This document shows, piece after piece, positions 1 through 48,047 of a DNA stretch of 48,047 nt (its first letter is position 1; each line of letters opens with the position of its first letter). The stretch spans positions 1 to 48,047 of the forward strand of contig JAOPWV010000137.1 of the NCBI GenBank assembly GCA_025965475.1, given 5' to 3'. The DNA comes from Frankiales bacterium (GTDB taxonomy: Bacteria > Actinomycetota > Actinomycetes > Mycobacteriales > SCTD01). The notes under the pieces were generated by a model. That model did not search any database. It saw only the letters and a list, made by a program, of their open reading frames with translations, and was not told the DNA's origin. Both the position numbers and the translations under genes were made by a program.

Positions 1-30
1 GTGAACCGGCTGGTCGTGAACAGCAACGCC

Positions 31-62
31 GAATGCCCGGCCCCCGTGGGGGCCGGGCATTC
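31..62 (-). terminator. Terminator hairpin of the cold-shock gene
   Basis: A perfect 15-bp inverted repeat (31-45 with 48-62) leaves only a 2-nt centre, so in RNA about 14 pairs close a small loop. It lies 17 bp beyond the stop codon of the minus-strand csp gene. No T-run follows on the minus strand, as is usual for the hairpin-only terminators of high-GC actinobacteria. The symmetry could also serve a plus-strand transcript entering from the left. Confidence 0.75.
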
Positions 63-78
63 GGCGAGCTGGGGAGTC

Positions 79-282
79 CTAGATCGGACGGACGTTCTCG
101 GCCTGCGGGCCCTTCTGGCCCTGCGTGATGTCGAACTCGACGCGCTGGTTCTCGTCGAGCGACTTGTAGCCATCGGTCTGGATCGCGGAGAAGTGGACGA
201 AGACGTCGGCGCCGCCGCCGTCCTGAGCGATGAAGCCGAAGCCCTTCTCGGCGTTGAACCACTTGACAGAACCCTGAGCCAT
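79..282 (-). CDS. Cold-shock protein, CspA family
   Basis: A 67-residue single cold-shock domain, the full usual length of the family. It starts [18 protein letters not shown] and carries both nucleic-acid-binding motifs, RNP1 (KGFGFI, residues 13-18) and RNP2 (VFVHF, about 27-31). Such proteins bind single-stranded RNA and act as RNA chaperones, either at low temperature or constitutively. An AGGAG ribosome site lies about 10 bp before the ATG. The gene is monocistronic: a strong hairpin follows the stop, and a leader of about 150-200 bp with competing inverted repeats precedes the start. The family call is secure; whether it is cold-induced cannot be read from the protein. Confidence 0.97.
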
Positions 283-482
283 TGTTCGTTCTCCTAGTGA
301 ACCGGGTCGGGAACCGCACCTGCGGACCCGGGCTGCCGTTGTGACATGTCCTCGCCTTGAGGGCGGGACCGGAGACGACGTAGAACGCCGGCGATCACAC
401 TCCGCGGGCGTTCTAAGAACGTGCTGGGAAGCAAGCCGCGGTCACTGTAGCGCCAACAGACCACTTCGACGAGTAAACTGCA
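283..482 (-). promoter_or_regulatory. Structured csp leader and promoter region
   Basis: This 200-bp gene-free stretch separates csp from the next gene, which is transcribed in the same direction. A TANNNT box (TACAGT, minus strand, 449-444) would give a transcript start near 437 and a leader of about 155 nt. Inside that leader lie a 9-bp inverted repeat (381-389 with 407-415) and a second one (409-414 with 416-421). The two share the segment 409-415, so only one stem can form at a time. No clear -35 box was found. The promoter is a guess; the repeats are directly visible. Confidence 0.5.
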
Positions 483-1361
483 TCAGTTCCGTAAAGACAT
501 GAGGACCACCGGGAGTTCTTCCAGGAGTTCGCGGGCAAGAAAGCCCAATCGTCCTGTTCGCTCGGTTAGCCGGTCACCTGCGGCTGCGTGCGCGTATTGC
601 CCGAATACCGCGGCTTGCTCGGATTCCGCGCCCAGTGCGAGCAGCCCGCCGATGGCACCGGCGAGGACATCGCCGGAGCCGCTGGTCCCCAGCCCGACGC
701 CGCCGGTCTCGTCGCGCCACACGCGACCATCGGGGCTCACGGTCCATCCGCCGGTCGCCACGACGGCCCCGTAGCGCTCCGCCGCCCGGCTGGCACCCTG
801 CCGGCCGTCGAGCTGCTCACCGTCGAGCAGGGCTGCGAGTTCGCCTTCGTTGGGCGTGAGGACCACCCGCTCCCGGCCGGCGAGCAGCTTCTCGTGTCCG
901 GCCAGCGCGACCAGCGCGAGCGCGTCGAGCACCAGGGACCGGCATTCGAGCCTCGGCAGGACGGCCTCGAGGAGGGCCAGGGTGCCGTCCCGGTCCAGCA
1001 GACCCGGTCCCAGGATCACGCAGGCCGCGTCCTTGCCGTGCTCGACGATCCAGTCGGCGCCGCGTGCCGACAGTGAGCCGTCCTCGTCGGCGGGCAGGCC
1101 GACGACCAGGGCTTCCGGCACCGCGGTCCCGAGTGCGATGGAGGTCGCCTCCACCGTCGCCACCTGGAGCCGGCCCGCACCGACGCGCAGCGCCGCGATG
1201 GCGGGGAGGAGCACCGCGCCGGGCGTACTCACCGCCCCGCCCACCACGAGCACGGTGCCGCGTTCGTGCTTGGTCGCGTCGTCGCCCGGCGCGGGCAGCG
1301 GCCAAGCACGCAGCAGGCGGGGCGTGACCGCCGGCGCCTCAGCGGGGGGCGACGGGGACAT
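483..1361 (-). CDS. nnrD: ADP-dependent NAD(P)H-hydrate dehydratase (NnrD/CARKD family)
   Basis: This 292-residue ribokinase-fold protein restores NAD(P)H from its hydrated, damaged form (S-NAD(P)HX), using ADP as cofactor. Family marks are the LTPNEGELAALL stretch in the middle and the GSGDVLAG motif near the C-terminus, which holds the catalytic Asp and the nucleotide site. The NnrE epimerase domain that is often fused at the N-terminus is absent. I chose ATG 1361 because the reading frame further upstream lies inside the histidine phosphatase gene and has no family similarity. The two genes overlap by 23 bp on the same strand, which suggests co-transcription. Confidence 0.9.
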   Translation of the reverse strand: MSPSPPAEAPAVTPRLLRAWPLPAPGDDATKHERGTVLVVGGAVSTPGAVLLPAIAALRVGAGRLQVATVEATSIALGTAVPEALVVGLPADEDGSLSARGADWIVEHGKDAACVILGPGLLDRDGTLALLEAVLPRLECRSLVLDALALVALAGHEKLLAGRERVVLTPNEGELAALLDGEQLDGRQGASRAAERYGAVVATGGWTVSPDGRVWRDETGGVGLGTSGSGDVLAGAIGGLLALGAESEQAAVFGQYAHAAAGDRLTERTGRLGFLARELLEELPVVLMSLRN

Positions 1362-2082
1362 CGGGTTCCGCCGTGACCGGGGCGGCGTGCTCGGCCAGGT
1401 GCCCGATCTCGTTGAAGCGCTCGAGCTCGAGGTGCCCATCGTGCTGCCGGTACGACGTGATCGAGCCGTTCGCGACGTCGCCGAGCCTGTCGATCGCGAG
1501 GACGTCCTTCTCGGTGAGGTGCTCGAGGACGTACCGCGACAGCAGCACCACCACCTGGTGGGCGACGATCAGGACCCGTTCCCCGGCGTAGTCCCGGCGT
1601 ACGTCGTCGAGCACGGCGCGCATCCGGAGCGCGACGTCCGCCCAGGACTCGCCGCCCGGGGGCCGGTGATAGAACTTGCCGAGCCGGGCCCGGCGCTCGG
1701 ACTCCTCCGGGAAACGGGCGATGATCCCGTGCCGGGTCAGCCGGTCGAGGACACCGAACTCGCGCTCCCGGAGCCGCTCGTCGAGCACGACCGGCAGGTC
1801 GAGCCCGGACTCCTTGAGCGCGATCTGCGCCGTCTGCTGCGCGCGGACGTACGGCGACGCCCACACGACCGTCGGCCGCTCGTTCTCCGCCTGCTCCGCG
1901 ATCCAGCGGCCGAGCGCGGCGGCCTGGAGCTCGCCCCGCTCGGACAGCGGGACGTCGATGTCCCGCTCGGCGATGTCGATGGCCTCCAGGCGCTCCGCCT
2001 CGGCCAGGTCCCGCGCCACGTTGCCGGCGCTCTCCCCGTGGCGTACGACCGACAGCCTCTCCGGCCAGCTCGACTCCTGCAC
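1339..2082 (-). CDS. Histidine phosphatase superfamily protein (phosphoglycerate mutase-like)
   Basis: A 247-residue protein with the RHG motif at residues 14-16 (SVVRHGESAGN), whose His is the phospho-acceptor. The second catalytic His lies in IVAHQVVV. The WASPYVRAQQTAQI and REFGVLD regions also fit the branch that holds both mutases and small-molecule phosphatases, so the substrate cannot be told. The GTG at 2082 is preferred because it lies just before the RHG domain and follows a purine-rich GAGGGAAAGG. Longer starts would add a basic, low-complexity leader. It overlaps nnrD downstream and is divergent from the membrane gene at 2144. Confidence 0.87.
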   Translation of the reverse strand: MQESSWPERLSVVRHGESAGNVARDLAEAERLEAIDIAERDIDVPLSERGELQAAALGRWIAEQAENERPTVVWASPYVRAQQTAQIALKESGLDLPVVLDERLREREFGVLDRLTRHGIIARFPEESERRARLGKFYHRPPGGESWADVALRMRAVLDDVRRDYAGERVLIVAHQVVVLLSRYVLEHLTEKDVLAIDRLGDVANGSITSYRQHDGHLELERFNEIGHLAEHAAPVTAEPDVPVAPR

Positions 2083-2143
2083 GCAGACGCCTTTCCCTCG
2101 TCCCGGAAGGTCAACCGGACGGGCGCCGGGTAGCGTCGGGGGC

Positions 2144-2497
2144 GTGCTGCGGCGCCTGCTGACCCCCCGATGGATCCTTGGCCTGCTGCTGACCCTGGTG
2201 GCGGCGGCGGTCATGGTGCGCCTCGGCATGTGGCAGCTCGATGTGGCCGGGCACCGGCACTCACTGCAGAACTACAGCTACGCCGTCGAGTGGGTGCTGT
2301 TCGCGGCCTTCACCGTCTTCTGCTTCGTCAAGCTGCTGCGGGACGAGAGCCGCGAGACCGACCACGAGAACGAGGAGCCGGAGATCACGTCCGTCGTCAT
2401 CCCCCCGCCCGTCGCCCCCGTCGAGGAGCCGCAGGACGACGAGCTCGCGGCGTACAACGCCTATCTCGCCCAGCTCAACGCGAAGCCGAACCGGTGA
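2144..2497 (+). CDS. Small membrane protein with SURF1-like N-terminus
   Basis: A 117-residue protein with one membrane helix at about residues 7-27 and a second at about 47-64, then an acidic cytoplasmic-type tail rich in Glu, Asp and Pro. The first helix and the following LGMWQLD resemble the N-terminal helix of SURF1 cytochrome-oxidase assembly factors, but the rest of SURF1 is missing. It starts with GTG, and its TGA overlaps the GTG of the next gene by 4 bp, so the two membrane proteins are probably made together. Function unknown. Confidence 0.75.
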   Translation: MLRRLLTPRWILGLLLTLVAAAVMVRLGMWQLDVAGHRHSLQNYSYAVEWVLFAAFTVFCFVKLLRDESRETDHENEEPEITSVVIPPPVAPVEEPQDDELAAYNAYLAQLNAKPNR

Positions 2498-2799
2498 GTT
2501 CGGTGCTCACGCGCTACCGCGTGATGGCGTACGTCGTCGGTTGCCTGCTCGTGACCCTGGTGTTCGTGGCGATGCCACTGAAGTACCTCGGGGACCAGCC
2601 GGAACTGGCCAAGGTCGTCGGCATCGCGCACGGCTGGCTGTTCATGGTCTACATCGTCGCGTCGTTGCAGCTGGCGCGTAGCCGCCGCTGGCCGCTGCCC
2701 CGCACGGCCCTGGTGCTGTCGGCGGGCCTGATCCCGTTCCTGTCGTTCGTGATGGAGCGCCGGGTCACCCGGGAGCTCACCCCTGAGCTGCAGGCCTAG
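2494..2799 (+). CDS. DUF3817 family integral membrane protein
   Basis: A 101-residue protein with three predicted membrane helices. It matches the DUF3817 family pattern: YRVMAYVVGCLL at the start, VGIAHGWLFMVYIVASL in the middle and IPFLSFVMERRV near the end. No biochemical role is established for the family. The GTG start overlaps the preceding stop (GTGA), implying translational coupling to the SURF1-like protein. The last 23 bp overlap the convergent aminotransferase gene. Confidence 0.88.
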   Translation: MSSVLTRYRVMAYVVGCLLVTLVFVAMPLKYLGDQPELAKVVGIAHGWLFMVYIVASLQLARSRRWPLPRTALVLSAGLIPFLSFVMERRVTRELTPELQA

Positions 2800-3853
2800 C
2801 CGCCTCGGCAGCCGCCTCGAGGACCCGCTCGCTGTCGGCCGCCGTGGTCACCGTCACCCGGATGCCGTCCCCGTCGAACGGCCGTACCAGGACGCCCGCG
2901 TCGTCGAAGACCCCGGCCACGCGCATCGTGTCGGCGCCGGTGGGCAGCCAGACGAAGTTTCCCTGGGCGGGCGGTACGTCGTACCCGAGTTCGCGGAGGG
3001 CGGCCCGTAGCGGTTCGCGCTGCTCGACGACCTCGCCCACCCGTGTCATCAGCTCCGGCTCGGCGTCCAGGCTGGCCAATGCGGCCACCTGGGCCGGCAG
3101 CGAGACGGAGAAGGGGACCTGCACCTGGCGGAGCGCGGCAGCGGTCTGCGGCGAGCCGGCCAGGCAGTACCCGACGCGCAGCCCGGCCAGGCCGTAGGCC
3201 TTGGAGAAGGTGCGCAGCGACGCGAGGTTCCGGTGGTCGGGCAGCAGCCGGCGGCCGTCCACCGCGGCCGGGTCGTCGACGAACTCGGTGTAGGCCTCGT
3301 CGAGGACGACGAGCACCTGGTCCGGGACGCGTCCGAGGAAGGCGCGCAGGTCGGTCTCGCGCAGCGCCGGCCCGGTCGGGTTGTTGGGGGAGCACAGGAT
3401 GATCAGCCGGGTGGCGTCGGTGACCGCGTCCGCCATCGCGTCGAGGTCGTGCTCGTAGCCGCGCAGCGGTACCTCCACCGGCCGGGCGCCGGCAACCTTC
3501 ACGAACCCGGGATAGGCCTCGAAGGAGCGCCAGGCGTACATGACCTCCTCGCCCGGGTCGGCGGCGATCTGCACCAGCTGCTGGACCAGCGACACCGAGC
3601 CGCAGCCGACGGCCACCTGGGCCTCGTCGACCCCGTGCCGGGCGGCGAGGGCCGCGGTGAGCTGCGTGGCGGCGGGGTCCGGGTACCGGTTGCCCTCGGC
3701 GAGCGAGGTCGCGACCGCCTCGATGACGCTGGGCAGGGGCGGGTACGGGGTCTCGTTGCTCGCCAGCCGGGCCAGGTCCTGTCCGGGCAGCGGCCGCCGG
3801 CCCGGCTTGTAGGGCGGCAGGCCGCGGAGCAGCGGTCGCAGCTTCGGGGTCAT
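2777..3853 (-). CDS. Histidinol-phosphate/aromatic aminotransferase (HisC/Pat-like)
   Basis: A 358-residue class I/II PLP-dependent aminotransferase of the HisC branch. The PLP lysine is K218 in FSKAYGLAGLRVGY, the cofactor-facing Asp is D185 in LDEAYTEF, and the SPNNPTG motif is at about 155-161. The N-terminal RLASNETPYPP is typical of HisC and of the actinobacterial aromatic aminotransferase Pat. It is not next to other histidine genes, so a Pat-type role in phenylalanine or tyrosine transamination is as likely as histidine synthesis. I took the ATG at 3853; the frame upstream has no family similarity and runs into the region before the LmbE gene. Confidence 0.88.
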   Translation of the reverse strand: MTPKLRPLLRGLPPYKPGRRPLPGQDLARLASNETPYPPLPSVIEAVATSLAEGNRYPDPAATQLTAALAARHGVDEAQVAVGCGSVSLVQQLVQIAADPGEEVMYAWRSFEAYPGFVKVAGARPVEVPLRGYEHDLDAMADAVTDATRLIILCSPNNPTGPALRETDLRAFLGRVPDQVLVVLDEAYTEFVDDPAAVDGRRLLPDHRNLASLRTFSKAYGLAGLRVGYCLAGSPQTAAALRQVQVPFSVSLPAQVAALASLDAEPELMTRVGEVVEQREPLRAALRELGYDVPPAQGNFVWLPTGADTMRVAGVFDDAGVLVRPFDGDGIRVTVTTAADSERVLEAAAEAARPAAQG

Positions 3854-3974
3854 GCGCGGGACGGTACCGGCCCTCAGCCGGTTCGCAGCGTCGGGATGGG
3901 ACGCTGTAGGGATGCATCCGGTCCGCACCCGCGCGTTGACCGGCAGTTGGCGCTCCGTGCACGAGAATGACCCG

Positions 3975-4787
3975 ATGTGTTTCACCTTGGTCGCCTTCCA
4001 CGCACACCCCGACGACGAGGCCCTGCTGACCGCGGGCACCCTCGCCCGGGCCGCGGCGGAGGGTCACCGCGTGGTCCTCGTGGTGGCGACGGCCGGCGAG
4101 GCCGGCCTGGTGGCCGGCGGAGGGACGGGTGCCGTCCTGGCCCGTCGGCGCCTGGCCGAGTTGGAGCGTTCGGCTGCCGCGCTCGGCTGCGCCCGGGTCG
4201 AGGTGCTCGGCTACGCCGACTCGGGCCTGCGGGGCGAGGCCGGCGGTACTGCCGCGTTCGCCGCGGCCGACGTCGACGAGGCGGCCCGGCGACTGGCGGC
4301 CCTCCTCGTCGAGGAGCAGGCCGACGTCCTCACCGTCTACGACCCGGCGGGCGGCTACGGACACCCGGACCACGTCCAGGTCACCCGCGTCGGGCTGCGG
4401 GCCGCGGAGCTGGCCGGCACGCGGGTCGTGCTGGAGGCGACCGTCGACCGCACGGCTCTGCAGCGTGTCCTGCGGCTCGTGCACCGCCTGCCCGGCATCC
4501 CGGCCGACTTCGGCCCGGCCCGCTTCGACGCGGCGTACACGCCGCGGGCGGCGCTCACCCATCGCGTCGACGTACGCCGGTACGTCGCGGCAAAGCGGGC
4601 GGCCATGGCCGCGCACGCGAGCCAGGCCGTTGCCGACGAGGGCACCCGCACGCTGGCCGTGCTGCTGAAACTGCCCGCGCCGCTGTTCCGACTCGCGCTC
4701 GGACGGGAGTGGTACGTCGAGCGCGGCCGGAAGCCCGGTGGCCCACTGCTGGACGACGTGTTCGCCACCGTGCGGGGGAGCCGGTGA
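3975..4787 (+). CDS. PIG-L/LmbE family N-acetylglucosaminyl deacetylase
   Basis: A 270-residue zinc hydrolase. AHPDDEA near the N-terminus supplies the His/Asp/Asp metal and catalytic residues, and GHPDHVQV near residue 130 supplies a further metal His. The family removes acetyl groups from N-acetylglucosamine conjugates such as mycothiol and GPI precursors, or cleaves related amides. ATG 3975 puts the first motif at the usual distance; a longer start at 3912 is possible. The stop overlaps the GTG of the next glycosyltransferase by 4 bp, suggesting both act on one glycoconjugate. The exact substrate is unknown. Confidence 0.9.
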   Translation: MCFTLVAFHAHPDDEALLTAGTLARAAAEGHRVVLVVATAGEAGLVAGGGTGAVLARRRLAELERSAAALGCARVEVLGYADSGLRGEAGGTAAFAAADVDEAARRLAALLVEEQADVLTVYDPAGGYGHPDHVQVTRVGLRAAELAGTRVVLEATVDRTALQRVLRLVHRLPGIPADFGPARFDAAYTPRAALTHRVDVRRYVAAKRAAMAAHASQAVADEGTRTLAVLLKLPAPLFRLALGREWYVERGRKPGGPLLDDVFATVRGSR

Positions 4788-5944
4788 GGATCGCGCACGT
4801 CACCGACTTCTACCTGCCGCGGCTCGGCGGGATCGAGATGCACGTCGGCGACCTCGCCGCCCGGCAGGTGGCGCAGGGCCACGAGGTCACGGTCATCACG
4901 TCCTCGCCCGGCGAAGGCACCACCGACCCGGCCGACGGACCGGCCGTCGTCCGCGTCACCGACGGACTGCGCCGGCCGCACGCCTTCCACCCCCAGGCGC
5001 CGTTCTCGGGTGCCAAGGAGCTGCTCGACGGTCGCTTCGACATGGTCCATGTCCATGTCGGTGTTGCGTCCCCGCTGGGTTTCTGGGCCGCGCGCACCGC
5101 GTCCCGGGCCGGGCTCCCGACGGTGGTGACCGTGCACTCGCTGTGGGCCTGGGCGCACCCGATCTTCCAGGCGCTCGACCGGCCCGGCGGTTACTCCCGG
5201 CTTCCCATCCGGTGGACGGCGGTCAGCGAGGCTGCCGCCGGGCCGGTGCGCCGGGTCGTGAGCGGGCCCGGTGCGGTCACCGTCCTGCCCAACGGCATCG
5301 ACCCGGAGCGGTGGGACGTCCCACGCGACGACCGCGGTGACGACGACGAGATCCTGCTGGTCGGCGTCATGCGCCTGGCCGCGCGCAAGCGACCACTGCA
5401 GATGCTGCGCATGGTGCGTGAGGTCCGCCGCCGTACCCCGGCGGGCACGCGACTCAGGGTCGTGATCGTCGGCGAGGGCCCCTACCGGAGCCGGCTGGAG
5501 CGCTACCTGCGCCGGCATGAGATGACGGGATGGGTGTCCCTGCCCGGTCGGCAGGGCCGGGAGCAGATCCGTGACCTGTACCGTCGGGCGGACGTGTTCG
5601 TGGCGCCGGCCGACCTGGAGTCCTTCGGCATCGCCGCGCTCGAAGCCCGCTGCGCGGGCGTGCCCGTCGTGGCGAAAGGCGGCAACGGCATCTCCGAGTT
5701 CGTCCGGGACGGCCGCGACGGCCTCCTCGTGGCCGACGACGCCGCGATGGTGGACGCGCTCGTGCGTGTGTGCGCGGAACCGGCATTGCGGGCCGCCCTG
5801 GCCGGCCACGCCGGCGCGGGCACCGTCCCGGTGAGCTGGACGTCGACCCTCGCGCTGACCGATGACGCCTACCGGGAGGCGGCCGAGCTGGTCGGTAGGG
5901 GAGCCAGCCCGGCACGTACGGCACAGCCCGAGGTGATCGGGTGA
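4784..5944 (+). CDS. Glycosyltransferase family 4 (GT-B)
   Basis: A 386-residue retaining GT-B glycosyltransferase. The N-terminal acceptor domain starts RIAHVTDFYLPRLGGIE, with the glycine-rich loop typical of GT4. The C-terminal nucleotide-sugar domain has the EX7E motif, with E279 and E287 in ESFGIAALE. A long helix follows in the usual place. Relatives include PimB, MshA and other sugar-nucleotide transferases; the donor cannot be told. It overlaps both the deacetylase before it and the PAP2 gene after it by 4 bp, forming a tight three-gene unit. Confidence 0.92.
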   Translation: MRIAHVTDFYLPRLGGIEMHVGDLAARQVAQGHEVTVITSSPGEGTTDPADGPAVVRVTDGLRRPHAFHPQAPFSGAKELLDGRFDMVHVHVGVASPLGFWAARTASRAGLPTVVTVHSLWAWAHPIFQALDRPGGYSRLPIRWTAVSEAAAGPVRRVVSGPGAVTVLPNGIDPERWDVPRDDRGDDDEILLVGVMRLAARKRPLQMLRMVREVRRRTPAGTRLRVVIVGEGPYRSRLERYLRRHEMTGWVSLPGRQGREQIRDLYRRADVFVAPADLESFGIAALEARCAGVPVVAKGGNGISEFVRDGRDGLLVADDAAMVDALVRVCAEPALRAALAGHAGAGTVPVSWTSTLALTDDAYREAAELVGRGASPARTAQPEVIG

Positions 5945-6702
5945 GTTCCGCCCTCGAGACCGCGCCCGCCACCACCGTCGGGCTGCCCGAACGTCGCATC
6001 CGCCGCCGCCGCCCACTCCTGGTGGGCGAGCTGGTCGTCGTGCTCTGCCTGCTCCGCGTGTACGACCTGGCGCGGGCACACGCCGAGGTCCGCAGGACGG
6101 CCGCGATCGCGCACGGCGAGACCATCCTCCGGCTGGAGGGGTGGCTGCACCTGGACATCGAGCGTGCCGTCAACATCTGGACCACCCGGCACCAGGAGTT
6201 GTCGCTGCTGGCCAGCCACCTGTACCAGTTCCTGCACATACCGGTGACCCTGAGTGTGCTCGCCTGGTGCTGGCTGCTGCGCCCCGAGCTGTACCGTCGG
6301 GCGCGCAACGCGCTCGTGCTGGTCAACATCACCGGGCTCGCGGTCTTCCTGCTGCTGCCGGTGGCGCCACCGCGCTTGCTGCCCGACAGCGGCTTCGTCG
6401 ACGCCGTGGCCGCCGCGGGCTTCGGGACGACGCACAGCGCCGGCCCGGTCGACGCCGACCAGTACGGCGCGATGCCTTCGCTGCACATGGCCTGGGCCGT
6501 GTGGAGCGCGGTCGTCGCGTACTGGCTCGTGCGCAGGCAGCTTCTGAAGGTCGTGTGGGTGGTCTATCCGCTCCTCATCACGGTCATCGTCGTGATGACC
6601 GCGAACCACTACCTTCTCGACCTCGTCGCCGGCGCGGGGGTGGCGGCCGCAGCCCTGGCCACCAGCGGGCTGCATCGCGTCCGCGAGTACGGCGGCTCCT
6701 GA
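5941..6702 (+). CDS. PAP2/AUR1-like membrane phosphatase or phosphotransferase
   Basis: A 253-residue membrane protein with about six helices. It has the MPSLHMAW motif (residues 178-185, His182) and the final NHYLLDLVAG motif, whose His and Asp complete the PAP2 catalytic site. The APPRLLP stretch and overall size match the AUR1/inositol-phosphotransferase-like branch rather than soluble acid phosphatases. It probably acts on a lipid phosphate or a polyprenyl phosphate outside the membrane. The GTG start overlaps the GT4 stop by 4 bp. With the deacetylase and GT4 it could build or recycle a glycolipid. Confidence 0.88.
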   Translation: MSSALETAPATTVGLPERRIRRRRPLLVGELVVVLCLLRVYDLARAHAEVRRTAAIAHGETILRLEGWLHLDIERAVNIWTTRHQELSLLASHLYQFLHIPVTLSVLAWCWLLRPELYRRARNALVLVNITGLAVFLLLPVAPPRLLPDSGFVDAVAAAGFGTTHSAGPVDADQYGAMPSLHMAWAVWSAVVAYWLVRRQLLKVVWVVYPLLITVIVVMTANHYLLDLVAGAGVAAAALATSGLHRVREYGGS

Positions 6703-6781
6703 CGCCCCTGGCGCCGAGGTGAGAGCGACCTCACCGGGGGCCTGCGTCGCGCCCGCGCCCGGGCCCCGTACCGTTGATCCG

Positions 6782-8008
6782 GTGAGCATCGCGCCTGAGA
6801 CCGGGACCGCACGGCGGGCCCTGCTGCTGGAGAACATCCACGACGACGCCGCCTTCGCGTTGCGCGACGCGGGTTACGAGGTGGAGCGGATGACGGTCGC
6901 CCTCGGTGAGGACGACCTGATCGACAAGCTCCGCGGGGTCCACCTGCTGGGGCTGCGGTCCAACACCCAGCTGACCCGCCGGGTCCTCGAGCAGGCCGAC
7001 GCGCTCGTCGCGGTCGGCGCGTTCTGCATCGGGACCAACCAGAGCGACCTGCAGGCGGCCACCGAGCGGGGGGTGGCCGTGTTCAACGCGCCGTTCTCCA
7101 ACACGCGCAGCGTCGTCGAGCTCGCCCTGTCCGAGATCATCGCGCTGACCCGCCGGCTGACCGACAAGAGCTCCGACATGCATGCCGGGGTCTGGGACAA
7201 GTCGGCCGTCGGCAGCCACGAGGTCCGCGGGCGGCGCCTGGGCATCGTCGGCTACGGCAACATCGGCAGCCAGCTGTCGGTCGTCGCCGAGGCGCTCGGC
7301 ATGTCGGTCCTCTTCTTCGACACCTCCGACAAGCTCGCGTTGGGCAACGCGCGCCGCTGCGGCACCCTCGAGGAGCTGCTGGCTGAGGCCGACGTCGTGA
7401 CGCTGCACGTCGACGGCCGGGCCGGCAACAGCGGCCTGTTCGGGGAGGAGCAGTTCGCCCGGATGCGCCCGGGCAGCATCTTCCTCAACCTGTCGCGCGG
7501 TTTCGTCGTCGACCACCTCGCGCTGCGGCGGCACATCGAGAGCGGGCACCTGGCCGGGGCCGCTGTGGACGTCTTCCCGAAGGAGCCCAAGCGCCCTGGC
7601 GAGGAGTTCGTCTCCGACCTGCGCGGGCTGCGCAACGTCATCCTCACGCCGCACGTGGGCGGGTCCACCGAGGAGGCGCAGCAGGACATCGGCAACTTCG
7701 TGGCCGGCAAGCTGCGCGACTACGCCGCCGGCGGCAACACGTCGCTGAGCGTCAACCTGCCGCAGGTCTCGCTGCCGCGCGTCCCCGGGACCACGCGCCT
7801 GCTGCTGCTGCACACCAACACCCCGGGCGTGCTCGCCCGGGTCAACAGCATCCTGGCCGACCACGGCCTCAACATCGAGGGCCAGGTGCTGGGAACCAGC
7901 GGTGCCCTCGGGTACGTGGTCACCGACGTCGCCGCCCTGGAGGGCGACGAGGTCGTGAAGGTGCTGGGCGACCTCCCCGAGACCGTCCGCCTGTGGGCCC
8001 TCGCGTGA
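6782..8008 (+). CDS. serA: D-3-phosphoglycerate dehydrogenase, short ACT type (SerA-like)
   Basis: A 408-residue NAD-dependent enzyme for the first step of serine synthesis. The NAD motif GYGNIG is at residues 157-162. The catalytic triad is R239, E268 and H291, one residue off the E. coli SerA numbering, and an ACT domain fills about 335-408. It is thus the 410-residue E. coli-like form, not the roughly 530-residue mycobacterial type with an intervening domain. GTG 6782 gives the matching N-terminus. The stop overlaps the next gene's GTG by 4 bp. E. coli-type SerA can also reduce 2-oxoglutarate to D-2-hydroxyglutarate, which bears on its neighbour. Confidence 0.9.
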   Translation: MSIAPETGTARRALLLENIHDDAAFALRDAGYEVERMTVALGEDDLIDKLRGVHLLGLRSNTQLTRRVLEQADALVAVGAFCIGTNQSDLQAATERGVAVFNAPFSNTRSVVELALSEIIALTRRLTDKSSDMHAGVWDKSAVGSHEVRGRRLGIVGYGNIGSQLSVVAEALGMSVLFFDTSDKLALGNARRCGTLEELLAEADVVTLHVDGRAGNSGLFGEEQFARMRPGSIFLNLSRGFVVDHLALRRHIESGHLAGAAVDVFPKEPKRPGEEFVSDLRGLRNVILTPHVGGSTEEAQQDIGNFVAGKLRDYAAGGNTSLSVNLPQVSLPRVPGTTRLLLLHTNTPGVLARVNSILADHGLNIEGQVLGTSGALGYVVTDVAALEGDEVVKVLGDLPETVRLWALA

Positions 8009-9360
8009 CGTTGCTCGACGAGCTGCGAGGGGTCGTCGGACAGACGCACGTCCTGGTCGAGGACGACCTGCGCCGGTCCTACGAGACCGACTGGACCGGC
8101 CGGTTCTCCGGCAAGGCGCTTGCGGTCGTCCGCCCCGGCAGCACCGAGGAGGTCGCGGGCGTCGTACGGACCTGCGCCGCCGCCGGAGTTCCGCTGGTCG
8201 TGCAGGGCGGCAACACCGGGCTCGTCGGCGGCAGTATCCCGGCCGGTGGCGAGGTCCTGCTCAGCCTGACCCGGCTGGACGGGCTCGGCGAGATCGACGA
8301 GGCGGCCTCGCAGGTGACCGTCGGGGCCGGAGCCACGCTCGCGGCGCTCCAGGCGCACGCCCGCGGCAAGGATCTCGACGTGGGGGTGGACCTCGCGGCC
8401 CGCGACTCGGCGACCATCGGCGGTCTCGTCGCCACGAACGCCGGAGGGATCCGGGTGCTGCGCTACGGGAGCATGCGGGCGCAGGTCGTCGGCGCCGAGG
8501 CGGTGCTGGCCGACGGCTCGATCGTCAGCCGGATGGCCGGGCTGGCCAAGGACAACACCGGCTACGACCTCGTCTCGCTGCTCTGCGGCAGCGAGGGCAC
8601 CCTCGGCGTGCTCACCAACCTGCGGCTCCGGCTGGTGCCGCGGCTGCGGGCCCGGTGCGTCGCTCTGGTCGCGCTCGAGGACACGGCAGCGGCCGTCCAC
8701 GTCCTACCCGGCCTGCGCGACCGCCTGCCGGAACTCGCCGCCGCCGAGTTGTTCTTCGCCGACGGTCTCGCCCTCGTGCGCGGGTACGCCGGACTCCCGG
8801 CGCCGTTCCCGCAGGAGTACCCGGCCTACCTCGTCCTCGAGTCGGCCGGCCGCAACGATCCGACGGACCAGCTCGTCGAGGCGATCGCCGAGCTCGACGG
8901 GCTCCTCGACGCCACCGTCGCCACGGATGCGTCGACCCAGCGGGCGCTCTGGGCCTACCGGGAGCAGCACACCGAGGCGATCAGCGCGGCCGGCGTACCG
9001 GTCAAGCTGGACGTGTCGGTGCCGCTGCGGGCGCTCGCCGGGCTGGTGGACCGGCTGCCGGCCGTCATCGCGGCGGTCGTCCCGCAGGCCCGGCCGATCG
9101 TCTTCGGCCATGTCAACGAAGGCAACCTGCACGTCAACGTCCTCGGCACCGGCGAGCTGGCCGAGGAGGTGACCGACGCCGTCCTGCGGCTGGTCGCCGA
9201 GCTCGACGGCAGCATCAGCTCGGAGCACGGCGTGGGCCGGGCCAAGGTGCCGTGGCTGGGGCTGTCCCGCTCGGATGCGGAGATCGCGGCGATGCGGGCC
9301 ATCAAGCGGGCGCTCGACCCGCAGGGTCTGCTGAACCCGGGCGTGCTGCTTCCGGACTGA
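8005..9360 (+). CDS. FAD-linked D-2-hydroxyacid dehydrogenase (GlcD/D2HGDH-like)
   Basis: A 451-residue flavoprotein of the FAD-binding PCMH / FAD-oxidase C class. The FAD loop QGGNTGLVGGS and the TNAGGIRVLRYG segment form the cofactor site. The C-terminal domain has HVNEGNLHVNV and EHGVGRAK, the metal-ligand and substrate regions of D-2-hydroxyglutarate, D-lactate and glycolate dehydrogenases. I prefer GTG 8005, which overlaps the serA stop by 4 bp; a GTG at 7993 would add four residues. Coupling to SerA favours D-2-hydroxyglutarate recycling, though D-lactate remains possible given the Lut genes downstream. Confidence 0.88.
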   Translation: MTLLDELRGVVGQTHVLVEDDLRRSYETDWTGRFSGKALAVVRPGSTEEVAGVVRTCAAAGVPLVVQGGNTGLVGGSIPAGGEVLLSLTRLDGLGEIDEAASQVTVGAGATLAALQAHARGKDLDVGVDLAARDSATIGGLVATNAGGIRVLRYGSMRAQVVGAEAVLADGSIVSRMAGLAKDNTGYDLVSLLCGSEGTLGVLTNLRLRLVPRLRARCVALVALEDTAAAVHVLPGLRDRLPELAAAELFFADGLALVRGYAGLPAPFPQEYPAYLVLESAGRNDPTDQLVEAIAELDGLLDATVATDASTQRALWAYREQHTEAISAAGVPVKLDVSVPLRALAGLVDRLPAVIAAVVPQARPIVFGHVNEGNLHVNVLGTGELAEEVTDAVLRLVAELDGSISSEHGVGRAKVPWLGLSRSDAEIAAMRAIKRALDPQGLLNPGVLLPD

Positions 9361-9377
9361 CGGGTAAGGATCACCGC

Positions 9378-10709
9378 GTGGACACCACCAGCGCTCCGCA
9401 CCGGGTCGTCATCGTCGGCTCGGGCTTCGGCGGCCTCTTCGCCGCCAAGGCCCTGCGCCGGGCGCCGGTGGAGGTCACCCTCATCGCGCGTACGGGCCAC
9501 CATCTGTTCCAGCCGTTGCTGTACCAGGTGGCGACCGGCATCCTGTCCGAGGGCGAGATCGCCCCGGCCACCCGGCAGATCCTGCGCCGGCAGAAGAACA
9601 CCGAGGTCCTTCTCGGTGACGTCACGACCATCGACCTGGCGGCGCGGACGGTGACCTCGACCTCGCCGATCGGCGAGACGGTGACGCCGTACGACAGCCT
9701 GATCGTCGCTGCCGGCGCCAGCCAGTCGTACTTCGGCAACGACCGGTTCGCCGACTACGCGCCCGGCATGAAGTCCATCGACGACGCCCTCGAACTGCGC
9801 GGGCGCATCTTCGGCGCGTTCGAGATGGCCGAGCTCGCCGAGGACCCGGACGAGGTCGACCGCTGGCTGACGTTCGTCGTGGTCGGCGCGGGACCCACGG
9901 GCGTCGAGATGGCCGGCCAGATCTCGGAGCTGGCCCGGCGGGCGCTGCCGGGCGACTTCCGCCGGATCGATCCGGCCACCGCACGGGTCATCCTGCTCGA
10001 CGCGGCCCCGCAGCTGCTGGGCGGGTTCGGCGGGTCGCTGTCCGACAAGGCCGGCGAGCAGCTCAAGCGGATCAAGGTGGACGTGCAGCTCCGCGCGAAG
10101 GTGGTCGACGTCGATGCGACCGGCATCGAGGTGGAGGACGCCGACGGCACCCGGCGGCGCATCGGCTCGATGTGCAAGATCTGGGCGGCCGGCGTCGCCG
10201 CGTCTCCCCTGGCCCGCCAGCTGGGGGAGAAGAGCGGGGCGGAGGTGGACCGTGCCGGCCGGGTCCGGGTCCAGGCCGACTGCAGCCTGCCGGGCCACCC
10301 GGAGGTCTTCGTCGTCGGCGACATGGCGGCCCAGGACCTGCCGGGTGTCGCCCAGGTCGCCATCCAGGGCGCCCGGCACGCGGCCGGCCAGATCAAGCGC
10401 AGGCTGGCCAGCAAGCCCACCGGGCAGCCGTTCGCCTACCACGACAAGGGCAGCATGGCGACGGTCTCGCGGTTCCATGCCGTGGCCAGCGTCGGGCCGC
10501 TGCGGCTGGCGGGCTTCCTCGCCTGGCTCATGTGGCTGGCCGTACACCTCGTCTACATCGTCGGCTTCAAGAACCGGCTGACCACCGTCCTGCACTGGGC
10601 GGTCAGCTTCGTCGGCCGCGGCCGGTCGGAGCGCACCGCGACGCTGCAGCAGATCTTCGCCAGGCAGGCGCTGCGCCAGGTCGCCGGCAGCAGCCCGCCG
10701 CGGACCTGA
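9378..10709 (+). CDS. ndh: Type II NADH dehydrogenase-like NAD(P)/FAD oxidoreductase
   Basis: A 443-residue two-dinucleotide-fold flavoprotein. FAD is bound by VVIVGSGFGGLFAAKAL at the N-terminus, NADH by VVVGAGPTGVEMAG in the middle, and FAD again by VFVVGDMAAQ. A hydrophobic stretch near residues 375-395 (LAGFLAWLMWLAVHLVYIVG) matches the membrane-attachment part of NDH-2. The enzyme would pass electrons from NADH to quinone without pumping protons. An AAGGA ribosome site precedes GTG 9378, only 17 bp after the flavoprotein gene, so the two may form one unit feeding the quinone pool. Confidence 0.9.
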   Translation: MDTTSAPHRVVIVGSGFGGLFAAKALRRAPVEVTLIARTGHHLFQPLLYQVATGILSEGEIAPATRQILRRQKNTEVLLGDVTTIDLAARTVTSTSPIGETVTPYDSLIVAAGASQSYFGNDRFADYAPGMKSIDDALELRGRIFGAFEMAELAEDPDEVDRWLTFVVVGAGPTGVEMAGQISELARRALPGDFRRIDPATARVILLDAAPQLLGGFGGSLSDKAGEQLKRIKVDVQLRAKVVDVDATGIEVEDADGTRRRIGSMCKIWAAGVAASPLARQLGEKSGAEVDRAGRVRVQADCSLPGHPEVFVVGDMAAQDLPGVAQVAIQGARHAAGQIKRRLASKPTGQPFAYHDKGSMATVSRFHAVASVGPLRLAGFLAWLMWLAVHLVYIVGFKNRLTTVLHWAVSFVGRGRSERTATLQQIFARQALRQVAGSSPPRT

Positions 10710-10731
10710 CCCGGGATGGCAGGGTGGGTCC

Positions 10732-11670
10732 ATGACAGCGACCAGCCCTGCCGCGGTGCCGGACGACGTCGTGGCGTGGGTGCAGTGGCCGGACCTCGAA
10801 CCGCCGCCCGGGGTCACGCTGCTGTCCCCGTCGGACGGGCCGCTCACGCCGGACCTGCTCGACCGGGTCACGTTCTTCGTACCGATCTACATGGGATCCC
10901 GTGAGTCGCTCGCCCTGGCCGCGCGGATGCCGCGGCTCCGGGTGCTGCAGCTGACCACGGCGGGCTACGAGGGGGCGCTCGAGTTCGTCCGCCCCGGGGT
11001 GACGCTGTGCAACGCGCGCGGCGTGCACGACGCGTCCACGGCCGAGCTGGCGGTGGGCCTCGCCGTGGCCGGCCGCCGCGGCTTCGCCGGGTTCGCGCAG
11101 AACCAGCAGAGCGGCAGCTGGCGGCACGAGACCCGGCCGTCGCTGACGGACGCACGGATCGCCGTGGTCGGGTACGGCTCCATCGGCAAGACGCTGCACC
11201 GGATGCTGACCGGCTTCGAGGTCACTGTCGTCCCGTTCTCCCGCAGTGGCCGGGACGGCGCCGAGAAGGTCGAGCGCCTACCGGACCTCATCGGCGAGTT
11301 CGACGTCGTGATCCTGGTCCTGCCGCTCACCGCCGAGTCGACGGGGATGTTCGACAGCGACCTGCTCGGGCGGATGAAGGACGGCGCCCTGCTCGTGAAC
11401 GTCGCACGGGGCGGCATCGTCGACACCGATGCACTGGTCGCCGAGCTCACCGCGGGACGGGTGCACGCCGCGCTCGACGTGACCGACCCGGAGCCGCTGC
11501 CGGCCGACCACCCGCTGTGGCACGCACCGAACGTCCTGATCACCCCGCACGTGGGCGGAGACACCTCGGCGTTCGAGCCTCGCGCCCGGCGGCTGGTCCA
11601 GGAACAGCTGCGGCGGTACAGCCGGGGCGAGCCGCTCGAGAATGTGATCGAGTGGACACCGCCAGGATGA
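10732..11670 (+). CDS. D-isomer-specific 2-hydroxyacid dehydrogenase
   Basis: A 312-residue NAD(P)-dependent dehydrogenase with the Rossmann motif VVGYGSIGKT and the catalytic set R226 (NVARGGIVD), E254 (DPEPLP) and H273 (TPHVGGD). Members reduce 2-oxoacids or oxidise D-2-hydroxyacids such as glyoxylate/hydroxypyruvate or phosphonate substrates; the sequence does not decide which. It is a second, shorter member of the SerA superfamily within 4 kb, without an ACT domain. The next gene, an FAH hydrolase, begins 28 bp downstream in the same direction. Confidence 0.9.
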   Translation: MTATSPAAVPDDVVAWVQWPDLEPPPGVTLLSPSDGPLTPDLLDRVTFFVPIYMGSRESLALAARMPRLRVLQLTTAGYEGALEFVRPGVTLCNARGVHDASTAELAVGLAVAGRRGFAGFAQNQQSGSWRHETRPSLTDARIAVVGYGSIGKTLHRMLTGFEVTVVPFSRSGRDGAEKVERLPDLIGEFDVVILVLPLTAESTGMFDSDLLGRMKDGALLVNVARGGIVDTDALVAELTAGRVHAALDVTDPEPLPADHPLWHAPNVLITPHVGGDTSAFEPRARRLVQEQLRRYSRGEPLENVIEWTPPG

Positions 11671-11698
11671 TGGTCACGATGACGAGAAGGAGCCAGCT

Positions 11699-12547
11699 GT
11701 GAAGCTCGTACGGGTCGGCGAGGCCGGCACGGAGACGCCCGCGGTGCTCACCGGGGACGACCGGCTGCTGGACCTGTCCGGTGTGGTCCCGGACATCGAC
11801 CCGGCGTTCTTCGCCGGTGACGGCCTCGCGCGGGTGGCGGCGGCGGCGGCCGGCGGCCTCCCGGAGCTCGACGCGACGGGTCGGCGGTTCGGCCCTCCCA
11901 TCCGGCGCCCCGGCAAGATCGTCTGCATCGGTCTGAACTACCACGACCACGCCCGCGAGACCGGCGCTGCCATCCCCGCCGAGCCCATCGTGTTCATGAA
12001 GGCGCCGAATGCCGTCGTGGGGCCCGACGACCAGGTGCTCGTGCCCAGGCAGTCGACCAAGACCGACTGGGAGGTCGAGCTCGCGATCGTCATCGGACGC
12101 GAGGCGCGCTACCTGGCCGACGAGGCCGCCGCCGCGGACGTCATCGCCGGCTACACGATCTGCAACGACGTCTCCGAGCGCGCCTTCCAGACCGAGCGCG
12201 GCGGGCAGTGGGACAAGGGCAAGTCGTGCGAGACGTTCAACCCGATGGGGCCGTGGGTCGTGACCGCGGACGAGGTCGGCGACCCGCAGCAGCTCGGCCT
12301 GCGGCTGTGGGTCAACGGCGAGCAGCGGCAGAACGGCACGACGAAGGAGATGATCTTCGGCGTGCACCACATCGTCTGGTACCTCAGCCAGTTCATGGTG
12401 CTGGAGCCGGGCGACGTGGTGAACACCGGCACCCCGGCCGGCGTGGCGCTGGGCATGCCCGAGCCGCGCTTCCTGCGGGCCGGGGACGTGATGGAACTGG
12501 AGATCGACGGTCTCGGCCGTCAGCGCCAGGAGGTCGGGCAGGCATGA
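11699..12547 (+). CDS. Fumarylacetoacetate hydrolase family protein
   Basis: A 282-residue protein of the FAHD1/ureidoglycolate-lyase-like branch. The conserved core begins IVCIGLNYHDHA and continues with DWEVELAIVIG (metal-binding Glu) and ICNDVSERAFQ (metal-binding Asp). The C-terminal TGTPAGVALG is also typical. Members cleave C-C bonds in 2,4-diketo acids or decarboxylate oxaloacetate. A good GAAGGAG site precedes GTG 11699. LutABC follow directly; FAH enzymes that split 2,4-diketo-3-deoxy-sugar acids release pyruvate plus lactate, so a functional link is plausible. Confidence 0.92.
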   Translation: MKLVRVGEAGTETPAVLTGDDRLLDLSGVVPDIDPAFFAGDGLARVAAAAAGGLPELDATGRRFGPPIRRPGKIVCIGLNYHDHARETGAAIPAEPIVFMKAPNAVVGPDDQVLVPRQSTKTDWEVELAIVIGREARYLADEAAAADVIAGYTICNDVSERAFQTERGGQWDKGKSCETFNPMGPWVVTADEVGDPQQLGLRLWVNGEQRQNGTTKEMIFGVHHIVWYLSQFMVLEPGDVVNTGTPAGVALGMPEPRFLRAGDVMELEIDGLGRQRQEVGQA

Positions 12548-12572
12548 CCACCGGCGGGCAGGGGGAGGCGTA

Positions 12573-13310
12573 GTGCGCGTCGCCCTGTTCGTCACGTGTC
12601 TGGTCGACACGCTGTTCCCGCAGGTCGGCCGGGCGACGGTGTCGCTACTGGAGCGGCTGGGGCACGAGGTCGTCGTACCGTCCGGCCAGAGCTGCTGCGG
12701 GCAGCCGCAGATCAACACCGGTTACCAGCGCGAGGCCCTGCCGCTGATCCGCCGGCACACCGACGTCTTCTCGGCGTACGACGCGGTGGTGGCGCCGTCC
12801 GGCTCCTGCGTCGGCAGCATCCGGCACCAGCACGCCATGGTGGCGCGGCGGGCCGGTGACGACGGTCTGGCCACGGCGGCCCACGACGTCGGCACCCGGA
12901 CGTACGAACTCTCCGAGTTCCTCGTTGACGTGCTCGGTGTGGAGGACGTCGGCGCGTCGTTCCCGCACCGCGTGACCTACCACCCCACCTGCCACTCGCT
13001 GCGGATGCTGCGGGTGGGCGACAAGCCGCTGCGCCTGCTGCGCAACGTCCGCGGACTCGACCTCGTCGAACTGCCGGCCGCCGACCAGTGCTGCGGCTTC
13101 GGCGGGACCTTCGCGGTGAAGAACGCGGACACGTCGACGGCGATGCTCGCCGACAAGATGCAGCACGTCCTCGACACCGAGGCCGAGGTCTGCACGGCAG
13201 GTGACTCCTCGTGTCTCATGCAGATCGGCGGCGGGCTCTCCCGCCTGCGCGCGGGCACCCGGACGCTCCACCTCGCCGAGATCCTGGCGTCCACGGAGCC
13301 TGCGGCATGA
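12573..13310 (+). CDS. lutA: L-lactate utilisation protein LutA ((Fe-S)-binding, CCG domains)
   Basis: A 245-residue protein with two cysteine-rich CCG domains: C9 with SCCGQP (C41, C42), and HPTCHS with CCGFGG in the second half. This is LutA/LldE, one of three subunits of the LutABC complex that oxidises L-lactate to pyruvate. GTG 12573 follows GGGGGAGG. Its first base is also the last base of the stop of a 9-codon reading frame at 12544-12573. The stop overlaps lutB's ATG by 4 bp, so the three lut genes are translationally linked. Confidence 0.94.
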   Translation: MRVALFVTCLVDTLFPQVGRATVSLLERLGHEVVVPSGQSCCGQPQINTGYQREALPLIRRHTDVFSAYDAVVAPSGSCVGSIRHQHAMVARRAGDDGLATAAHDVGTRTYELSEFLVDVLGVEDVGASFPHRVTYHPTCHSLRMLRVGDKPLRLLRNVRGLDLVELPAADQCCGFGGTFAVKNADTSTAMLADKMQHVLDTEAEVCTAGDSSCLMQIGGGLSRLRAGTRTLHLAEILASTEPAA

Positions 13311-14785
13311 GCACCTTCCTCGGCATGCCCGACGTCGGGCACGCGCCGCGGGGGGTGGGGCACCTGCGGGGCGAGGAGCCGTTCCCCGCCGCGGCGCGCA
13401 AGGCCCTGGCGAACGCCCAGCTGCGGCGCAACATCGGGCACGCCACCTCGACGATCCGCGCGAAGCGGGCCGCCGTGGTCGGCGAGGTTCCGGACTGGGA
13501 GGAGCTCAGGACGGCCGGTCGGGACATCAAGAACGCCACGATGCACCGGCTCGACAGCTACCTCGAGCAGCTCGAGGCCAACATCCAGGCGCGCGGCGGG
13601 GTCGTGCACTGGGCCCGCGACGCCATCGAGGCCAACGAGATCGTCACCCGGCTCGTGAAGGCCACCGGGTCGGACGAGGTCGTCAAGGTCAAGTCGATGG
13701 CGACCCAGGAGATCGGCCTCAACGAGGCGCTGGAGGCGGCCGGCATCACGCCGTACGAGACCGACCTCGCCGAGCTCATCGTGCAGCTCGGCCACGACCT
13801 GCCGTCGCACATCCTCGTCCCGGCCATCCACCGCAACCGTGCGGAGATCCGGGAGATCTTCCTCCGCGAGATGCCGGACGCGGACCCCGGCCTGACGGAC
13901 GAGCCGCAGGTGCTGGCGATGGCTGCACGCAAGCACCTGCGGGAGAAGTTCCTCACGGCGCGGGTCGCGATCAGCGGCGCGAACTTCGCCGTGGCCGAGA
14001 CGGGGACGCTGTCGGTCGTCGAGTCCGAGGGGAACGGGCGGATGTGCCTGACCCTGCCGCAGACCCTGATCACGGTGATGGGCATCGAGAAGGTCGTCCC
14101 GGCCTGGACCGACCTCGAGGTGTTCCTGCAGCTGCTGCCGCGATCGTCCACGGGCGAGCGGATGAACCCGTACACCTCGATGTGGACGGGGGTGACCCCG
14201 GGCGACGGCCCGCAGGAGTTCCACCTGGTCCTGCTCGACAACGGCCGGACGGCGACGCTGGCCGACCCGGACGGTCGGGAGGCGCTCAACTGCATCCGGT
14301 GCAGTGCCTGCCTGAACGTCTGCCCGGTGTACGAGCGGACCGGCGGCCATGCCTATGGATCGGTGTACCCGGGGCCGATCGGCGCCGTGCTCTCCCCGCA
14401 GCTGACCGGCATCGAGGACAACGCGTCGCTGCCGTACGCCTCCTCGCTGTGCGGGGCCTGCTACGACGTCTGCCCGGTGAAGATCGACATTCCGACCATG
14501 CTGGTGCACCTGCGCGCCGAGCACGTCGACGCCCGGCGTGCGGAGGGCCGGCCCTCACCAGAGGCGCTGGTGATGCGCGCGGCGGCCTGGACGATGAGCA
14601 ACCCGCGGCGCTGGGCGCTGGCGCAGCGGCTGACCCGGCTCGGCCGGCTGCTGGGGCGCCGTCGGGACCGGATCTCGCAGCTGCCGCCGCCGCTGTCGTC
14701 GTGGACGGCCAGCCGCGACCTGCCCCGCCCGCCGGAGGAGACGTTCAGCGAGTGGTGGACCCGGACCAGGGGGAGCCAGCCGTGA
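13307..14785 (+). CDS. lutB: L-lactate utilisation iron-sulfur protein LutB
   Basis: A 492-residue protein with an N-terminal LUD-type domain and a ferredoxin-like module. The first iron-sulfur motif has C329, C332, C335 and C339 (CIRCSACLNVCP). The second has C382, C385 and C389 (CGACYDVCP). Length and order match LutB/LldF. It is the electron-transferring core of the LutABC lactate oxidase. ATG 13307 overlaps the lutA stop, and the TGA overlaps lutC's GTG. The ETGTLSVVESEGNGR stretch is characteristic of the family. Confidence 0.95.
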   Translation: MSTFLGMPDVGHAPRGVGHLRGEEPFPAAARKALANAQLRRNIGHATSTIRAKRAAVVGEVPDWEELRTAGRDIKNATMHRLDSYLEQLEANIQARGGVVHWARDAIEANEIVTRLVKATGSDEVVKVKSMATQEIGLNEALEAAGITPYETDLAELIVQLGHDLPSHILVPAIHRNRAEIREIFLREMPDADPGLTDEPQVLAMAARKHLREKFLTARVAISGANFAVAETGTLSVVESEGNGRMCLTLPQTLITVMGIEKVVPAWTDLEVFLQLLPRSSTGERMNPYTSMWTGVTPGDGPQEFHLVLLDNGRTATLADPDGREALNCIRCSACLNVCPVYERTGGHAYGSVYPGPIGAVLSPQLTGIEDNASLPYASSLCGACYDVCPVKIDIPTMLVHLRAEHVDARRAEGRPSPEALVMRAAAWTMSNPRRWALAQRLTRLGRLLGRRRDRISQLPPPLSSWTASRDLPRPPEETFSEWWTRTRGSQP

Positions 14786-15411
14786 CCAGTTCGCGTGACG
14801 TGGTGCTCGGCCGGATCCGGGCGGCGGTCGGGACCGCTCCTGACCCGGGGCCGGTACGACGGGACTACCGCCAGGGCTCGGGCGCGCTGCCTGGGTCGCC
14901 GGAACTGCTGGACCTGTTCGAGGATCGGCTCGTCGACTACAAGGCCTCCGTGCGCCGGTGCGCGGCCGACGAGGTGACCGGTGCGGTGGCGACGATCCTC
15001 GCGGGCCGCTTCGACCGCCCCGCGCGCGTCGTCGTCCCGGCCGATCTGCCCGGGCCGTGGGCAGGTCCTGCCGCCGTCGTGGACGACGGCCTCACCCCCG
15101 CGCACCTCGACGCGCTGGACGGCGTCGTGACGGCCTGCGCGGTGGCGATCGCGGAGACCGGGACGATCGTCCTCGACGGCGGTGCGGGGCAGGGCCGTCG
15201 GGTGATCACGCTGGTGCCGGACCTGCACGTGTGCGTCGTCCGCGCCGACCAGATCGTCGGCTCGGTCCCCGAATGCGTCCGCCGGCTGGACCCCGAGCGG
15301 CCGCTGACGTTCATCAGCGGTCCCTCGGCCACCAGCGACATCGAGCTGTCCCGGGTCGAGGGCGTCCACGGCCCCCGGACGCTCGAGGTCGTCCTGGTGG
15401 TCCCGCGCTAG
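14782..15411 (+). CDS. lutC: Lactate utilisation protein LutC (LUD domain)
   Basis: A 209-residue LUD-domain protein, the third LutABC subunit. The family pattern is clear in AIAETGTIVLDGG, the VPDLHVCVVRADQIVGSVPE region and the SGPSATSDIELSRVEGVHGPR block near the C-terminus. It starts with GTG overlapping the lutB stop by 4 bp and ends the hydroxyacid operon. The convergent cupin gene begins (by its 3' end) only 4 bp further on, leaving no room for a separate terminator. Confidence 0.94.
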   Translation: MTSSRDVVLGRIRAAVGTAPDPGPVRRDYRQGSGALPGSPELLDLFEDRLVDYKASVRRCAADEVTGAVATILAGRFDRPARVVVPADLPGPWAGPAAVVDDGLTPAHLDALDGVVTACAVAIAETGTIVLDGGAGQGRRVITLVPDLHVCVVRADQIVGSVPECVRRLDPERPLTFISGPSATSDIELSRVEGVHGPRTLEVVLVVPR

Positions 15412-15415
15412 CCGG

Positions 15416-15709
15416 TCAGCCGCGCAGGAGCTCCACCTCGACGAACACGACCTCGCTCGGGTCGTCGATGTTCGCGACGTCGTGCTCGACACCCGCGGGG
15501 CGGCTGTAGCCGGTGCCGCGCACCTGCTCCATCGCGGTCGCCTGGCCGGCTGCGTCGGTCACCGTGAGCCGGCCGCCCGAGACCGGCATGACCGAGTAGT
15601 CGTAACCGTGCACGTGCGGACCGGTGTGCGTGCCCTGGCGCAGGCGCCACTCGGTGATGCGCACGTCCGGCGTCTCGGCCAGGATCCGGGACTCTGCGTC
15701 CTCGAGCAC
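15416..15709 (-). CDS. Small cupin-fold protein
   Basis: A 97-residue single-domain cupin. It shows the first cupin motif in GPHVHGYDYSVMPVSGG and the second in RPAGVEHDVAN, each with possible metal-binding His. The size fits stand-alone cupins used as sensors, isomerases or dioxygenase-like enzymes; the substrate is unknown. I prefer GTG 15709, which has AAGGGA at the right distance. A GTG at 15745 would sit directly on the permease stop codon without a ribosome site. Probably co-transcribed with the permease just upstream. Confidence 0.8.
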   Translation of the reverse strand: MLEDAESRILAETPDVRITEWRLRQGTHTGPHVHGYDYSVMPVSGGRLTVTDAAGQATAMEQVRGTGYSRPAGVEHDVANIDDPSEVVFVEVELLRG

Positions 15710-15745
15710 GGTGTTCCCTTCGTCGGTGGGTCCGCAGTCTGACAC

Positions 15746-17221
15746 CTACTCGTCGGCAATGATCGAACCGACGCGCTCCCCGAGGGACGGGTCGCGCCGG
15801 GTCAACGTCAGCGCGCCGAGGAAGGCGACGACGACGATGACGAGGGCCGCGTAGGGGAACCAGCTGTACGGCGCCGGTTGCCCCGGCTTCGCCAGGTAGT
15901 ACAGCGGCACGACGATGGCCAGTGCCCCCAGGCCGGGGAGGACGGCGTGCTTGAGGGGGCTGAACGCCTGCGGCTGATACGCGCGGTAGTACACGGGCAG
16001 GGCCATGTTCGACAGCAGGTAGACGACGAGCACCAGGATCGTGCCGAACGTCGAGGACTCCGCGAAGAACTCGACCGGGTCCATCGGCCCGCTGTGCGCG
16101 TGCATCACGTGTCCCAGCGCCCAGCCGCCGATGACGAGCAGCGCGAGGGTGATGAAGGTGCAGATCGCGTTCACCGGCGTACGCCGCGTCGGGTGCACGC
16201 GGCCGAGCCAGCCGGGCAGCAGTCCCTCCCGGCCCGCGTTGAAGACCAGCCGGGCCTGGGAGTTCGTGCCCGCGATGAGGGCGCCGAGGGTGGACGTGAG
16301 TCCGGCGAGGTAGGCCAGGAACGCGAGGACACCGAGGGTCCGGTCGGCGACCTCGATGAACGGGATGGACGCGGCGCCGATCCGGCCGACGTCGTAGCCG
16401 AACCCGGTGATGGTGGCGTACGCGAACACGACGTAGCTGGCGGCCATGATCGCGATCGACGTGAAGACCGCCCGCGGCACGTTGCGCCGGGGGTCGTCGG
16501 TCTCCTCGGCGAGGGCGGCGGAGTTCTCCCAGCCGATGAACATGTAGATCGCCAGCGGGAACCCCGCAGCCAGCCCGCTGAACCCGTTGCGCAGCTGGCT
16601 CGGCTCGAACGGCGCCAGCGACAGGTGGCCGCCGTTCTTGACCAGGGCCGCGACGGACACCACGACGAGCACGAGCATCTCGAAGCCGAAGAACACCCCC
16701 GCGAGCCTGGTCGACACGGAGACACCGCGGATCATCATGGCGACGGCAAGTGCGGTCAGCAGCAGGGTGAGGATGCCCCAGGGGATGGTGACATGCAGGT
16801 ACCGCTCGAGAGTGATCGCCGTGAAGCCGCCGGAGATCGCGATGACGGACGCCATCGCGACGATGTAGCCGATGCCCGCGATCAAGGCGGTCGTCACGGC
16901 ACTGGTGGGACCGAAGGACTTCCCGACGAAAGTGATGAAGCCGCCCGCCGACGGGTGCACCCGGGAGAACTGCGCCAGCGTGTTGCCGAGCAGGGCGATG
17001 GCCACGCCGGCCGCGATCACGGTGAGCGGAGCGGCCACGCCCGCCGTGGCGGCGATGAGCCCGAAGCCGAAGTAGAAGCTCATCGCCGGGCCGATGTTCG
17101 CCATGGTGGCGGCCGAGATGTCGACGATCCCGAGTGCGCCCCGGTGCAGCCGGTGGCCGTCGGGGGCTCGGTCCGGCGCCGGGAGATGCTCGTGGCCGAG
17201 GTGATCGGGTGGCGTGGACAT
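15746..17221 (-). CDS. APC superfamily amino-acid/polyamine permease
   Basis: A 491-residue membrane transporter with about 12 helices. The start of the core (GALGIVDISAATMANIGPAMSFYFGFGL) and the middle GWENSAALAEETDDPRRNVPRAV segment are typical of APC permeases, the latter being the loop after the sixth helix. ATG 17221 has a GGGAG site and starts just before the soluble N-terminal tail. Substrate unknown; the co-directional cupin could act on the imported compound. A promoter must lie in the 91 bp shared with the divergent lipoprotein gene. Confidence 0.9.
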   Translation of the reverse strand: MSTPPDHLGHEHLPAPDRAPDGHRLHRGALGIVDISAATMANIGPAMSFYFGFGLIAATAGVAAPLTVIAAGVAIALLGNTLAQFSRVHPSAGGFITFVGKSFGPTSAVTTALIAGIGYIVAMASVIAISGGFTAITLERYLHVTIPWGILTLLLTALAVAMMIRGVSVSTRLAGVFFGFEMLVLVVVSVAALVKNGGHLSLAPFEPSQLRNGFSGLAAGFPLAIYMFIGWENSAALAEETDDPRRNVPRAVFTSIAIMAASYVVFAYATITGFGYDVGRIGAASIPFIEVADRTLGVLAFLAYLAGLTSTLGALIAGTNSQARLVFNAGREGLLPGWLGRVHPTRRTPVNAICTFITLALLVIGGWALGHVMHAHSGPMDPVEFFAESSTFGTILVLVVYLLSNMALPVYYRAYQPQAFSPLKHAVLPGLGALAIVVPLYYLAKPGQPAPYSWFPYAALVIVVVAFLGALTLTRRDPSLGERVGSIIADE

Positions 17222-17312
17222 ACCGCTCCCTCCCGGATCGGCGTCCGCGATCCGCCAGGCTCGAGCATGGCCCGTCGCGGGTCGGATGCCCAACCCGGGG
17301 AAGGACGCCTGC

Positions 17313-18719
17313 ATGCTCGGTCGCGCCGCCGTCGTACTCCTTCTCTGCGCCGCCTGCGGATCCGGTGCGGCGGTCCCCGCTCCCCAGCCGACGCCGGCGG
17401 GTGGGCAACCGGAGCAACCACGGGCCATGGCTCCCGCAGCCCTGCAGCTCACGGCAGACTGGCCGACCTATCACGGTGATGCTCGCCGGAGCGGTCATCC
17501 GCCGACCGGCCCCGACCCGAGGTCGCCCGCCGTGACCTGGCGCGCGGCACTCGACGGCCAGGTGTACGCAAGCCCCCTCGTCGTGGGCGGGCGCGTGGTG
17601 GCGGCCACCGAGAACGGCTCGGTCTACGCGCTGGACGGCCGGACCGGGCGGGTGCTCTGGAGACGGCACGTCGCCGATCCGGTCCCCGCGTCGGCCCTGC
17701 CCTGCGGCAACATCGACCCCGTCGGGATCACCGGCACCCCGGTGTACGACCCGGCGACCGGCTTGGTCTTCGCGGTGGTCACTCGGGCCGGCGTACGGCA
17801 CGTCCTCTACGGCCTCGACGTCAGGACAGGAGGGGTGCGCCTGACCAGGGGCGTCGACGTCCCCGGGATGCAGCCGGCAACCCACCTCCAACGCGGCGCG
17901 CTCCTGCTGTCCGGCTCCACGGTCTACGTCCCGTACGGCGGCAACCTCGGGGACTGCGGGCAGTACGTCGGCCGGGTGATCGGCGTGCCGACGTCCGGGA
18001 CCGGACCGCTTCGCTCGTTCGCGGTGCCGACCAGCCGGGAAGCCGGTATCTGGGGTCCACCCGGGCCCGCTCTGCTGCCGTCCGGGGAGCTGCTCGTGAC
18101 GACCGGGAACGGCGCCTCGCTCGGCGGGACGTGGGACCACAGCGACTCGGTCCTGCGGCTGACGCCCTCGCTCGCCCTTCGCGACGGCTTCGCGCCCAGC
18201 CAGTGGGCCGAGGAGAACTCCGCGGACGCCGACCTCGGGTCGACAGGTCCGCTGCTGCTGCCCGGTGCGGCCCAGGTCCTTGCCGCCGGCAAGGGCGGCA
18301 ATGTCTACCTCCTCGACGTCGGCCGTCTCGGCGGCGTCGGCGGCCAGCGGGCGGTGCAGCACGGCTGCAAGGCGTATGGCGGGGGAGCGGTCATCCCGAT
18401 CGCCGGGGGGGCCGCCGCCTACCTGCCGTGCAGCAACGGCCTGCAGCAGATCCGCGTCGTCGGCGGCCGGTTGGTCCGCGGCTGGCAGGGCGCTGCCGCG
18501 GTCACCGGGTCGCCGATCGTGGTCGGCAGCACGGTCTGGTCGGTGCAGCGGGACGGTTCGCTGTACGGACTCGATGCGGGTACCGGGCGACGGCGGGCGC
18601 TGCTCCAGGTCGGCGCGGCCAGCCGGTTCGCCACACCGGCGGCCAGCGGGAACGCGCTCTTCGTGCCCACCCTCGGCGGGATCACCGCGGTTCGCCTGGC
18701 GCCTCAGACCTCCAGGTAG
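17313..18719 (+). CDS. Lipoprotein with PQQ-like beta-propeller
   Basis: A 468-residue exported protein. A short hydrophobic signal ends in the lipobox LLCAAC, so it should be lipid-anchored on the outer face. Repeated blades follow, such as VVGGRVVAATENGSVYALDGRTGRVLW and VVGSTVWSVQRDGSLYGLD, the pattern of PQQ/BamB-like propellers. Four or more Cys inside the propeller may form disulfides. The role is likely scaffolding or ligand binding; no enzyme residues are evident. ATG 17313 has AAGGA about 8 bp upstream. The 3' end overlaps the convergent sigma-like gene by 16 bp. Confidence 0.85.
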   Translation: MLGRAAVVLLLCAACGSGAAVPAPQPTPAGGQPEQPRAMAPAALQLTADWPTYHGDARRSGHPPTGPDPRSPAVTWRAALDGQVYASPLVVGGRVVAATENGSVYALDGRTGRVLWRRHVADPVPASALPCGNIDPVGITGTPVYDPATGLVFAVVTRAGVRHVLYGLDVRTGGVRLTRGVDVPGMQPATHLQRGALLLSGSTVYVPYGGNLGDCGQYVGRVIGVPTSGTGPLRSFAVPTSREAGIWGPPGPALLPSGELLVTTGNGASLGGTWDHSDSVLRLTPSLALRDGFAPSQWAEENSADADLGSTGPLLLPGAAQVLAAGKGGNVYLLDVGRLGGVGGQRAVQHGCKAYGGGAVIPIAGGAAAYLPCSNGLQQIRVVGGRLVRGWQGAAAVTGSPIVVGSTVWSVQRDGSLYGLDAGTGRRRALLQVGAASRFATPAASGNALFVPTLGGITAVRLAPQTSR

Positions 18720-19009
18720 GGCCAGGTAGGCGCGCGGCTGTGCCGTTCGGCGGCGGAGGACTCGTCCATGAGCGTCGACATCAGCAGGCCGCCGGGGCTC
18801 GGATAGCCCGTCGCCGGCGAAGCCGCAGCGAGGGCCTGGCTGGTGCGGAGCCAGGCGAGTTCCAAGGCGCCGGCGGCCTGCTCGACGTCGAGCCCCGCGC
18901 CCAGCGCGGTCCGCCAGGCCGGGGCCACGTAGCTGTCCACCAGGGTGTTCCATGCGGCCCTGTCGCCGTCTGCCGCACACTGCGCAAGTCGGTCCAAGTC
19001 GTGCAACAT
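18704..19009 (-). CDS. Sigma-70 region 2-like protein lacking region 4
   Basis: A 101-residue protein whose first 60 residues (AADGDRAAWNTLVDSYVAPAWR, then a helix with LELAWLRTSQAL) follow the layout of ECF sigma-factor region 2. It stops before any region 4 helix-turn-helix. The -10-recognising part is diverged. It has a GGGAG ribosome site and normal codon use, so it may be a working small protein rather than debris. Possibilities are a decayed sigma factor, a decoy, or a region-2-only regulator. Family assignment is by pattern only. Confidence 0.55.
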   Translation of the reverse strand: MLHDLDRLAQCAADGDRAAWNTLVDSYVAPAWRTALGAGLDVEQAAGALELAWLRTSQALAAASPATGYPSPGGLLMSTLMDESSAAERHSRAPTWPYLEV

Positions 19010-19145
19010 CCGGCGCTCCCCGGGTCGTGTGGTCGGTCGGTCCCCTGCTTCTCAGGACGTTCCTGCCGGCGGCCGGTCGCGGCGGGGAAGTTCAGTGACG
19101 AAGACTCACCGCAGGTAGCGACACGCAGGGTCACCGAGGCAGGGG

Positions 19146-19508
19146 CTAGAACTCGCGCTCGCGCTGGCGAGGCATCCGCTCGGTCTCGGCGGCGCCGGCC
19201 AGCTGCTCGTCCGGGGTCGAGATCATCGGCTCCCGCAGCTGCACCTCGCCGGCAAGGAGCATCAGGGTCGCCTGGTCGGTCACGGGTACCCGCAGGGCGC
19301 GGTGGCAGACCGGGCACGTCAGGTCGCAGAACGCTGTGGTGGCCTCGACCGTCACCTGCGCCACACCGGCGGGGCACATGACGGGTCCGCAGCTCGGGCA
19401 GGGGACCCTGATCAGGTTCGCGGCCCTCTGCAGCGGGGGGTTGCCTGTCGGGCGACGGCGACGAAGGATGCGTCGCGCGGCGAACCTGCGGAGCCAGCTG
19501 GCTCTCAT
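19146..19508 (-). CDS. Basic zinc-ribbon-like hypothetical protein
   Basis: A 120-residue protein with an Arg-rich N-terminus (RRFAARRILRRRR), then CPSC and CPVC about 30 residues apart with two more Cys between. This is the spacing of a four-Cys zinc ribbon. The C-terminal 40 residues are charged and probably disordered. ATG 19508 follows a good GGGAAGGG site. I do not recognise the family. Binding nucleic acid is plausible given the basic N-terminus, but this is inference. Confidence 0.6.
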   Translation of the reverse strand: MRASWLRRFAARRILRRRRPTGNPPLQRAANLIRVPCPSCGPVMCPAGVAQVTVEATTAFCDLTCPVCHRALRVPVTDQATLMLLAGEVQLREPMISTPDEQLAGAAETERMPRQREREF

Positions 19509-19854
19509 GCTGCAGACCCTTCCCGCTCGCGGGGATCCTTCGTCGTCGTTCAGGCTAGCGGCACTCGCCCGACCCGGGTGAACGTGGGGCTCCGGCCCCC
19601 TCGGCCGGACCGGGAGACGGACCATCTCGGCGCGTGTCGCGATTGCGTCTGATGGCCGGATCGGGCGGCTGGCGAGGATCGGTGCCGGTCGTTGTCCGCA
19701 GCGTACGAAAAGTTCCTCGAAACTTGGCGCGGTGTTTGTGGCGCTTGGGCGGATAAGCGAGGCGACGGGTATCAACCCGTGCGTCCGGCTCTCCTCTTGA
19801 CCGCGCGTGCCAACCGGCTCACGCACAGTCCCGAGAGCCCTGGAGGGCGGACGC
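19509..19854. other. 346-bp gene-free region before the glycan cluster
   Basis: No supported gene was found here. It must hold promoters for the divergent zinc-ribbon gene and for the 12-kb surface-glycan cluster. The part at 19700-19775 is less GC-rich than its surroundings and contains GGGTAT (19767-19772), a -10 of the SigF/SigB type, but no matching GTTT at the right distance. No riboswitch or operator could be assigned. Confidence 0.5.
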
Positions 19855-22407
19855 GTGACCGCAGTGCAGTCTGCGCGGGACCTGGTCGTCCAGGTACCGG
19901 CCATTGTGCAGGCATCAGAGCCGGCTCTGGAAGTCATCAGGGTAGAGGTCCCCGTGCAGGAGGGGCCCTGGCCGCACGAGCAGGCGGCGGGGGGCTTGCA
20001 CGTGAGCATCATCGTCCCCACGCGCAACGAAGCTGGCAACGTCGCGGAACTGCTGCGACGCATCGACGGGGGCGCCGAGGCGTTGCGCGTGGAGACCGTC
20101 TTCGTCGATGACAGCGACGACGACACACCCCAGCGGGTGCTCGAGGCGGGAGCGCTACTCGGCAGGCCGGTACGGCTGCTGCACCGGGCACGAGGAGATC
20201 GCGCGGACGGCCTCGGGGGCGCCGTCGTCAAGGGACTGGTCGCGGCCGACGCCGCCGGCGTCCCCTGGGCCGTGGTCATGGACGGGGACCTGCAGCACCC
20301 GCCGGAGCTCGTACCGGAACTTCTGCGCGTCGCCTCCGAGGCGGATGCGGACATCGTCGTCGCCAGTCGGTACGCGGGCACGGGCGACGCCGAAGGTCTG
20401 TCCAACCGCGGCCGGACGGCCGTCTCCCGCTTTGCGACGCTCGCAGCCAGGGTGCTCTTCCCGCGTCGGCTGCGGCCCATCAGCGATCCCATGAGTGGAT
20501 TCTTCGCCCTGCGGCTGGGTGCTGTCGACCTGTCGGCGCTGCGTCCCAAGGGGTTCAAGATCCTGCTCGAGATCGTTTTGCGCGGCGATGAGCTCAAAGC
20601 GGTCGAGGTGCCCTTCCACTTCGGTCCCCGGTTCTCCGGCCACAGCAAGGCGAGCATGCGCGAGGGGCTCCGCTTCCTGCAGCAGCTCGTCGTGCTGCGG
20701 ACGGTCGCCCGTGGCTTTCGCACCCCGGCCGCGGGAAGGTTCGCCCGCGCCGCCGGGTTCGGCAGCGTCGGCCTCACAGGCCTTGCGGTGAACGCGGTCC
20801 TGCTCTGGCTCCTGGCCGATCCTGCCGGGCTCCACCTGCACTACGTCTGGGCCTCGATCCTGGCCACGCAGGGATCGACCATCTGGAACTTCGTCCTCAC
20901 CGATCTCGTGGTCTTCCGGCGCCTGCGTTCCGGCAGCCTGCGCCGGCGCTTTGTGCGCTTCGCCTTGCTGAACAACGCCGTCCTGCTGCTGCGGCTGCCC
21001 CTGGTGGTGGCCCTCGTCGCAGGTGCGCATCTCGGCTACGTCGCCGCGAACGTCCTCACGCTCGTGCTGGCCTTCCTGTGCCGGTTTCAGATCGCAGACC
21101 GCTTCATCTACCCCCCGGAGGTATCAGACATGAGACTGGTGGAAGCCGGCAAGCTCGACGTGCCGAGGCAGCACCGCGGCGCCGCGGGAGAACCGCTCGT
21201 TGCCGTGGATCCGCTGCCCGGGACGGGCCCCCGCGCGGGCCGGCGCCCCACCGTCGACGTCATCCTCGACCTGACCGAGCAGGTGCGGCCCACACCGGCC
21301 GCGCGCCGTCCGGGGACGGGCTACCTGCCGCACCGCTACGGCATCAGCGGCCTGGTCACCATCGGCTCCCAGGTCGCCCTGCCCGAACTCGAGTTCTTCC
21401 GCGCACCTGCTCTCGGGCGAGGTCTGGACATCGAGATCCGCGTCGGGACCGTCGGTTCAGGCAGGGCCCGCTCGCGGGCACAGCTGAGCCGGTTCGCCGG
21501 TCCGGTATCCCTGCGCTACGAGGAGCACCTCGGACGGCTCGGCGCGAACTTCCAGATCGACATGGGTGACCGCATCGAGCTGACCGTCACGCCGCTGCTG
21601 GCCCGGTCGCCGCATGTGCTGTACACGAACGTGCTGGAGGCACTGCTGCGGTTCATCCTCGTGCAGCAAGACAGGATGCTTCTCCACTCGGCCTGCCTCG
21701 AGCTCGAGGGTCGCGGCGTCATGTTGTCGGCGAAGACCGACACCGGGAAGACAGGCACGATCCTGCGGCTGCTGCGGGAGCAGCAGGCCCGCTTCCTGTC
21801 CGACGACATGACGATCCTGCAGACGGATGGCACCGCCTTCTGCTTCCCCAAGCCGCTGACGATCAGCCACCACACGTTGAGGGCCGTGGATCCCGGCGAC
21901 CTCTCCCCGCGGGAATGGCGCAGGTTGAAGATCCAGAGCCGGCTGCACTCCAAGGAGGGACGCCAGTGGGGGATGATGCTCGGTGAGCTCAACGTCCCGC
22001 TGATGTCGTTCAACGCGGTCACCCAGATGCTCGTACCGCCGCCCAAGTACGCGGTGGACCGGCTCGTTCCGGCGGACGTGACCGGGTCGGTGGTGGTCGA
22101 GGAGATGTTCATCATCGAGCGCGGCACGCCGGCCCTGTCGGACATCGAACACCGCACGGCGCTGACCGAGTTGATCGAGAACACCGACGACGCCTACGGA
22201 TTCCCGCCGTTCCGCTACTTCGCGCCGGCCATCGTGCTCGGACACGACGACTACGACACGCTGCGCGACAAGGAGACCGCCGTACTGTCCGCGGCGCTGG
22301 AGGGCATGCGCGTACGGCGGCTTGCCTCGGACTGCTTCTCGTGGGCCGATGAGATCCCGCGCCTGCTGAAGGCACCCATCCTCGCCGAGGAGCGCTTCTC
22401 CTCCTAG
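19855..22407 (+). CDS. Fusion: polyprenyl-P-sugar synthase (GT2) + GtrA + HPr kinase-like domain
   Basis: An 850-residue three-part protein. Residues about 49-290 are a GT2 of the dolichol-phosphate mannose synthase type: SIIVPTRNE at 51-59, the DGDLQHPPE metal site with D143 and D145, and a conserved RYAGTGD loop. Residues about 298-415 are a GtrA-like membrane domain with four helices. Residues about 600-790 resemble HPr kinase/phosphorylase: LLHSACLELEGRGVML, a P-loop AKTDTGKT (K632) with Ala in place of the first Gly, and SDD at 649-651. The 415-600 segment is unassigned. GTG 19855 has GGAGGG at good distance. It probably makes a lipid-linked sugar used by the GT39 enzyme downstream; the kinase-like part may regulate or phosphorylate. 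Confidence 0.88.
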   Translation: MTAVQSARDLVVQVPAIVQASEPALEVIRVEVPVQEGPWPHEQAAGGLHVSIIVPTRNEAGNVAELLRRIDGGAEALRVETVFVDDSDDDTPQRVLEAGALLGRPVRLLHRARGDRADGLGGAVVKGLVAADAAGVPWAVVMDGDLQHPPELVPELLRVASEADADIVVASRYAGTGDAEGLSNRGRTAVSRFATLAARVLFPRRLRPISDPMSGFFALRLGAVDLSALRPKGFKILLEIVLRGDELKAVEVPFHFGPRFSGHSKASMREGLRFLQQLVVLRTVARGFRTPAAGRFARAAGFGSVGLTGLAVNAVLLWLLADPAGLHLHYVWASILATQGSTIWNFVLTDLVVFRRLRSGSLRRRFVRFALLNNAVLLLRLPLVVALVAGAHLGYVAANVLTLVLAFLCRFQIADRFIYPPEVSDMRLVEAGKLDVPRQHRGAAGEPLVAVDPLPGTGPRAGRRPTVDVILDLTEQVRPTPAARRPGTGYLPHRYGISGLVTIGSQVALPELEFFRAPALGRGLDIEIRVGTVGSGRARSRAQLSRFAGPVSLRYEEHLGRLGANFQIDMGDRIELTVTPLLARSPHVLYTNVLEALLRFILVQQDRMLLHSACLELEGRGVMLSAKTDTGKTGTILRLLREQQARFLSDDMTILQTDGTAFCFPKPLTISHHTLRAVDPGDLSPREWRRLKIQSRLHSKEGRQWGMMLGELNVPLMSFNAVTQMLVPPPKYAVDRLVPADVTGSVVVEEMFIIERGTPALSDIEHRTALTELIENTDDAYGFPPFRYFAPAIVLGHDDYDTLRDKETAVLSAALEGMRVRRLASDCFSWADEIPRLLKAPILAEERFSS

Positions 22408-22423
22408 CCGCAGAGCCGGCGGC

Positions 22424-22469
22424 AGCCGGGCCCAGGGGACGGACCCTCTCCCCTCCGACAGGCCCGGCT
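22424..22469 (+). terminator. Strong two-tier hairpin after the fusion gene
   Basis: A 9-bp perfect outer stem (22424-22432 with 22461-22469) encloses a 6-bp inner stem (22434-22439 with 22449-22454). It begins 17 bp after the stop codon. No T-run follows. It probably ends or attenuates transcription between the synthase and the five downstream genes, or protects mRNA ends. Confidence 0.6.
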
Positions 22470-22564
22470 CCGGCACGGCCACCCAGCAGGTGACATGCAA
22501 CGTTCGCAGGCATATGTCGCACCGACGGTCGGGACGGCAACGCCCTCCACACAGAGGATCGGGA

Positions 22565-25150
22565 ATGGCAGGAACTCGGGGGCGGCACCAGCTGCCACGT
22601 GAGGCCCCGGCCAAGCCGCGTGGCCGGCGGTCCGCGGTGCCGGTACTCGTGGCCCTGCTCACCGCCGCCGTGGCCGTCCCGATCGCGGCCGCGGCCGACA
22701 CGAGCGCGCCCACACAGCCGGGCAGGATCACCACCTCGAACATCACCTCGTCGGGGGCTTCGCTCAAGTGGGGCGGGTCGAGCGATGACGTGGCCATCGA
22801 GGGCTACCGGGTGTACCGCGGTCCGGCGGCGGCGGCCGACACGGCACTGACGCTCATCGCCACCACCGATGCGATCACGTCGTATCCGGGCACGAAACTG
22901 CGCAGCGGCTATGCCTACAAGTTCGGGATCGTGGCCATCGACGCCGGCAACAACAAGTCGCCGATGCGTACGACGACGTTCACGACGCTGACCAGTTCCG
23001 ACTCGACGGCTCCTGCGGCCGTCGCAAGCACCAGCGTCTCCTTGACGCCCTTCTCGTCCTCGCGCATCGACGTGCTGTGGGGAGCGACGACCTCCAGCGA
23101 CATCGCCTACTACGAGGTGGCCCGGGACGGCAGCGTCGTGGGGACGGTGGAGCAGCCCAACTCGCAGCGCTACTCCGACAACGGCCTCGCGGCCTCGTCG
23201 CGGCACAGTTACACAGTGCGGGCCGTGGACTCGGCAGGCAACCGGTCGGCAGCCAGCACCGCGAAATCGGCGACGACCACCGCCGCGGGCGTCGTAAAGA
23301 TCGCGCGTGGGCCCTACCTGTCCGCGGTCACCGGGACGTCCGGGATCGTCTCGTGGTGGACGAACATCGCCACGCCCGGCACGCTCACGATCGGCGGGCA
23401 GACGATCAGCGATCCGGCCGGGACGGTCCAGCACCACACCGTCACCGTGTCTGGACTGACGCCGGGCACCGCCTACCCCTACACGGTGAAGAGCGGAGCG
23501 ATCTCGGGGACAGGGAACCTCCGGACCGCAGCGACGCCGACACAGACGTTCAGCTTCGCCGCCATCGGTGACTTCGGGGGTCAGAGCACGGCCGAGGCGC
23601 AGAACGCGAGCAACATCGGGGCCGCCGGCACGGACTTCATCCAGACCCTGGGTGACAACGTCTACCCGTCGGCCGGCCTGCCCGACCCCAACTTCACGAC
23701 GACATACTCGGACTTCGACGCCCGCTTCTACAAGCAGTTCGGGCGGGTGGTGAAGTCCCAGGCCTTCTTCCCCGCGAACGGCAACAAGGAGTACTACGGC
23801 GACGGCGCCTTCTGGGCGAACTTCCCGATGCCAGGAGGCAGTACCAGCTGGTACAGCTACAACTGGGGCTCGGCGCACATCCTCGTCCTCGACTCGGAGC
23901 AGCCGATAGCGCCGGGGAGCGACCAGTACGCCTTCGCGCAGGCCGATCTTGCCGCGCACCAGAGCGACGCGTGGCGGATCGCCGCCATCCAGAAGCCGCC
24001 GTACAGCTCGACGTCCTCGAACTCGAGCTTCGTGGCCGGCCAGCAGTACCTCGTGCCCCTCTTCCAGACGCAGCACGTGAACCTGGTCCTCTCGGGCAAC
24101 AGCCACAACTACGAGCGGTCGTTCCCGCTCAAGGACGGCGTCGCCGTGACCAACGGCGGGATCACCTATCTCGTCTCGGGTGCCGGTGGCAACGGGTTCA
24201 CCCCCTTCGTCAGCCCGCAGCCCGCCTGGAGCGCCTACCGGGAGGCCACTTTCTTCGAGTACGCGAAGGTGACCGTCTCGCCGACCACGATCACGGTGGA
24301 CGGCATCAGGGCGGACACGAATGCCGTCTTCGACAGCACCACCATCACGAACCCGTCCAGTGACACGGTGGCGCCGGGTGCGCCGGCGGGGTTGGCGGCG
24401 GGGACGCCGACGGCGAGTTCGGTGCCGTTGAGCTGGAGTGCGAACCCGGCAGGTGATGGTGTGACGGGCTACACCGTGTATCGCAACGACGTGACGGCGC
24501 CCGCGGGTACGGCCCTGACCGGGACCACGTTCACCGACACCGGGCTGGCCGCGAGCACGACGTACTCGTACAGGGTGACGGCGGTGGACGGGGCCGGCAA
24601 CGAGTCGGCCAAGAGCGCGGCGGTGTCGGTGACGACCCAGGCCGGTGGTGGCGGTGGGGGCGGCACGTTGACGCTCGCGCCGAGCAACGACGCCACGATC
24701 GATCCGGCAACCGCCACGCCGACCAACAGCCGGCTCAAGGTCGATGCGAGCAGTCCGGTGAACGACACACTCTTGAAGTTCACCGTGCCCAGCAGTTGCA
24801 CGAGCATCGCGGCAGCGAGTCTGCAGCTCACGGTGGGCAGCGGGACTACCGATCCTTCGGCGCACGGCGGGGACTTCTTCGCCACGTCGGCCGGCGATGC
24901 GAACGCCGGCTGGACCGAGGCTTCGGTCACCTGGGCCACCGCCCCGGCCAAGAGCGCCAGCATCGCCTCGGTGCCGCTCGGCGCGGTGACGGCCGGGACC
25001 ACCTACACGGTCAACGTGACCAGCCTGGTCCCGGCCGCCGGCGGCACGTTCACGATCCGCGCGTCCAGCAGCAGCGGCGACGGTGCCGGCTACTTCTCCA
25101 AAGAAGGCAGCAGCACCAGCGGCCCCACGCTCCAACTCACCTGCAGCTAG
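22565..25150 (+). CDS. Secreted FN3/purple acid phosphatase-like protein with altered metal site
   Basis: An 861-residue exported protein. A basic leader and hydrophobic stretch end at AAAADTS. Two FN3 domains (about 45-235) and a PAP N-terminal-like domain (to 330) follow. A metallophosphoesterase domain covers about 330-590, then a third FN3 and a C-terminal DNRLRE/CBM96-like beta domain with a Gly linker. D336, D364, Y367, N407 and H514 are in place. However the GNH motif reads GNK (K408), the HxPxY His is Q476, and GHxH reads GNSH (N512). By homology to plant purple acid phosphatase, two ligands of the second metal and a catalytic His are lost, so it may bind rather than hydrolyse phosphate esters. 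Confidence 0.85.
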   Translation: MAGTRGRHQLPREAPAKPRGRRSAVPVLVALLTAAVAVPIAAAADTSAPTQPGRITTSNITSSGASLKWGGSSDDVAIEGYRVYRGPAAAADTALTLIATTDAITSYPGTKLRSGYAYKFGIVAIDAGNNKSPMRTTTFTTLTSSDSTAPAAVASTSVSLTPFSSSRIDVLWGATTSSDIAYYEVARDGSVVGTVEQPNSQRYSDNGLAASSRHSYTVRAVDSAGNRSAASTAKSATTTAAGVVKIARGPYLSAVTGTSGIVSWWTNIATPGTLTIGGQTISDPAGTVQHHTVTVSGLTPGTAYPYTVKSGAISGTGNLRTAATPTQTFSFAAIGDFGGQSTAEAQNASNIGAAGTDFIQTLGDNVYPSAGLPDPNFTTTYSDFDARFYKQFGRVVKSQAFFPANGNKEYYGDGAFWANFPMPGGSTSWYSYNWGSAHILVLDSEQPIAPGSDQYAFAQADLAAHQSDAWRIAAIQKPPYSSTSSNSSFVAGQQYLVPLFQTQHVNLVLSGNSHNYERSFPLKDGVAVTNGGITYLVSGAGGNGFTPFVSPQPAWSAYREATFFEYAKVTVSPTTITVDGIRADTNAVFDSTTITNPSSDTVAPGAPAGLAAGTPTASSVPLSWSANPAGDGVTGYTVYRNDVTAPAGTALTGTTFTDTGLAASTTYSYRVTAVDGAGNESAKSAAVSVTTQAGGGGGGGTLTLAPSNDATIDPATATPTNSRLKVDASSPVNDTLLKFTVPSSCTSIAAASLQLTVGSGTTDPSAHGGDFFATSAGDANAGWTEASVTWATAPAKSASIASVPLGAVTAGTTYTVNVTSLVPAAGGTFTIRASSSSGDGAGYFSKEGSSTSGPTLQLTCS

Positions 25151-25288
25151 GGCGGTTGCCCGATGCCCGAAGGGACCGATGCATTCGATGACCACGTCGT
25201 CTGGCCGATCCGTACGGCGTTCCGGAACGGCGGCACCTCAGCGAAGCCGCCGACTTCCCGTGACGCAGCCGCCTACCCGGAGGAAAGC

Positions 25289-26947
25289 ATGACGCTGGTG
25301 TCGATGCCGCAGACCGAGTCCCGGCTCCGCAATCGTCGCGAGGGCAGGGCAAGAACATCGGCCGGCAGACTCAACGGGACGTCGGTGCAGTCGGCTGCCG
25401 TCGCAGGCGTCGCTGTCCTGGGCGCGTTCCTGCGGCTCTGGCAGTTGGGGTCCGTCGGCTTCAACAGCGACGAAGCGGTCTACGCGGGCCAAGCCGCCAG
25501 CATCGCGGGTAACGACACGCTGATGTCCTACTTCCCGATCTTCCGCGCGCATCCGCTGCTCTTCCAGGCCACGCTGTCGCTCTTCTACCGGCAGGGCGTC
25601 TCCGACGCAGGTGGGCGCGTGCTGGCCGCCGCTTTCGGTGTGGCAACCCTGTTCGTGGTCCTCCTGCTCGGCCGGGAGCTCTACGGCTTCTGGACCGGGC
25701 TGGTCGCCATGCTGTTCCTGGCGGTCATGCCGTACCACGTCATCGTGACCCGGCAGGTCCTCCTGGACGGGCCGATGGTGCTCTTCGCAACCCTGGCCCT
25801 CTACTTCCTGGTCCGCTTCTGCAACGAGGCGCGCGACGCCTGGCTGTTGATGTCGGCTCTGTTCCTCGGGCTCGCCGCACTGACGAAGGAGACGAGCGTC
25901 GTCCTGCTGGTCTCCGTCTACGCCTTCTTCGCCCTCAGCACGCGCCTGCGCCTGCGGATGCGGACGGGCCTCCTCGGCGTACTCGCGATGCTCCTGCTGC
26001 TCGCCGTCTTCCCGATGTCGATCGCCCTGTCGCACGCCACGAGCACTGGTGGCAGTTACCTCGTGTACCAGCTGCTCCGACCGGCGAACCACAGCCTCAC
26101 CTTCTACCTCAGCAAGGTGCCGTCGGCATTGGGCCTGCTCCTCGTGGCGCTCGCACTTGCCGGCCCGATGCTGGTGCTGGCCCGGTGGGCCGGCTCTGCG
26201 AGCCGTCGTGCACTGCGGCGTCCCGGTCCGGCGGCTGCCGGTATCACGATCCGGGGCCTGACCTGGCGGGAGGGGTTGTTGTTGTGCTGGGCCGCGGGGC
26301 CCATCCTGGTCTTCGAGTCGCTGCCCGTGAAGGGGTTCCAGTACCTGCTTCCCATCGCGCCGGTCGTGGCGGTGCTGGCGGCACACGCGGTGCTGCGCCC
26401 GCCGATCAGCAGCGTCCGGTTCACGGTCCGGGAAGGTCTCCGTCTGCCGCTGCGGATCGCGGTCATCGTGGTGGTCGCGCTGACGATGGCGCTGCCGACC
26501 TGGGGAGCCATCAGGCCATCGAGCTCGCCGGCCTTCCTGGCCGGAGCCGGCGGGCTTCCGGGCGGACGCGAAGCCGGTAGGTGGATCGACGCCAACCTGC
26601 CGAAGAACGCGGTCCTCATGACGATCGGCCCGTCCTTGTCGAACCTCGTCGAGTTCTACGGTCACCGCGAGGCACTGGCTCTGTCCGTGAGCCCCAACCC
26701 GCTCAACCGGAACCCGGCGTACGTGGCCATCGACAACCCCGACCTGCGGATCAGACGCGGGCAGTTCCACTACCTCGTCTGGGACACCTACTCGGCAAGC
26801 CGTTCCCCCCAGTTCTCCGACAGGCTTCTCCAGTACGCGAACAAGTACCACGGCGTCGCCGTGCACACGGAGACGCGACCCGTCCGGTCGAGGGACGGCC
26901 ATGTCGTCCAGCGGCCGATCATCACCATCTATGAGGTGCAACCGTGA
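25289..26947 (+). CDS. GT39-type membrane glycosyltransferase (PMT/ArnT-like)
   Basis: A 552-residue polytopic membrane protein with about 10-12 helices. The first extracytoplasmic loop has FNSDEAVYAGQ, where D61-E62 is the catalytic acidic pair of GT-C enzymes that use polyprenyl-phosphate sugars. The C-terminal 120 residues form a soluble outer domain. An excellent GGAGGAAAG site fixes ATG 25289. The family transfers a sugar from a lipid phosphate to protein or lipid, and the upstream fusion would make such a donor. Its stop overlaps the next gene by 4 bp. Confidence 0.9.
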   Translation: MTLVSMPQTESRLRNRREGRARTSAGRLNGTSVQSAAVAGVAVLGAFLRLWQLGSVGFNSDEAVYAGQAASIAGNDTLMSYFPIFRAHPLLFQATLSLFYRQGVSDAGGRVLAAAFGVATLFVVLLLGRELYGFWTGLVAMLFLAVMPYHVIVTRQVLLDGPMVLFATLALYFLVRFCNEARDAWLLMSALFLGLAALTKETSVVLLVSVYAFFALSTRLRLRMRTGLLGVLAMLLLLAVFPMSIALSHATSTGGSYLVYQLLRPANHSLTFYLSKVPSALGLLLVALALAGPMLVLARWAGSASRRALRRPGPAAAGITIRGLTWREGLLLCWAAGPILVFESLPVKGFQYLLPIAPVVAVLAAHAVLRPPISSVRFTVREGLRLPLRIAVIVVVALTMALPTWGAIRPSSSPAFLAGAGGLPGGREAGRWIDANLPKNAVLMTIGPSLSNLVEFYGHREALALSVSPNPLNRNPAYVAIDNPDLRIRRGQFHYLVWDTYSASRSPQFSDRLLQYANKYHGVAVHTETRPVRSRDGHVVQRPIITIYEVQP

Positions 26948-28269
26948 AGCAACGAGCAGCGTTCTGCGCGGCCGTGCTCTGCCTGCTGCTGGCTGCGTCC
27001 TCTGCCGCTGCCGCCGGGCCGGCACCGGCGCCGACGAAGACACCGATCAAGCACTTCGTGGTGCTCATGCAGTCCGGGCACTCCTTCGACAACTACTTCG
27101 GCAGCTATCCTGGCGCCGACGGCATCCCTGCCGGTGTCTGCCAGCGCCTGGACGTCAACAAGGCGAGCACGCACAACTGCGTGAAGCCGTTCCATCTGGA
27201 CGACATGACGCCGCCCGAGAATCTGCCCCGGGGGCTGAAGGTCCTGAGCCGCCAGTACAACGGCGGCAAGATGGACGGCTTCGTGTCGGCCTACCGTCGC
27301 CTGGGGCACGACGGAACGACGGCGATGGGCTACTACGACGACAGCAACCTGCCCTACACCTGGAGCGTGGCCAGGCAGAACGTGCTGTTCGACCGCTTCT
27401 TCAGCTCCACCCCAGGGCCCGCCAGTCAGAGCTACCTGGACTGGCTGGATGGGGCCCCGCCGAACCGGTCGGCGACGGCCGTCCAACCCACCATCTTCGA
27501 CAGGCTGGGTGAGAAGGGCATCACCGCGAAGTTCTACGTGGAGGGCCTGCGGCCTCCGGGGGACGTTGCCGGCAACGGCGCGGCCCAGTCCCTCAAGGTG
27601 CCGGTGCTGGGGATGGCCCGATTCCGGACGCGCACGTCCCCGGTACAGGTCGTCGACCTCAGCGAGTACTACCGCGACCTGGCGCAGGGGACGCTGCCTG
27701 CCGTCTCGTACATCGTCTCGTCCACCTCGAGCGAGAACCCCCCGGCCCGGCCGGCGGTGGGGCAGTCCTTTCTCCGTCAGGTGACCAGCGGGCTCATCAA
27801 GAGCCGCTACTGGAAGAGCTCCGCGTTCATGTGGACCTACGACAGCTACGGCGGCTGGTACGACCACGTCCAGCCCCCCTTCGTGGATCAGCAGCAGCTG
27901 GGCCTGCGGGTGCCGGCGCTCCTGCTCAGCCCGTACGCCAAGGTCGGCCACGTCGACCACACGCAGCTCGACTACACGAGCATTCCGAGGTTCATCGAGG
28001 ACAACTGGTCGCTCCGGCCGCTCAGCAGCCGGGATGCGTCGTCACCTGGTCTGACGACCGCGTTCGACTTCACGGCACCAGCCCGGCCCGCCGCGTTGCT
28101 CGAGGACACGGGCGGACTGCCCTCACTCGTCATGCCCGCAGCGGCAAACGCACGCGCGTCCCGGGTGATCTACCTGCTTTACGGGGCTGCGGTGGTACTC
28201 GCCGCATGCTGCCTGGCGGCAGCCGTCAGCGGCCGTCGCTTCCGCCACCGGAGAGGAGCAAGAGGATGA
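26944..28269 (+). CDS. Membrane-anchored phosphoesterase (PF04185-like) with changed motif
   Basis: A 441-residue protein with a signal peptide, an alkaline-phosphatase-fold phosphoesterase domain and a C-terminal helix (about 409-429) followed by RRFRHRR, so it faces outward. The fold marker HSFDNYFGSYPGADG is clear, but the usual ENxSFD metal ligands Glu-Asn are Ser44-Gly45. The later acidic pair in YDxxGGWYDH keeps D300 but has Ser at 301. In well-studied members (phospholipase C, AcpA) these residues hold the metal. A divergent actinobacterial subgroup may share this, and I cannot say whether it is active. It overlaps both neighbours by 4 bp. Confidence 0.85.
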   Translation: MKQRAAFCAAVLCLLLAASSAAAAGPAPAPTKTPIKHFVVLMQSGHSFDNYFGSYPGADGIPAGVCQRLDVNKASTHNCVKPFHLDDMTPPENLPRGLKVLSRQYNGGKMDGFVSAYRRLGHDGTTAMGYYDDSNLPYTWSVARQNVLFDRFFSSTPGPASQSYLDWLDGAPPNRSATAVQPTIFDRLGEKGITAKFYVEGLRPPGDVAGNGAAQSLKVPVLGMARFRTRTSPVQVVDLSEYYRDLAQGTLPAVSYIVSSTSSENPPARPAVGQSFLRQVTSGLIKSRYWKSSAFMWTYDSYGGWYDHVQPPFVDQQQLGLRVPALLLSPYAKVGHVDHTQLDYTSIPRFIEDNWSLRPLSSRDASSPGLTTAFDFTAPARPAALLEDTGGLPSLVMPAAANARASRVIYLLYGAAVVLAACCLAAAVSGRRFRHRRGARG

Positions 28270-29507
28270 CCTTGGTGCCTCTCGTCGGCAAGGCTGCGTC
28301 CGTGGCCGTGATCCTGGCAGGGCTGCTGGCGCCGACAGCGCCACAGAAGCCTGTCGCCGTCCCGCCCGCCGCGTCGGCGCCCGGACTGCCTGCACCCGGA
28401 CTGGCGGCTCCCGCAGTGCCGGTTCCCGGCGTCTCGCATCCGCTCCTGACGCAGGCTGGGCCGGCCCCGCAGGCAGCCCGCGTCGCGGCGTCACCACCGC
28501 CGCACCCGCACAAGGTCCCGCGCCCTCCGCGGCCCCACCCGCACAAGATCCCGGTCATTCCCCGGCCACACCCGCACCGCGCGGTTGCGGTGGTGGAGAT
28601 CCAGACGGTGCCGTCACTGCCCGGGGCGGCGTTCCTCCTCGACGGCCGCCGTCTGGTGGCTGACAACCAGGGGATCGTCAGGACCTCGGTCACGACGGGC
28701 AATGCCCTGCACAGCCTGTCGGTCGCCACGTCCACGGCCGAGCAGAGTGGCCGGCAGATGGAGTTCGTGCGCTGGGGGATCCCGGGCGACAGCGACGAGA
28801 ACTTCAAGCCGGCGGTCACCAAGCTCGCGATCCGGCACAACGTGCGGATCCAGGCCGCCTACAAGGTGAGCTATCTCGTGTCGTACCGGCTGGTCGACCA
28901 GTCGGGCGCCGCCGTCGCGAGGTCCCGGGCGGGACAGGTGGCGCTGCGTGGCGAGACCGGCTACGTCGCCGTCTCGAACGCGGGGGACAAGGTCAGGTTG
29001 CCGGGCATCCGGTTGCTGTCCCAGAACGGAGCCGTCGTGGCCAAGGAACTGGTCTACGACGTCCAACGCGTCATGGTCGACGGCTCCAATGTCGTCCAGG
29101 TGGGCAGCCAGCGATTCCGCCCGGCGCAGGCACAGCAGCTGGACATCCCGTTGCAACTGCGCACCGCGCACTTCACCGCGCACGACCTTCTGTTCCAGCG
29201 TCCCCTGGGCGCATCGCTCGACGTCGTGTATCCGAACGGCCGGACCCGCCGCGAGGCGCTGTCGGGCGGCCAGGTGACGCTGGAGAGCCTCGCCCGCGGA
29301 AACTACCGGGTGCAGGTGAACGGTGCAGGCATCTCCTTCATGCGCCCCATCGCCCTCTCGCGTAATCAGTACGTTGATCTGCCGGTCATCAGCTACCTGG
29401 ACCTGGCGGTCCTCAGCAGCGCGGCGCTGGCCGCCCTCGGCGGCCTCCTGTTCGTGGGAGTACGCCGACGGCGCCGCGTCCGGACGGGTCCGGAGCCGGC
29501 ATTGTGA
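28266..29507 (+). CDS. Membrane protein with His-Pro repeats and PEGA-like domain
   Basis: A 413-residue protein with an N-terminal hydrophobic segment, a long Pro/Ala-rich linker, three PHPHK/R repeats at 79-83, 90-94 and 101-105 (exact 11-residue period), then a beta-rich region. The start of that region (VPSLPGAAFLLDGRRLVADNQG) resembles PEGA surface domains. A membrane helix at about 375-395 and an RRRRRVR tail anchor it. The His pairs could bind Zn, Ni or Cu, or the linker may span the wall. No known family recognised. ATG 28266 overlaps the previous stop; the stop overlaps the next GTG. Confidence 0.75.
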   Translation: MTLVPLVGKAASVAVILAGLLAPTAPQKPVAVPPAASAPGLPAPGLAAPAVPVPGVSHPLLTQAGPAPQAARVAASPPPHPHKVPRPPRPHPHKIPVIPRPHPHRAVAVVEIQTVPSLPGAAFLLDGRRLVADNQGIVRTSVTTGNALHSLSVATSTAEQSGRQMEFVRWGIPGDSDENFKPAVTKLAIRHNVRIQAAYKVSYLVSYRLVDQSGAAVARSRAGQVALRGETGYVAVSNAGDKVRLPGIRLLSQNGAVVAKELVYDVQRVMVDGSNVVQVGSQRFRPAQAQQLDIPLQLRTAHFTAHDLLFQRPLGASLDVVYPNGRTRREALSGGQVTLESLARGNYRVQVNGAGISFMRPIALSRNQYVDLPVISYLDLAVLSSAALAALGGLLFVGVRRRRRVRTGPEPAL

Positions 29508-31651
29508 GAGTCCGGCTTCTGTTCTTTCTCGTCGTCCTCCTGGGTGTCAGTGCCGGGGGCACCGGTCCACTGGCGGCTCCGCCGGCCCGTGCAGCCGGGC
29601 ACATGCCGGTCCTCGCGTACTACTACCAGTGGTTCGACCCCTCGTCCTGGGACCGGGTGAAGATCGACTACCCGGCCGCCGGACGCTACTCGAGTGACGA
29701 CCAGAACGTCATGCGGCGTCACATTCAGGAGGCCAAGGCCGTCGGGATCGAGGGGTTCATCGTCTCGTGGAAGGACAGCCCGACCAACGACCGCCGGCTG
29801 CATGTCCTGATGGAGGTGGCGCGGAGCGAGAACTTCAAGCTCGCGATGATCTACCAAGGGCTCGACTTCAGCCGTAAGCCGCTGCCGGTGCGTCGCGTCG
29901 CGGCTGACATGTTGACTTTCCAGCGGGACTACGCCGGTGACGGCGTCTTCAAGATCTTCGACCGACCCCTGATGCTGTGGTCGGGGACCTGGGCGTACAG
30001 CGCGGCGGACATCGAGCAGGTGACACGCCCGGTGCGGTCGTCGCTGCGGGTACTCGCCACGGAGAAGAGCGTGGCGGGCTACCAGCGGGTCGCCTCGAGC
30101 TTCGACGGCAACGCGTACTACTGGTCGTCGGTCAACCCGGACAGCAACCGCAGCCATGTCACGAAACTCGCCGACATGGGCCGCGCCGTGCACGCGCGGG
30201 GCGGGCTGTGGATCGCGCCGTTCGCGCCGGGCTTCGATGCCCGCCTCGTCGGCGGCAGCAAGACGGTCGACCGCAAGGACGGCGCGACGCTGCGGGCCGA
30301 GTACTCCGCAGCGGTGCAGTCCTCGCCCGACGCGCTCGGGCTCATCTCCTGGAACGAGTTCTCGGAGAACACCTACGTCGAGCCGAGCCAGACCTACGGC
30401 GATCGGTACCTGAAGGTTCTCGGCGAGTTGCTCAAGGCGCCGCCGGTCCCGGCATCGCCACTCGCCCAGGATTCCAGTGGTAATGGCTCCGGGTCCGGCG
30501 GCTTGTCTACCGGTCCTGTCGCGCTGATCGTGGTCGCTCTCATCCTCCTCGTCGCCGGTGGGGCCGCGGGGATCCGCCGCCGGAGCAAGGCCTCGGCGAA
30601 AGACAGGCCCGCGGACCCTCCTGAGTCGCTGCCTCCTACACCGCGCCGCCGGCGGTTCTGGCGCAGACGGAGATACCAACGGCTCCTCGCGGTGACCGTA
30701 CTCATGCTGGTGGCCGGCGGATCGGCCGTCATCGCGGTCGCTGCCGAGTCAGGGGACGAGGGGGTCGCGGCCGGGACCCGGTTCTACGGCGGTCCGAAAC
30801 CGGTGCGGGTCGACACGGACGTGGTCCTCGGCGCGGCCGGCGACATCGCCTGCCCGAAGGACGCCCGCGGACTCACCGAGGAAAAGGACCGGCCGAACTC
30901 GTGCCGGATGGCCGACACGGCCGCACTGCTACAGGCCATGCACCCGGACGCCGTCCTGGCACTGGGGGACAACCAGTACCCCAACGGTTCACTGGCGCGG
31001 TTCCAGGCGTCGTACGACCAGACCTGGGGGGCCTTCAAGACGATCACCTATCCCGTACCGGGAAACCACGAGTACGGGACGCCTGACGCCGCCGGCTACT
31101 TCAGTTACTTCGGGGCCGCTGCCGGCCTGCCGGGCGCCGGGTACTACAGCTACGACCTCGGTGGCTGGCACATCATCGCGCTGAACTCCGAGTGCGACCA
31201 CGTGGGCGGTTGCGGCCAAGGTTCGACGCAGGAGACCTGGCTCCGGCAGGATCTGGCGGCGCACCCGGCCGCCTGCACCCTGGCGTACTGGCACCGGCCC
31301 CGGTTCTCATCCGGGACGCACGGCAGCAACACCGACTACGACGCGTTCTGGAACGACCTCTCTGCCGCTGGGGCGGACGTCGTCCTCAACGGACACGATC
31401 ACGGCTACGAGCGGATCGGTCCGGTTGATGCCGCAGGCACTCCGCAAGCCGACAAGGGGCTCACGCAGTTCGTCGTCGGCACAGGTGGCGACAGCCATTA
31501 CAAGTTTCACGACGCGGTCTCCGGCAGCCAGGTACGGCTCGCCGGCCGCTACGGCATCCTGCAACTGCACCTCCGGCCGGGAACGTTCAGCTGGAACTTC
31601 CTCACGACCGATGGCGGCTCCGCGGATGCAGGAACGGGCCGTTGCCACTGA
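29504..31651 (+). CDS. Fusion: GH99-like glycosidase + two TM helices + metallophosphatase
   Basis: A 715-residue protein. A signal peptide is followed by a TIM-barrel-like domain (about 33-310) with AYYYQWFDP, GFIVSWKD and ISWNEFSEN (E285, E288), the layout of GH99/GH71-type endo-mannosidase-like proteins. Helix 1 (337-356) and helix 2 (394-414) flank a very basic 37-residue cytoplasmic loop. A metallophosphoesterase domain (about 440-715) then has a full canonical site: D447, D489, Y492, N521-H522-E523, H597, H631 and H633. Both enzyme domains should face outside. GTG 29504 overlaps the previous stop by 4 bp. It ends the cluster and overlaps the convergent HxlR gene by 50 bp. Confidence 0.85.
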   Translation: MRVRLLFFLVVLLGVSAGGTGPLAAPPARAAGHMPVLAYYYQWFDPSSWDRVKIDYPAAGRYSSDDQNVMRRHIQEAKAVGIEGFIVSWKDSPTNDRRLHVLMEVARSENFKLAMIYQGLDFSRKPLPVRRVAADMLTFQRDYAGDGVFKIFDRPLMLWSGTWAYSAADIEQVTRPVRSSLRVLATEKSVAGYQRVASSFDGNAYYWSSVNPDSNRSHVTKLADMGRAVHARGGLWIAPFAPGFDARLVGGSKTVDRKDGATLRAEYSAAVQSSPDALGLISWNEFSENTYVEPSQTYGDRYLKVLGELLKAPPVPASPLAQDSSGNGSGSGGLSTGPVALIVVALILLVAGGAAGIRRRSKASAKDRPADPPESLPPTPRRRRFWRRRRYQRLLAVTVLMLVAGGSAVIAVAAESGDEGVAAGTRFYGGPKPVRVDTDVVLGAAGDIACPKDARGLTEEKDRPNSCRMADTAALLQAMHPDAVLALGDNQYPNGSLARFQASYDQTWGAFKTITYPVPGNHEYGTPDAAGYFSYFGAAAGLPGAGYYSYDLGGWHIIALNSECDHVGGCGQGSTQETWLRQDLAAHPAACTLAYWHRPRFSSGTHGSNTDYDAFWNDLSAAGADVVLNGHDHGYERIGPVDAAGTPQADKGLTQFVVGTGGDSHYKFHDAVSGSQVRLAGRYGILQLHLRPGTFSWNFLTTDGGSADAGTGRCH

Positions 31652-32087
31652 TCCTCAGGGCCGCTGACTCGGCACGCAGCTGCTGGGTGCCCTCCACGAC
31701 ATGGCCGGCCTCGCAGACCAGCCGGGCATGCACGGCTGCGCCGCAGTCCCGGTGTCGGGTGACGACCGGTGGACCATTCTCGTCGGCCAGGTGCGAGTCG
31801 CCCCAGTCCTTCAAGGCCGCGAGGACGGGCTGCAGCTCATGGCCGGCCGGGGTGAGTGCGTACTCGGTGCGGGTGCGGGTCCCCGGCTCCTGGTACGGCC
31901 TGGTCTCGAGGATGCCGTTCGCGACCAGGCACTTGAGCCGATCGGCGAGGACTGCCGGCGGGGCGCCGGTGGCCGACTGGATGTCGGAGAAGCGCCGTAC
32001 GCCGAGTGCGACCTCGCGCACGACGAGCAGGGACCAGCGCTCGCCGACGACCTGCAGGCTGCGTGCGATGGAACAGGTGCGCACCAT
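31602..32087 (-). CDS. HxlR-family transcriptional regulator
   Basis: A 161-residue protein with an HxlR winged helix: CSIARSLQVVGERWSLLVVREV, then GAPPAVLADRLKCLVANGILE and the wing TEYALTPAGHEL. Cys5 is in the conserved position that in some HxlR regulators senses aldehydes or oxidants. The C-terminal 50 residues form an extra tail with two Cys. ATG 32087 gives the normal family start. It is divergent from the MFS gene, whose promoter lies in the 46 bp between them, so it is likely the regulator of that transporter. Confidence 0.9.
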   Translation of the reverse strand: MVRTCSIARSLQVVGERWSLLVVREVALGVRRFSDIQSATGAPPAVLADRLKCLVANGILETRPYQEPGTRTRTEYALTPAGHELQPVLAALKDWGDSHLADENGPPVVTRHRDCGAAVHARLVCEAGHVVEGTQQLRAESAALRISGNGPFLHPRSRHRS

Positions 32088-32091
32088 GCGC
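32079..32091. promoter_or_regulatory. Inverted repeat at the HxlR start codon
   Basis: GCGCA and TGCGC arms flank a 3-bp centre across the HxlR start codon, overlapping a 10-bp palindrome GGTGCGCACC at 32077-32086. Position suggests an autoregulatory operator, but short GC palindromes are common at this base composition. Confidence 0.3.
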
Positions 32092-32097
32092 TGAGTA

Positions 32098-32126
32098 TGG
32101 ACAGTGAAGTGAGGTCCGTCTAGGGT
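32098..32126 (+). promoter_or_regulatory. Promoter of the MFS gene (leaderless)
   Basis: A -35 TGGACA (5 of 6 to consensus) and a -10 TAGGGT are separated by 17 bp. The -10 ends 7 bp before ATG 32134, so the transcript should start at or next to the start codon. No ribosome site is seen, in agreement with a leaderless mRNA. The -35 lies 11 bp from the HxlR start, a good place for regulation by that protein. Confidence 0.65.
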
Positions 32127-32133
32127 CCGCATC

Positions 32134-33417
32134 ATGCCCAGCCGCTCCCGGGTGCTCCGGCGCCCCCACCGGGCCTGGGCCGTCGCCGCCGTGACGTTCG
32201 TCGCCCTCGTCGGGGCTGCCGGCTTCCGCGCGACCCCGGGAGTGCTCATCCTGCCGTTGCAGGACGAATTCGGGTGGAGCCGTGCCACGGTCTCACTCGC
32301 GGTGTCCGTGAACCTGCTGCTGTACGGACTGACAGCGCCGTTCGCCGCCGCCCTGATGGAACGGTTCGGCATCCGCCGGATCGTGGCGGGAGCGCTCGGA
32401 CTCGTCGCCGCCGGCAGTGCCCTGACGACGCTCATGACGCAGAGCTGGCAGCTGGTCGCCTGCTGGGGTGTGCTTGTCGGCCTCGGCACCGGCTCGATGG
32501 CCCTGGTCTTCGCGGCCACCATCGCCAACCGCTGGTTCGTGCACCGCAGGGGCTTGGTCGTCGGGATCCTCACGGCCGGCGGCGCCGCCGGCCAGCTCGT
32601 GTTCCTGCCGCTGCTCTCGGTGCTGGTCGAGCGCCACGGCTGGCGGAGCGCCGCGCTGGTGGTGGCCGCAGCCGCGCTGGCCGTCATCCCGCTGGTGCTG
32701 ATCATGATGCGCGAACGACCCAGCGACATCGGTCTCCTGCCGTACGGCGCGACCGGCCCGGTGCCAACCCCACCGGCCGCCGGCGCCCCGGCCCGCGCGG
32801 CCATCGGGGCGCTGCGGTTCGCCGTACGCCGGCCGGCTTTCTGGCTGCTGGCCGGCGGCTTCGCCATCTGCGGCGCGACCACCAACGGTCTCGTCGGCAC
32901 CCACTTCATCCCAGCAGCCCACGACCACGGCATGCCGATGACGACGGCTGCCAGCCTGCTTGCGCTGGTCGGCGTCTTCGACATCGTCGGCACGATCGCA
33001 TCCGGGTGGCTCACCGACCGGGCCGACAGCCGCACGCTTCTCGGCTGGTACTACGCGCTGCGCGGCGTGTCCCTGTTCGCGCTGCCCGCGCTGTTCACCG
33101 CCGCGCCGCACGCCCAGATGCTCATCTTCGTCCTCTTCTACGGACTGGACTGGGTAGCCACGGTGCCTCCGACGGTCGCGCTCTGCCGTGAGCTGTTCGG
33201 CGAGCGCGGCACCCTGGTGTTCGGCTGGGTCTTCGCCAGTCACCAGATCGGCGCCGCGATCGCAGCCACCGTGGCGGGTGTCGTGCGCACCTCCCTCGGG
33301 AGTTACACCTTGGCCTGGGTGGGCGCGGGCTTCCTGTGCCTGGTCGCGGCGGCGCTCTCGTGGTCCGTGCGCCCGGTGGCCCGAACCGCCGAGCCGGCAC
33401 TGGCCACCGTCGACTGA
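32134..33417 (+). CDS. MFS transporter, monocarboxylate/oxalate-formate-like branch
   Basis: A 427-residue transporter with 12 predicted helices in two halves. The opening GAAGFRATPGVLILPLQDEFGWSRATVSLAVSVN and the MERFGIRRIVAGA loop after helix 2 match the MCT/OxlT-type branch of MFS. The middle loop is short and Pro/Ala rich. Substrates of that branch are mostly organic acids. The regulator HxlR is divergent. The HAD gene converges 7 bp after the stop. Confidence 0.88.
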   Translation: MPSRSRVLRRPHRAWAVAAVTFVALVGAAGFRATPGVLILPLQDEFGWSRATVSLAVSVNLLLYGLTAPFAAALMERFGIRRIVAGALGLVAAGSALTTLMTQSWQLVACWGVLVGLGTGSMALVFAATIANRWFVHRRGLVVGILTAGGAAGQLVFLPLLSVLVERHGWRSAALVVAAAALAVIPLVLIMMRERPSDIGLLPYGATGPVPTPPAAGAPARAAIGALRFAVRRPAFWLLAGGFAICGATTNGLVGTHFIPAAHDHGMPMTTAASLLALVGVFDIVGTIASGWLTDRADSRTLLGWYYALRGVSLFALPALFTAAPHAQMLIFVLFYGLDWVATVPPTVALCRELFGERGTLVFGWVFASHQIGAAIAATVAGVVRTSLGSYTLAWVGAGFLCLVAAALSWSVRPVARTAEPALATVD

Positions 33418-33424
33418 GCTCCCA

Positions 33425-34105
33425 CTAGGCCCGGCCGAGCGCCGCCAGCAACTCCGGTGTGACGTCCTGCAGCCGCTCCACGCGGGCATGCGCGAGCGCC
33501 AGGGCGTCCTCGGCCGGCGGGAACGCCGCGTGCGGTACGGCGACGACGAGAAGGCCGGCCGCCGCGGCGGACCTCAGACCGTTGCTCGAGTCCTCGATCG
33601 CCGCGGTGCGGCCGGGTTTCGTCCCGAGCCGTTGCGTGGCCTCCTCGTAGACGACCGGTGACGGCTTACCGGCCGCGACCTCCTCGGTGGACACGGTGGT
33701 GGCGAACAGCTCGGTGAGGCCGGCGGCGTCGAGGACGGCGTCGATGAGCCGCCGGGGTGACGAGGACGCCAGCCCCAGGGGCCATCGCTCCGCAAGGCGG
33801 ACGACGACGTCCTTCGCTCCCGGAAGCAGCGGCAGCTCCCTGCGGTAGTGGTCGGCCATCCGGCCGATCACCGTGTCCGCCAGTTCCCGCGGTGCTCCAG
33901 GCACGCCCACGGTCTCGGCCAGGTAGCCCGACCACTCCGGCGTACTCATTCCCTGCATCGCGCGGGTCGCGCCGTCCGGCCAGGCGCGACCGGCGTCGGC
34001 GGCCAGGCCCCGCCGGACCTCGTCCCAGAGCTCCTCGGAGTCGATCAATACCCCGTCCATGTCGAACACGACGGCCTCGAGGGGCCCCTGCCCTCCATCA
34101 CCCAC
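33425..34105 (-). CDS. HAD-superfamily phosphatase (beta-phosphoglucomutase-like)
   Basis: A 226-residue haloacid-dehalogenase-type hydrolase with motif I FDMDGV (nucleophile D15), motif II SSS, motif III in GKPSPVVYEEA and motif IV IEDSSNG. The helical cap between I and II is the small type used on sugar phosphates. The start is uncertain: GTG 34105 leaves a short leader before motif I, and a longer ATG at 34147 is possible. Substrate unknown; it is not in an evident operon. Confidence 0.87.
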   Translation of the reverse strand: MGDGGQGPLEAVVFDMDGVLIDSEELWDEVRRGLAADAGRAWPDGATRAMQGMSTPEWSGYLAETVGVPGAPRELADTVIGRMADHYRRELPLLPGAKDVVVRLAERWPLGLASSSPRRLIDAVLDAAGLTELFATTVSTEEVAAGKPSPVVYEEATQRLGTKPGRTAAIEDSSNGLRSAAAAGLLVVAVPHAAFPPAEDALALAHARVERLQDVTPELLAALGRA

Positions 34106-34276
34106 GCACAAGCTGCACCCCTGTCGACGACTGCTGACCCGGATCACGGACGGCCATTGTTCACCCCTGCCTACCGCGGACGTGTCGCCCTTGTGCCCCC
34201 TCGCGTGTAGGTCATCGGCTGCCGGACAGCCCGGGGCATGTCAGGGCGCCCTGTCCGTCGGTGCGCAGGCCCGCAA

Positions 34277-34290
34277 GCGGCTTCGGCCGC
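34277..34290 (+). promoter_or_regulatory. UUCG tetraloop hairpin in the dehydrogenase leader
   Basis: GCGGC-TTCG-GCCGC forms a very stable 5-bp stem closed by a C(UUCG)G loop. It ends 23 bp before the ATG at 34314 and just before a strong GGAGGAG ribosome site. In a leader it would resist 5' decay or mark a processing point. The rest of 34106-34313, between two divergent genes, shows no other clear element. Confidence 0.5.
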
Positions 34291-34313
34291 GAAACTCTAA
34301 CCCCGGAGGAGCC

Positions 34314-35462
34314 ATGAAGGCAGTCGTCTACGAGGGCCCTCGCTCGGTGAGCGTCAAGAACGTCCCCGACGCACGCATCGAGCGACCCACCGACGTACTG
34401 GTACGTATCACGACCACGAACATCTGTGGCTCGGACCTACACATGTACGAGGGGCGGACGGACTTCGAGACCGGCCGGACCTTCGGACACGAGAATCTCG
34501 GTGAGGTCATCGAGGTGGGTCAAGGCGTCGACAAGATCAAGGTCGGCGAGATGGTCTGCCTGCCCTTCAACGTGGCCTGTGGATTCTGCAAGAACTGCGA
34601 GCGCGGCTACACGAACTACTGCCTGACGGCGCAACCGGACCCGCATCTGGCGGGGGCGGCGTACGGCTTCGCCGACATGGGTCCATATCAGGGCGGACAG
34701 GCCGAACTCCTGCGCGTCCCGTGGGGCGACTTCAACTGCCTGCGCCTGGGGGAGGACGCGCGCGAGCGGCAGACGGACTACGTGATGCTCTCTGACATCT
34801 TCCCCACGGGCTACCACGCCACCGAGATGGCCGGCGTACGTCCCGGTGACTCGGTCGCCATCATGGGCGCCGGGCCGGTCGGACTCATGGCCGCGTACTC
34901 GTCGGTCCTCAAGGGGGCGGGGAAGGTGATGGTCGTCGACCGGCACGCCGACCGGCTCGCGCTGGCCGAACGCATCGGTTGCCTGCCCATCAACGATGCC
35001 ACGGAGAACCCGGTGGAGCGGATTCTCGACGAGACGATGGGGCTCGGCGCCGACCGGGGTTGCGAGTGTGTCGGCTACCAGGCGCACGACCCGCAGGGCA
35101 ACGAACATCCGGACGACACGCTGAACAAGCTGGTCCGCTCGGTGCGCTTCACCGGCGGCATCGGGGTCGTCGGTGTCTTCATCCCGCAGGACCCCGGAAG
35201 CCCGGACCCCTTGGAGAAGCAGGGCAAGGTCGCACTCGACTACGGCATGCACTGGTTCAAGGGGCAGACGATGGGCAGCGGCCAGTGTCCGGTGAAGCGC
35301 TACAACCGGCAGCTGCGCGACCTCGTGGCCGCGGGGAAGGCCAAGCCGTCCTTCGTCGTCAGTCACGAGCTGCCGCTCGACGAGGCCCCGAACGGGTACG
35401 AGCACTTCGACCGCCGGGACAACGGGTGGACCAAGGTCGTCCTCCACCCCGGCGCAGCCTGA
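34314..35462 (+). CDS. Zinc alcohol dehydrogenase, glutathione-independent formaldehyde dehydrogenase type
   Basis: A 382-residue medium-chain dehydrogenase. Catalytic zinc residues are C38 (ICGSD) and H59-E60 (GHE). Structural zinc is held by C89, C92, C95 and C103. The NAD fold has GAGPVGLMAA. The length, CGFCKNCERGYTNYC block, and long insertions with ERQTDYVMLSDIFPTGYHA match the family of bacterial glutathione-independent formaldehyde dehydrogenase. It would oxidise formaldehyde or another small aldehyde to its acid with tightly bound NAD. GGAGGAG fixes the start. Convergent with sepH. Confidence 0.9.
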   Translation: MKAVVYEGPRSVSVKNVPDARIERPTDVLVRITTTNICGSDLHMYEGRTDFETGRTFGHENLGEVIEVGQGVDKIKVGEMVCLPFNVACGFCKNCERGYTNYCLTAQPDPHLAGAAYGFADMGPYQGGQAELLRVPWGDFNCLRLGEDARERQTDYVMLSDIFPTGYHATEMAGVRPGDSVAIMGAGPVGLMAAYSSVLKGAGKVMVVDRHADRLALAERIGCLPINDATENPVERILDETMGLGADRGCECVGYQAHDPQGNEHPDDTLNKLVRSVRFTGGIGVVGVFIPQDPGSPDPLEKQGKVALDYGMHWFKGQTMGSGQCPVKRYNRQLRDLVAAGKAKPSFVVSHELPLDEAPNGYEHFDRRDNGWTKVVLHPGAA

Positions 35463-35486
35463 CCAGCTGGTCGTAGCGCCGAGGAG

Positions 35487-36212
35487 TCAGGCCTTCGGCT
35501 CGTCCTGGGGGCCTGGCTCCACGCTCCGGCCGGACACGTCGGACAGGATGTCCGACCACCGCGGCACCTGTGCCCGGGCGCCCCTCGGTTCGATGCTCCT
35601 CGGCCCGTTGGGCCGCGGGGCGGCCGGCCCCGCCGGACCCGGGCCGGCCACCGGCCGCAGAACCGCACCGAGTGCGTCCTGGTCGCGCGGGCCCAGGTGC
35701 AGGGCCTGCCGCGCGGCGTCGTCCAGCGCCTGGACCTTGCCGGTGGCGGGATCCCAGCCGAGCCGGACCTGCTCAGCTCCCGCCCGCACCTGGACCCGCC
35801 AGGTCCCGGTCTCCGTGAGCCAGCTGTCCCACACGCCAGCCGCGCCTACGTGGCCGCGCACAGCGAAGTACTCCTCGACGAGTTCCCCGACGAGCCGGCC
35901 GTCGATCTGGGCGCGTCGTGCGGCCCGCGCCTGGTGCTCGCGTTCGGCCAGCACGGGGCCCTCGTACCGTGCCACGGCGTCCACAGGCAGGCCCGCGAGC
36001 CGGGCGATGGTGGCCGCCTCCTCACCGCGCCGGATCCGCTGCTGGATCTCACGCGGGGTCGGCGCCGGTGCGGGGGTCACGGGGGCGACCGGCGGCGCCT
36101 CCTCCTGTGCCCGTTGGATCTCGCTGAAGGGAAGCTCGAACACGTCGTCGCCGGCGGTGACCACCAGCCGCAACCCGTCCGAGGTCACCCCGGCGACGCT
36201 GAGCTCACGCAT
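35487..36212 (-). CDS. sepH: Septation protein SepH (DUF3071)
   Basis: A 241-residue protein with the conserved actinobacterial DUF3071 N-terminus (RELSVAGVTSDGLRLVV, then PREIQQRIRRGEEAATIARLAGLPVDAVARYEGPVLAERE, which includes the helix-turn-helix). A disordered Pro-rich C-terminus follows. SepH binds FtsZ and promotes its assembly at division septa in Streptomyces and mycobacteria. The protein is shorter than the Streptomyces form because of the C-terminal tail. A convincing lineage marker for Actinomycetota. Confidence 0.94.
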   Translation of the reverse strand: MRELSVAGVTSDGLRLVVTAGDDVFELPFSEIQRAQEEAPPVAPVTPAPAPTPREIQQRIRRGEEAATIARLAGLPVDAVARYEGPVLAEREHQARAARRAQIDGRLVGELVEEYFAVRGHVGAAGVWDSWLTETGTWRVQVRAGAEQVRLGWDPATGKVQALDDAARQALHLGPRDQDALGAVLRPVAGPGPAGPAAPRPNGPRSIEPRGARAQVPRWSDILSDVSGRSVEPGPQDEPKA

Positions 36213-36265
36213 CCGGACACTCTCGCATCACGCACGCCGCCCGCGGGGACGCGCGCCGAGACGCG

Positions 36266-36520
36266 TCACTTCCACCGGAAGTGCACGAAGACCCGGCCGA
36301 CGTTGACCGAGTCCTTCTCGACCCGGTGGTAGAGCGCCTTGATCTCCTTCTGGCCGAGAAAGCGCAGGACCCGCTTCTTCAGGGCACCCGTGCCCTTCCC
36401 CGGGATGATCTCCACGGATGTGGCCTTCTTCGCGACGGCCTCGTCGATGATCGCGCGCAGCGCCCGGTCGATGTCGCCGCTCCGGTTGTGGACGTCGTGC
36501 AGATCGAGCTTCAGCTTCAC
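36266..36520 (-). CDS. Smr-domain protein
   Basis: An 84-residue stand-alone Smr (MutS2 C-terminal-type) domain: LDLHD near the N-terminus and IIPGKGTGALKKRV in the middle, the nuclease-associated motifs. Stand-alone Smr proteins nick DNA or RNA, and some act on stalled ribosomes. GTG 36520 is preceded by GGAGGCAGGACGG. The frame further upstream is not family-like. It lies 53 bp before sepH in the same direction, so the two may be co-transcribed. Confidence 0.9.
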   Translation of the reverse strand: MKLKLDLHDVHNRSGDIDRALRAIIDEAVAKKATSVEIIPGKGTGALKKRVLRFLGQKEIKALYHRVEKDSVNVGRVFVHFRWK

Positions 36521-36624
36521 CCGTCCATCCTGCCTCCGCCCGGGCCGGCCCGCTCCCGGGGATGTATTTCGGCGCCGAGGTCCGTGCCCTGCAGAGGAGG
36601 GAGCCGACAGGACTGGGGGGCGAC

Positions 36625-37371
36625 ATGAGGCGACGCGCATCCAGGCTGCCGCGCCGCGCCGCCTCGGCCGCCGGCGTCGTGCTCTCGCTCATGCTGGCTG
36701 CCCCGGTGGCGGCTGCCGCCCCGGGGCAGCTGCCACCGCCCCGGACCAGTTGCAGCTACGACAGCGGCGCCGACTTCACCAGCTGTACGACGACGAGGCG
36801 CGCGTACATGGCGGGCGTGCTGCCCCACAACCTGTCGGGGTACAAGGGCACGGCCAGCGGGAACCACTGGAACGAATACGACGCACAGTTGGAGTACGCC
36901 GCGAATACGCCTGGCTGCCCACCCAAGGACGGCGGGCGCATCCAGCAGCACGTTCTTGGAACGATCATCACCGACACCGGATATCCCGGGCGGCCGCGCC
37001 CGGGGGCCCGATCCGTCACGCTCGCAGGCCCCTTCGCGACCCCGGATTCGCCGGGTGAGGCCTACCTGTCCACTGATCTCAGGACGGCGACGTTCGTCCT
37101 CCACGGGCTTCGGCCGCGGACGGCGTACGTGCTGGGCGTGCGCTGCGCCTCCTGGTTCGCCGCCCGACCGCCTGCCGGGACCGGCGGGCACGTGACGGCG
37201 ACCAGCGGTGCGCAGGGCCGGCTCACGGTGCGCTACAGCACCGCCTGGCTGCTGGCACCCGCCGGGGGGAAGCTTCCGGGGGCCATCTACCTCGAAGGTG
37301 ACGTGGCCGGGCCCCGGCAGTTCTTCAGCCACGACTACTTCCTCACCGTGCGCATGACGATGTTCCACTGA
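36625..37371 (+). CDS. Secreted hypothetical protein
   Basis: A 248-residue exported protein: an Arg-rich n-region, a hydrophobic core and a cleavage-like AAAAPGQL. The mature part has Cys residues that can form disulfides (SCSYDSGADFTSC, TPGCPP, VRCASW) and is probably beta-rich. I do not recognise the family. ATG 36625 follows a GGGGGGCGAC purine tract. It is alone on its strand between the Smr gene and hemerythrin. Confidence 0.7.
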   Translation: MRRRASRLPRRAASAAGVVLSLMLAAPVAAAAPGQLPPPRTSCSYDSGADFTSCTTTRRAYMAGVLPHNLSGYKGTASGNHWNEYDAQLEYAANTPGCPPKDGGRIQQHVLGTIITDTGYPGRPRPGARSVTLAGPFATPDSPGEAYLSTDLRTATFVLHGLRPRTAYVLGVRCASWFAARPPAGTGGHVTATSGAQGRLTVRYSTAWLLAPAGGKLPGAIYLEGDVAGPRQFFSHDYFLTVRMTMFH

Positions 37372-37455
37372 ACGCCGGACGTCGTGGCTGCCCGGGCCTT
37401 AACGTGTCCAACCGGTCCTCGGGCGGCCCGCGGACACCGTGCACTGAGGAGCACC

Positions 37456-38115
37456 ATGACCGAGGTCCTCGACGCACCGCGGCCAGACACGAGCGACATG
37501 CTCGCCGTCCACCGCGTCTTCCGCGAGGCGTTGTCTCAGGCGCCGGCGCTGGTCGGCTCCGTCGAGGACGGAGCGGTCGACCGCGCTGCGGTCGTCGGCA
37601 CGTACTTCGACAACGTGTTGAACTTCCTGCACGTCCATCACGAGGGCGAGGACGAACTGGTCTGGCCGCCGCTGCTCGAGCGGGCCGCGCACCAGTCGGA
37701 GCTCGTCGAGCGGATCGCCGCACAGCACGGCGATGTGGTGGAGATGATCGCGCGGGCCGAGGCCGCCCTGACGGCTTGGACCGCGGCACCCCACGCCGCC
37801 ACGGGAGACGCGCTCACCAGCGCCCTGACCGCGCTGCGCACCGAACTCGTGACGCACCTGGACGAGGAGGAGGTGCACGTGCTGCCGCTGGCGGCGGAAC
37901 ACCTGACCGTGCAGGAATGGGGGAGCCTGCCCGCCCACGGGATGTCGCACTTCGGCGGCGACAAGCTCTGGTTGATCCTGGGACTGCTCCGCACCAACAT
38001 GAGCCAGCAGCAGCGTGACGACATGCTCGCCCACATGCCCCCGCCCGCGGTCGAGTTCTGGACCAACGTCGGTGAAGGGCTCTACACCCGTTTCATGAGC
38101 GAGCTCGGCATCTGA
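37456..38115 (+). CDS. Hemerythrin HHE-domain protein
   Basis: A 219-residue helical protein with the His/Glu ligand pattern of a diiron hemerythrin site: VHRVF, HVHHEGEDELVW, QHGDVVEM and THLDEEEVHVLP. The C-terminal helices include HGMSHFGGDKLW. Members bind oxygen or NO or sense redox state. GAGGAG precedes ATG 37456. The 3' end overlaps the convergent monooxygenase by 34 bp. Confidence 0.92.
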   Translation: MTEVLDAPRPDTSDMLAVHRVFREALSQAPALVGSVEDGAVDRAAVVGTYFDNVLNFLHVHHEGEDELVWPPLLERAAHQSELVERIAAQHGDVVEMIARAEAALTAWTAAPHAATGDALTSALTALRTELVTHLDEEEVHVLPLAAEHLTVQEWGSLPAHGMSHFGGDKLWLILGLLRTNMSQQQRDDMLAHMPPPAVEFWTNVGEGLYTRFMSELGI

Positions 38116-39284
38116 CGCCGGGCGTCGAAGTCATGGATCCACCGGATGTCCCGGGCGACGTCCTGCAGCATCGCGTTGCGAGCACTCGCCTCGGGGCCGT
38201 CTTCGACGTGCAGGATCCGGTTGGTCACCCACGACAGCCGCTGCACCCGCCGGGCTCGCGGCTTGCGCCGGTGCTCGTACTCGGCCAGCCGTTGTTGCAC
38301 TGAGTCGGTGCCAGGCGTCACGAGGAGATCCGCAAGGACGACGGCGTCCTCGATCGTCTGGTTCGCCCCCTGTCCCTGGTGGGGGAGCATGCCGTGCGCG
38401 GCGTCCCCGATCAACACGACGTGGCCGCGGCTCCAGTGCCGCAACGACTGGACCACGAACAGCCCCCAGCGCTCGGTGTGGGTCACGGCGCCGACCATCT
38501 CGGTGACCGCCGGGTGCCAACCCTGGAAGTGCGCCATCGCCTCGTCGTGCGCGCAGTCGTCCCGCCACACGCTGCCCTGCCGCCAGCGGTCGGGTCCCTC
38601 GACGACGGCAAGGAAGTTCACGTGGCCGCCGTCCCGGCCGATCGCGTAGTGCAGCAGGTGCGCGCCGGGCCCGACCCAGAACTGGATGGCCTGCGGATCG
38701 GGCAGCGAGGGGAGAAGGTCCACGGGGACGATCCCGCGGAAGCCCGAGGTGCCGGAGAACCGGGTGTCGTCCCCGCCGGTCATCCACTGCCGGACGGTCG
38801 ACCGCACGCCGTCGGCGCCGACGACCAGGTCCGCGGTGTCGCTGGTGCCGTCGGCCCAGGTCAACCGGACCCCGTCGACGGTTCGGTCAAGCCCCACCAG
38901 ACGATGACCGAGCCGGACGGCGTCCTCGCCCCATGCCTGGCCCAGGATCCGCTGCAGTTCCTTGCGGTGCACGCCGTAGTACGGCGCGCCGCACGTCGTG
39001 CGGTACCACTGCTCTTCCTTCACCGGAAAGGAGCTGATACGCCGGCCGTCCGACCAGCTACGGAAGATGAGCTCGGTGGGCTCGGTGGACACCTCGTCGA
39101 GCGCGTCTCCCACACCGAGCTCCGCCAGGAGCCGCGTCGCGTTCGCGGACAGAGCCACCGCGGCGCCGATCTCGTGCAGGCTCGAGGCCTGCTCGTAGAC
39201 GACCGCGTCGACGCCACGTTGCCGGAGAGCCAGCGCCAGCGTGAGGCCGCCGATCCCGGCGCCGACGATCGCTACCTGCTCCAT
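38082..39284 (-). CDS. FAD-dependent monooxygenase (salicylate/3-hydroxybenzoate hydroxylase-like)
   Basis: A 400-residue class A flavoprotein monooxygenase: the FAD motif GAGIGG at the N-terminus, the DG-containing GADGVRSTVR in the middle and the second FAD motif GDAAHGMLPHQGQG. No membrane segment. It would hydroxylate an aromatic ring with NAD(P)H and oxygen; the substrate is open. GGAGG precedes ATG 39284. The 3' end overlaps hemerythrin in a convergent arrangement. Confidence 0.92.
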   Translation of the reverse strand: MEQVAIVGAGIGGLTLALALRQRGVDAVVYEQASSLHEIGAAVALSANATRLLAELGVGDALDEVSTEPTELIFRSWSDGRRISSFPVKEEQWYRTTCGAPYYGVHRKELQRILGQAWGEDAVRLGHRLVGLDRTVDGVRLTWADGTSDTADLVVGADGVRSTVRQWMTGGDDTRFSGTSGFRGIVPVDLLPSLPDPQAIQFWVGPGAHLLHYAIGRDGGHVNFLAVVEGPDRWRQGSVWRDDCAHDEAMAHFQGWHPAVTEMVGAVTHTERWGLFVVQSLRHWSRGHVVLIGDAAHGMLPHQGQGANQTIEDAVVLADLLVTPGTDSVQQRLAEYEHRRKPRARRVQRLSWVTNRILHVEDGPEASARNAMLQDVARDIRWIHDFDARRQMPSSLMKRV

Positions 39285-39363
39285 GAATCTGTCGCCTCCG
39301 GTGGCCCCGCACGCCCGTCTCACCGTCATCTCACCGCCTCGGGTCCGGTGAGGCAACCGGAGC

Positions 39364-39432
39364 ATGGGCCGCCCCCGAAGGGGAACGCGACGCCTGCGGA
39401 GCCCAGGCGTCCGGGTTGCGGCACAGCCCTGA
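39364..39432 (+). CDS. Possible 22-residue Arg-rich leader peptide
   Basis: A short frame with a GGAGC ribosome site directly before the ATG encodes MGRPRRGTRRLRSPGVRVAAQP, with 8 Arg in 22 residues. It lies in the leader of the ABC importer operon and contains an 8-bp hairpin (39389-39411) inside its coding part. Its stop falls 5 bp before the hairpin that hides the operon's ribosome site. This is the layout of a translational attenuator, but Arg-rich frames are common at high GC and the peptide could be spurious. Confidence 0.35.
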   Translation: MGRPRRGTRRLRSPGVRVAAQP

Positions 39433-39437
39433 CCGGC

Positions 39438-39468
39438 GGCGCCTCCTCGTCCCAGGAGCGGAGGCGCC
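39438..39468 (+). promoter_or_regulatory. Ribosome-site-sequestering hairpin before the importer
   Basis: A perfect 9-bp stem (39438-39446 with 39460-39468) ends exactly one base before the ATG at 39469. Its right arm holds GGAGG, the likely ribosome site; a second AGGAG lies in the loop and could pair with the left arm instead. The stem would block initiation unless opened. It may work with the leader frame upstream. Confidence 0.6.
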
Positions 39469-40278
39469 ATGCGCACCAAGCTCTCCCTTGTCGTGCTCGC
39501 CGTACTGTCCGCGGCCCTGCTCGGCGGATGTGGCGGCTCGGGCGGAGCCACGGCCTCGCCCGCAGCCCGTCCGGAGAGCCTGCCGAGCCAGATCAAGGCA
39601 CAGGGAGTGCTCAAGGTCGGCACCGAAGGGACGTACACGCCGTTCTCGTTCCACGACCCGAAGACGCACGAGCTGACCGGCTACGACGTCGACGTGGCAC
39701 GCGCGGTCGCCAGTCGCCTGGGCGTGAAGGCACAGTTCTTCGAAACGCCGTTCGATGCGATCTTCGCCGGCCTCGAGGCCGAGCGCTACGACATGATCGC
39801 CAACCAGATCTCGATCACCCCGGAGCGCTTGGGAAAGTACGACTTCTCGACGCCGTACACGGTCTCCTCCGGCGTCGTGGTGACGCGGTCGGACGTCAAC
39901 TCCGTCAAGAGCCTCGCGGACATCAAGGGCAAGACCTCGGCCCAGTCCGTGACGAGCAACTTCGCGCAGATCGCCAAGGCGGCGGGCGCGAAGCTCGAGC
40001 CCGTCGAGGGCTTCACACAGGCGATCACGCTGGTCAAGCAGAAGCGCGTCGACATGACGATCAACGACAAGCTCGCCGTCCTGTACTACCTCAAGACGAC
40101 GGGGGACAAGGGCGTCAAGATCGCCCTGGAGATCGGTGAACGGACCCAGCAGGCCCTGGTCTTCCGGAAGGGATCAGGGCTCGCCGCCGAGGTCGACAAG
40201 ATCCTTGCGTCCCTGCGGGCGGACGGCACGCTGACGAAGATCTCCATGACCTGGTTCGGCGCGGATGTCACGCACTGA
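39469..40278 (+). CDS. ABC importer substrate-binding lipoprotein (polar amino acid, cystine-like)
   Basis: A 269-residue periplasmic-binding-type protein with lipobox LLGGC (C21). The family-3 solute-binding fold shows in [27 protein letters not shown] and [24 protein letters not shown]. The last segment is closest to cystine-binding TcyA/FliY proteins by eye. The stop TGA shares one base with the permease ATG, so the importer is a true operon. Substrate is inferred, not proven. Confidence 0.9.
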
Positions 40279-40952
40279 TGCCCGTCTCCGGGACGACATG
40301 GCAGCTCATCAGGGACTCCCTCGGCCCGCTGCTGGACGGCATGCTGCGGGGCACGCTCCCGCTCACCGTGATCAGCTTTCTCCTCGGGCTCGCGCTGGCG
40401 CTCATCCTGGCGCTCATGCGCCTGTCACGGGTACGACTGGCCACGGGCGTCGCCCGCGCCTACGTGTCGGTCGTCCGCGGAACGCCGCTGCTGCTGCAGC
40501 TGTTCATCATCTTCTACGGCCTTCCGTCACTCGGCCTGACCATCCCGCCCTTCCCGAGCGCGGTCATCGCGTTCACCCTCAATGTGGGCGGCTACGCCTC
40601 CGAGGTGATCCGGGCCTCGATCCTGGCGGTGCCCCGCGGACAGTGGGAGGCAGCCGCGACGGTAGGCATGGACTACGTCACGACGCTCCGGCGCGTGGTC
40701 CTGCCGCAGGCGAGCCGGGTCGCGGTGCCCCCGCTGTCCAACACGCTCATCTCCCTGCTGAAGGACACGTCCCTCGCGTCGACGATCCTGGTGACCGAGC
40801 TGCTCCGCAAGGCGCAGGAGATCGCAGCGCCGACCTTCCGGTTCTTCACCCTGTACAGCGTCGCCGCCGCCTACTACTGGGTGGTCTGCGTGCTGCTGTC
40901 GTTCAGCCAGGGCCGGCTGGAGCGGCGGCTCAACCGGTACGTGGCCACATGA
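40278..40952 (+). CDS. Polar amino-acid ABC importer permease
   Basis: A 224-residue HisM/TcyB-type permease with about five helices. The N-terminal [21 protein letters not shown] and the cytoplasmic EAA loop ([22 protein letters not shown]) are typical, the latter docking to the ATPase. It starts in the stop codon of the binding-protein gene and overlaps the ATPase gene by 4 bp. One permease gene is present, so it should form a homodimer. Confidence 0.92.
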
Positions 40953-41722
40953 GCCGCCCCGGCGAGCCCGATGGTGTTCTGCTCGAGGTCCACGGGTTGA
41001 CCAAGTCCTTCGGGAGCGTCCCCGTCCTGCGGGGCATCGACCTCGACGTCCGGGAGGGCTCGGTGACCGTGCTGATCGGACCGTCAGGCTCGGGCAAGAC
41101 CACCATGCTGCGCTCCCTCAACGCGCTGGAGGTTCCGGAGGCAGGCATCGTGCGCATCGGTGACGTCGCGGTCGACTACGGCCAGGCACCGGGCAAGAAG
41201 CTCCTGACCCGGCTGCGGGCGCAGAGCGGCATGGTCTTCCAGGGCCACGCGCTGTTCCCGCACATGACGGCGCTGCGCAACGTCATGGAGGGCCCGGTCG
41301 TCGTACAACGCCGTCCGGCTGATGTGGCACGCGAGGAGGCGCTGAGCCTGCTGGACCAGGTGGGCCTGGCGGACAAGGCGGACCAGTACCCCTATCAGCT
41401 GTCCGGCGGCCAGCAGCAGCGCGTGGGGATCGCCAGGGCGCTGGCCATCCGGCCCCGGCTGATGCTCTTCGACGAGCCGACCTCCGCGCTGGACCCGGAA
41501 CTGGTGGGTGAGGTCCTGCAGGTGATGAAGGGATTGGCCGAACAGGGCTGGACGATGCTCGTCGTCACGCACGAGATCCGTTTCGCCCAGAAGGTGTCCG
41601 ACCAGGTCCTGTTCATCGACGGCGGGTTCATCGTCGAGCAGGGGCCGCCCGGCGAGCTCCTCGTGGCGCCCCGCGAGCAGCGGACCCGCCAGTTCCTGCG
41701 TCGGATCCTCGACCCGCTCTGA
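40949..41722 (+). CDS. Polar amino-acid ABC importer ATPase
   Basis: A 257-residue ATPase with Walker [10 protein letters not shown] (44-52), Q-loop [10 protein letters not shown], signature LSGGQQQR, Walker [13 protein letters not shown] and the switch His in VTHE. This is the PAAT-family set (HisP/TcyC). The ATG overlaps the permease stop. It ends the operon; alkB converges 8 bp later. Confidence 0.95.
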
Positions 41723-41730
41723 CGGTCGGC

Positions 41731-42333
41731 TCAGTCGCCGGCGGGATCGTCGTACCGGCGATAGGTCAGCGAGAGTCGTGGTCCGGTCGGACGCGCGGAC
41801 TTGTTGATCGCGTGGACGAACTCGCGCTGCGTCTCCCCGCGCATCACGAGCAGGTCCCCGTGCTCGAGCTCGAGCAGGGTGGTCGGACCGCCGTCGCGCG
41901 GTCTGAGGCGGAAGGTCCGGCGTGCCCCGAGTGACACGCTGACCACGAGGGGCCGGGGGCCCAGGGCCGGCTCGTCGTCGGCATGCCAGCTGATCGAGTC
42001 GGCGCCGTCCCGGTACCGGTTCGCGATGAGCCCGTTCGGTTCCCAGTCCGGTACGGACCGCGCAACTGCATCCCGGACCATCGCCGCGGTGGGTGTCCAG
42101 GGCATCTCGGGGTTGGGGCGGCGGTACCGCGATGCCGGGTCCATGGAGCGGCCGCAGAGCGCGGTGAGCCGCGGCTGCGCGACCTTCCGCCCGTACAGGT
42201 GGAGCACCTGCTGGCCCCAGGGCAGCTCGCACAGCAGTCGCTCGAGCACCCGATCCGCGCCGGGGAGCCAGCCGGGGACATGCTCGACCCAGCTCAGCGG
42301 GCTGAGCTCCAGGCGGTGTGATGCAGTCGTCAT
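41731..42333 (-). CDS. alkB: Alpha-ketoglutarate-dependent dioxygenase AlkB
   Basis: A 200-residue Fe(II)/2-oxoglutarate dioxygenase. Iron ligands are H117 and D119 (SWHADDE) and H174 (FVHAINKS). R186 and R192 sit where the 2-oxoglutarate-binding arginines are (PRLSLTYRR). It removes alkyl groups from damaged DNA or RNA. Length and the N-terminal nucleotide-recognition region are complete, resembling the AlkB/ALKBH2 type. Confidence 0.93.
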   Translation of the reverse strand: MTTASHRLELSPLSWVEHVPGWLPGADRVLERLLCELPWGQQVLHLYGRKVAQPRLTALCGRSMDPASRYRRPNPEMPWTPTAAMVRDAVARSVPDWEPNGLIANRYRDGADSISWHADDEPALGPRPLVVSVSLGARRTFRLRPRDGGPTTLLELEHGDLLVMRGETQREFVHAINKSARPTGPRLSLTYRRYDDPAGD

Positions 42334-42406
42334 TGGTCTAGCCAGCCCCCTGAAACGGTCACGTGTTGCTAGGCCATCTGGCGGCCCGCAAACCTGATCC
42401 GAGTTC

Positions 42407-42412
42407 TACGCT
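42407..42412 (+). promoter_or_regulatory. -10 box of the DUF4145 gene
   Basis: TACGCT fits TANNNT and ends 6 bp before GTG 42419, compatible with a leaderless transcript. No convincing -35 was found, so this is weak evidence, but it favours the GTG start over the ATG at 42428. Confidence 0.35.
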
Positions 42413-42418
42413 TCCCCG

Positions 42419-43132
42419 GTGCTGACGATGTCCACCCCCGAGGCCCCGCCCGTGAGCGGGGCGGTTCCCGGCCACGTGCCGCCCCGCTTCCGGGCGCCGG
42501 CGTACACCTGCCCTTTCTGTGCCGTCTTCGCCCAGCAGCACTGGGGCGCCCTGCTCCGCGGCGCGGCGGGCAGCGCGGACAGCGGTGTCGAGGAATCCCG
42601 GTGTGCACACTGCTCCGGGTCCGCCTTCTGGCTGCGGGACACGGCCCAGCTGCTCTGGCCGGCCACGCGAGCCGGCCAGCCGGCGCATCCGGAGATGCCG
42701 GTTGCCGCCCGCCAGCTGTACGACGAGGCACGCAGTGCCGCCACCGCAAGCCCCCGTGCCGCCGTCGCGCTGCTCCGCCTGGCGGTCGACGTCCTGATGC
42801 GCGAGGTCGTACCGGGATCGCGCGACAAGCCGCTGGCTGCCGTGATCGGCCAGGCCACGAGCATGGGCCTCACCCACGGCGTGCGGGTGGCGCTCGACGT
42901 GCTGCGGGCGCACGGCAGCGATGCGGCCCACCCGGTGCAGTTGATCCTCAACGAGGCCGACGCCGCCGGGAAGATCGCCGGACTCTGCACGCAGCTGAAC
43001 CTGGTCGTGGAACAGCTCGTCTCCATCCCTCGCCAGCAGCGCGAAGCACTGGCCTCCATGCCCGAGTCGGTGCGCAGGCAGATCGAGAAGAGCGGCGGCG
43101 GGCTGCCGGACTTCGTCAGCCGGGCGGGCTGA
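42419..43132 (+). CDS. DUF4145-type protein with zinc ribbon
   Basis: A 237-residue protein. An N-terminal zinc ribbon has C31-x2-C34 and C62-x2-C65 (CPFC, CAHC). The helical DUF4145 part follows with AARQLYDEARSAATASPRAAVALLRLAVDVLM and the GSDAAHP turn. The family is common near defence and restriction genes but also stands alone; no partner is seen here. The start may be GTG 42419 (leaderless) or ATG 42428. It overlaps the convergent ligase gene by 17 bp. Confidence 0.8.
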   Translation: MLTMSTPEAPPVSGAVPGHVPPRFRAPAYTCPFCAVFAQQHWGALLRGAAGSADSGVEESRCAHCSGSAFWLRDTAQLLWPATRAGQPAHPEMPVAARQLYDEARSAATASPRAAVALLRLAVDVLMREVVPGSRDKPLAAVIGQATSMGLTHGVRVALDVLRAHGSDAAHPVQLILNEADAAGKIAGLCTQLNLVVEQLVSIPRQQREALASMPESVRRQIEKSGGGLPDFVSRAG

Positions 43133-44453
43133 CCGCGTCCAGCCCGAGGTCCAGCGCCAGAGCGGTCCGGCGGATCTTGCCTGTGACCGACCGCGGCAGT
43201 GCCTCCGCCCGGTGGTACTCCTTCGGCCGCTTGGCCGGGCTCAGGCGCTCGGTGGCCCAGTCGCGCAGCTCCTCGTCGGTCGCGCTGCCGACGTAGACGG
43301 CGCACACGCGCTGTCCCCAGCGTTCGTCCGGCCGGCCGAACACCGCGACGTCGGCCACGCCGGGGCAGTCGGCCAGGACGACCTCCACCTCCATCGGGTA
43401 GACGTTCACCCCGCCGCTGAGCAGGAGATCCTCACGTCGGCCGTCGAGGTAGAGGTAGCCGTCTTCGTCGAGGCGGCCGAGGTCGCCGACGCTGAACGCA
43501 TCGCCGCGCCAGGCTTGCGCGGTCTTGCCCGGATCGCGCCAGTACGTGAACCGGGCATAGGACGGCACGCGGCACCAGATCGTCCCGTCCGCGTCCACTG
43601 ACAGCTCGCGTCCCGGACGCGCCGGTCCGACACTGCCGGGGTGGGCGGCCCAGTCGGCCGTCGAGCAGGCCGTGAACTGACCCTCGGTAGATCCGTAGAA
43701 CTCCCAGACGGATCCGTCCGGAAAGGCCTCGAGCGTCCGCTGTTTGAGCGGGGCAGGGCACGGCGCTCCGGCATGGGCAAGCAGCCGCACCTGGGAGAGG
43801 TCCGGGAGGACCGCTCCCTCGTCGACCGCCGCGGACAGCCGCTGCAGGTGCGCGGGCGCGCAGAACAGACTCGTCGGACGGAAGTCCGTCAGCGCGGCGA
43901 GCGCTGCGTCCGTACTGAACCGGGGGAGCACGGCCACCTCGCCGCCGGCGAGCAGCGTCCCGGCCGCGAACCGCAGCGGAGCCGAATGGTGCATCGCAGA
44001 GAGGACGAGATGCCGGTCCTCGGCCTGGAAGCCCCACAGCTCGCGCTCCTCGGCGAGCAGGGCCTTGGCGGCCGGCTCGTCGAGGACGCCGGACCAGACG
44101 CCCTTCCGACGGCCGGTCGTCCCCGACGTGTAGTGCATCGGCCTTGCGAGCGGCACGTCCGCGAGGTCCTTCGGGGTCCCTCGCAACAGCGACGCAAGGG
44201 CGTCCGCGGTGTCCACGACGAGGGCGGGGGAGGCGTCGTCCAGTACCTGGTGCCGCTCGATCCTGGTCAGCGAGGGATCGAGCATCACCGGTACGACGCC
44301 CGTACGCAGCGCGCCCAGCGCAGCGCTGAGCAGTTGGGTCGAGCCCGGTAGGAGGAAAGCCACCCGGTCCGCGGTGCGCAGGCCGAGCCCGGCCAGTGCG
44401 CCTGCTGCACGGCGCTGCTCAACCTCGCTGCGCGCCGCGCTCAGCACCTCCAC
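43116..44453 (-). CDS. AMP-dependent acyl-CoA synthetase/ligase
   Basis: A 445-residue ANL-family enzyme. The P-loop-like MHYTSGTTGRRKGV, the adenine motif FYGSTEGQ, the hinge GDLGRLDEDGYLYLDGR and the catalytic lysine in PRSVTGKIRR are all present, so it should form acyl-adenylates and thioesters. It is shorter than the usual 500-550 residues because the N-terminus begins close to the core; GGAGG precedes GTG 44453, so the start seems real. Acyl substrate unknown. Confidence 0.9.
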   Translation of the reverse strand: MEVLSAARSEVEQRRAAGALAGLGLRTADRVAFLLPGSTQLLSAALGALRTGVVPVMLDPSLTRIERHQVLDDASPALVVDTADALASLLRGTPKDLADVPLARPMHYTSGTTGRRKGVWSGVLDEPAAKALLAEERELWGFQAEDRHLVLSAMHHSAPLRFAAGTLLAGGEVAVLPRFSTDAALAALTDFRPTSLFCAPAHLQRLSAAVDEGAVLPDLSQVRLLAHAGAPCPAPLKQRTLEAFPDGSVWEFYGSTEGQFTACSTADWAAHPGSVGPARPGRELSVDADGTIWCRVPSYARFTYWRDPGKTAQAWRGDAFSVGDLGRLDEDGYLYLDGRREDLLLSGGVNVYPMEVEVVLADCPGVADVAVFGRPDERWGQRVCAVYVGSATDEELRDWATERLSPAKRPKEYHRAEALPRSVTGKIRRTALALDLGLDAVSPPG

Positions 44454-44559
44454 GAACGTCCACCTCCGGCCTCGTCGTCCTCCGTCCCATCATCTCCCGG
44501 GTCGTCGCAGGGTGACGCGTCGGTGCCATTGCGTGTCTACGTCGGAGGCTGGTGCGCGG

Positions 44560-44796
44560 TCACCGCCCCGCGCACGCGAGGGCGGTCTGCTGATGCGCGA
44601 GGGCGGTGAGGGCTGCCTGGACCTTCGCACCCTCCTCCGCTGTATGACGGGAGAGCATCGCGTCGATCTCCGCGCGCTCCCGGGCGGTGCGGTACTCGCT
44701 CAGTTGGCGCACGAGGTCGGCGTGCCTGCGGCGGTCGGCGAACCGACTGCTCAGGGCATCGCGCAGGTTGGTGCGCCGGGTCGGTGACGTGGTCAT
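44560..44796 (-). CDS. Small helical hypothetical protein
   Basis: A 78-residue charged protein that is predicted almost wholly helical (LVRQLSEYRTARERAEIDAMLSR region), perhaps coiled coil. ATG 44796 has a strong GGAGG at 7 bp. No family recognised. Codon use is like the neighbours. It lies alone after the ligase gene on the same strand. Confidence 0.6.
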   Translation of the reverse strand: MTTSPTRRTNLRDALSSRFADRRRHADLVRQLSEYRTARERAEIDAMLSRHTAEEGAKVQAALTALAHQQTALACAGR

Positions 44797-45021
44797 GTCG
44801 AGCCTCCAGCGGGCATGTCGGGTCGACCGCGGTATGCGGCCGCCAGGGACAGCCTCGGCAACGGATGTGACGCGGCGATGAACTCGCGTCGTGTCCTGCG
44901 TTGCGCCGCCTGCCCCTTCGGCACGCGGCGCGCAGTGACGGTCCGACTACGGTGGGGGACGCGGCGCCAGAGGGCGCTGACCGCAGGGCTGTCCATGTGC
45001 GCCTGCTTCCCGGGGCGTCCC

Positions 45022-45058
45022 TTGAAGCGTCGCCGCGCGCATAGCGCTGAAGCTTCAA
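45022..45058. promoter_or_regulatory. Inverted repeats before the CoA-transferase
   Basis: TTGAAGC (45022-45028) and GCTTCAA (45052-45058) form 7-bp arms 23 bp apart, and the right arm overlaps a 10-bp palindrome TGAAGCTTCA (45048-45057). It lies 13 bp before the start codon, so it may be an operator or leader stem. The remaining 44797-45021 shows no clear gene or element. Confidence 0.4.
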
Positions 45059-45070
45059 CCGGAAGGGACC

Positions 45071-46594
45071 GTGGTGCCGGCCTCCAGGAACGCCTGCCGC
45101 GAGCTGCGACAGAGGAGCATGACGGCGGAAGCCGCAGCGGCGCTCATCCCACGTGGCGCGAATGTCGGGATGAGCGGATTCACCGGCGCCGGCCATCCCA
45201 AGGCAGTGCCCGGAGCCTTGGCTCAGCGGATCGCGGAGGCGAACGCAACCGGCGCGGAGCCCTTCAAGGTCAATGTCTGGACCGGAGCCTCGACGTCGCC
45301 CGAGCTGGACGGCGCGCTCGCGGCAGCGGACGGCATCGACCTGCGGATGCCGTACCAGTCCGATCCCGTGACCCGGGAGAAGATCAACAACGGCGACATG
45401 CACTACACCGACGTCCACCTGTCCCACGTGGCCCAGATGGTCTGGGAAGGCTTCTTCGGCCCCTTGGACATCGCGGTCGTCGAGGTGTCGGGCGTGCGCG
45501 AGGACGGTTCCCTCATCCCGTCGTCGTCCGTCGGCAACAACAAGACGTGGATCGACCGCGCCGACAAGGTGATCCTCGAGGTCAACCGCTGGCAGCCGCC
45601 GGAGCTGGAGGGCATGCACGACATCTACTACGGGACCGCCCTGCCCCCCGCCCGGAAGCCGGTGCCGATCCTCGGGTCGGGCGACCGCATCGGTGAGCCG
45701 TACTTCCGGTGCCCGCCGGAGAAGGTGGTCGCGGTCGTCGAGACCGATGCCCCTGACCGCAACGCGCCGTTCGCCGAGCCGGACGCGGTCTCGCGTGCGA
45801 TCGCCGGGCACGTGCTGGAGTTCCTCAGCGCGGAGGTGCGCAACGGCCGGCTCCCGGCCGACCTTCTTCCCCTGCAATCCGGGGTCGGCAACGTCGCGAA
45901 TGCTGTGCTGGCTGGCCTGGTCGGCGGTCCCTTCAGCGGTCTGACGGCGTACACCGAGGTCATCCAGGACGGAATGCTCGACCTGCTCCTGAGCGGCAAG
46001 TTGCTGGTCGCCTCCGCGACCGCGTTCTCCCTGAGCCCGACAGCCATGGACACAATGACCGCGCAGCTGGGCGAGCTGCGTCACCGGATCGTGCTGCGGC
46101 CGCAGGAGATCAGCAACCACCCGGAGGTCGTACGGCGCCTGGGCTGCATCGCGATGAACGGGATGATCGAGGCCGACATCTACGGGAACGTGAACTCGAC
46201 GCACGTCATGGGCACCCGGATCCAGAACGGGATCGGCGGTTCGGGCGACTTCGCCCGGAACGGCTACCTGTCGATGTTCCTGACCCCTTCCTCCGCCAAG
46301 GGCGGGGCGATCTCGAGCATCGTGCCGATGGTGTCGCACGTCGACCACACGGAGCACGACGTCGACGTGATCGTCACCGAGCACGGACTGGCCGACCTGC
46401 GCGGGTTGTCGCCGACGCGGCGCGCCCGGCTGCTCATCGAGCGGTGCGCCGCCCCGCGGTTCCGACCGCTGCTCCAGGACTACTTCGCCCGCGCGCTGGG
46501 GTCCGGCCGTGGCAGCCATACGCCACATCTGCTGGAGGAGGCACTGAGCTGGCACGTGCGCTATCTCGGCGAGGGCTCGATGCCGAGCCAGTGA
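45071..46594 (+). CDS. Succinyl-CoA:acetate CoA-transferase / acetyl-CoA hydrolase family
   Basis: A 507-residue class I CoA-transferase of the Cat1/Ach1/AarC type. The nucleophile Glu is E296 in AYTEVIQDGML, matching E294 of AarC. GANVGMSGFTGAGHPKAVP at the N-terminus and the QNGIGGSGDFARN loop complete the pattern. It moves CoA between acetate, succinate or propionate and their CoA forms. GGAAGGGACC precedes GTG 45071 (a second GTG follows directly). The MarR gene converges 4 bp after the stop. Confidence 0.93.
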   Translation: MVPASRNACRELRQRSMTAEAAAALIPRGANVGMSGFTGAGHPKAVPGALAQRIAEANATGAEPFKVNVWTGASTSPELDGALAAADGIDLRMPYQSDPVTREKINNGDMHYTDVHLSHVAQMVWEGFFGPLDIAVVEVSGVREDGSLIPSSSVGNNKTWIDRADKVILEVNRWQPPELEGMHDIYYGTALPPARKPVPILGSGDRIGEPYFRCPPEKVVAVVETDAPDRNAPFAEPDAVSRAIAGHVLEFLSAEVRNGRLPADLLPLQSGVGNVANAVLAGLVGGPFSGLTAYTEVIQDGMLDLLLSGKLLVASATAFSLSPTAMDTMTAQLGELRHRIVLRPQEISNHPEVVRRLGCIAMNGMIEADIYGNVNSTHVMGTRIQNGIGGSGDFARNGYLSMFLTPSSAKGGAISSIVPMVSHVDHTEHDVDVIVTEHGLADLRGLSPTRRARLLIERCAAPRFRPLLQDYFARALGSGRGSHTPHLLEEALSWHVRYLGEGSMPSQ

Positions 46595-46597
46595 GGC

Positions 46598-47089
46598 TCA
46601 GGCGGTCGGTGGCTCGTAGCGGCCCTCCGGGTCCAGCCGGCGCATGATCTGGCGCGAGATGTCACGGAGCTGACCGACCTGGGCCGGCGTGAGGGCGTCG
46701 AACACCATTTCCCGCACCGTGCCGACGTGGCTCGACGCGGACGCCACGACCTTCGCGTAGCCCTCGTCGGTCAGCACCGCCACGGTGATCCGGCCGTCCA
46801 CCACCGAGGGCTCCCGGCGTACCCAGCCCCGCTTCTCCAGTCGCGTGACGACATGGGACAGCCGGGACAGGGAGCCGTTCGCGAGGGCGGCGAGGGTCTT
46901 GAGCTGGAGCGTGCGTGCCGGTGCCTCGGACAGCATCGCCAGGACGAGGTACTCGAACGTGCTGAGGCCGGCGTCGCGCTGGAGCTGGGAGTCCAGCACC
47001 GAGGGCAGCAGCAGCATGACGCCGGCGAGGCCGAGCCACGCCTCGCGTTCGCCTGCGTCGAGCCACCGGGTGGCTTCGGCGTCGGTCAT
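46598..47089 (-). CDS. MarR-family transcriptional regulator
   Basis: A 163-residue protein with the MarR winged helix: LSTFEYLVLAMLSEAP, LANGSLSRLSHVVTRLEKRGWVRR and the DGRITVAVLTDEG wing. Such regulators usually repress their own and the divergent gene until a ligand binds. A -10 TAGCGT (minus strand, 47101-47096) ends 6 bp before the ATG, so its mRNA is likely leaderless. Two matching inverted repeats lie between it and doxX. Confidence 0.93.
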   Translation of the reverse strand: MTDAEATRWLDAGEREAWLGLAGVMLLLPSVLDSQLQRDAGLSTFEYLVLAMLSEAPARTLQLKTLAALANGSLSRLSHVVTRLEKRGWVRREPSVVDGRITVAVLTDEGYAKVVASASSHVGTVREMVFDALTPAQVGQLRDISRQIMRRLDPEGRYEPPTA

Positions 47090-47107
47090 GACGTCACGCT
47101 ATCGGTC

Positions 47108-47123
47108 ACTTGACAGTTCAAGT
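47108..47123. promoter_or_regulatory. MarR operator 1
   Basis: ACTTGA-CAGT-TCAAGT is a perfect 6-bp inverted repeat with core TTGA-N4-TCAA. It overlaps the -35 of doxX and lies directly upstream of the MarR gene's -10, so binding could block both genes. Confidence 0.65.
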
Positions 47124-47139
47124 AGCTGACCACTAGCTT
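47110..47139 (+). promoter_or_regulatory. Promoter of the DoxX gene
   Basis: A consensus -35 TTGACA (47110-47115) and a -10 TAGCTT (47134-47139) are separated by 18 bp. The start of transcription should be near 47146, at the edge of operator 2, leaving a leader of about 34 nt before ATG 47180. Confidence 0.65.
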
Positions 47140-47144
47140 CAGGG

Positions 47145-47164
47145 AAAGTTGAACCATCAACTTT
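47145..47164. promoter_or_regulatory. MarR operator 2
   Basis: AAAGTTGA-ACCA-TCAACTTT is a perfect 8-bp inverted repeat sharing the TTGA-N4-TCAA core of operator 1; the centres are 39 bp apart. It covers the predicted transcript start of doxX. Confidence 0.7.
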
Positions 47165-47179
47165 TGTCGGGAGCCCGTC

Positions 47180-47557
47180 ATGAACGTCGTCCTCTGGGTC
47201 GTCGCCTCGCTGCTTTCCCTTGCCTTCGCTGTCGCCGGCCTGACGAAGCTGGTCCAGCCGAAGGCCAAGCTCGCCTCGAACATGGGCTGGGTGGAGGACT
47301 TCCCGGACGGCGGCGTCAAGGCCATCGGAGCGTTGGAGGTCCTGGCCGCGCTGGGTCTCATCCTTCCGGCTGCCTTCGACATCGTCCCAGTGGTGGTCCC
47401 GCTTGCCGCGGTCGGCCTGATCGCGATGATGCTCGGCGCCGCGATCACACACGGCCGCCGCGACGAGCAGCAGATGATGGTCGTGAACATCGTGCTGCTG
47501 ACGTTGGCCGCCGTTGTTGCGTGGGGCCGTTTCGGTGCGTACTCCTTCGGGGGCTGA
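47180..47557 (+). CDS. DoxX-family membrane protein
   Basis: A 125-residue protein with four helices and the DoxX pattern: LAFAVAGLTKLVQPK in helix 1, KAIGALEVLAALGLILP in helix 2 and an AITHGRR loop before the last helix. Family members are linked to redox or thiol stress, but most lack known activity. Divergent from the MarR gene, with both operators in its promoter, so it is the likely target. Confidence 0.92.
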   Translation: MNVVLWVVASLLSLAFAVAGLTKLVQPKAKLASNMGWVEDFPDGGVKAIGALEVLAALGLILPAAFDIVPVVVPLAAVGLIAMMLGAAITHGRRDEQQMMVVNIVLLTLAAVVAWGRFGAYSFGG

Positions 47558-47562
47558 CGACC

Positions 47563-47655
47563 ATGGCTCAGGACCGCCGCCACCCGTTCGAGCAGCATCT
47601 CACCAACGTTGCCGCCACCGACCGGCGTCGCACCGCACCGGAGCTGGACCCCTGA
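47563..47655 (+). CDS. Possible 30-residue small protein
   Basis: ATG 47563 starts a frame encoding MAQDRRHPFEQHLTNVAATD and ten further residues, 5 bp after the doxX stop. A GGGGG tract lies about 10 bp upstream. It is polar and has no family match. It may be translated with doxX or be chance. Confidence 0.25.
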   Translation: MAQDRRHPFEQHLTNVAATDRRRTAPELDP

Positions 47656-47779
47656 GGCCGGCCCACTGCCGTCGCTGTTCATCAGCCACCGTGCCCCGCC
47701 CACCGGCCGCGCCCGTCACCACCGTCGGCGGCTGGATGTACCGGCTGTCCAAGCGGTCGTTCCAGCCGGCGTAGCAGCG

Positions 47780-48046
47780 TCAGCCGTAGCGGTGGTTCTT
47801 CTCCGCGTGCCCGCCCGGGCGGGTGCAGGTCCGGCCGTTCATGGAGCGGTGGCCGCAGAGTCCCTCAGCTGCCGGCCCCGGGTCAGCCACGGGCGCGGAT
47901 GTCGGAGCCTTCTTGGCCGGAGCCTTGCGGACCGGCGTGGCCGGTTCGGACGGCCCTGATGACGTGGGCTTGACCGGCGCCGCGCCGGCGCGGGACCTCT
48001 CGTAGCGCGCCTCGCGCATCGCCCGGAGGTCGTCCACCTTGCTCAT
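47780..48046 (-). CDS. Small protein with C-terminal Cys/His motif
   Basis: An 88-residue protein that ends inside the window; its ATG is at the last full codon, so its ribosome site lies outside. The N-terminus (MSKVDDLRAMREARYERSR) is helical, followed by a Pro/Ala/Lys-rich disordered linker. The C-terminal CGHRSMNGRTCTRPGGHAEKNHRY has two Cys and three His that could hold one zinc. I recognise the tail as a small conserved-looking module but not a named family. Confidence 0.6.
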   Translation of the reverse strand: MSKVDDLRAMREARYERSRAGAAPVKPTSSGPSEPATPVRKAPAKKAPTSAPVADPGPAAEGLCGHRSMNGRTCTRPGGHAEKNHRYG

Positions 48047-48047
48047 T

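Follow-up and report, generated by a model that had tools for sequence, protein, structure and literature searches.

The window analysed here, a stretch of 48,047 nucleotides from a draft genome of 3.9 Mb (98% complete), carries a cluster of six genes on the + strand between positions 19855 and 31651. In the following, these are referred to as g1 to g6:

19855..22407, + strand: g1, GT2 polyprenyl-P-sugar synthase with a GtrA membrane domain and a kinase-like domain assigned to the PEPCK/HprK superfamily by modelling (Pfam, AlphaFold2 model, PDB fold match, invariant residues in 30 homologs)
21253-22404, + strand: the kinase-like part of g1
22490..25150, alternative start 22637, + strand: g2, exported FN3 / purple-acid-phosphatase-like / FN3 / CBM96 protein, phosphatase probably inactive (Pfam, lost histidines)
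25163..26947, + strand: g3, PMT_2-type GT-C glycosyltransferase (Pfam, DE motif)
26944..28269, + strand: g4, exported PF04185 protein with a C-terminal anchor, probable pseudoenzyme (Pfam, alignment to AcpA 2d1g, active-site table, TM segment)
28266..29507, + strand: g5, protein with a Pro/His-rich stalk, predicted CnaB/Ig-like domains and a C-terminal TM segment (AlphaFold2 model, fold search, family alignment)
29504..31651, + strand: g6, GH99-like domain, two TM segments and a metallophosphatase domain outside (Pfam, PDB sequence match to GH99, WNExxE, TM segments)

The initial annotation had described six same-strand genes with 4-bp overlaps joining g3 to g6, and both the coordinates and the junctions were confirmed, as the g3/g4, g4/g5 and g5/g6 junctions each show an exact 4-bp overlap. 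The gap between g2 and g3 is 12 bp and that between g1 and g2 is 80-230 bp, depending on the g2 start chosen, and g1 starts with a GTG downstream of a ggaggg stretch. No tRNA genes were found in the window. The domains named in the initial annotation were likewise recovered in the six genes, by Pfam or, for the kinase-like one, by fold. Elsewhere in the window, consecutive genes for a PIG-L deacetylase, a GT4 glycosyltransferase and a PAP2_3 protein (3912-6702) may form a separate glycolipid operon, and consecutive genes for hydroxyacid dehydrogenases, an FAD-linked oxidase and LutB/LutC-like proteins (6782-15411) resemble a lactate or hydroxyacid utilisation operon.

Gene g1 combines a Glycos_transf_2 domain (PF00535, 2.6e-18) with a GtrA_DPMS_TM domain (PF04138, 4.7e-16) in one protein, and the catalytic Asp residues of the GT2 part are kept in 28 of the 29 members covering these sites. 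The remaining part was proposed to be HPr-kinase-like, which is clear by fold, but the domain falls below the HprK family cut-offs: it scored 16.3 bits against Hpr_kinase_C (PF07475; cut-off 33.3) and 22.8 against NCBIfam HprK_rel_A (cut-off 200), ruling out HprK/P proper. The Hpr_kinase_C match was seen in 11 of 16 kinase-domain homologs when E values up to 0.1 were admitted. A profile search of PDB sequences with the kinase domain gave no match even at E 10, and the link to PEPCK and HprK is therefore drawn by fold comparison only. An AlphaFold2 model built from 16 homologs (mean pLDDT 84) matched PEPCK in Foldseek (3e-6) and aligned end-to-end with the ATP-dependent PEPCK 1j3b (Z 14.8, rmsd 4.7, 293 residues), and over residues 140-384 it aligned with HprK/P 2qmh (Z 12.7, rmsd 3.9, 138 residues). 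The best PEPCK alignments begin at PEPCK residue 76-96, leaving uncovered the region of Arg65, the substrate-binding arginine of E. coli PCK. By its model, the domain is predicted to be a member of the PEPCK/HprK superfamily that has a PEPCK-like length and an HprK-like core.

The active site of this domain looks intact. The His of the LLHSAC motif, the P-loop AKTDTGKT, the SDDM pair and the residues of the LHSKxGR and PPPK motifs were invariant in all 30 kinase homologs, except for one basic position at which two of them have K instead of R; the His and Asp residues concerned are catalytic in PEPCK and HprK. With 49-63% identity, the kinase domain is the best-conserved part of the core and more conserved than the synthase to which it is fused. 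The initial annotation had regarded a kinase as unexpected in such a pathway, and we know of no other pathway of this type with such a domain; here it is the best-conserved core part and is found also together with a different GT-C/GH5 set (see below).

Three phosphatase-fold domains of two families had been noted, and the folds are indeed present, but g2 and g4 lack active-site residues, ruling out three active phosphatases. In g2, which matches fn3, Metallophos_C and CBM96 in Pfam, the GNH, H and His pair seen in the phosphatase domain of cluster relatives are replaced by GNKE, Q and GNSH. Three active-site histidines are lost, and the domain is probably inactive. A g2-like gene occupies the same place only in locus L073, and g2 is accessory and outside the core. 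An exported protein with CBM96 and beta-helix domains was observed near the cluster in five loci (L077:18706-20193, L183:4770-6323, L184, L194 and L198).

Gene g4 is a member of the Phosphoesterase family by score (PF04185, 1.7e-57, 195.7 bits). At the positions of E43, N44, S/T175, D386 and D/E387 of AcpA (2d1g numbering), the metal ligands and nucleophile of the enzyme, it has S, G, A, D and S, so that four of the five catalytic residues are replaced. The complete set (E, N, S/T, D, D/E) was found in 7 of 25 cluster members and was degenerate in 18, and PF04185 paralogs outside the clusters of the same genomes have intact active sites wherever the alignment covers them. Judged by these residues, g4 is probably a pseudoenzyme, a conserved protein that appears to have lost catalysis in most lineages, and a phosphoesterase that is conserved yet catalytically dead suggests an enzyme turned binding protein. 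The metallophosphatase domain of g6 (Metallophos, 7.5e-9) is intact at the sites lost in g2 and is the only one of the three that looks active.

Both PMT_2 (1.2e-19) and PMT exceed the Pfam cut-off in g3, although PMT_2 also spans GT-C families other than the GT39 named before, and the DE pair of the PMT proteins is kept in 26 of 26. The first domain of g6 matches Glyco_hydro_99 (3.1e-12, 46.7 bits against a cut-off of 33), with the catalytic Glu pair (WNExxE) kept in 25 of 25 sequences covering it, and its relatives in the PDB are endo-alpha-mannosidases, including bacterial mannan-degrading enzymes. Two GH99-like genes lie close together in four loci (L185:13179-15919, L186:3751-6526, L191:3027-6027 and L202:995-3994).

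No Pfam match was obtained for g5, which has a signal-like N-terminus, a Pro/His-rich stalk, beta domains, a C-terminal TM segment and a basic tail. Its AlphaFold2 model (pLDDT 78) resembles the CnaB and transthyretin-like domains of pilins and adhesins, the best fold match covering residues 298-377 (8bdw, Z 10.1, 82 residues). Over its whole length g5 matched no single known fold, only the CnaB-like parts doing so, and we describe it from the model as a putative CnaB/Ig-like membrane-anchored surface protein. The stalk in L074 shows the abundance of Thr, Ser and Pro that targets of O-mannosylation have, but the g5 proteins of L080-L082 are without a stalk, so a role of g5 as glycan acceptor is no more than a possibility. 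Signal and TM segments are predicted for g4, g5 and g6.

If the neighbours belong together, they should be found together in other genomes, and a neighbourhood search showed that they are. All parts of the core, in the order GT2-GtrA-kinase / PMT_2 / PF04185 / g5 / GH99, are present and colinear in 20 loci (window, L074, L075, L077, L080-L083, L085, L183-L186, L193-L196, L199, L200 and L232), counting L074, where a contig end interrupts GH99. In L198 the core set is divided into two divergent blocks, and in L073, L076, L078, L187 and L190 contig ends interrupt the set before completion. The carriers are Actinomycetota of more than one class and one Chloroflexota bin; they include the cultured type strain Agromyces humatus JCM 14319, which has the whole set (L075), a locus from another class of the phylum of the window (L232), and bins labelled by their depositors as Pseudonocardiales, Micromonosporaceae, Acidimicrobiales, Propionibacteriaceae and Chloroflexi. 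In 10 loci (L075, L078, L085, L183-L186, L192, L193 and L199), LuxR-family response regulators are encoded near the cluster, and none was called beside the copy in the window.

Among 349 genomes of the order of the window, the kinase domain was present in 19 and g5 in 17, with both in 16 (Fisher p 1e-23). In 13 of these 16, the window included, the two lie on one contig within approximately 6.5 kb; a partial g5 adjoins the kinase at a contig end in G490, and the kinase and g5 halves are on separate short contigs in G475 and G495. The kinase domain is rare elsewhere, being found in 2 of 395 genomes of the class (E 1e-20) and 3 of 396 genomes of the phylum (E 1e-10; the window included and one match weak and partial), and it was absent from the three same-genus genomes compared. 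The distribution of the cluster is patchy. The PMT, PF04185 and g5 proteins of the window are closest to those of the Propionibacteriaceae locus L083 (57, 57 and 43%) and its kinase is among the furthest (49%), which suggests that modules may have been exchanged between clusters.

Several genes of the cluster are also found fused. Gene g5 and GH99 are in one frame in six loci (L075, L077, L183, L184, L194 and L196), PF04185 and g5 are fused in L085, GH99 and the metallophosphatase are fused in the window, L083 and L199, and GtrA and the kinase form one protein, with GT2 as a separate gene, in L083, L084 and L232. Fusions across the cluster argue that its products work as one machine. We further compared 18 kinase loci with 54 control loci that carry a related GT2-GtrA but no kinase. 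PF04185 was found in 15 of the kinase loci, g5 in 15, GH99 in 14, PMT in 16 and the metallophosphatase in 12, as compared to 0, 0, 0, 4 and 1 of the controls, p values being indicative only as Microbacterium and Streptomyces are over-represented among the controls and some members of the test loci had gone into the profiles. The search for a metallophosphatase gave no match in the vicinity of several complete clusters (L082, L183-L186 and L194).

The kinase-fused synthase also occurs in a second conserved context (L062:6637-17087 and L192:902-7800), where the genes after it encode a membrane GT2 of the Glyco_tranf_2_3 type, a GT-C-like protein and a GH5-type protein, and both loci have a metallophosphatase near by; the Pfam basis is L062 for GT2 and GH5 and L192 for PMT_2. 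This synthase is therefore used with more than one gene set. Moreover, g1 is present and g4, g5 and GH99 are missing in four loci (L062, L072, L079 and L192), hence this synthase is not tied to one product.

In summary, the cluster is a recurring, conserved gene module that appears to make and trim a surface glycan outside the cell membrane. We consider it probable, with some reservation, that extracytoplasmic glycosylation is its dedicated function, carried out by a system of the GtrA/GtrB/GT-C or three-component type to which a kinase and a surface complex have been added. As in known three-component systems (PMC11127046), a lipid-P-sugar would first be synthesised and a GT-C enzyme would then transfer its sugar. 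In the cytoplasmic step, the GT2 domain of g1 would place a sugar, probably mannose, onto polyprenyl phosphate, and GtrA would serve as membrane anchor and may assist in moving the donor to the outer side. Outside, g3, the GT-C protein, would attach this sugar to its acceptor, either a glycan or a protein of the surface, for which the Pro-rich g5 stalk is a possible candidate. GH99 would cut the product internally, a trimming role suggested by its homology to endo-alpha-mannosidases, with the intact metallophosphatase of g6 acting beside it, and g4, g5 and g6, which are all membrane-anchored and have a domain on the outside, probably assemble into one complex for binding and trimming the product. 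The kinase-like domain is expected on the cytoplasmic side, where the donor is made; our best guess is that it uses ATP to phosphorylate the lipid-linked donor, the sugar of this donor or a protein of the pathway, and that the donor is thereby modified or gated. What the analysis shows is the gene set with its order, co-occurrence, fusions and kept or lost active-site residues, together with the predicted folds; the sugar, the acceptor, the complex and the kinase substrate are what we infer.

The initial annotation had proposed one pathway that adds, trims and senses a mannose-type glycan. The view of the cluster as one unit with a coherent synthase/GT-C/GH99 set is borne out by the conserved order, by the kinase in 16 of 17 g5 genomes and by the fusions, but nothing found spoke for the sensing. 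It is solely the homology of the GH99, PMT and DPMS-like parts that points to mannose, and enzymes of the GT2/GtrA and PMT_2 families also use other sugars, among them glucose and galactose.

The part played by the kinase can be read differently. It is conceivable, though we think it rather unlikely, that the kinase is regulatory and, depending on the energy state, phosphorylates GT2, GtrA or a protein of the pathway, as HprK does with HPr, switching glycosylation on or off. Its HprK/P-like core fold (Z 12.7) agrees with such a role, as do the LuxR-type response regulators at 10 loci, which hint at regulated expression, whereas the conserved set includes neither an HPr-like protein nor another obvious substrate and the domain is more conserved than the synthase that it would regulate. 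We give a smaller chance to a phosphoglycan pathway, in which the kinase phosphorylates the lipid-linked sugar or the polyprenol before export, the GT-C protein transfers it outside, the dead g4 binds the phosphosugar, the metallophosphatase strips the phosphate and the GH99/phosphatase pair trims. The fusion of the kinase to GtrA even where GT2 is separate, the metallophosphatase near 12 of 18 kinase loci as compared to 1 of 54 controls and also in the GH5-type loci L062 and L192, and the retained fold of g4 after the loss of catalysis would fit such a pathway; the complete clusters without a nearby metallophosphatase do not. To our knowledge, PEPCK/HprK-superfamily kinases act on proteins, peptides or oxaloacetate and not on lipids, which also counts against it, and this would be the first kinase of the superfamily to act on a lipid-linked sugar.

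Use of GH99 and the outer proteins to harvest foreign mannan or phosphorylated glycans, with the glycosyltransferases incidental, seems improbable: bacterial mannan-degrading enzymes are among the GH99 relatives and g2 carries FN3 and CBM96 domains, but it is the synthase and GT-C genes that stay constant in the conserved order and no sugar transporter belongs to the conserved set, so that a foraging locus is disfavoured. A chance gathering of unrelated neighbours, which the patchy distribution and the lack of the kinase domain in the three same-genus genomes might suggest, is ruled out by the order in 20 loci, the co-occurrence (p 1e-23) and four kinds of fusion.

Compared to known systems, the glycosylation module is apparently undescribed, since the open-licence literature searched gave no description of its combination of genes, of the kinase fusion or of the pseudo-phosphoesterase. 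The kinase-like domain shares the P-loop core fold and the layout of His, GKT and Asp-Asp with HprK/P and the HprK-related kinases (PF07475, TIGR04352; lasso-peptide kinases), but it scores below the Pfam and NCBIfam cut-offs, aligns with PEPCK in its N-terminal half, is fused to a membrane glycosyltransferase and has no HPr in the cluster. With ATP-dependent PEPCK the entire domain aligns (approximately 285-302 residues, Z 13-14.8), however with approximately 10% identity, an rmsd of 4.4-5.2 and a glycan gene context. A kinase superfamily known for HPr regulation and gluconeogenesis is here fixed to a lipid-linked-sugar synthase, raising the question of what the kinase phosphorylates and whether it sets or modifies the surface glycan. 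Gene g4 belongs to the family of Francisella AcpA and phospholipase C (PF04185) and, unlike them, has four of five active-site residues replaced. The domain match and both catalytic Glu residues relate g6 to GH99 endo-alpha-1,2-mannosidase/mannanase (4acy, 4ad1), from which it differs in being anchored in the membrane and in its fusion partners, a metallophosphatase in the window and g5 at other loci. Finally, the three-component systems (GtrA/GtrB/Gtr of Shigella and Salmonella; the pentofuranose systems of Citrobacter, PMC11127046) likewise bring together a synthase, a GtrA or flippase-type protein and a GT-C protein, whereas here the synthase and GtrA are one protein with the kinase-like domain fused to it, and a pseudo-phosphoesterase, an Ig-like surface protein and a GH99-like hydrolase are added. 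In conclusion, all the parts can be assigned to known families or folds, and we regard the cluster as a probable variant of three-component glycosylation.

Follow-up and report, generated by a model that had tools for sequence, protein, structure and literature searches.

The window analyzed here, a 48,047-nucleotide stretch of contig JAOPWV010000137.1 from a Frankiales bacterium, contains on its forward strand an open frame (19,855-22,407) that begins with a GTG codon directly downstream of GGAGG and encodes an 850-aa three-domain fusion protein. The first domain is a GT2 domain of the dolichyl/polyprenyl-phosphate-mannose synthase type (19,987-20,724; aa 45-290), recognized by a Pfam match over aa 51-198 (PF00535, E=2.5e-18) and by a match to 5mlz, and the second is a GtrA/DPMS membrane domain (20,749-21,129; aa 299-425), recognized by Pfam over aa 302-418 (PF04138, E=4.6e-16) and by hydropathy. 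The C-terminal kinase-like domain of about 360 residues (21,301-22,404; aa 483-850) is supported by conservation in 54 of 54 aligned sequences, an AlphaFold2 (AF2) model and its PEPCK/HprK fold. Simple hydropathy analysis resolved three clear helices within the GtrA domain, versus four expected, and none in the kinase domain, which probably lies on the cytosolic side, judging from the likeness to DPMS. The initial annotation had placed GT2, GtrA and an HprK-like part in one chain, and this is borne out by the single frame, the Pfam matches to GT2 and GtrA, and the predicted fold of the remainder. It had also called the fusion unusual; three domains do share one chain, but this is a conserved family architecture and no oddity, and the recurrence of the three-domain ORF in 32 of 56 loci rules out a chance fusion or an assembly error.

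The genes that follow on the same strand form a cassette with the fusion. The first encodes a secreted fn3/purple-acid-phosphatase-like/CBM96 protein (22,490-25,150; Pfam), a variable cluster member for which phmmer with the full-length query found matches in 17 of 57 loci, a count that may include fn3-only matches. Next is a GT-C protein mannosyltransferase-like (PMT_2) membrane protein (25,163-26,947; Pfam PF13231, E=1.2e-19) with an NSDEAVY motif whose D-E pair is invariant in 9 rows. The PMT-like gene was matched at 52 of the 56 family loci (52/57 of all loci); the four unmatched loci (L022, L045, L064 and L074) have 1616, 290, 273 and 1 bases of downstream DNA, respectively. At L057, L061 and L062 it lies on the opposite strand, about 7-8.5 kb away, and the matches at L023, L026 and L031 are weak ones (1e-9 to 1e-12), with Pfam confirming L023. 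L023 and L031 represent a second kind of cassette with an additional GT2 enzyme and a GH5 enzyme.

Further downstream are genes for a PF04185 phosphoesterase-like exoplasmic protein with a C-terminal TM (26,944-28,269; Pfam, E=1.7e-57), a membrane-anchored, beta-rich, pilin/CnaB-like surface protein (28,266-29,507, the start being the first ATG of the frame; AF2 pLDDT 95.0; Foldseek match to 6fwv, E=1.9e-9), and a protein with a GH99/GH71-like domain, two TM stretches and a calcineurin-like phosphoesterase domain (29,504-31,651; Pfam, hydropathy). Each of these three genes overlaps the previous one by 4 bases. They are present in at least 39, 36 and 37 of 57 loci, respectively, these counts being lower bounds due to contig ends and the last including matches to the phosphoesterase domain only. 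When the pilin-like gene was used as a cassette marker it was found in 6 of 396 phylum genomes. In the four of these genomes that have it without a full-length kinase match, the contigs contain no matched PMT gene; several of these contigs are short, and one (L114) has a phosphoesterase match. In this small sample of pilin-marker genomes, no cassette clearly free of the kinase was seen.

The first half of the fusion resembles the dolichyl-phosphate-mannose synthase of Pyrococcus furiosus (PfDPMS, 5mlz), to which aa 48-413 align by phmmer across both the GT2 and membrane domains (E=3.2e-53); ArnC-type structures match the window GT2 more weakly. PfDPMS is a 374-residue chain that lacks the kinase domain, and its metal motif reads DADLQH versus D143-G-D145-L-Q147-H148 (DGDLQH) in the window. 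The published account lists E12, D89, D91, Q93, H94, R117, R131, S135, F177, K178, R202 and K208 as PfDPMS residues near the metal, the donor or the lipid phosphate (PMC5526996), and all twelve active-site residues are identical in the window (E59, D143, D145, Q147, H148, R172, R187, S191, F234, K235, R259 and K265, respectively). The same paper notes that the DPMS histidine near a mannosyl hydroxyl is an aspartate in GtrB (PMC5526996); this mannose-contacting His is kept in 50 of 50 rows of the GT2 alignment, which omits L029 and L042 as short, and its presence favors GDP-mannose as the predicted donor. Given the homology to 5mlz and the conserved catalytic residues, a polyprenyl-phosphate-mannose synthase is the most likely identity of the first half, in keeping with its earlier description as a polyprenyl-phosphate-sugar synthase.

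The kinase-like domain has the order of motifs expected of HprK, with HSACLELEGRGVML at residues 611-624 of the fusion protein, the P-loop AKTDTGKT at 626-633 (Lys=K632) and SDD at 649-651, all at the residues claimed in the initial annotation. The domain was said to begin at 580-600; its start is instead near residue 490. The P-loop had been described as carrying Ala for its first Gly, which is correct for position 1, but a second change, G to D at position 4, had been overlooked. The sequence A-x-T-D-T-G-K-T is the same in every one of 54 rows (the window and 53 loci), so that decay of the P-loop is ruled out, and H611, K632, T633 and S649-D650-D651 are likewise invariant in all 54. K666, Q694, S695, H698, R703, K731, R756 and others are also invariant, although conservation at SDDMT and NTDDAYG is partly due to selection, as both motifs were among the genome-scan patterns. 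This alignment omits four short sequences (L072, L074, L075 and L078) of the 57 loci, and alignment A2 additionally omits L037 and L049. Judged from these alignments, the altered P-loop with two glycines replaced is a mark of the family. Since it lacks two of the three glycines, ATP binding is predicted only.

An AF2 model of the kinase domain (52 rows) had a pLDDT of 86.7 and a pTM of 0.85. In a Foldseek search with this model PEPCK was the best match (6crt, E=5.6e-6), followed by HprK (1kkm, E=1.4e-3). The model aligns with PEPCK 1yvy_A over 289 residues (Z=15.0, rmsd 3.9, ~11% identity) and with HprK 2qmh_K over 138 residues (Z=13.2, rmsd 4.1). The domain is thus predicted to have the PEPCK/HprK fold, whose absence had been named beforehand as the result that would overturn the assignment. 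It shares the fold of the ATP-dependent PEPCKs (1yvy, 6com) over nearly its whole length, yet differs from them in its low identity, its replaced P-loop glycines, its tether to a membrane domain and its place in a glycosylation cassette, and its Pfam matches up to E=1 include no PEPCK family model.

With HPr kinase/phosphorylase (2qmh, 1kkm, 1ko7) the domain shares the catalytic core order of His, P-loop and Asp-Asp, and a weak HMMER alignment with 2qmh_A pairs H611 with the HprK His, P-loop with P-loop, and DD with DD. The profile search proposed in the initial annotation, against HprK and PEPCK-like families, did return a weak Hpr_kinase_C match (Pfam, E=0.019, sub-threshold), but every score fell far below the curated cut-offs: 17.4-19.1 bits versus 240 for TIGR00679 (HprK) and 15-16.4 bits versus 33.3 for PF07475. 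A profile search of PDB sequences gave no significant match (2qmh, E=1.7), and the canonical P-loop GxxGxGK[ST] of HprK is replaced in all 54 rows. The best NCBIfam match is HprK-related kinase A (TIGR04352, HprK_rel_A), found at E=0.01 or better in 49 of 52 kinase-family members; for the window domain this match is only local and scores 22.8-24.4 bits versus a cut-off of 200. HPr (PF00381) was not found in the window's own genome (98.05% complete) at E=0.001, in a search that was positive in 7 of 14 control genomes, and HprK was likewise not found there. With scores under every curated cut-off and HPr not found, the domain is, by profile comparison, not a member of the HprK family. With HPr and HprK both missing from the matches, HPr is also not the likely substrate in this genome.

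A scan of one genome for each of 84,980 species produced 57 loci, 56 of which contain the kinase family at E=1e-6; the remaining one, L078, is a weak P-loop match. The 56 relatives are from Actinomycetota, Chloroflexota and Truepera, and sources include Streptomyces, Lentzea, Micromonospora, Pseudonocardia, Agromyces, Acidimicrobiales, Thermoleophilia and Nitriliruptorales, along with many Chloroflexi MAGs and one Truepera MAG. Two MAGs labelled Proteobacteria and Deltaproteobacteria (L064 and L074) may be mis-binned. The window's own genome encodes one relative of aa 483-850, a second match (E=0.03) being taken as noise, and relatives are present in 4 of the 61 nearest-relative genomes (one of the four is a weak match, and the own genome is counted). 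Searches of 396 phylum genomes matched 8 with the single sequence and 22 with the 52-row profile; only the own genome and G143 gave full-length matches in the former and strong ones (E<1e-120) in the latter, where the next-best match (7e-16) covers the P-loop region. No match was found in a plasmid search or in PHROGs.

Seven of the 56 loci are cut or frame-broken; at each of the other 49 the kinase is linked to GT2 and GtrA, with seven arrangements in total. Besides the single GT2-GtrA-kinase ORF (32 loci, counting L029 and L051, where the contig 5' end falls inside GT2), these are GT2 adjoining a GtrA-kinase fusion (5), GT2 adjoining a GtrA-kinase-PMT fusion (4; three of ~1200 aa, with L063 cut by a contig end), GtrA near a GT2-kinase fusion (3), GtrA-kinase followed by GT2 (2), three separate genes (2), and GT2-GtrA followed by the kinase (1). 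Contig ends cut another five loci (L030, L031, L055, L074 and L075), and the frames of two (L049 and L072) are broken. On a quick kinase-domain tree (51 rows) the arrangement states need at least 8 changes, a figure that leaves out L030, L031 and L055 and for which L049 was labelled a fusion despite its broken frame and L064 not PMT-fused despite its contig end. That the same parts have been joined repeatedly, and in different orders, strongly indicates that GT2, GtrA and the kinase work together.

The kinase is also better conserved than its partners. Mean identity to the window is 54.0% for the kinase versus 45.3% for GT2 and 43.7% for GtrA (50 loci; means omit L072 and loci without a given domain), and the kinase is closer to the window than GT2 in 42 of 50 loci and than GtrA in 47 of 50. 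The metal motif of GT2 is NxG at L027, and at the Lentzea loci L038 and L042 the lipid-phosphate and loop residues of GT2 are lost, while every invariant residue of the kinase is kept in all three. L027 stands apart from L038 and L042 on the tree, which indicates that GT2 decay arose at least twice. Nine loci (eight of Chloroflexota type plus L073) have a different, weaker GT2 match with Ser for Gln in DxDxQH. An additional DPMS-like GT2 match, which could supply lipid-mannose, was found in 6 of 6 genomes tested; that of the window's own genome is interrupted by a stop within the matched region.

Because the same domain occurs with the same surface-sugar genes across several bacterial phyla, it is probably a step of a surface-glycosylation pathway. 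The job order resembles that of the aminoarabinose pathway (ArnC-ArnD-ArnEF-ArnT), in which a GT2 enzyme acts on polyprenyl-phosphate, a cytosolic enzyme modifies the sugar before flipping, a flippase moves it and a GT-C transferase transfers it; there the modifier is a deformylase, the genes are separate and the target is Gram-negative lipid A. The window cassette has the same series of GT2, modifier, flippase-like membrane domain and GT-C transferase. On the strength of this equal order, the likeliest single mechanism, which we hold only tentatively, is that an ATP-dependent kinase phosphorylates lipid-linked mannose before flip and transfer. Polyprenyl-phosphate-mannose would be made by the GT2 and GtrA synthase of the archaeal DPMS type, and the PEPCK/HprK-fold kinase would fill the ArnD slot, acting on the lipid-linked sugar at the inner face and adding a phosphate to the mannose. 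The modified lipid-sugar would then be flipped, and the GT-C enzyme would transfer it on the outside, so that the cell exports a phosphomannosyl unit. Computed results cover the three domains, the kinase fold, the invariance of the catalytic-type residues and a fixed partnership with the GT-C gene and membrane-anchored surface proteins, and it is the gene order that points to lipid-linked mannose as the acceptor. To our knowledge, relatives of the PEPCK/HprK fold phosphorylate the HPr serine, a peptide end or oxaloacetate, not lipid-linked sugars. The exoplasmic phosphoesterase was dropped as proof of a glycan phosphate and gives the phosphate reading little support, as typical metal-site residues are lost in many members. 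The fuller proposal, that in Actinomycetota, Chloroflexota and Truepera the cassette exports polyprenyl-phosphate carrying phosphorylated mannose, from which the GT-C enzyme assembles phosphoglycans on surface proteins or polymers, is somewhat less probable again.

The main rival, possible but given less weight than the lipid-mannose kinase, is a regulator that switches the supply of lipid-sugar, either by phosphorylating the synthase, GtrA or the GT-C transferase or, in the manner of HprK, by sensing ATP or a sugar metabolite. HprK is a precedent as a regulatory protein kinase, and the domain is fused to or adjoins GT2, GtrA and PMT. According to the paper on PfDPMS, phosphorylation of Ser141 raises the activity of yeast DPMS, and Ser141 corresponds to Ser135 of PfDPMS (PMC5526996); the equivalent in the window, S191, is kept in 48 of 50 GT2 rows. 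However, none of the three loci with a decayed GT2 keeps the S191 equivalent while the kinase remains fully conserved, and the GT2 partner has been exchanged in the Chloroflexota-type loci. That the kinase is retained where its cis synthase has decayed speaks against a role limited to regulating that synthase and favors a step at the lipid-sugar, flippase or transferase; with these decayed-GT2 fusions, simple gating of the synthase in its own chain becomes less likely. If the kinase is a regulator, it may act on the GT-C enzyme or GtrA instead.

Less likely still is a kinase that phosphorylates Ser/Thr of a protein before export, such as the pilin-like protein or another mannosyltransferase substrate, or an unrelated small molecule. 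HprK and the lasso-peptide kinases of the PEPCK/HprK fold do modify protein or peptide serines, and the pilin-like protein is a steady neighbor, but the cytosolic tails of the anchored partners have no conserved Ser/Thr in their conservation lines, inspected by eye, and six loci (L023, L026, L031, L057, L061 and L062) keep the kinase with no pilin-like gene matched in the fetched flank. As to a lasso-peptide cluster, the window neighbors scanned are envelope and metabolic genes (small ORFs were covered in part).

Slightly more doubtful is that the kinase makes the acceptor, converting polyprenol to polyprenyl-phosphate for the adjoining GT2. Fusion to the synthase that consumes the product would be natural channelling, and the domain is tethered to a membrane domain; the kinase nevertheless persists beside a decayed GT2, the cycle would need no such enzyme because PMT-type transfer returns polyprenyl-phosphate rather than polyprenol, and we know of no relative of this fold that acts on polyprenols. 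A pseudokinase, a non-catalytic nucleotide-binding or structural domain organizing GT2, GtrA and the GT-C enzyme into a complex, is about as improbable, for although the replacement of two P-loop glycines by Ala and Asp and the many orders of fusion would suit a scaffold, a scaffold needs neither the invariant P-loop nor the catalytic-type His, Lys, Thr and Asp-Asp found with it in all 54 rows.

Literature searches of open-licence PMC text yielded no paper that names the fusion in its title or in the opening of its abstract. The fold and the synthase are of known kinds; as far as searched, the kinase family, its invariant altered P-loop, the fusions and the cassette are new. Through them, one of the oldest membrane sugar-transfer pathways gains a conserved kinase that is apparently catalytic, in a host whose genome shows neither HPr nor HprK. 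If the kinase acts on lipid-linked mannose, this would be new chemistry for glycan building, and if it regulates, it would place surface glycosylation under direct nucleotide or metabolite control. The natural separations and the decayed-GT2 fusions are ready constructs for telling these readings apart. Distant stand-alone relatives of the kinase adjoin GT2 genes in three of five neighborhoods (L017, L020 and L021, but not L018 and L019), and that of L017 also contains CBM96 and calcineurin-like phosphoesterase genes.

Among the relatives from the genome scan, GtrA, the kinase-like domain and a protein-mannosyltransferase-like GT-C membrane enzyme are encoded in one frame of about 1200 codons in the Chloroflexi loci L058 (5746-9543), L065 (7473-11081) and L077 (6831-10460). 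Distant stand-alone HprK-like kinases are encoded at 3778-4962 and 12788-14047 of another neighbourhood, L017, both in one cluster with GT2, CBM96 and calcineurin-like phosphoesterase genes. Both of their P-loops begin with Ala, as in the window kinase, but the second Gly is kept.

Within the cassette, the gene at 26944-28269 encodes a PF04185 phosphoesterase-like protein in which the Glu-Asn pair usual for the family is replaced by Ser-Gly. These positions vary across the alignment (35 rows), and Gly mostly occupies the position of the nucleophilic Thr of PF04185 members, while the GG and DH positions are retained. This pattern of residues suggests a family that is possibly drifting toward a non-catalytic role.

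The surface protein at 28266-29507, which has no annotation, contains a His/Pro-rich stretch and a C-terminal transmembrane (TM) segment. Its confident, beta-rich predicted model resembles Gram-positive pilins and BaTIE (Foldseek, 1.9e-9), and the domain is also found outside the kinase cassette. The protein at 29504-31651 has a GH99/GH71-like domain and a calcineurin-like phosphoesterase domain, connected by two TM stretches. This combination within one protein is unusual and recurs in several loci (L035, L038, L042, L053).

Elsewhere in the window, a LutB-type LUD/ferredoxin gene (13211-14785) and the frame after it, which by eye resembles LutC, look like lactate utilisation genes.
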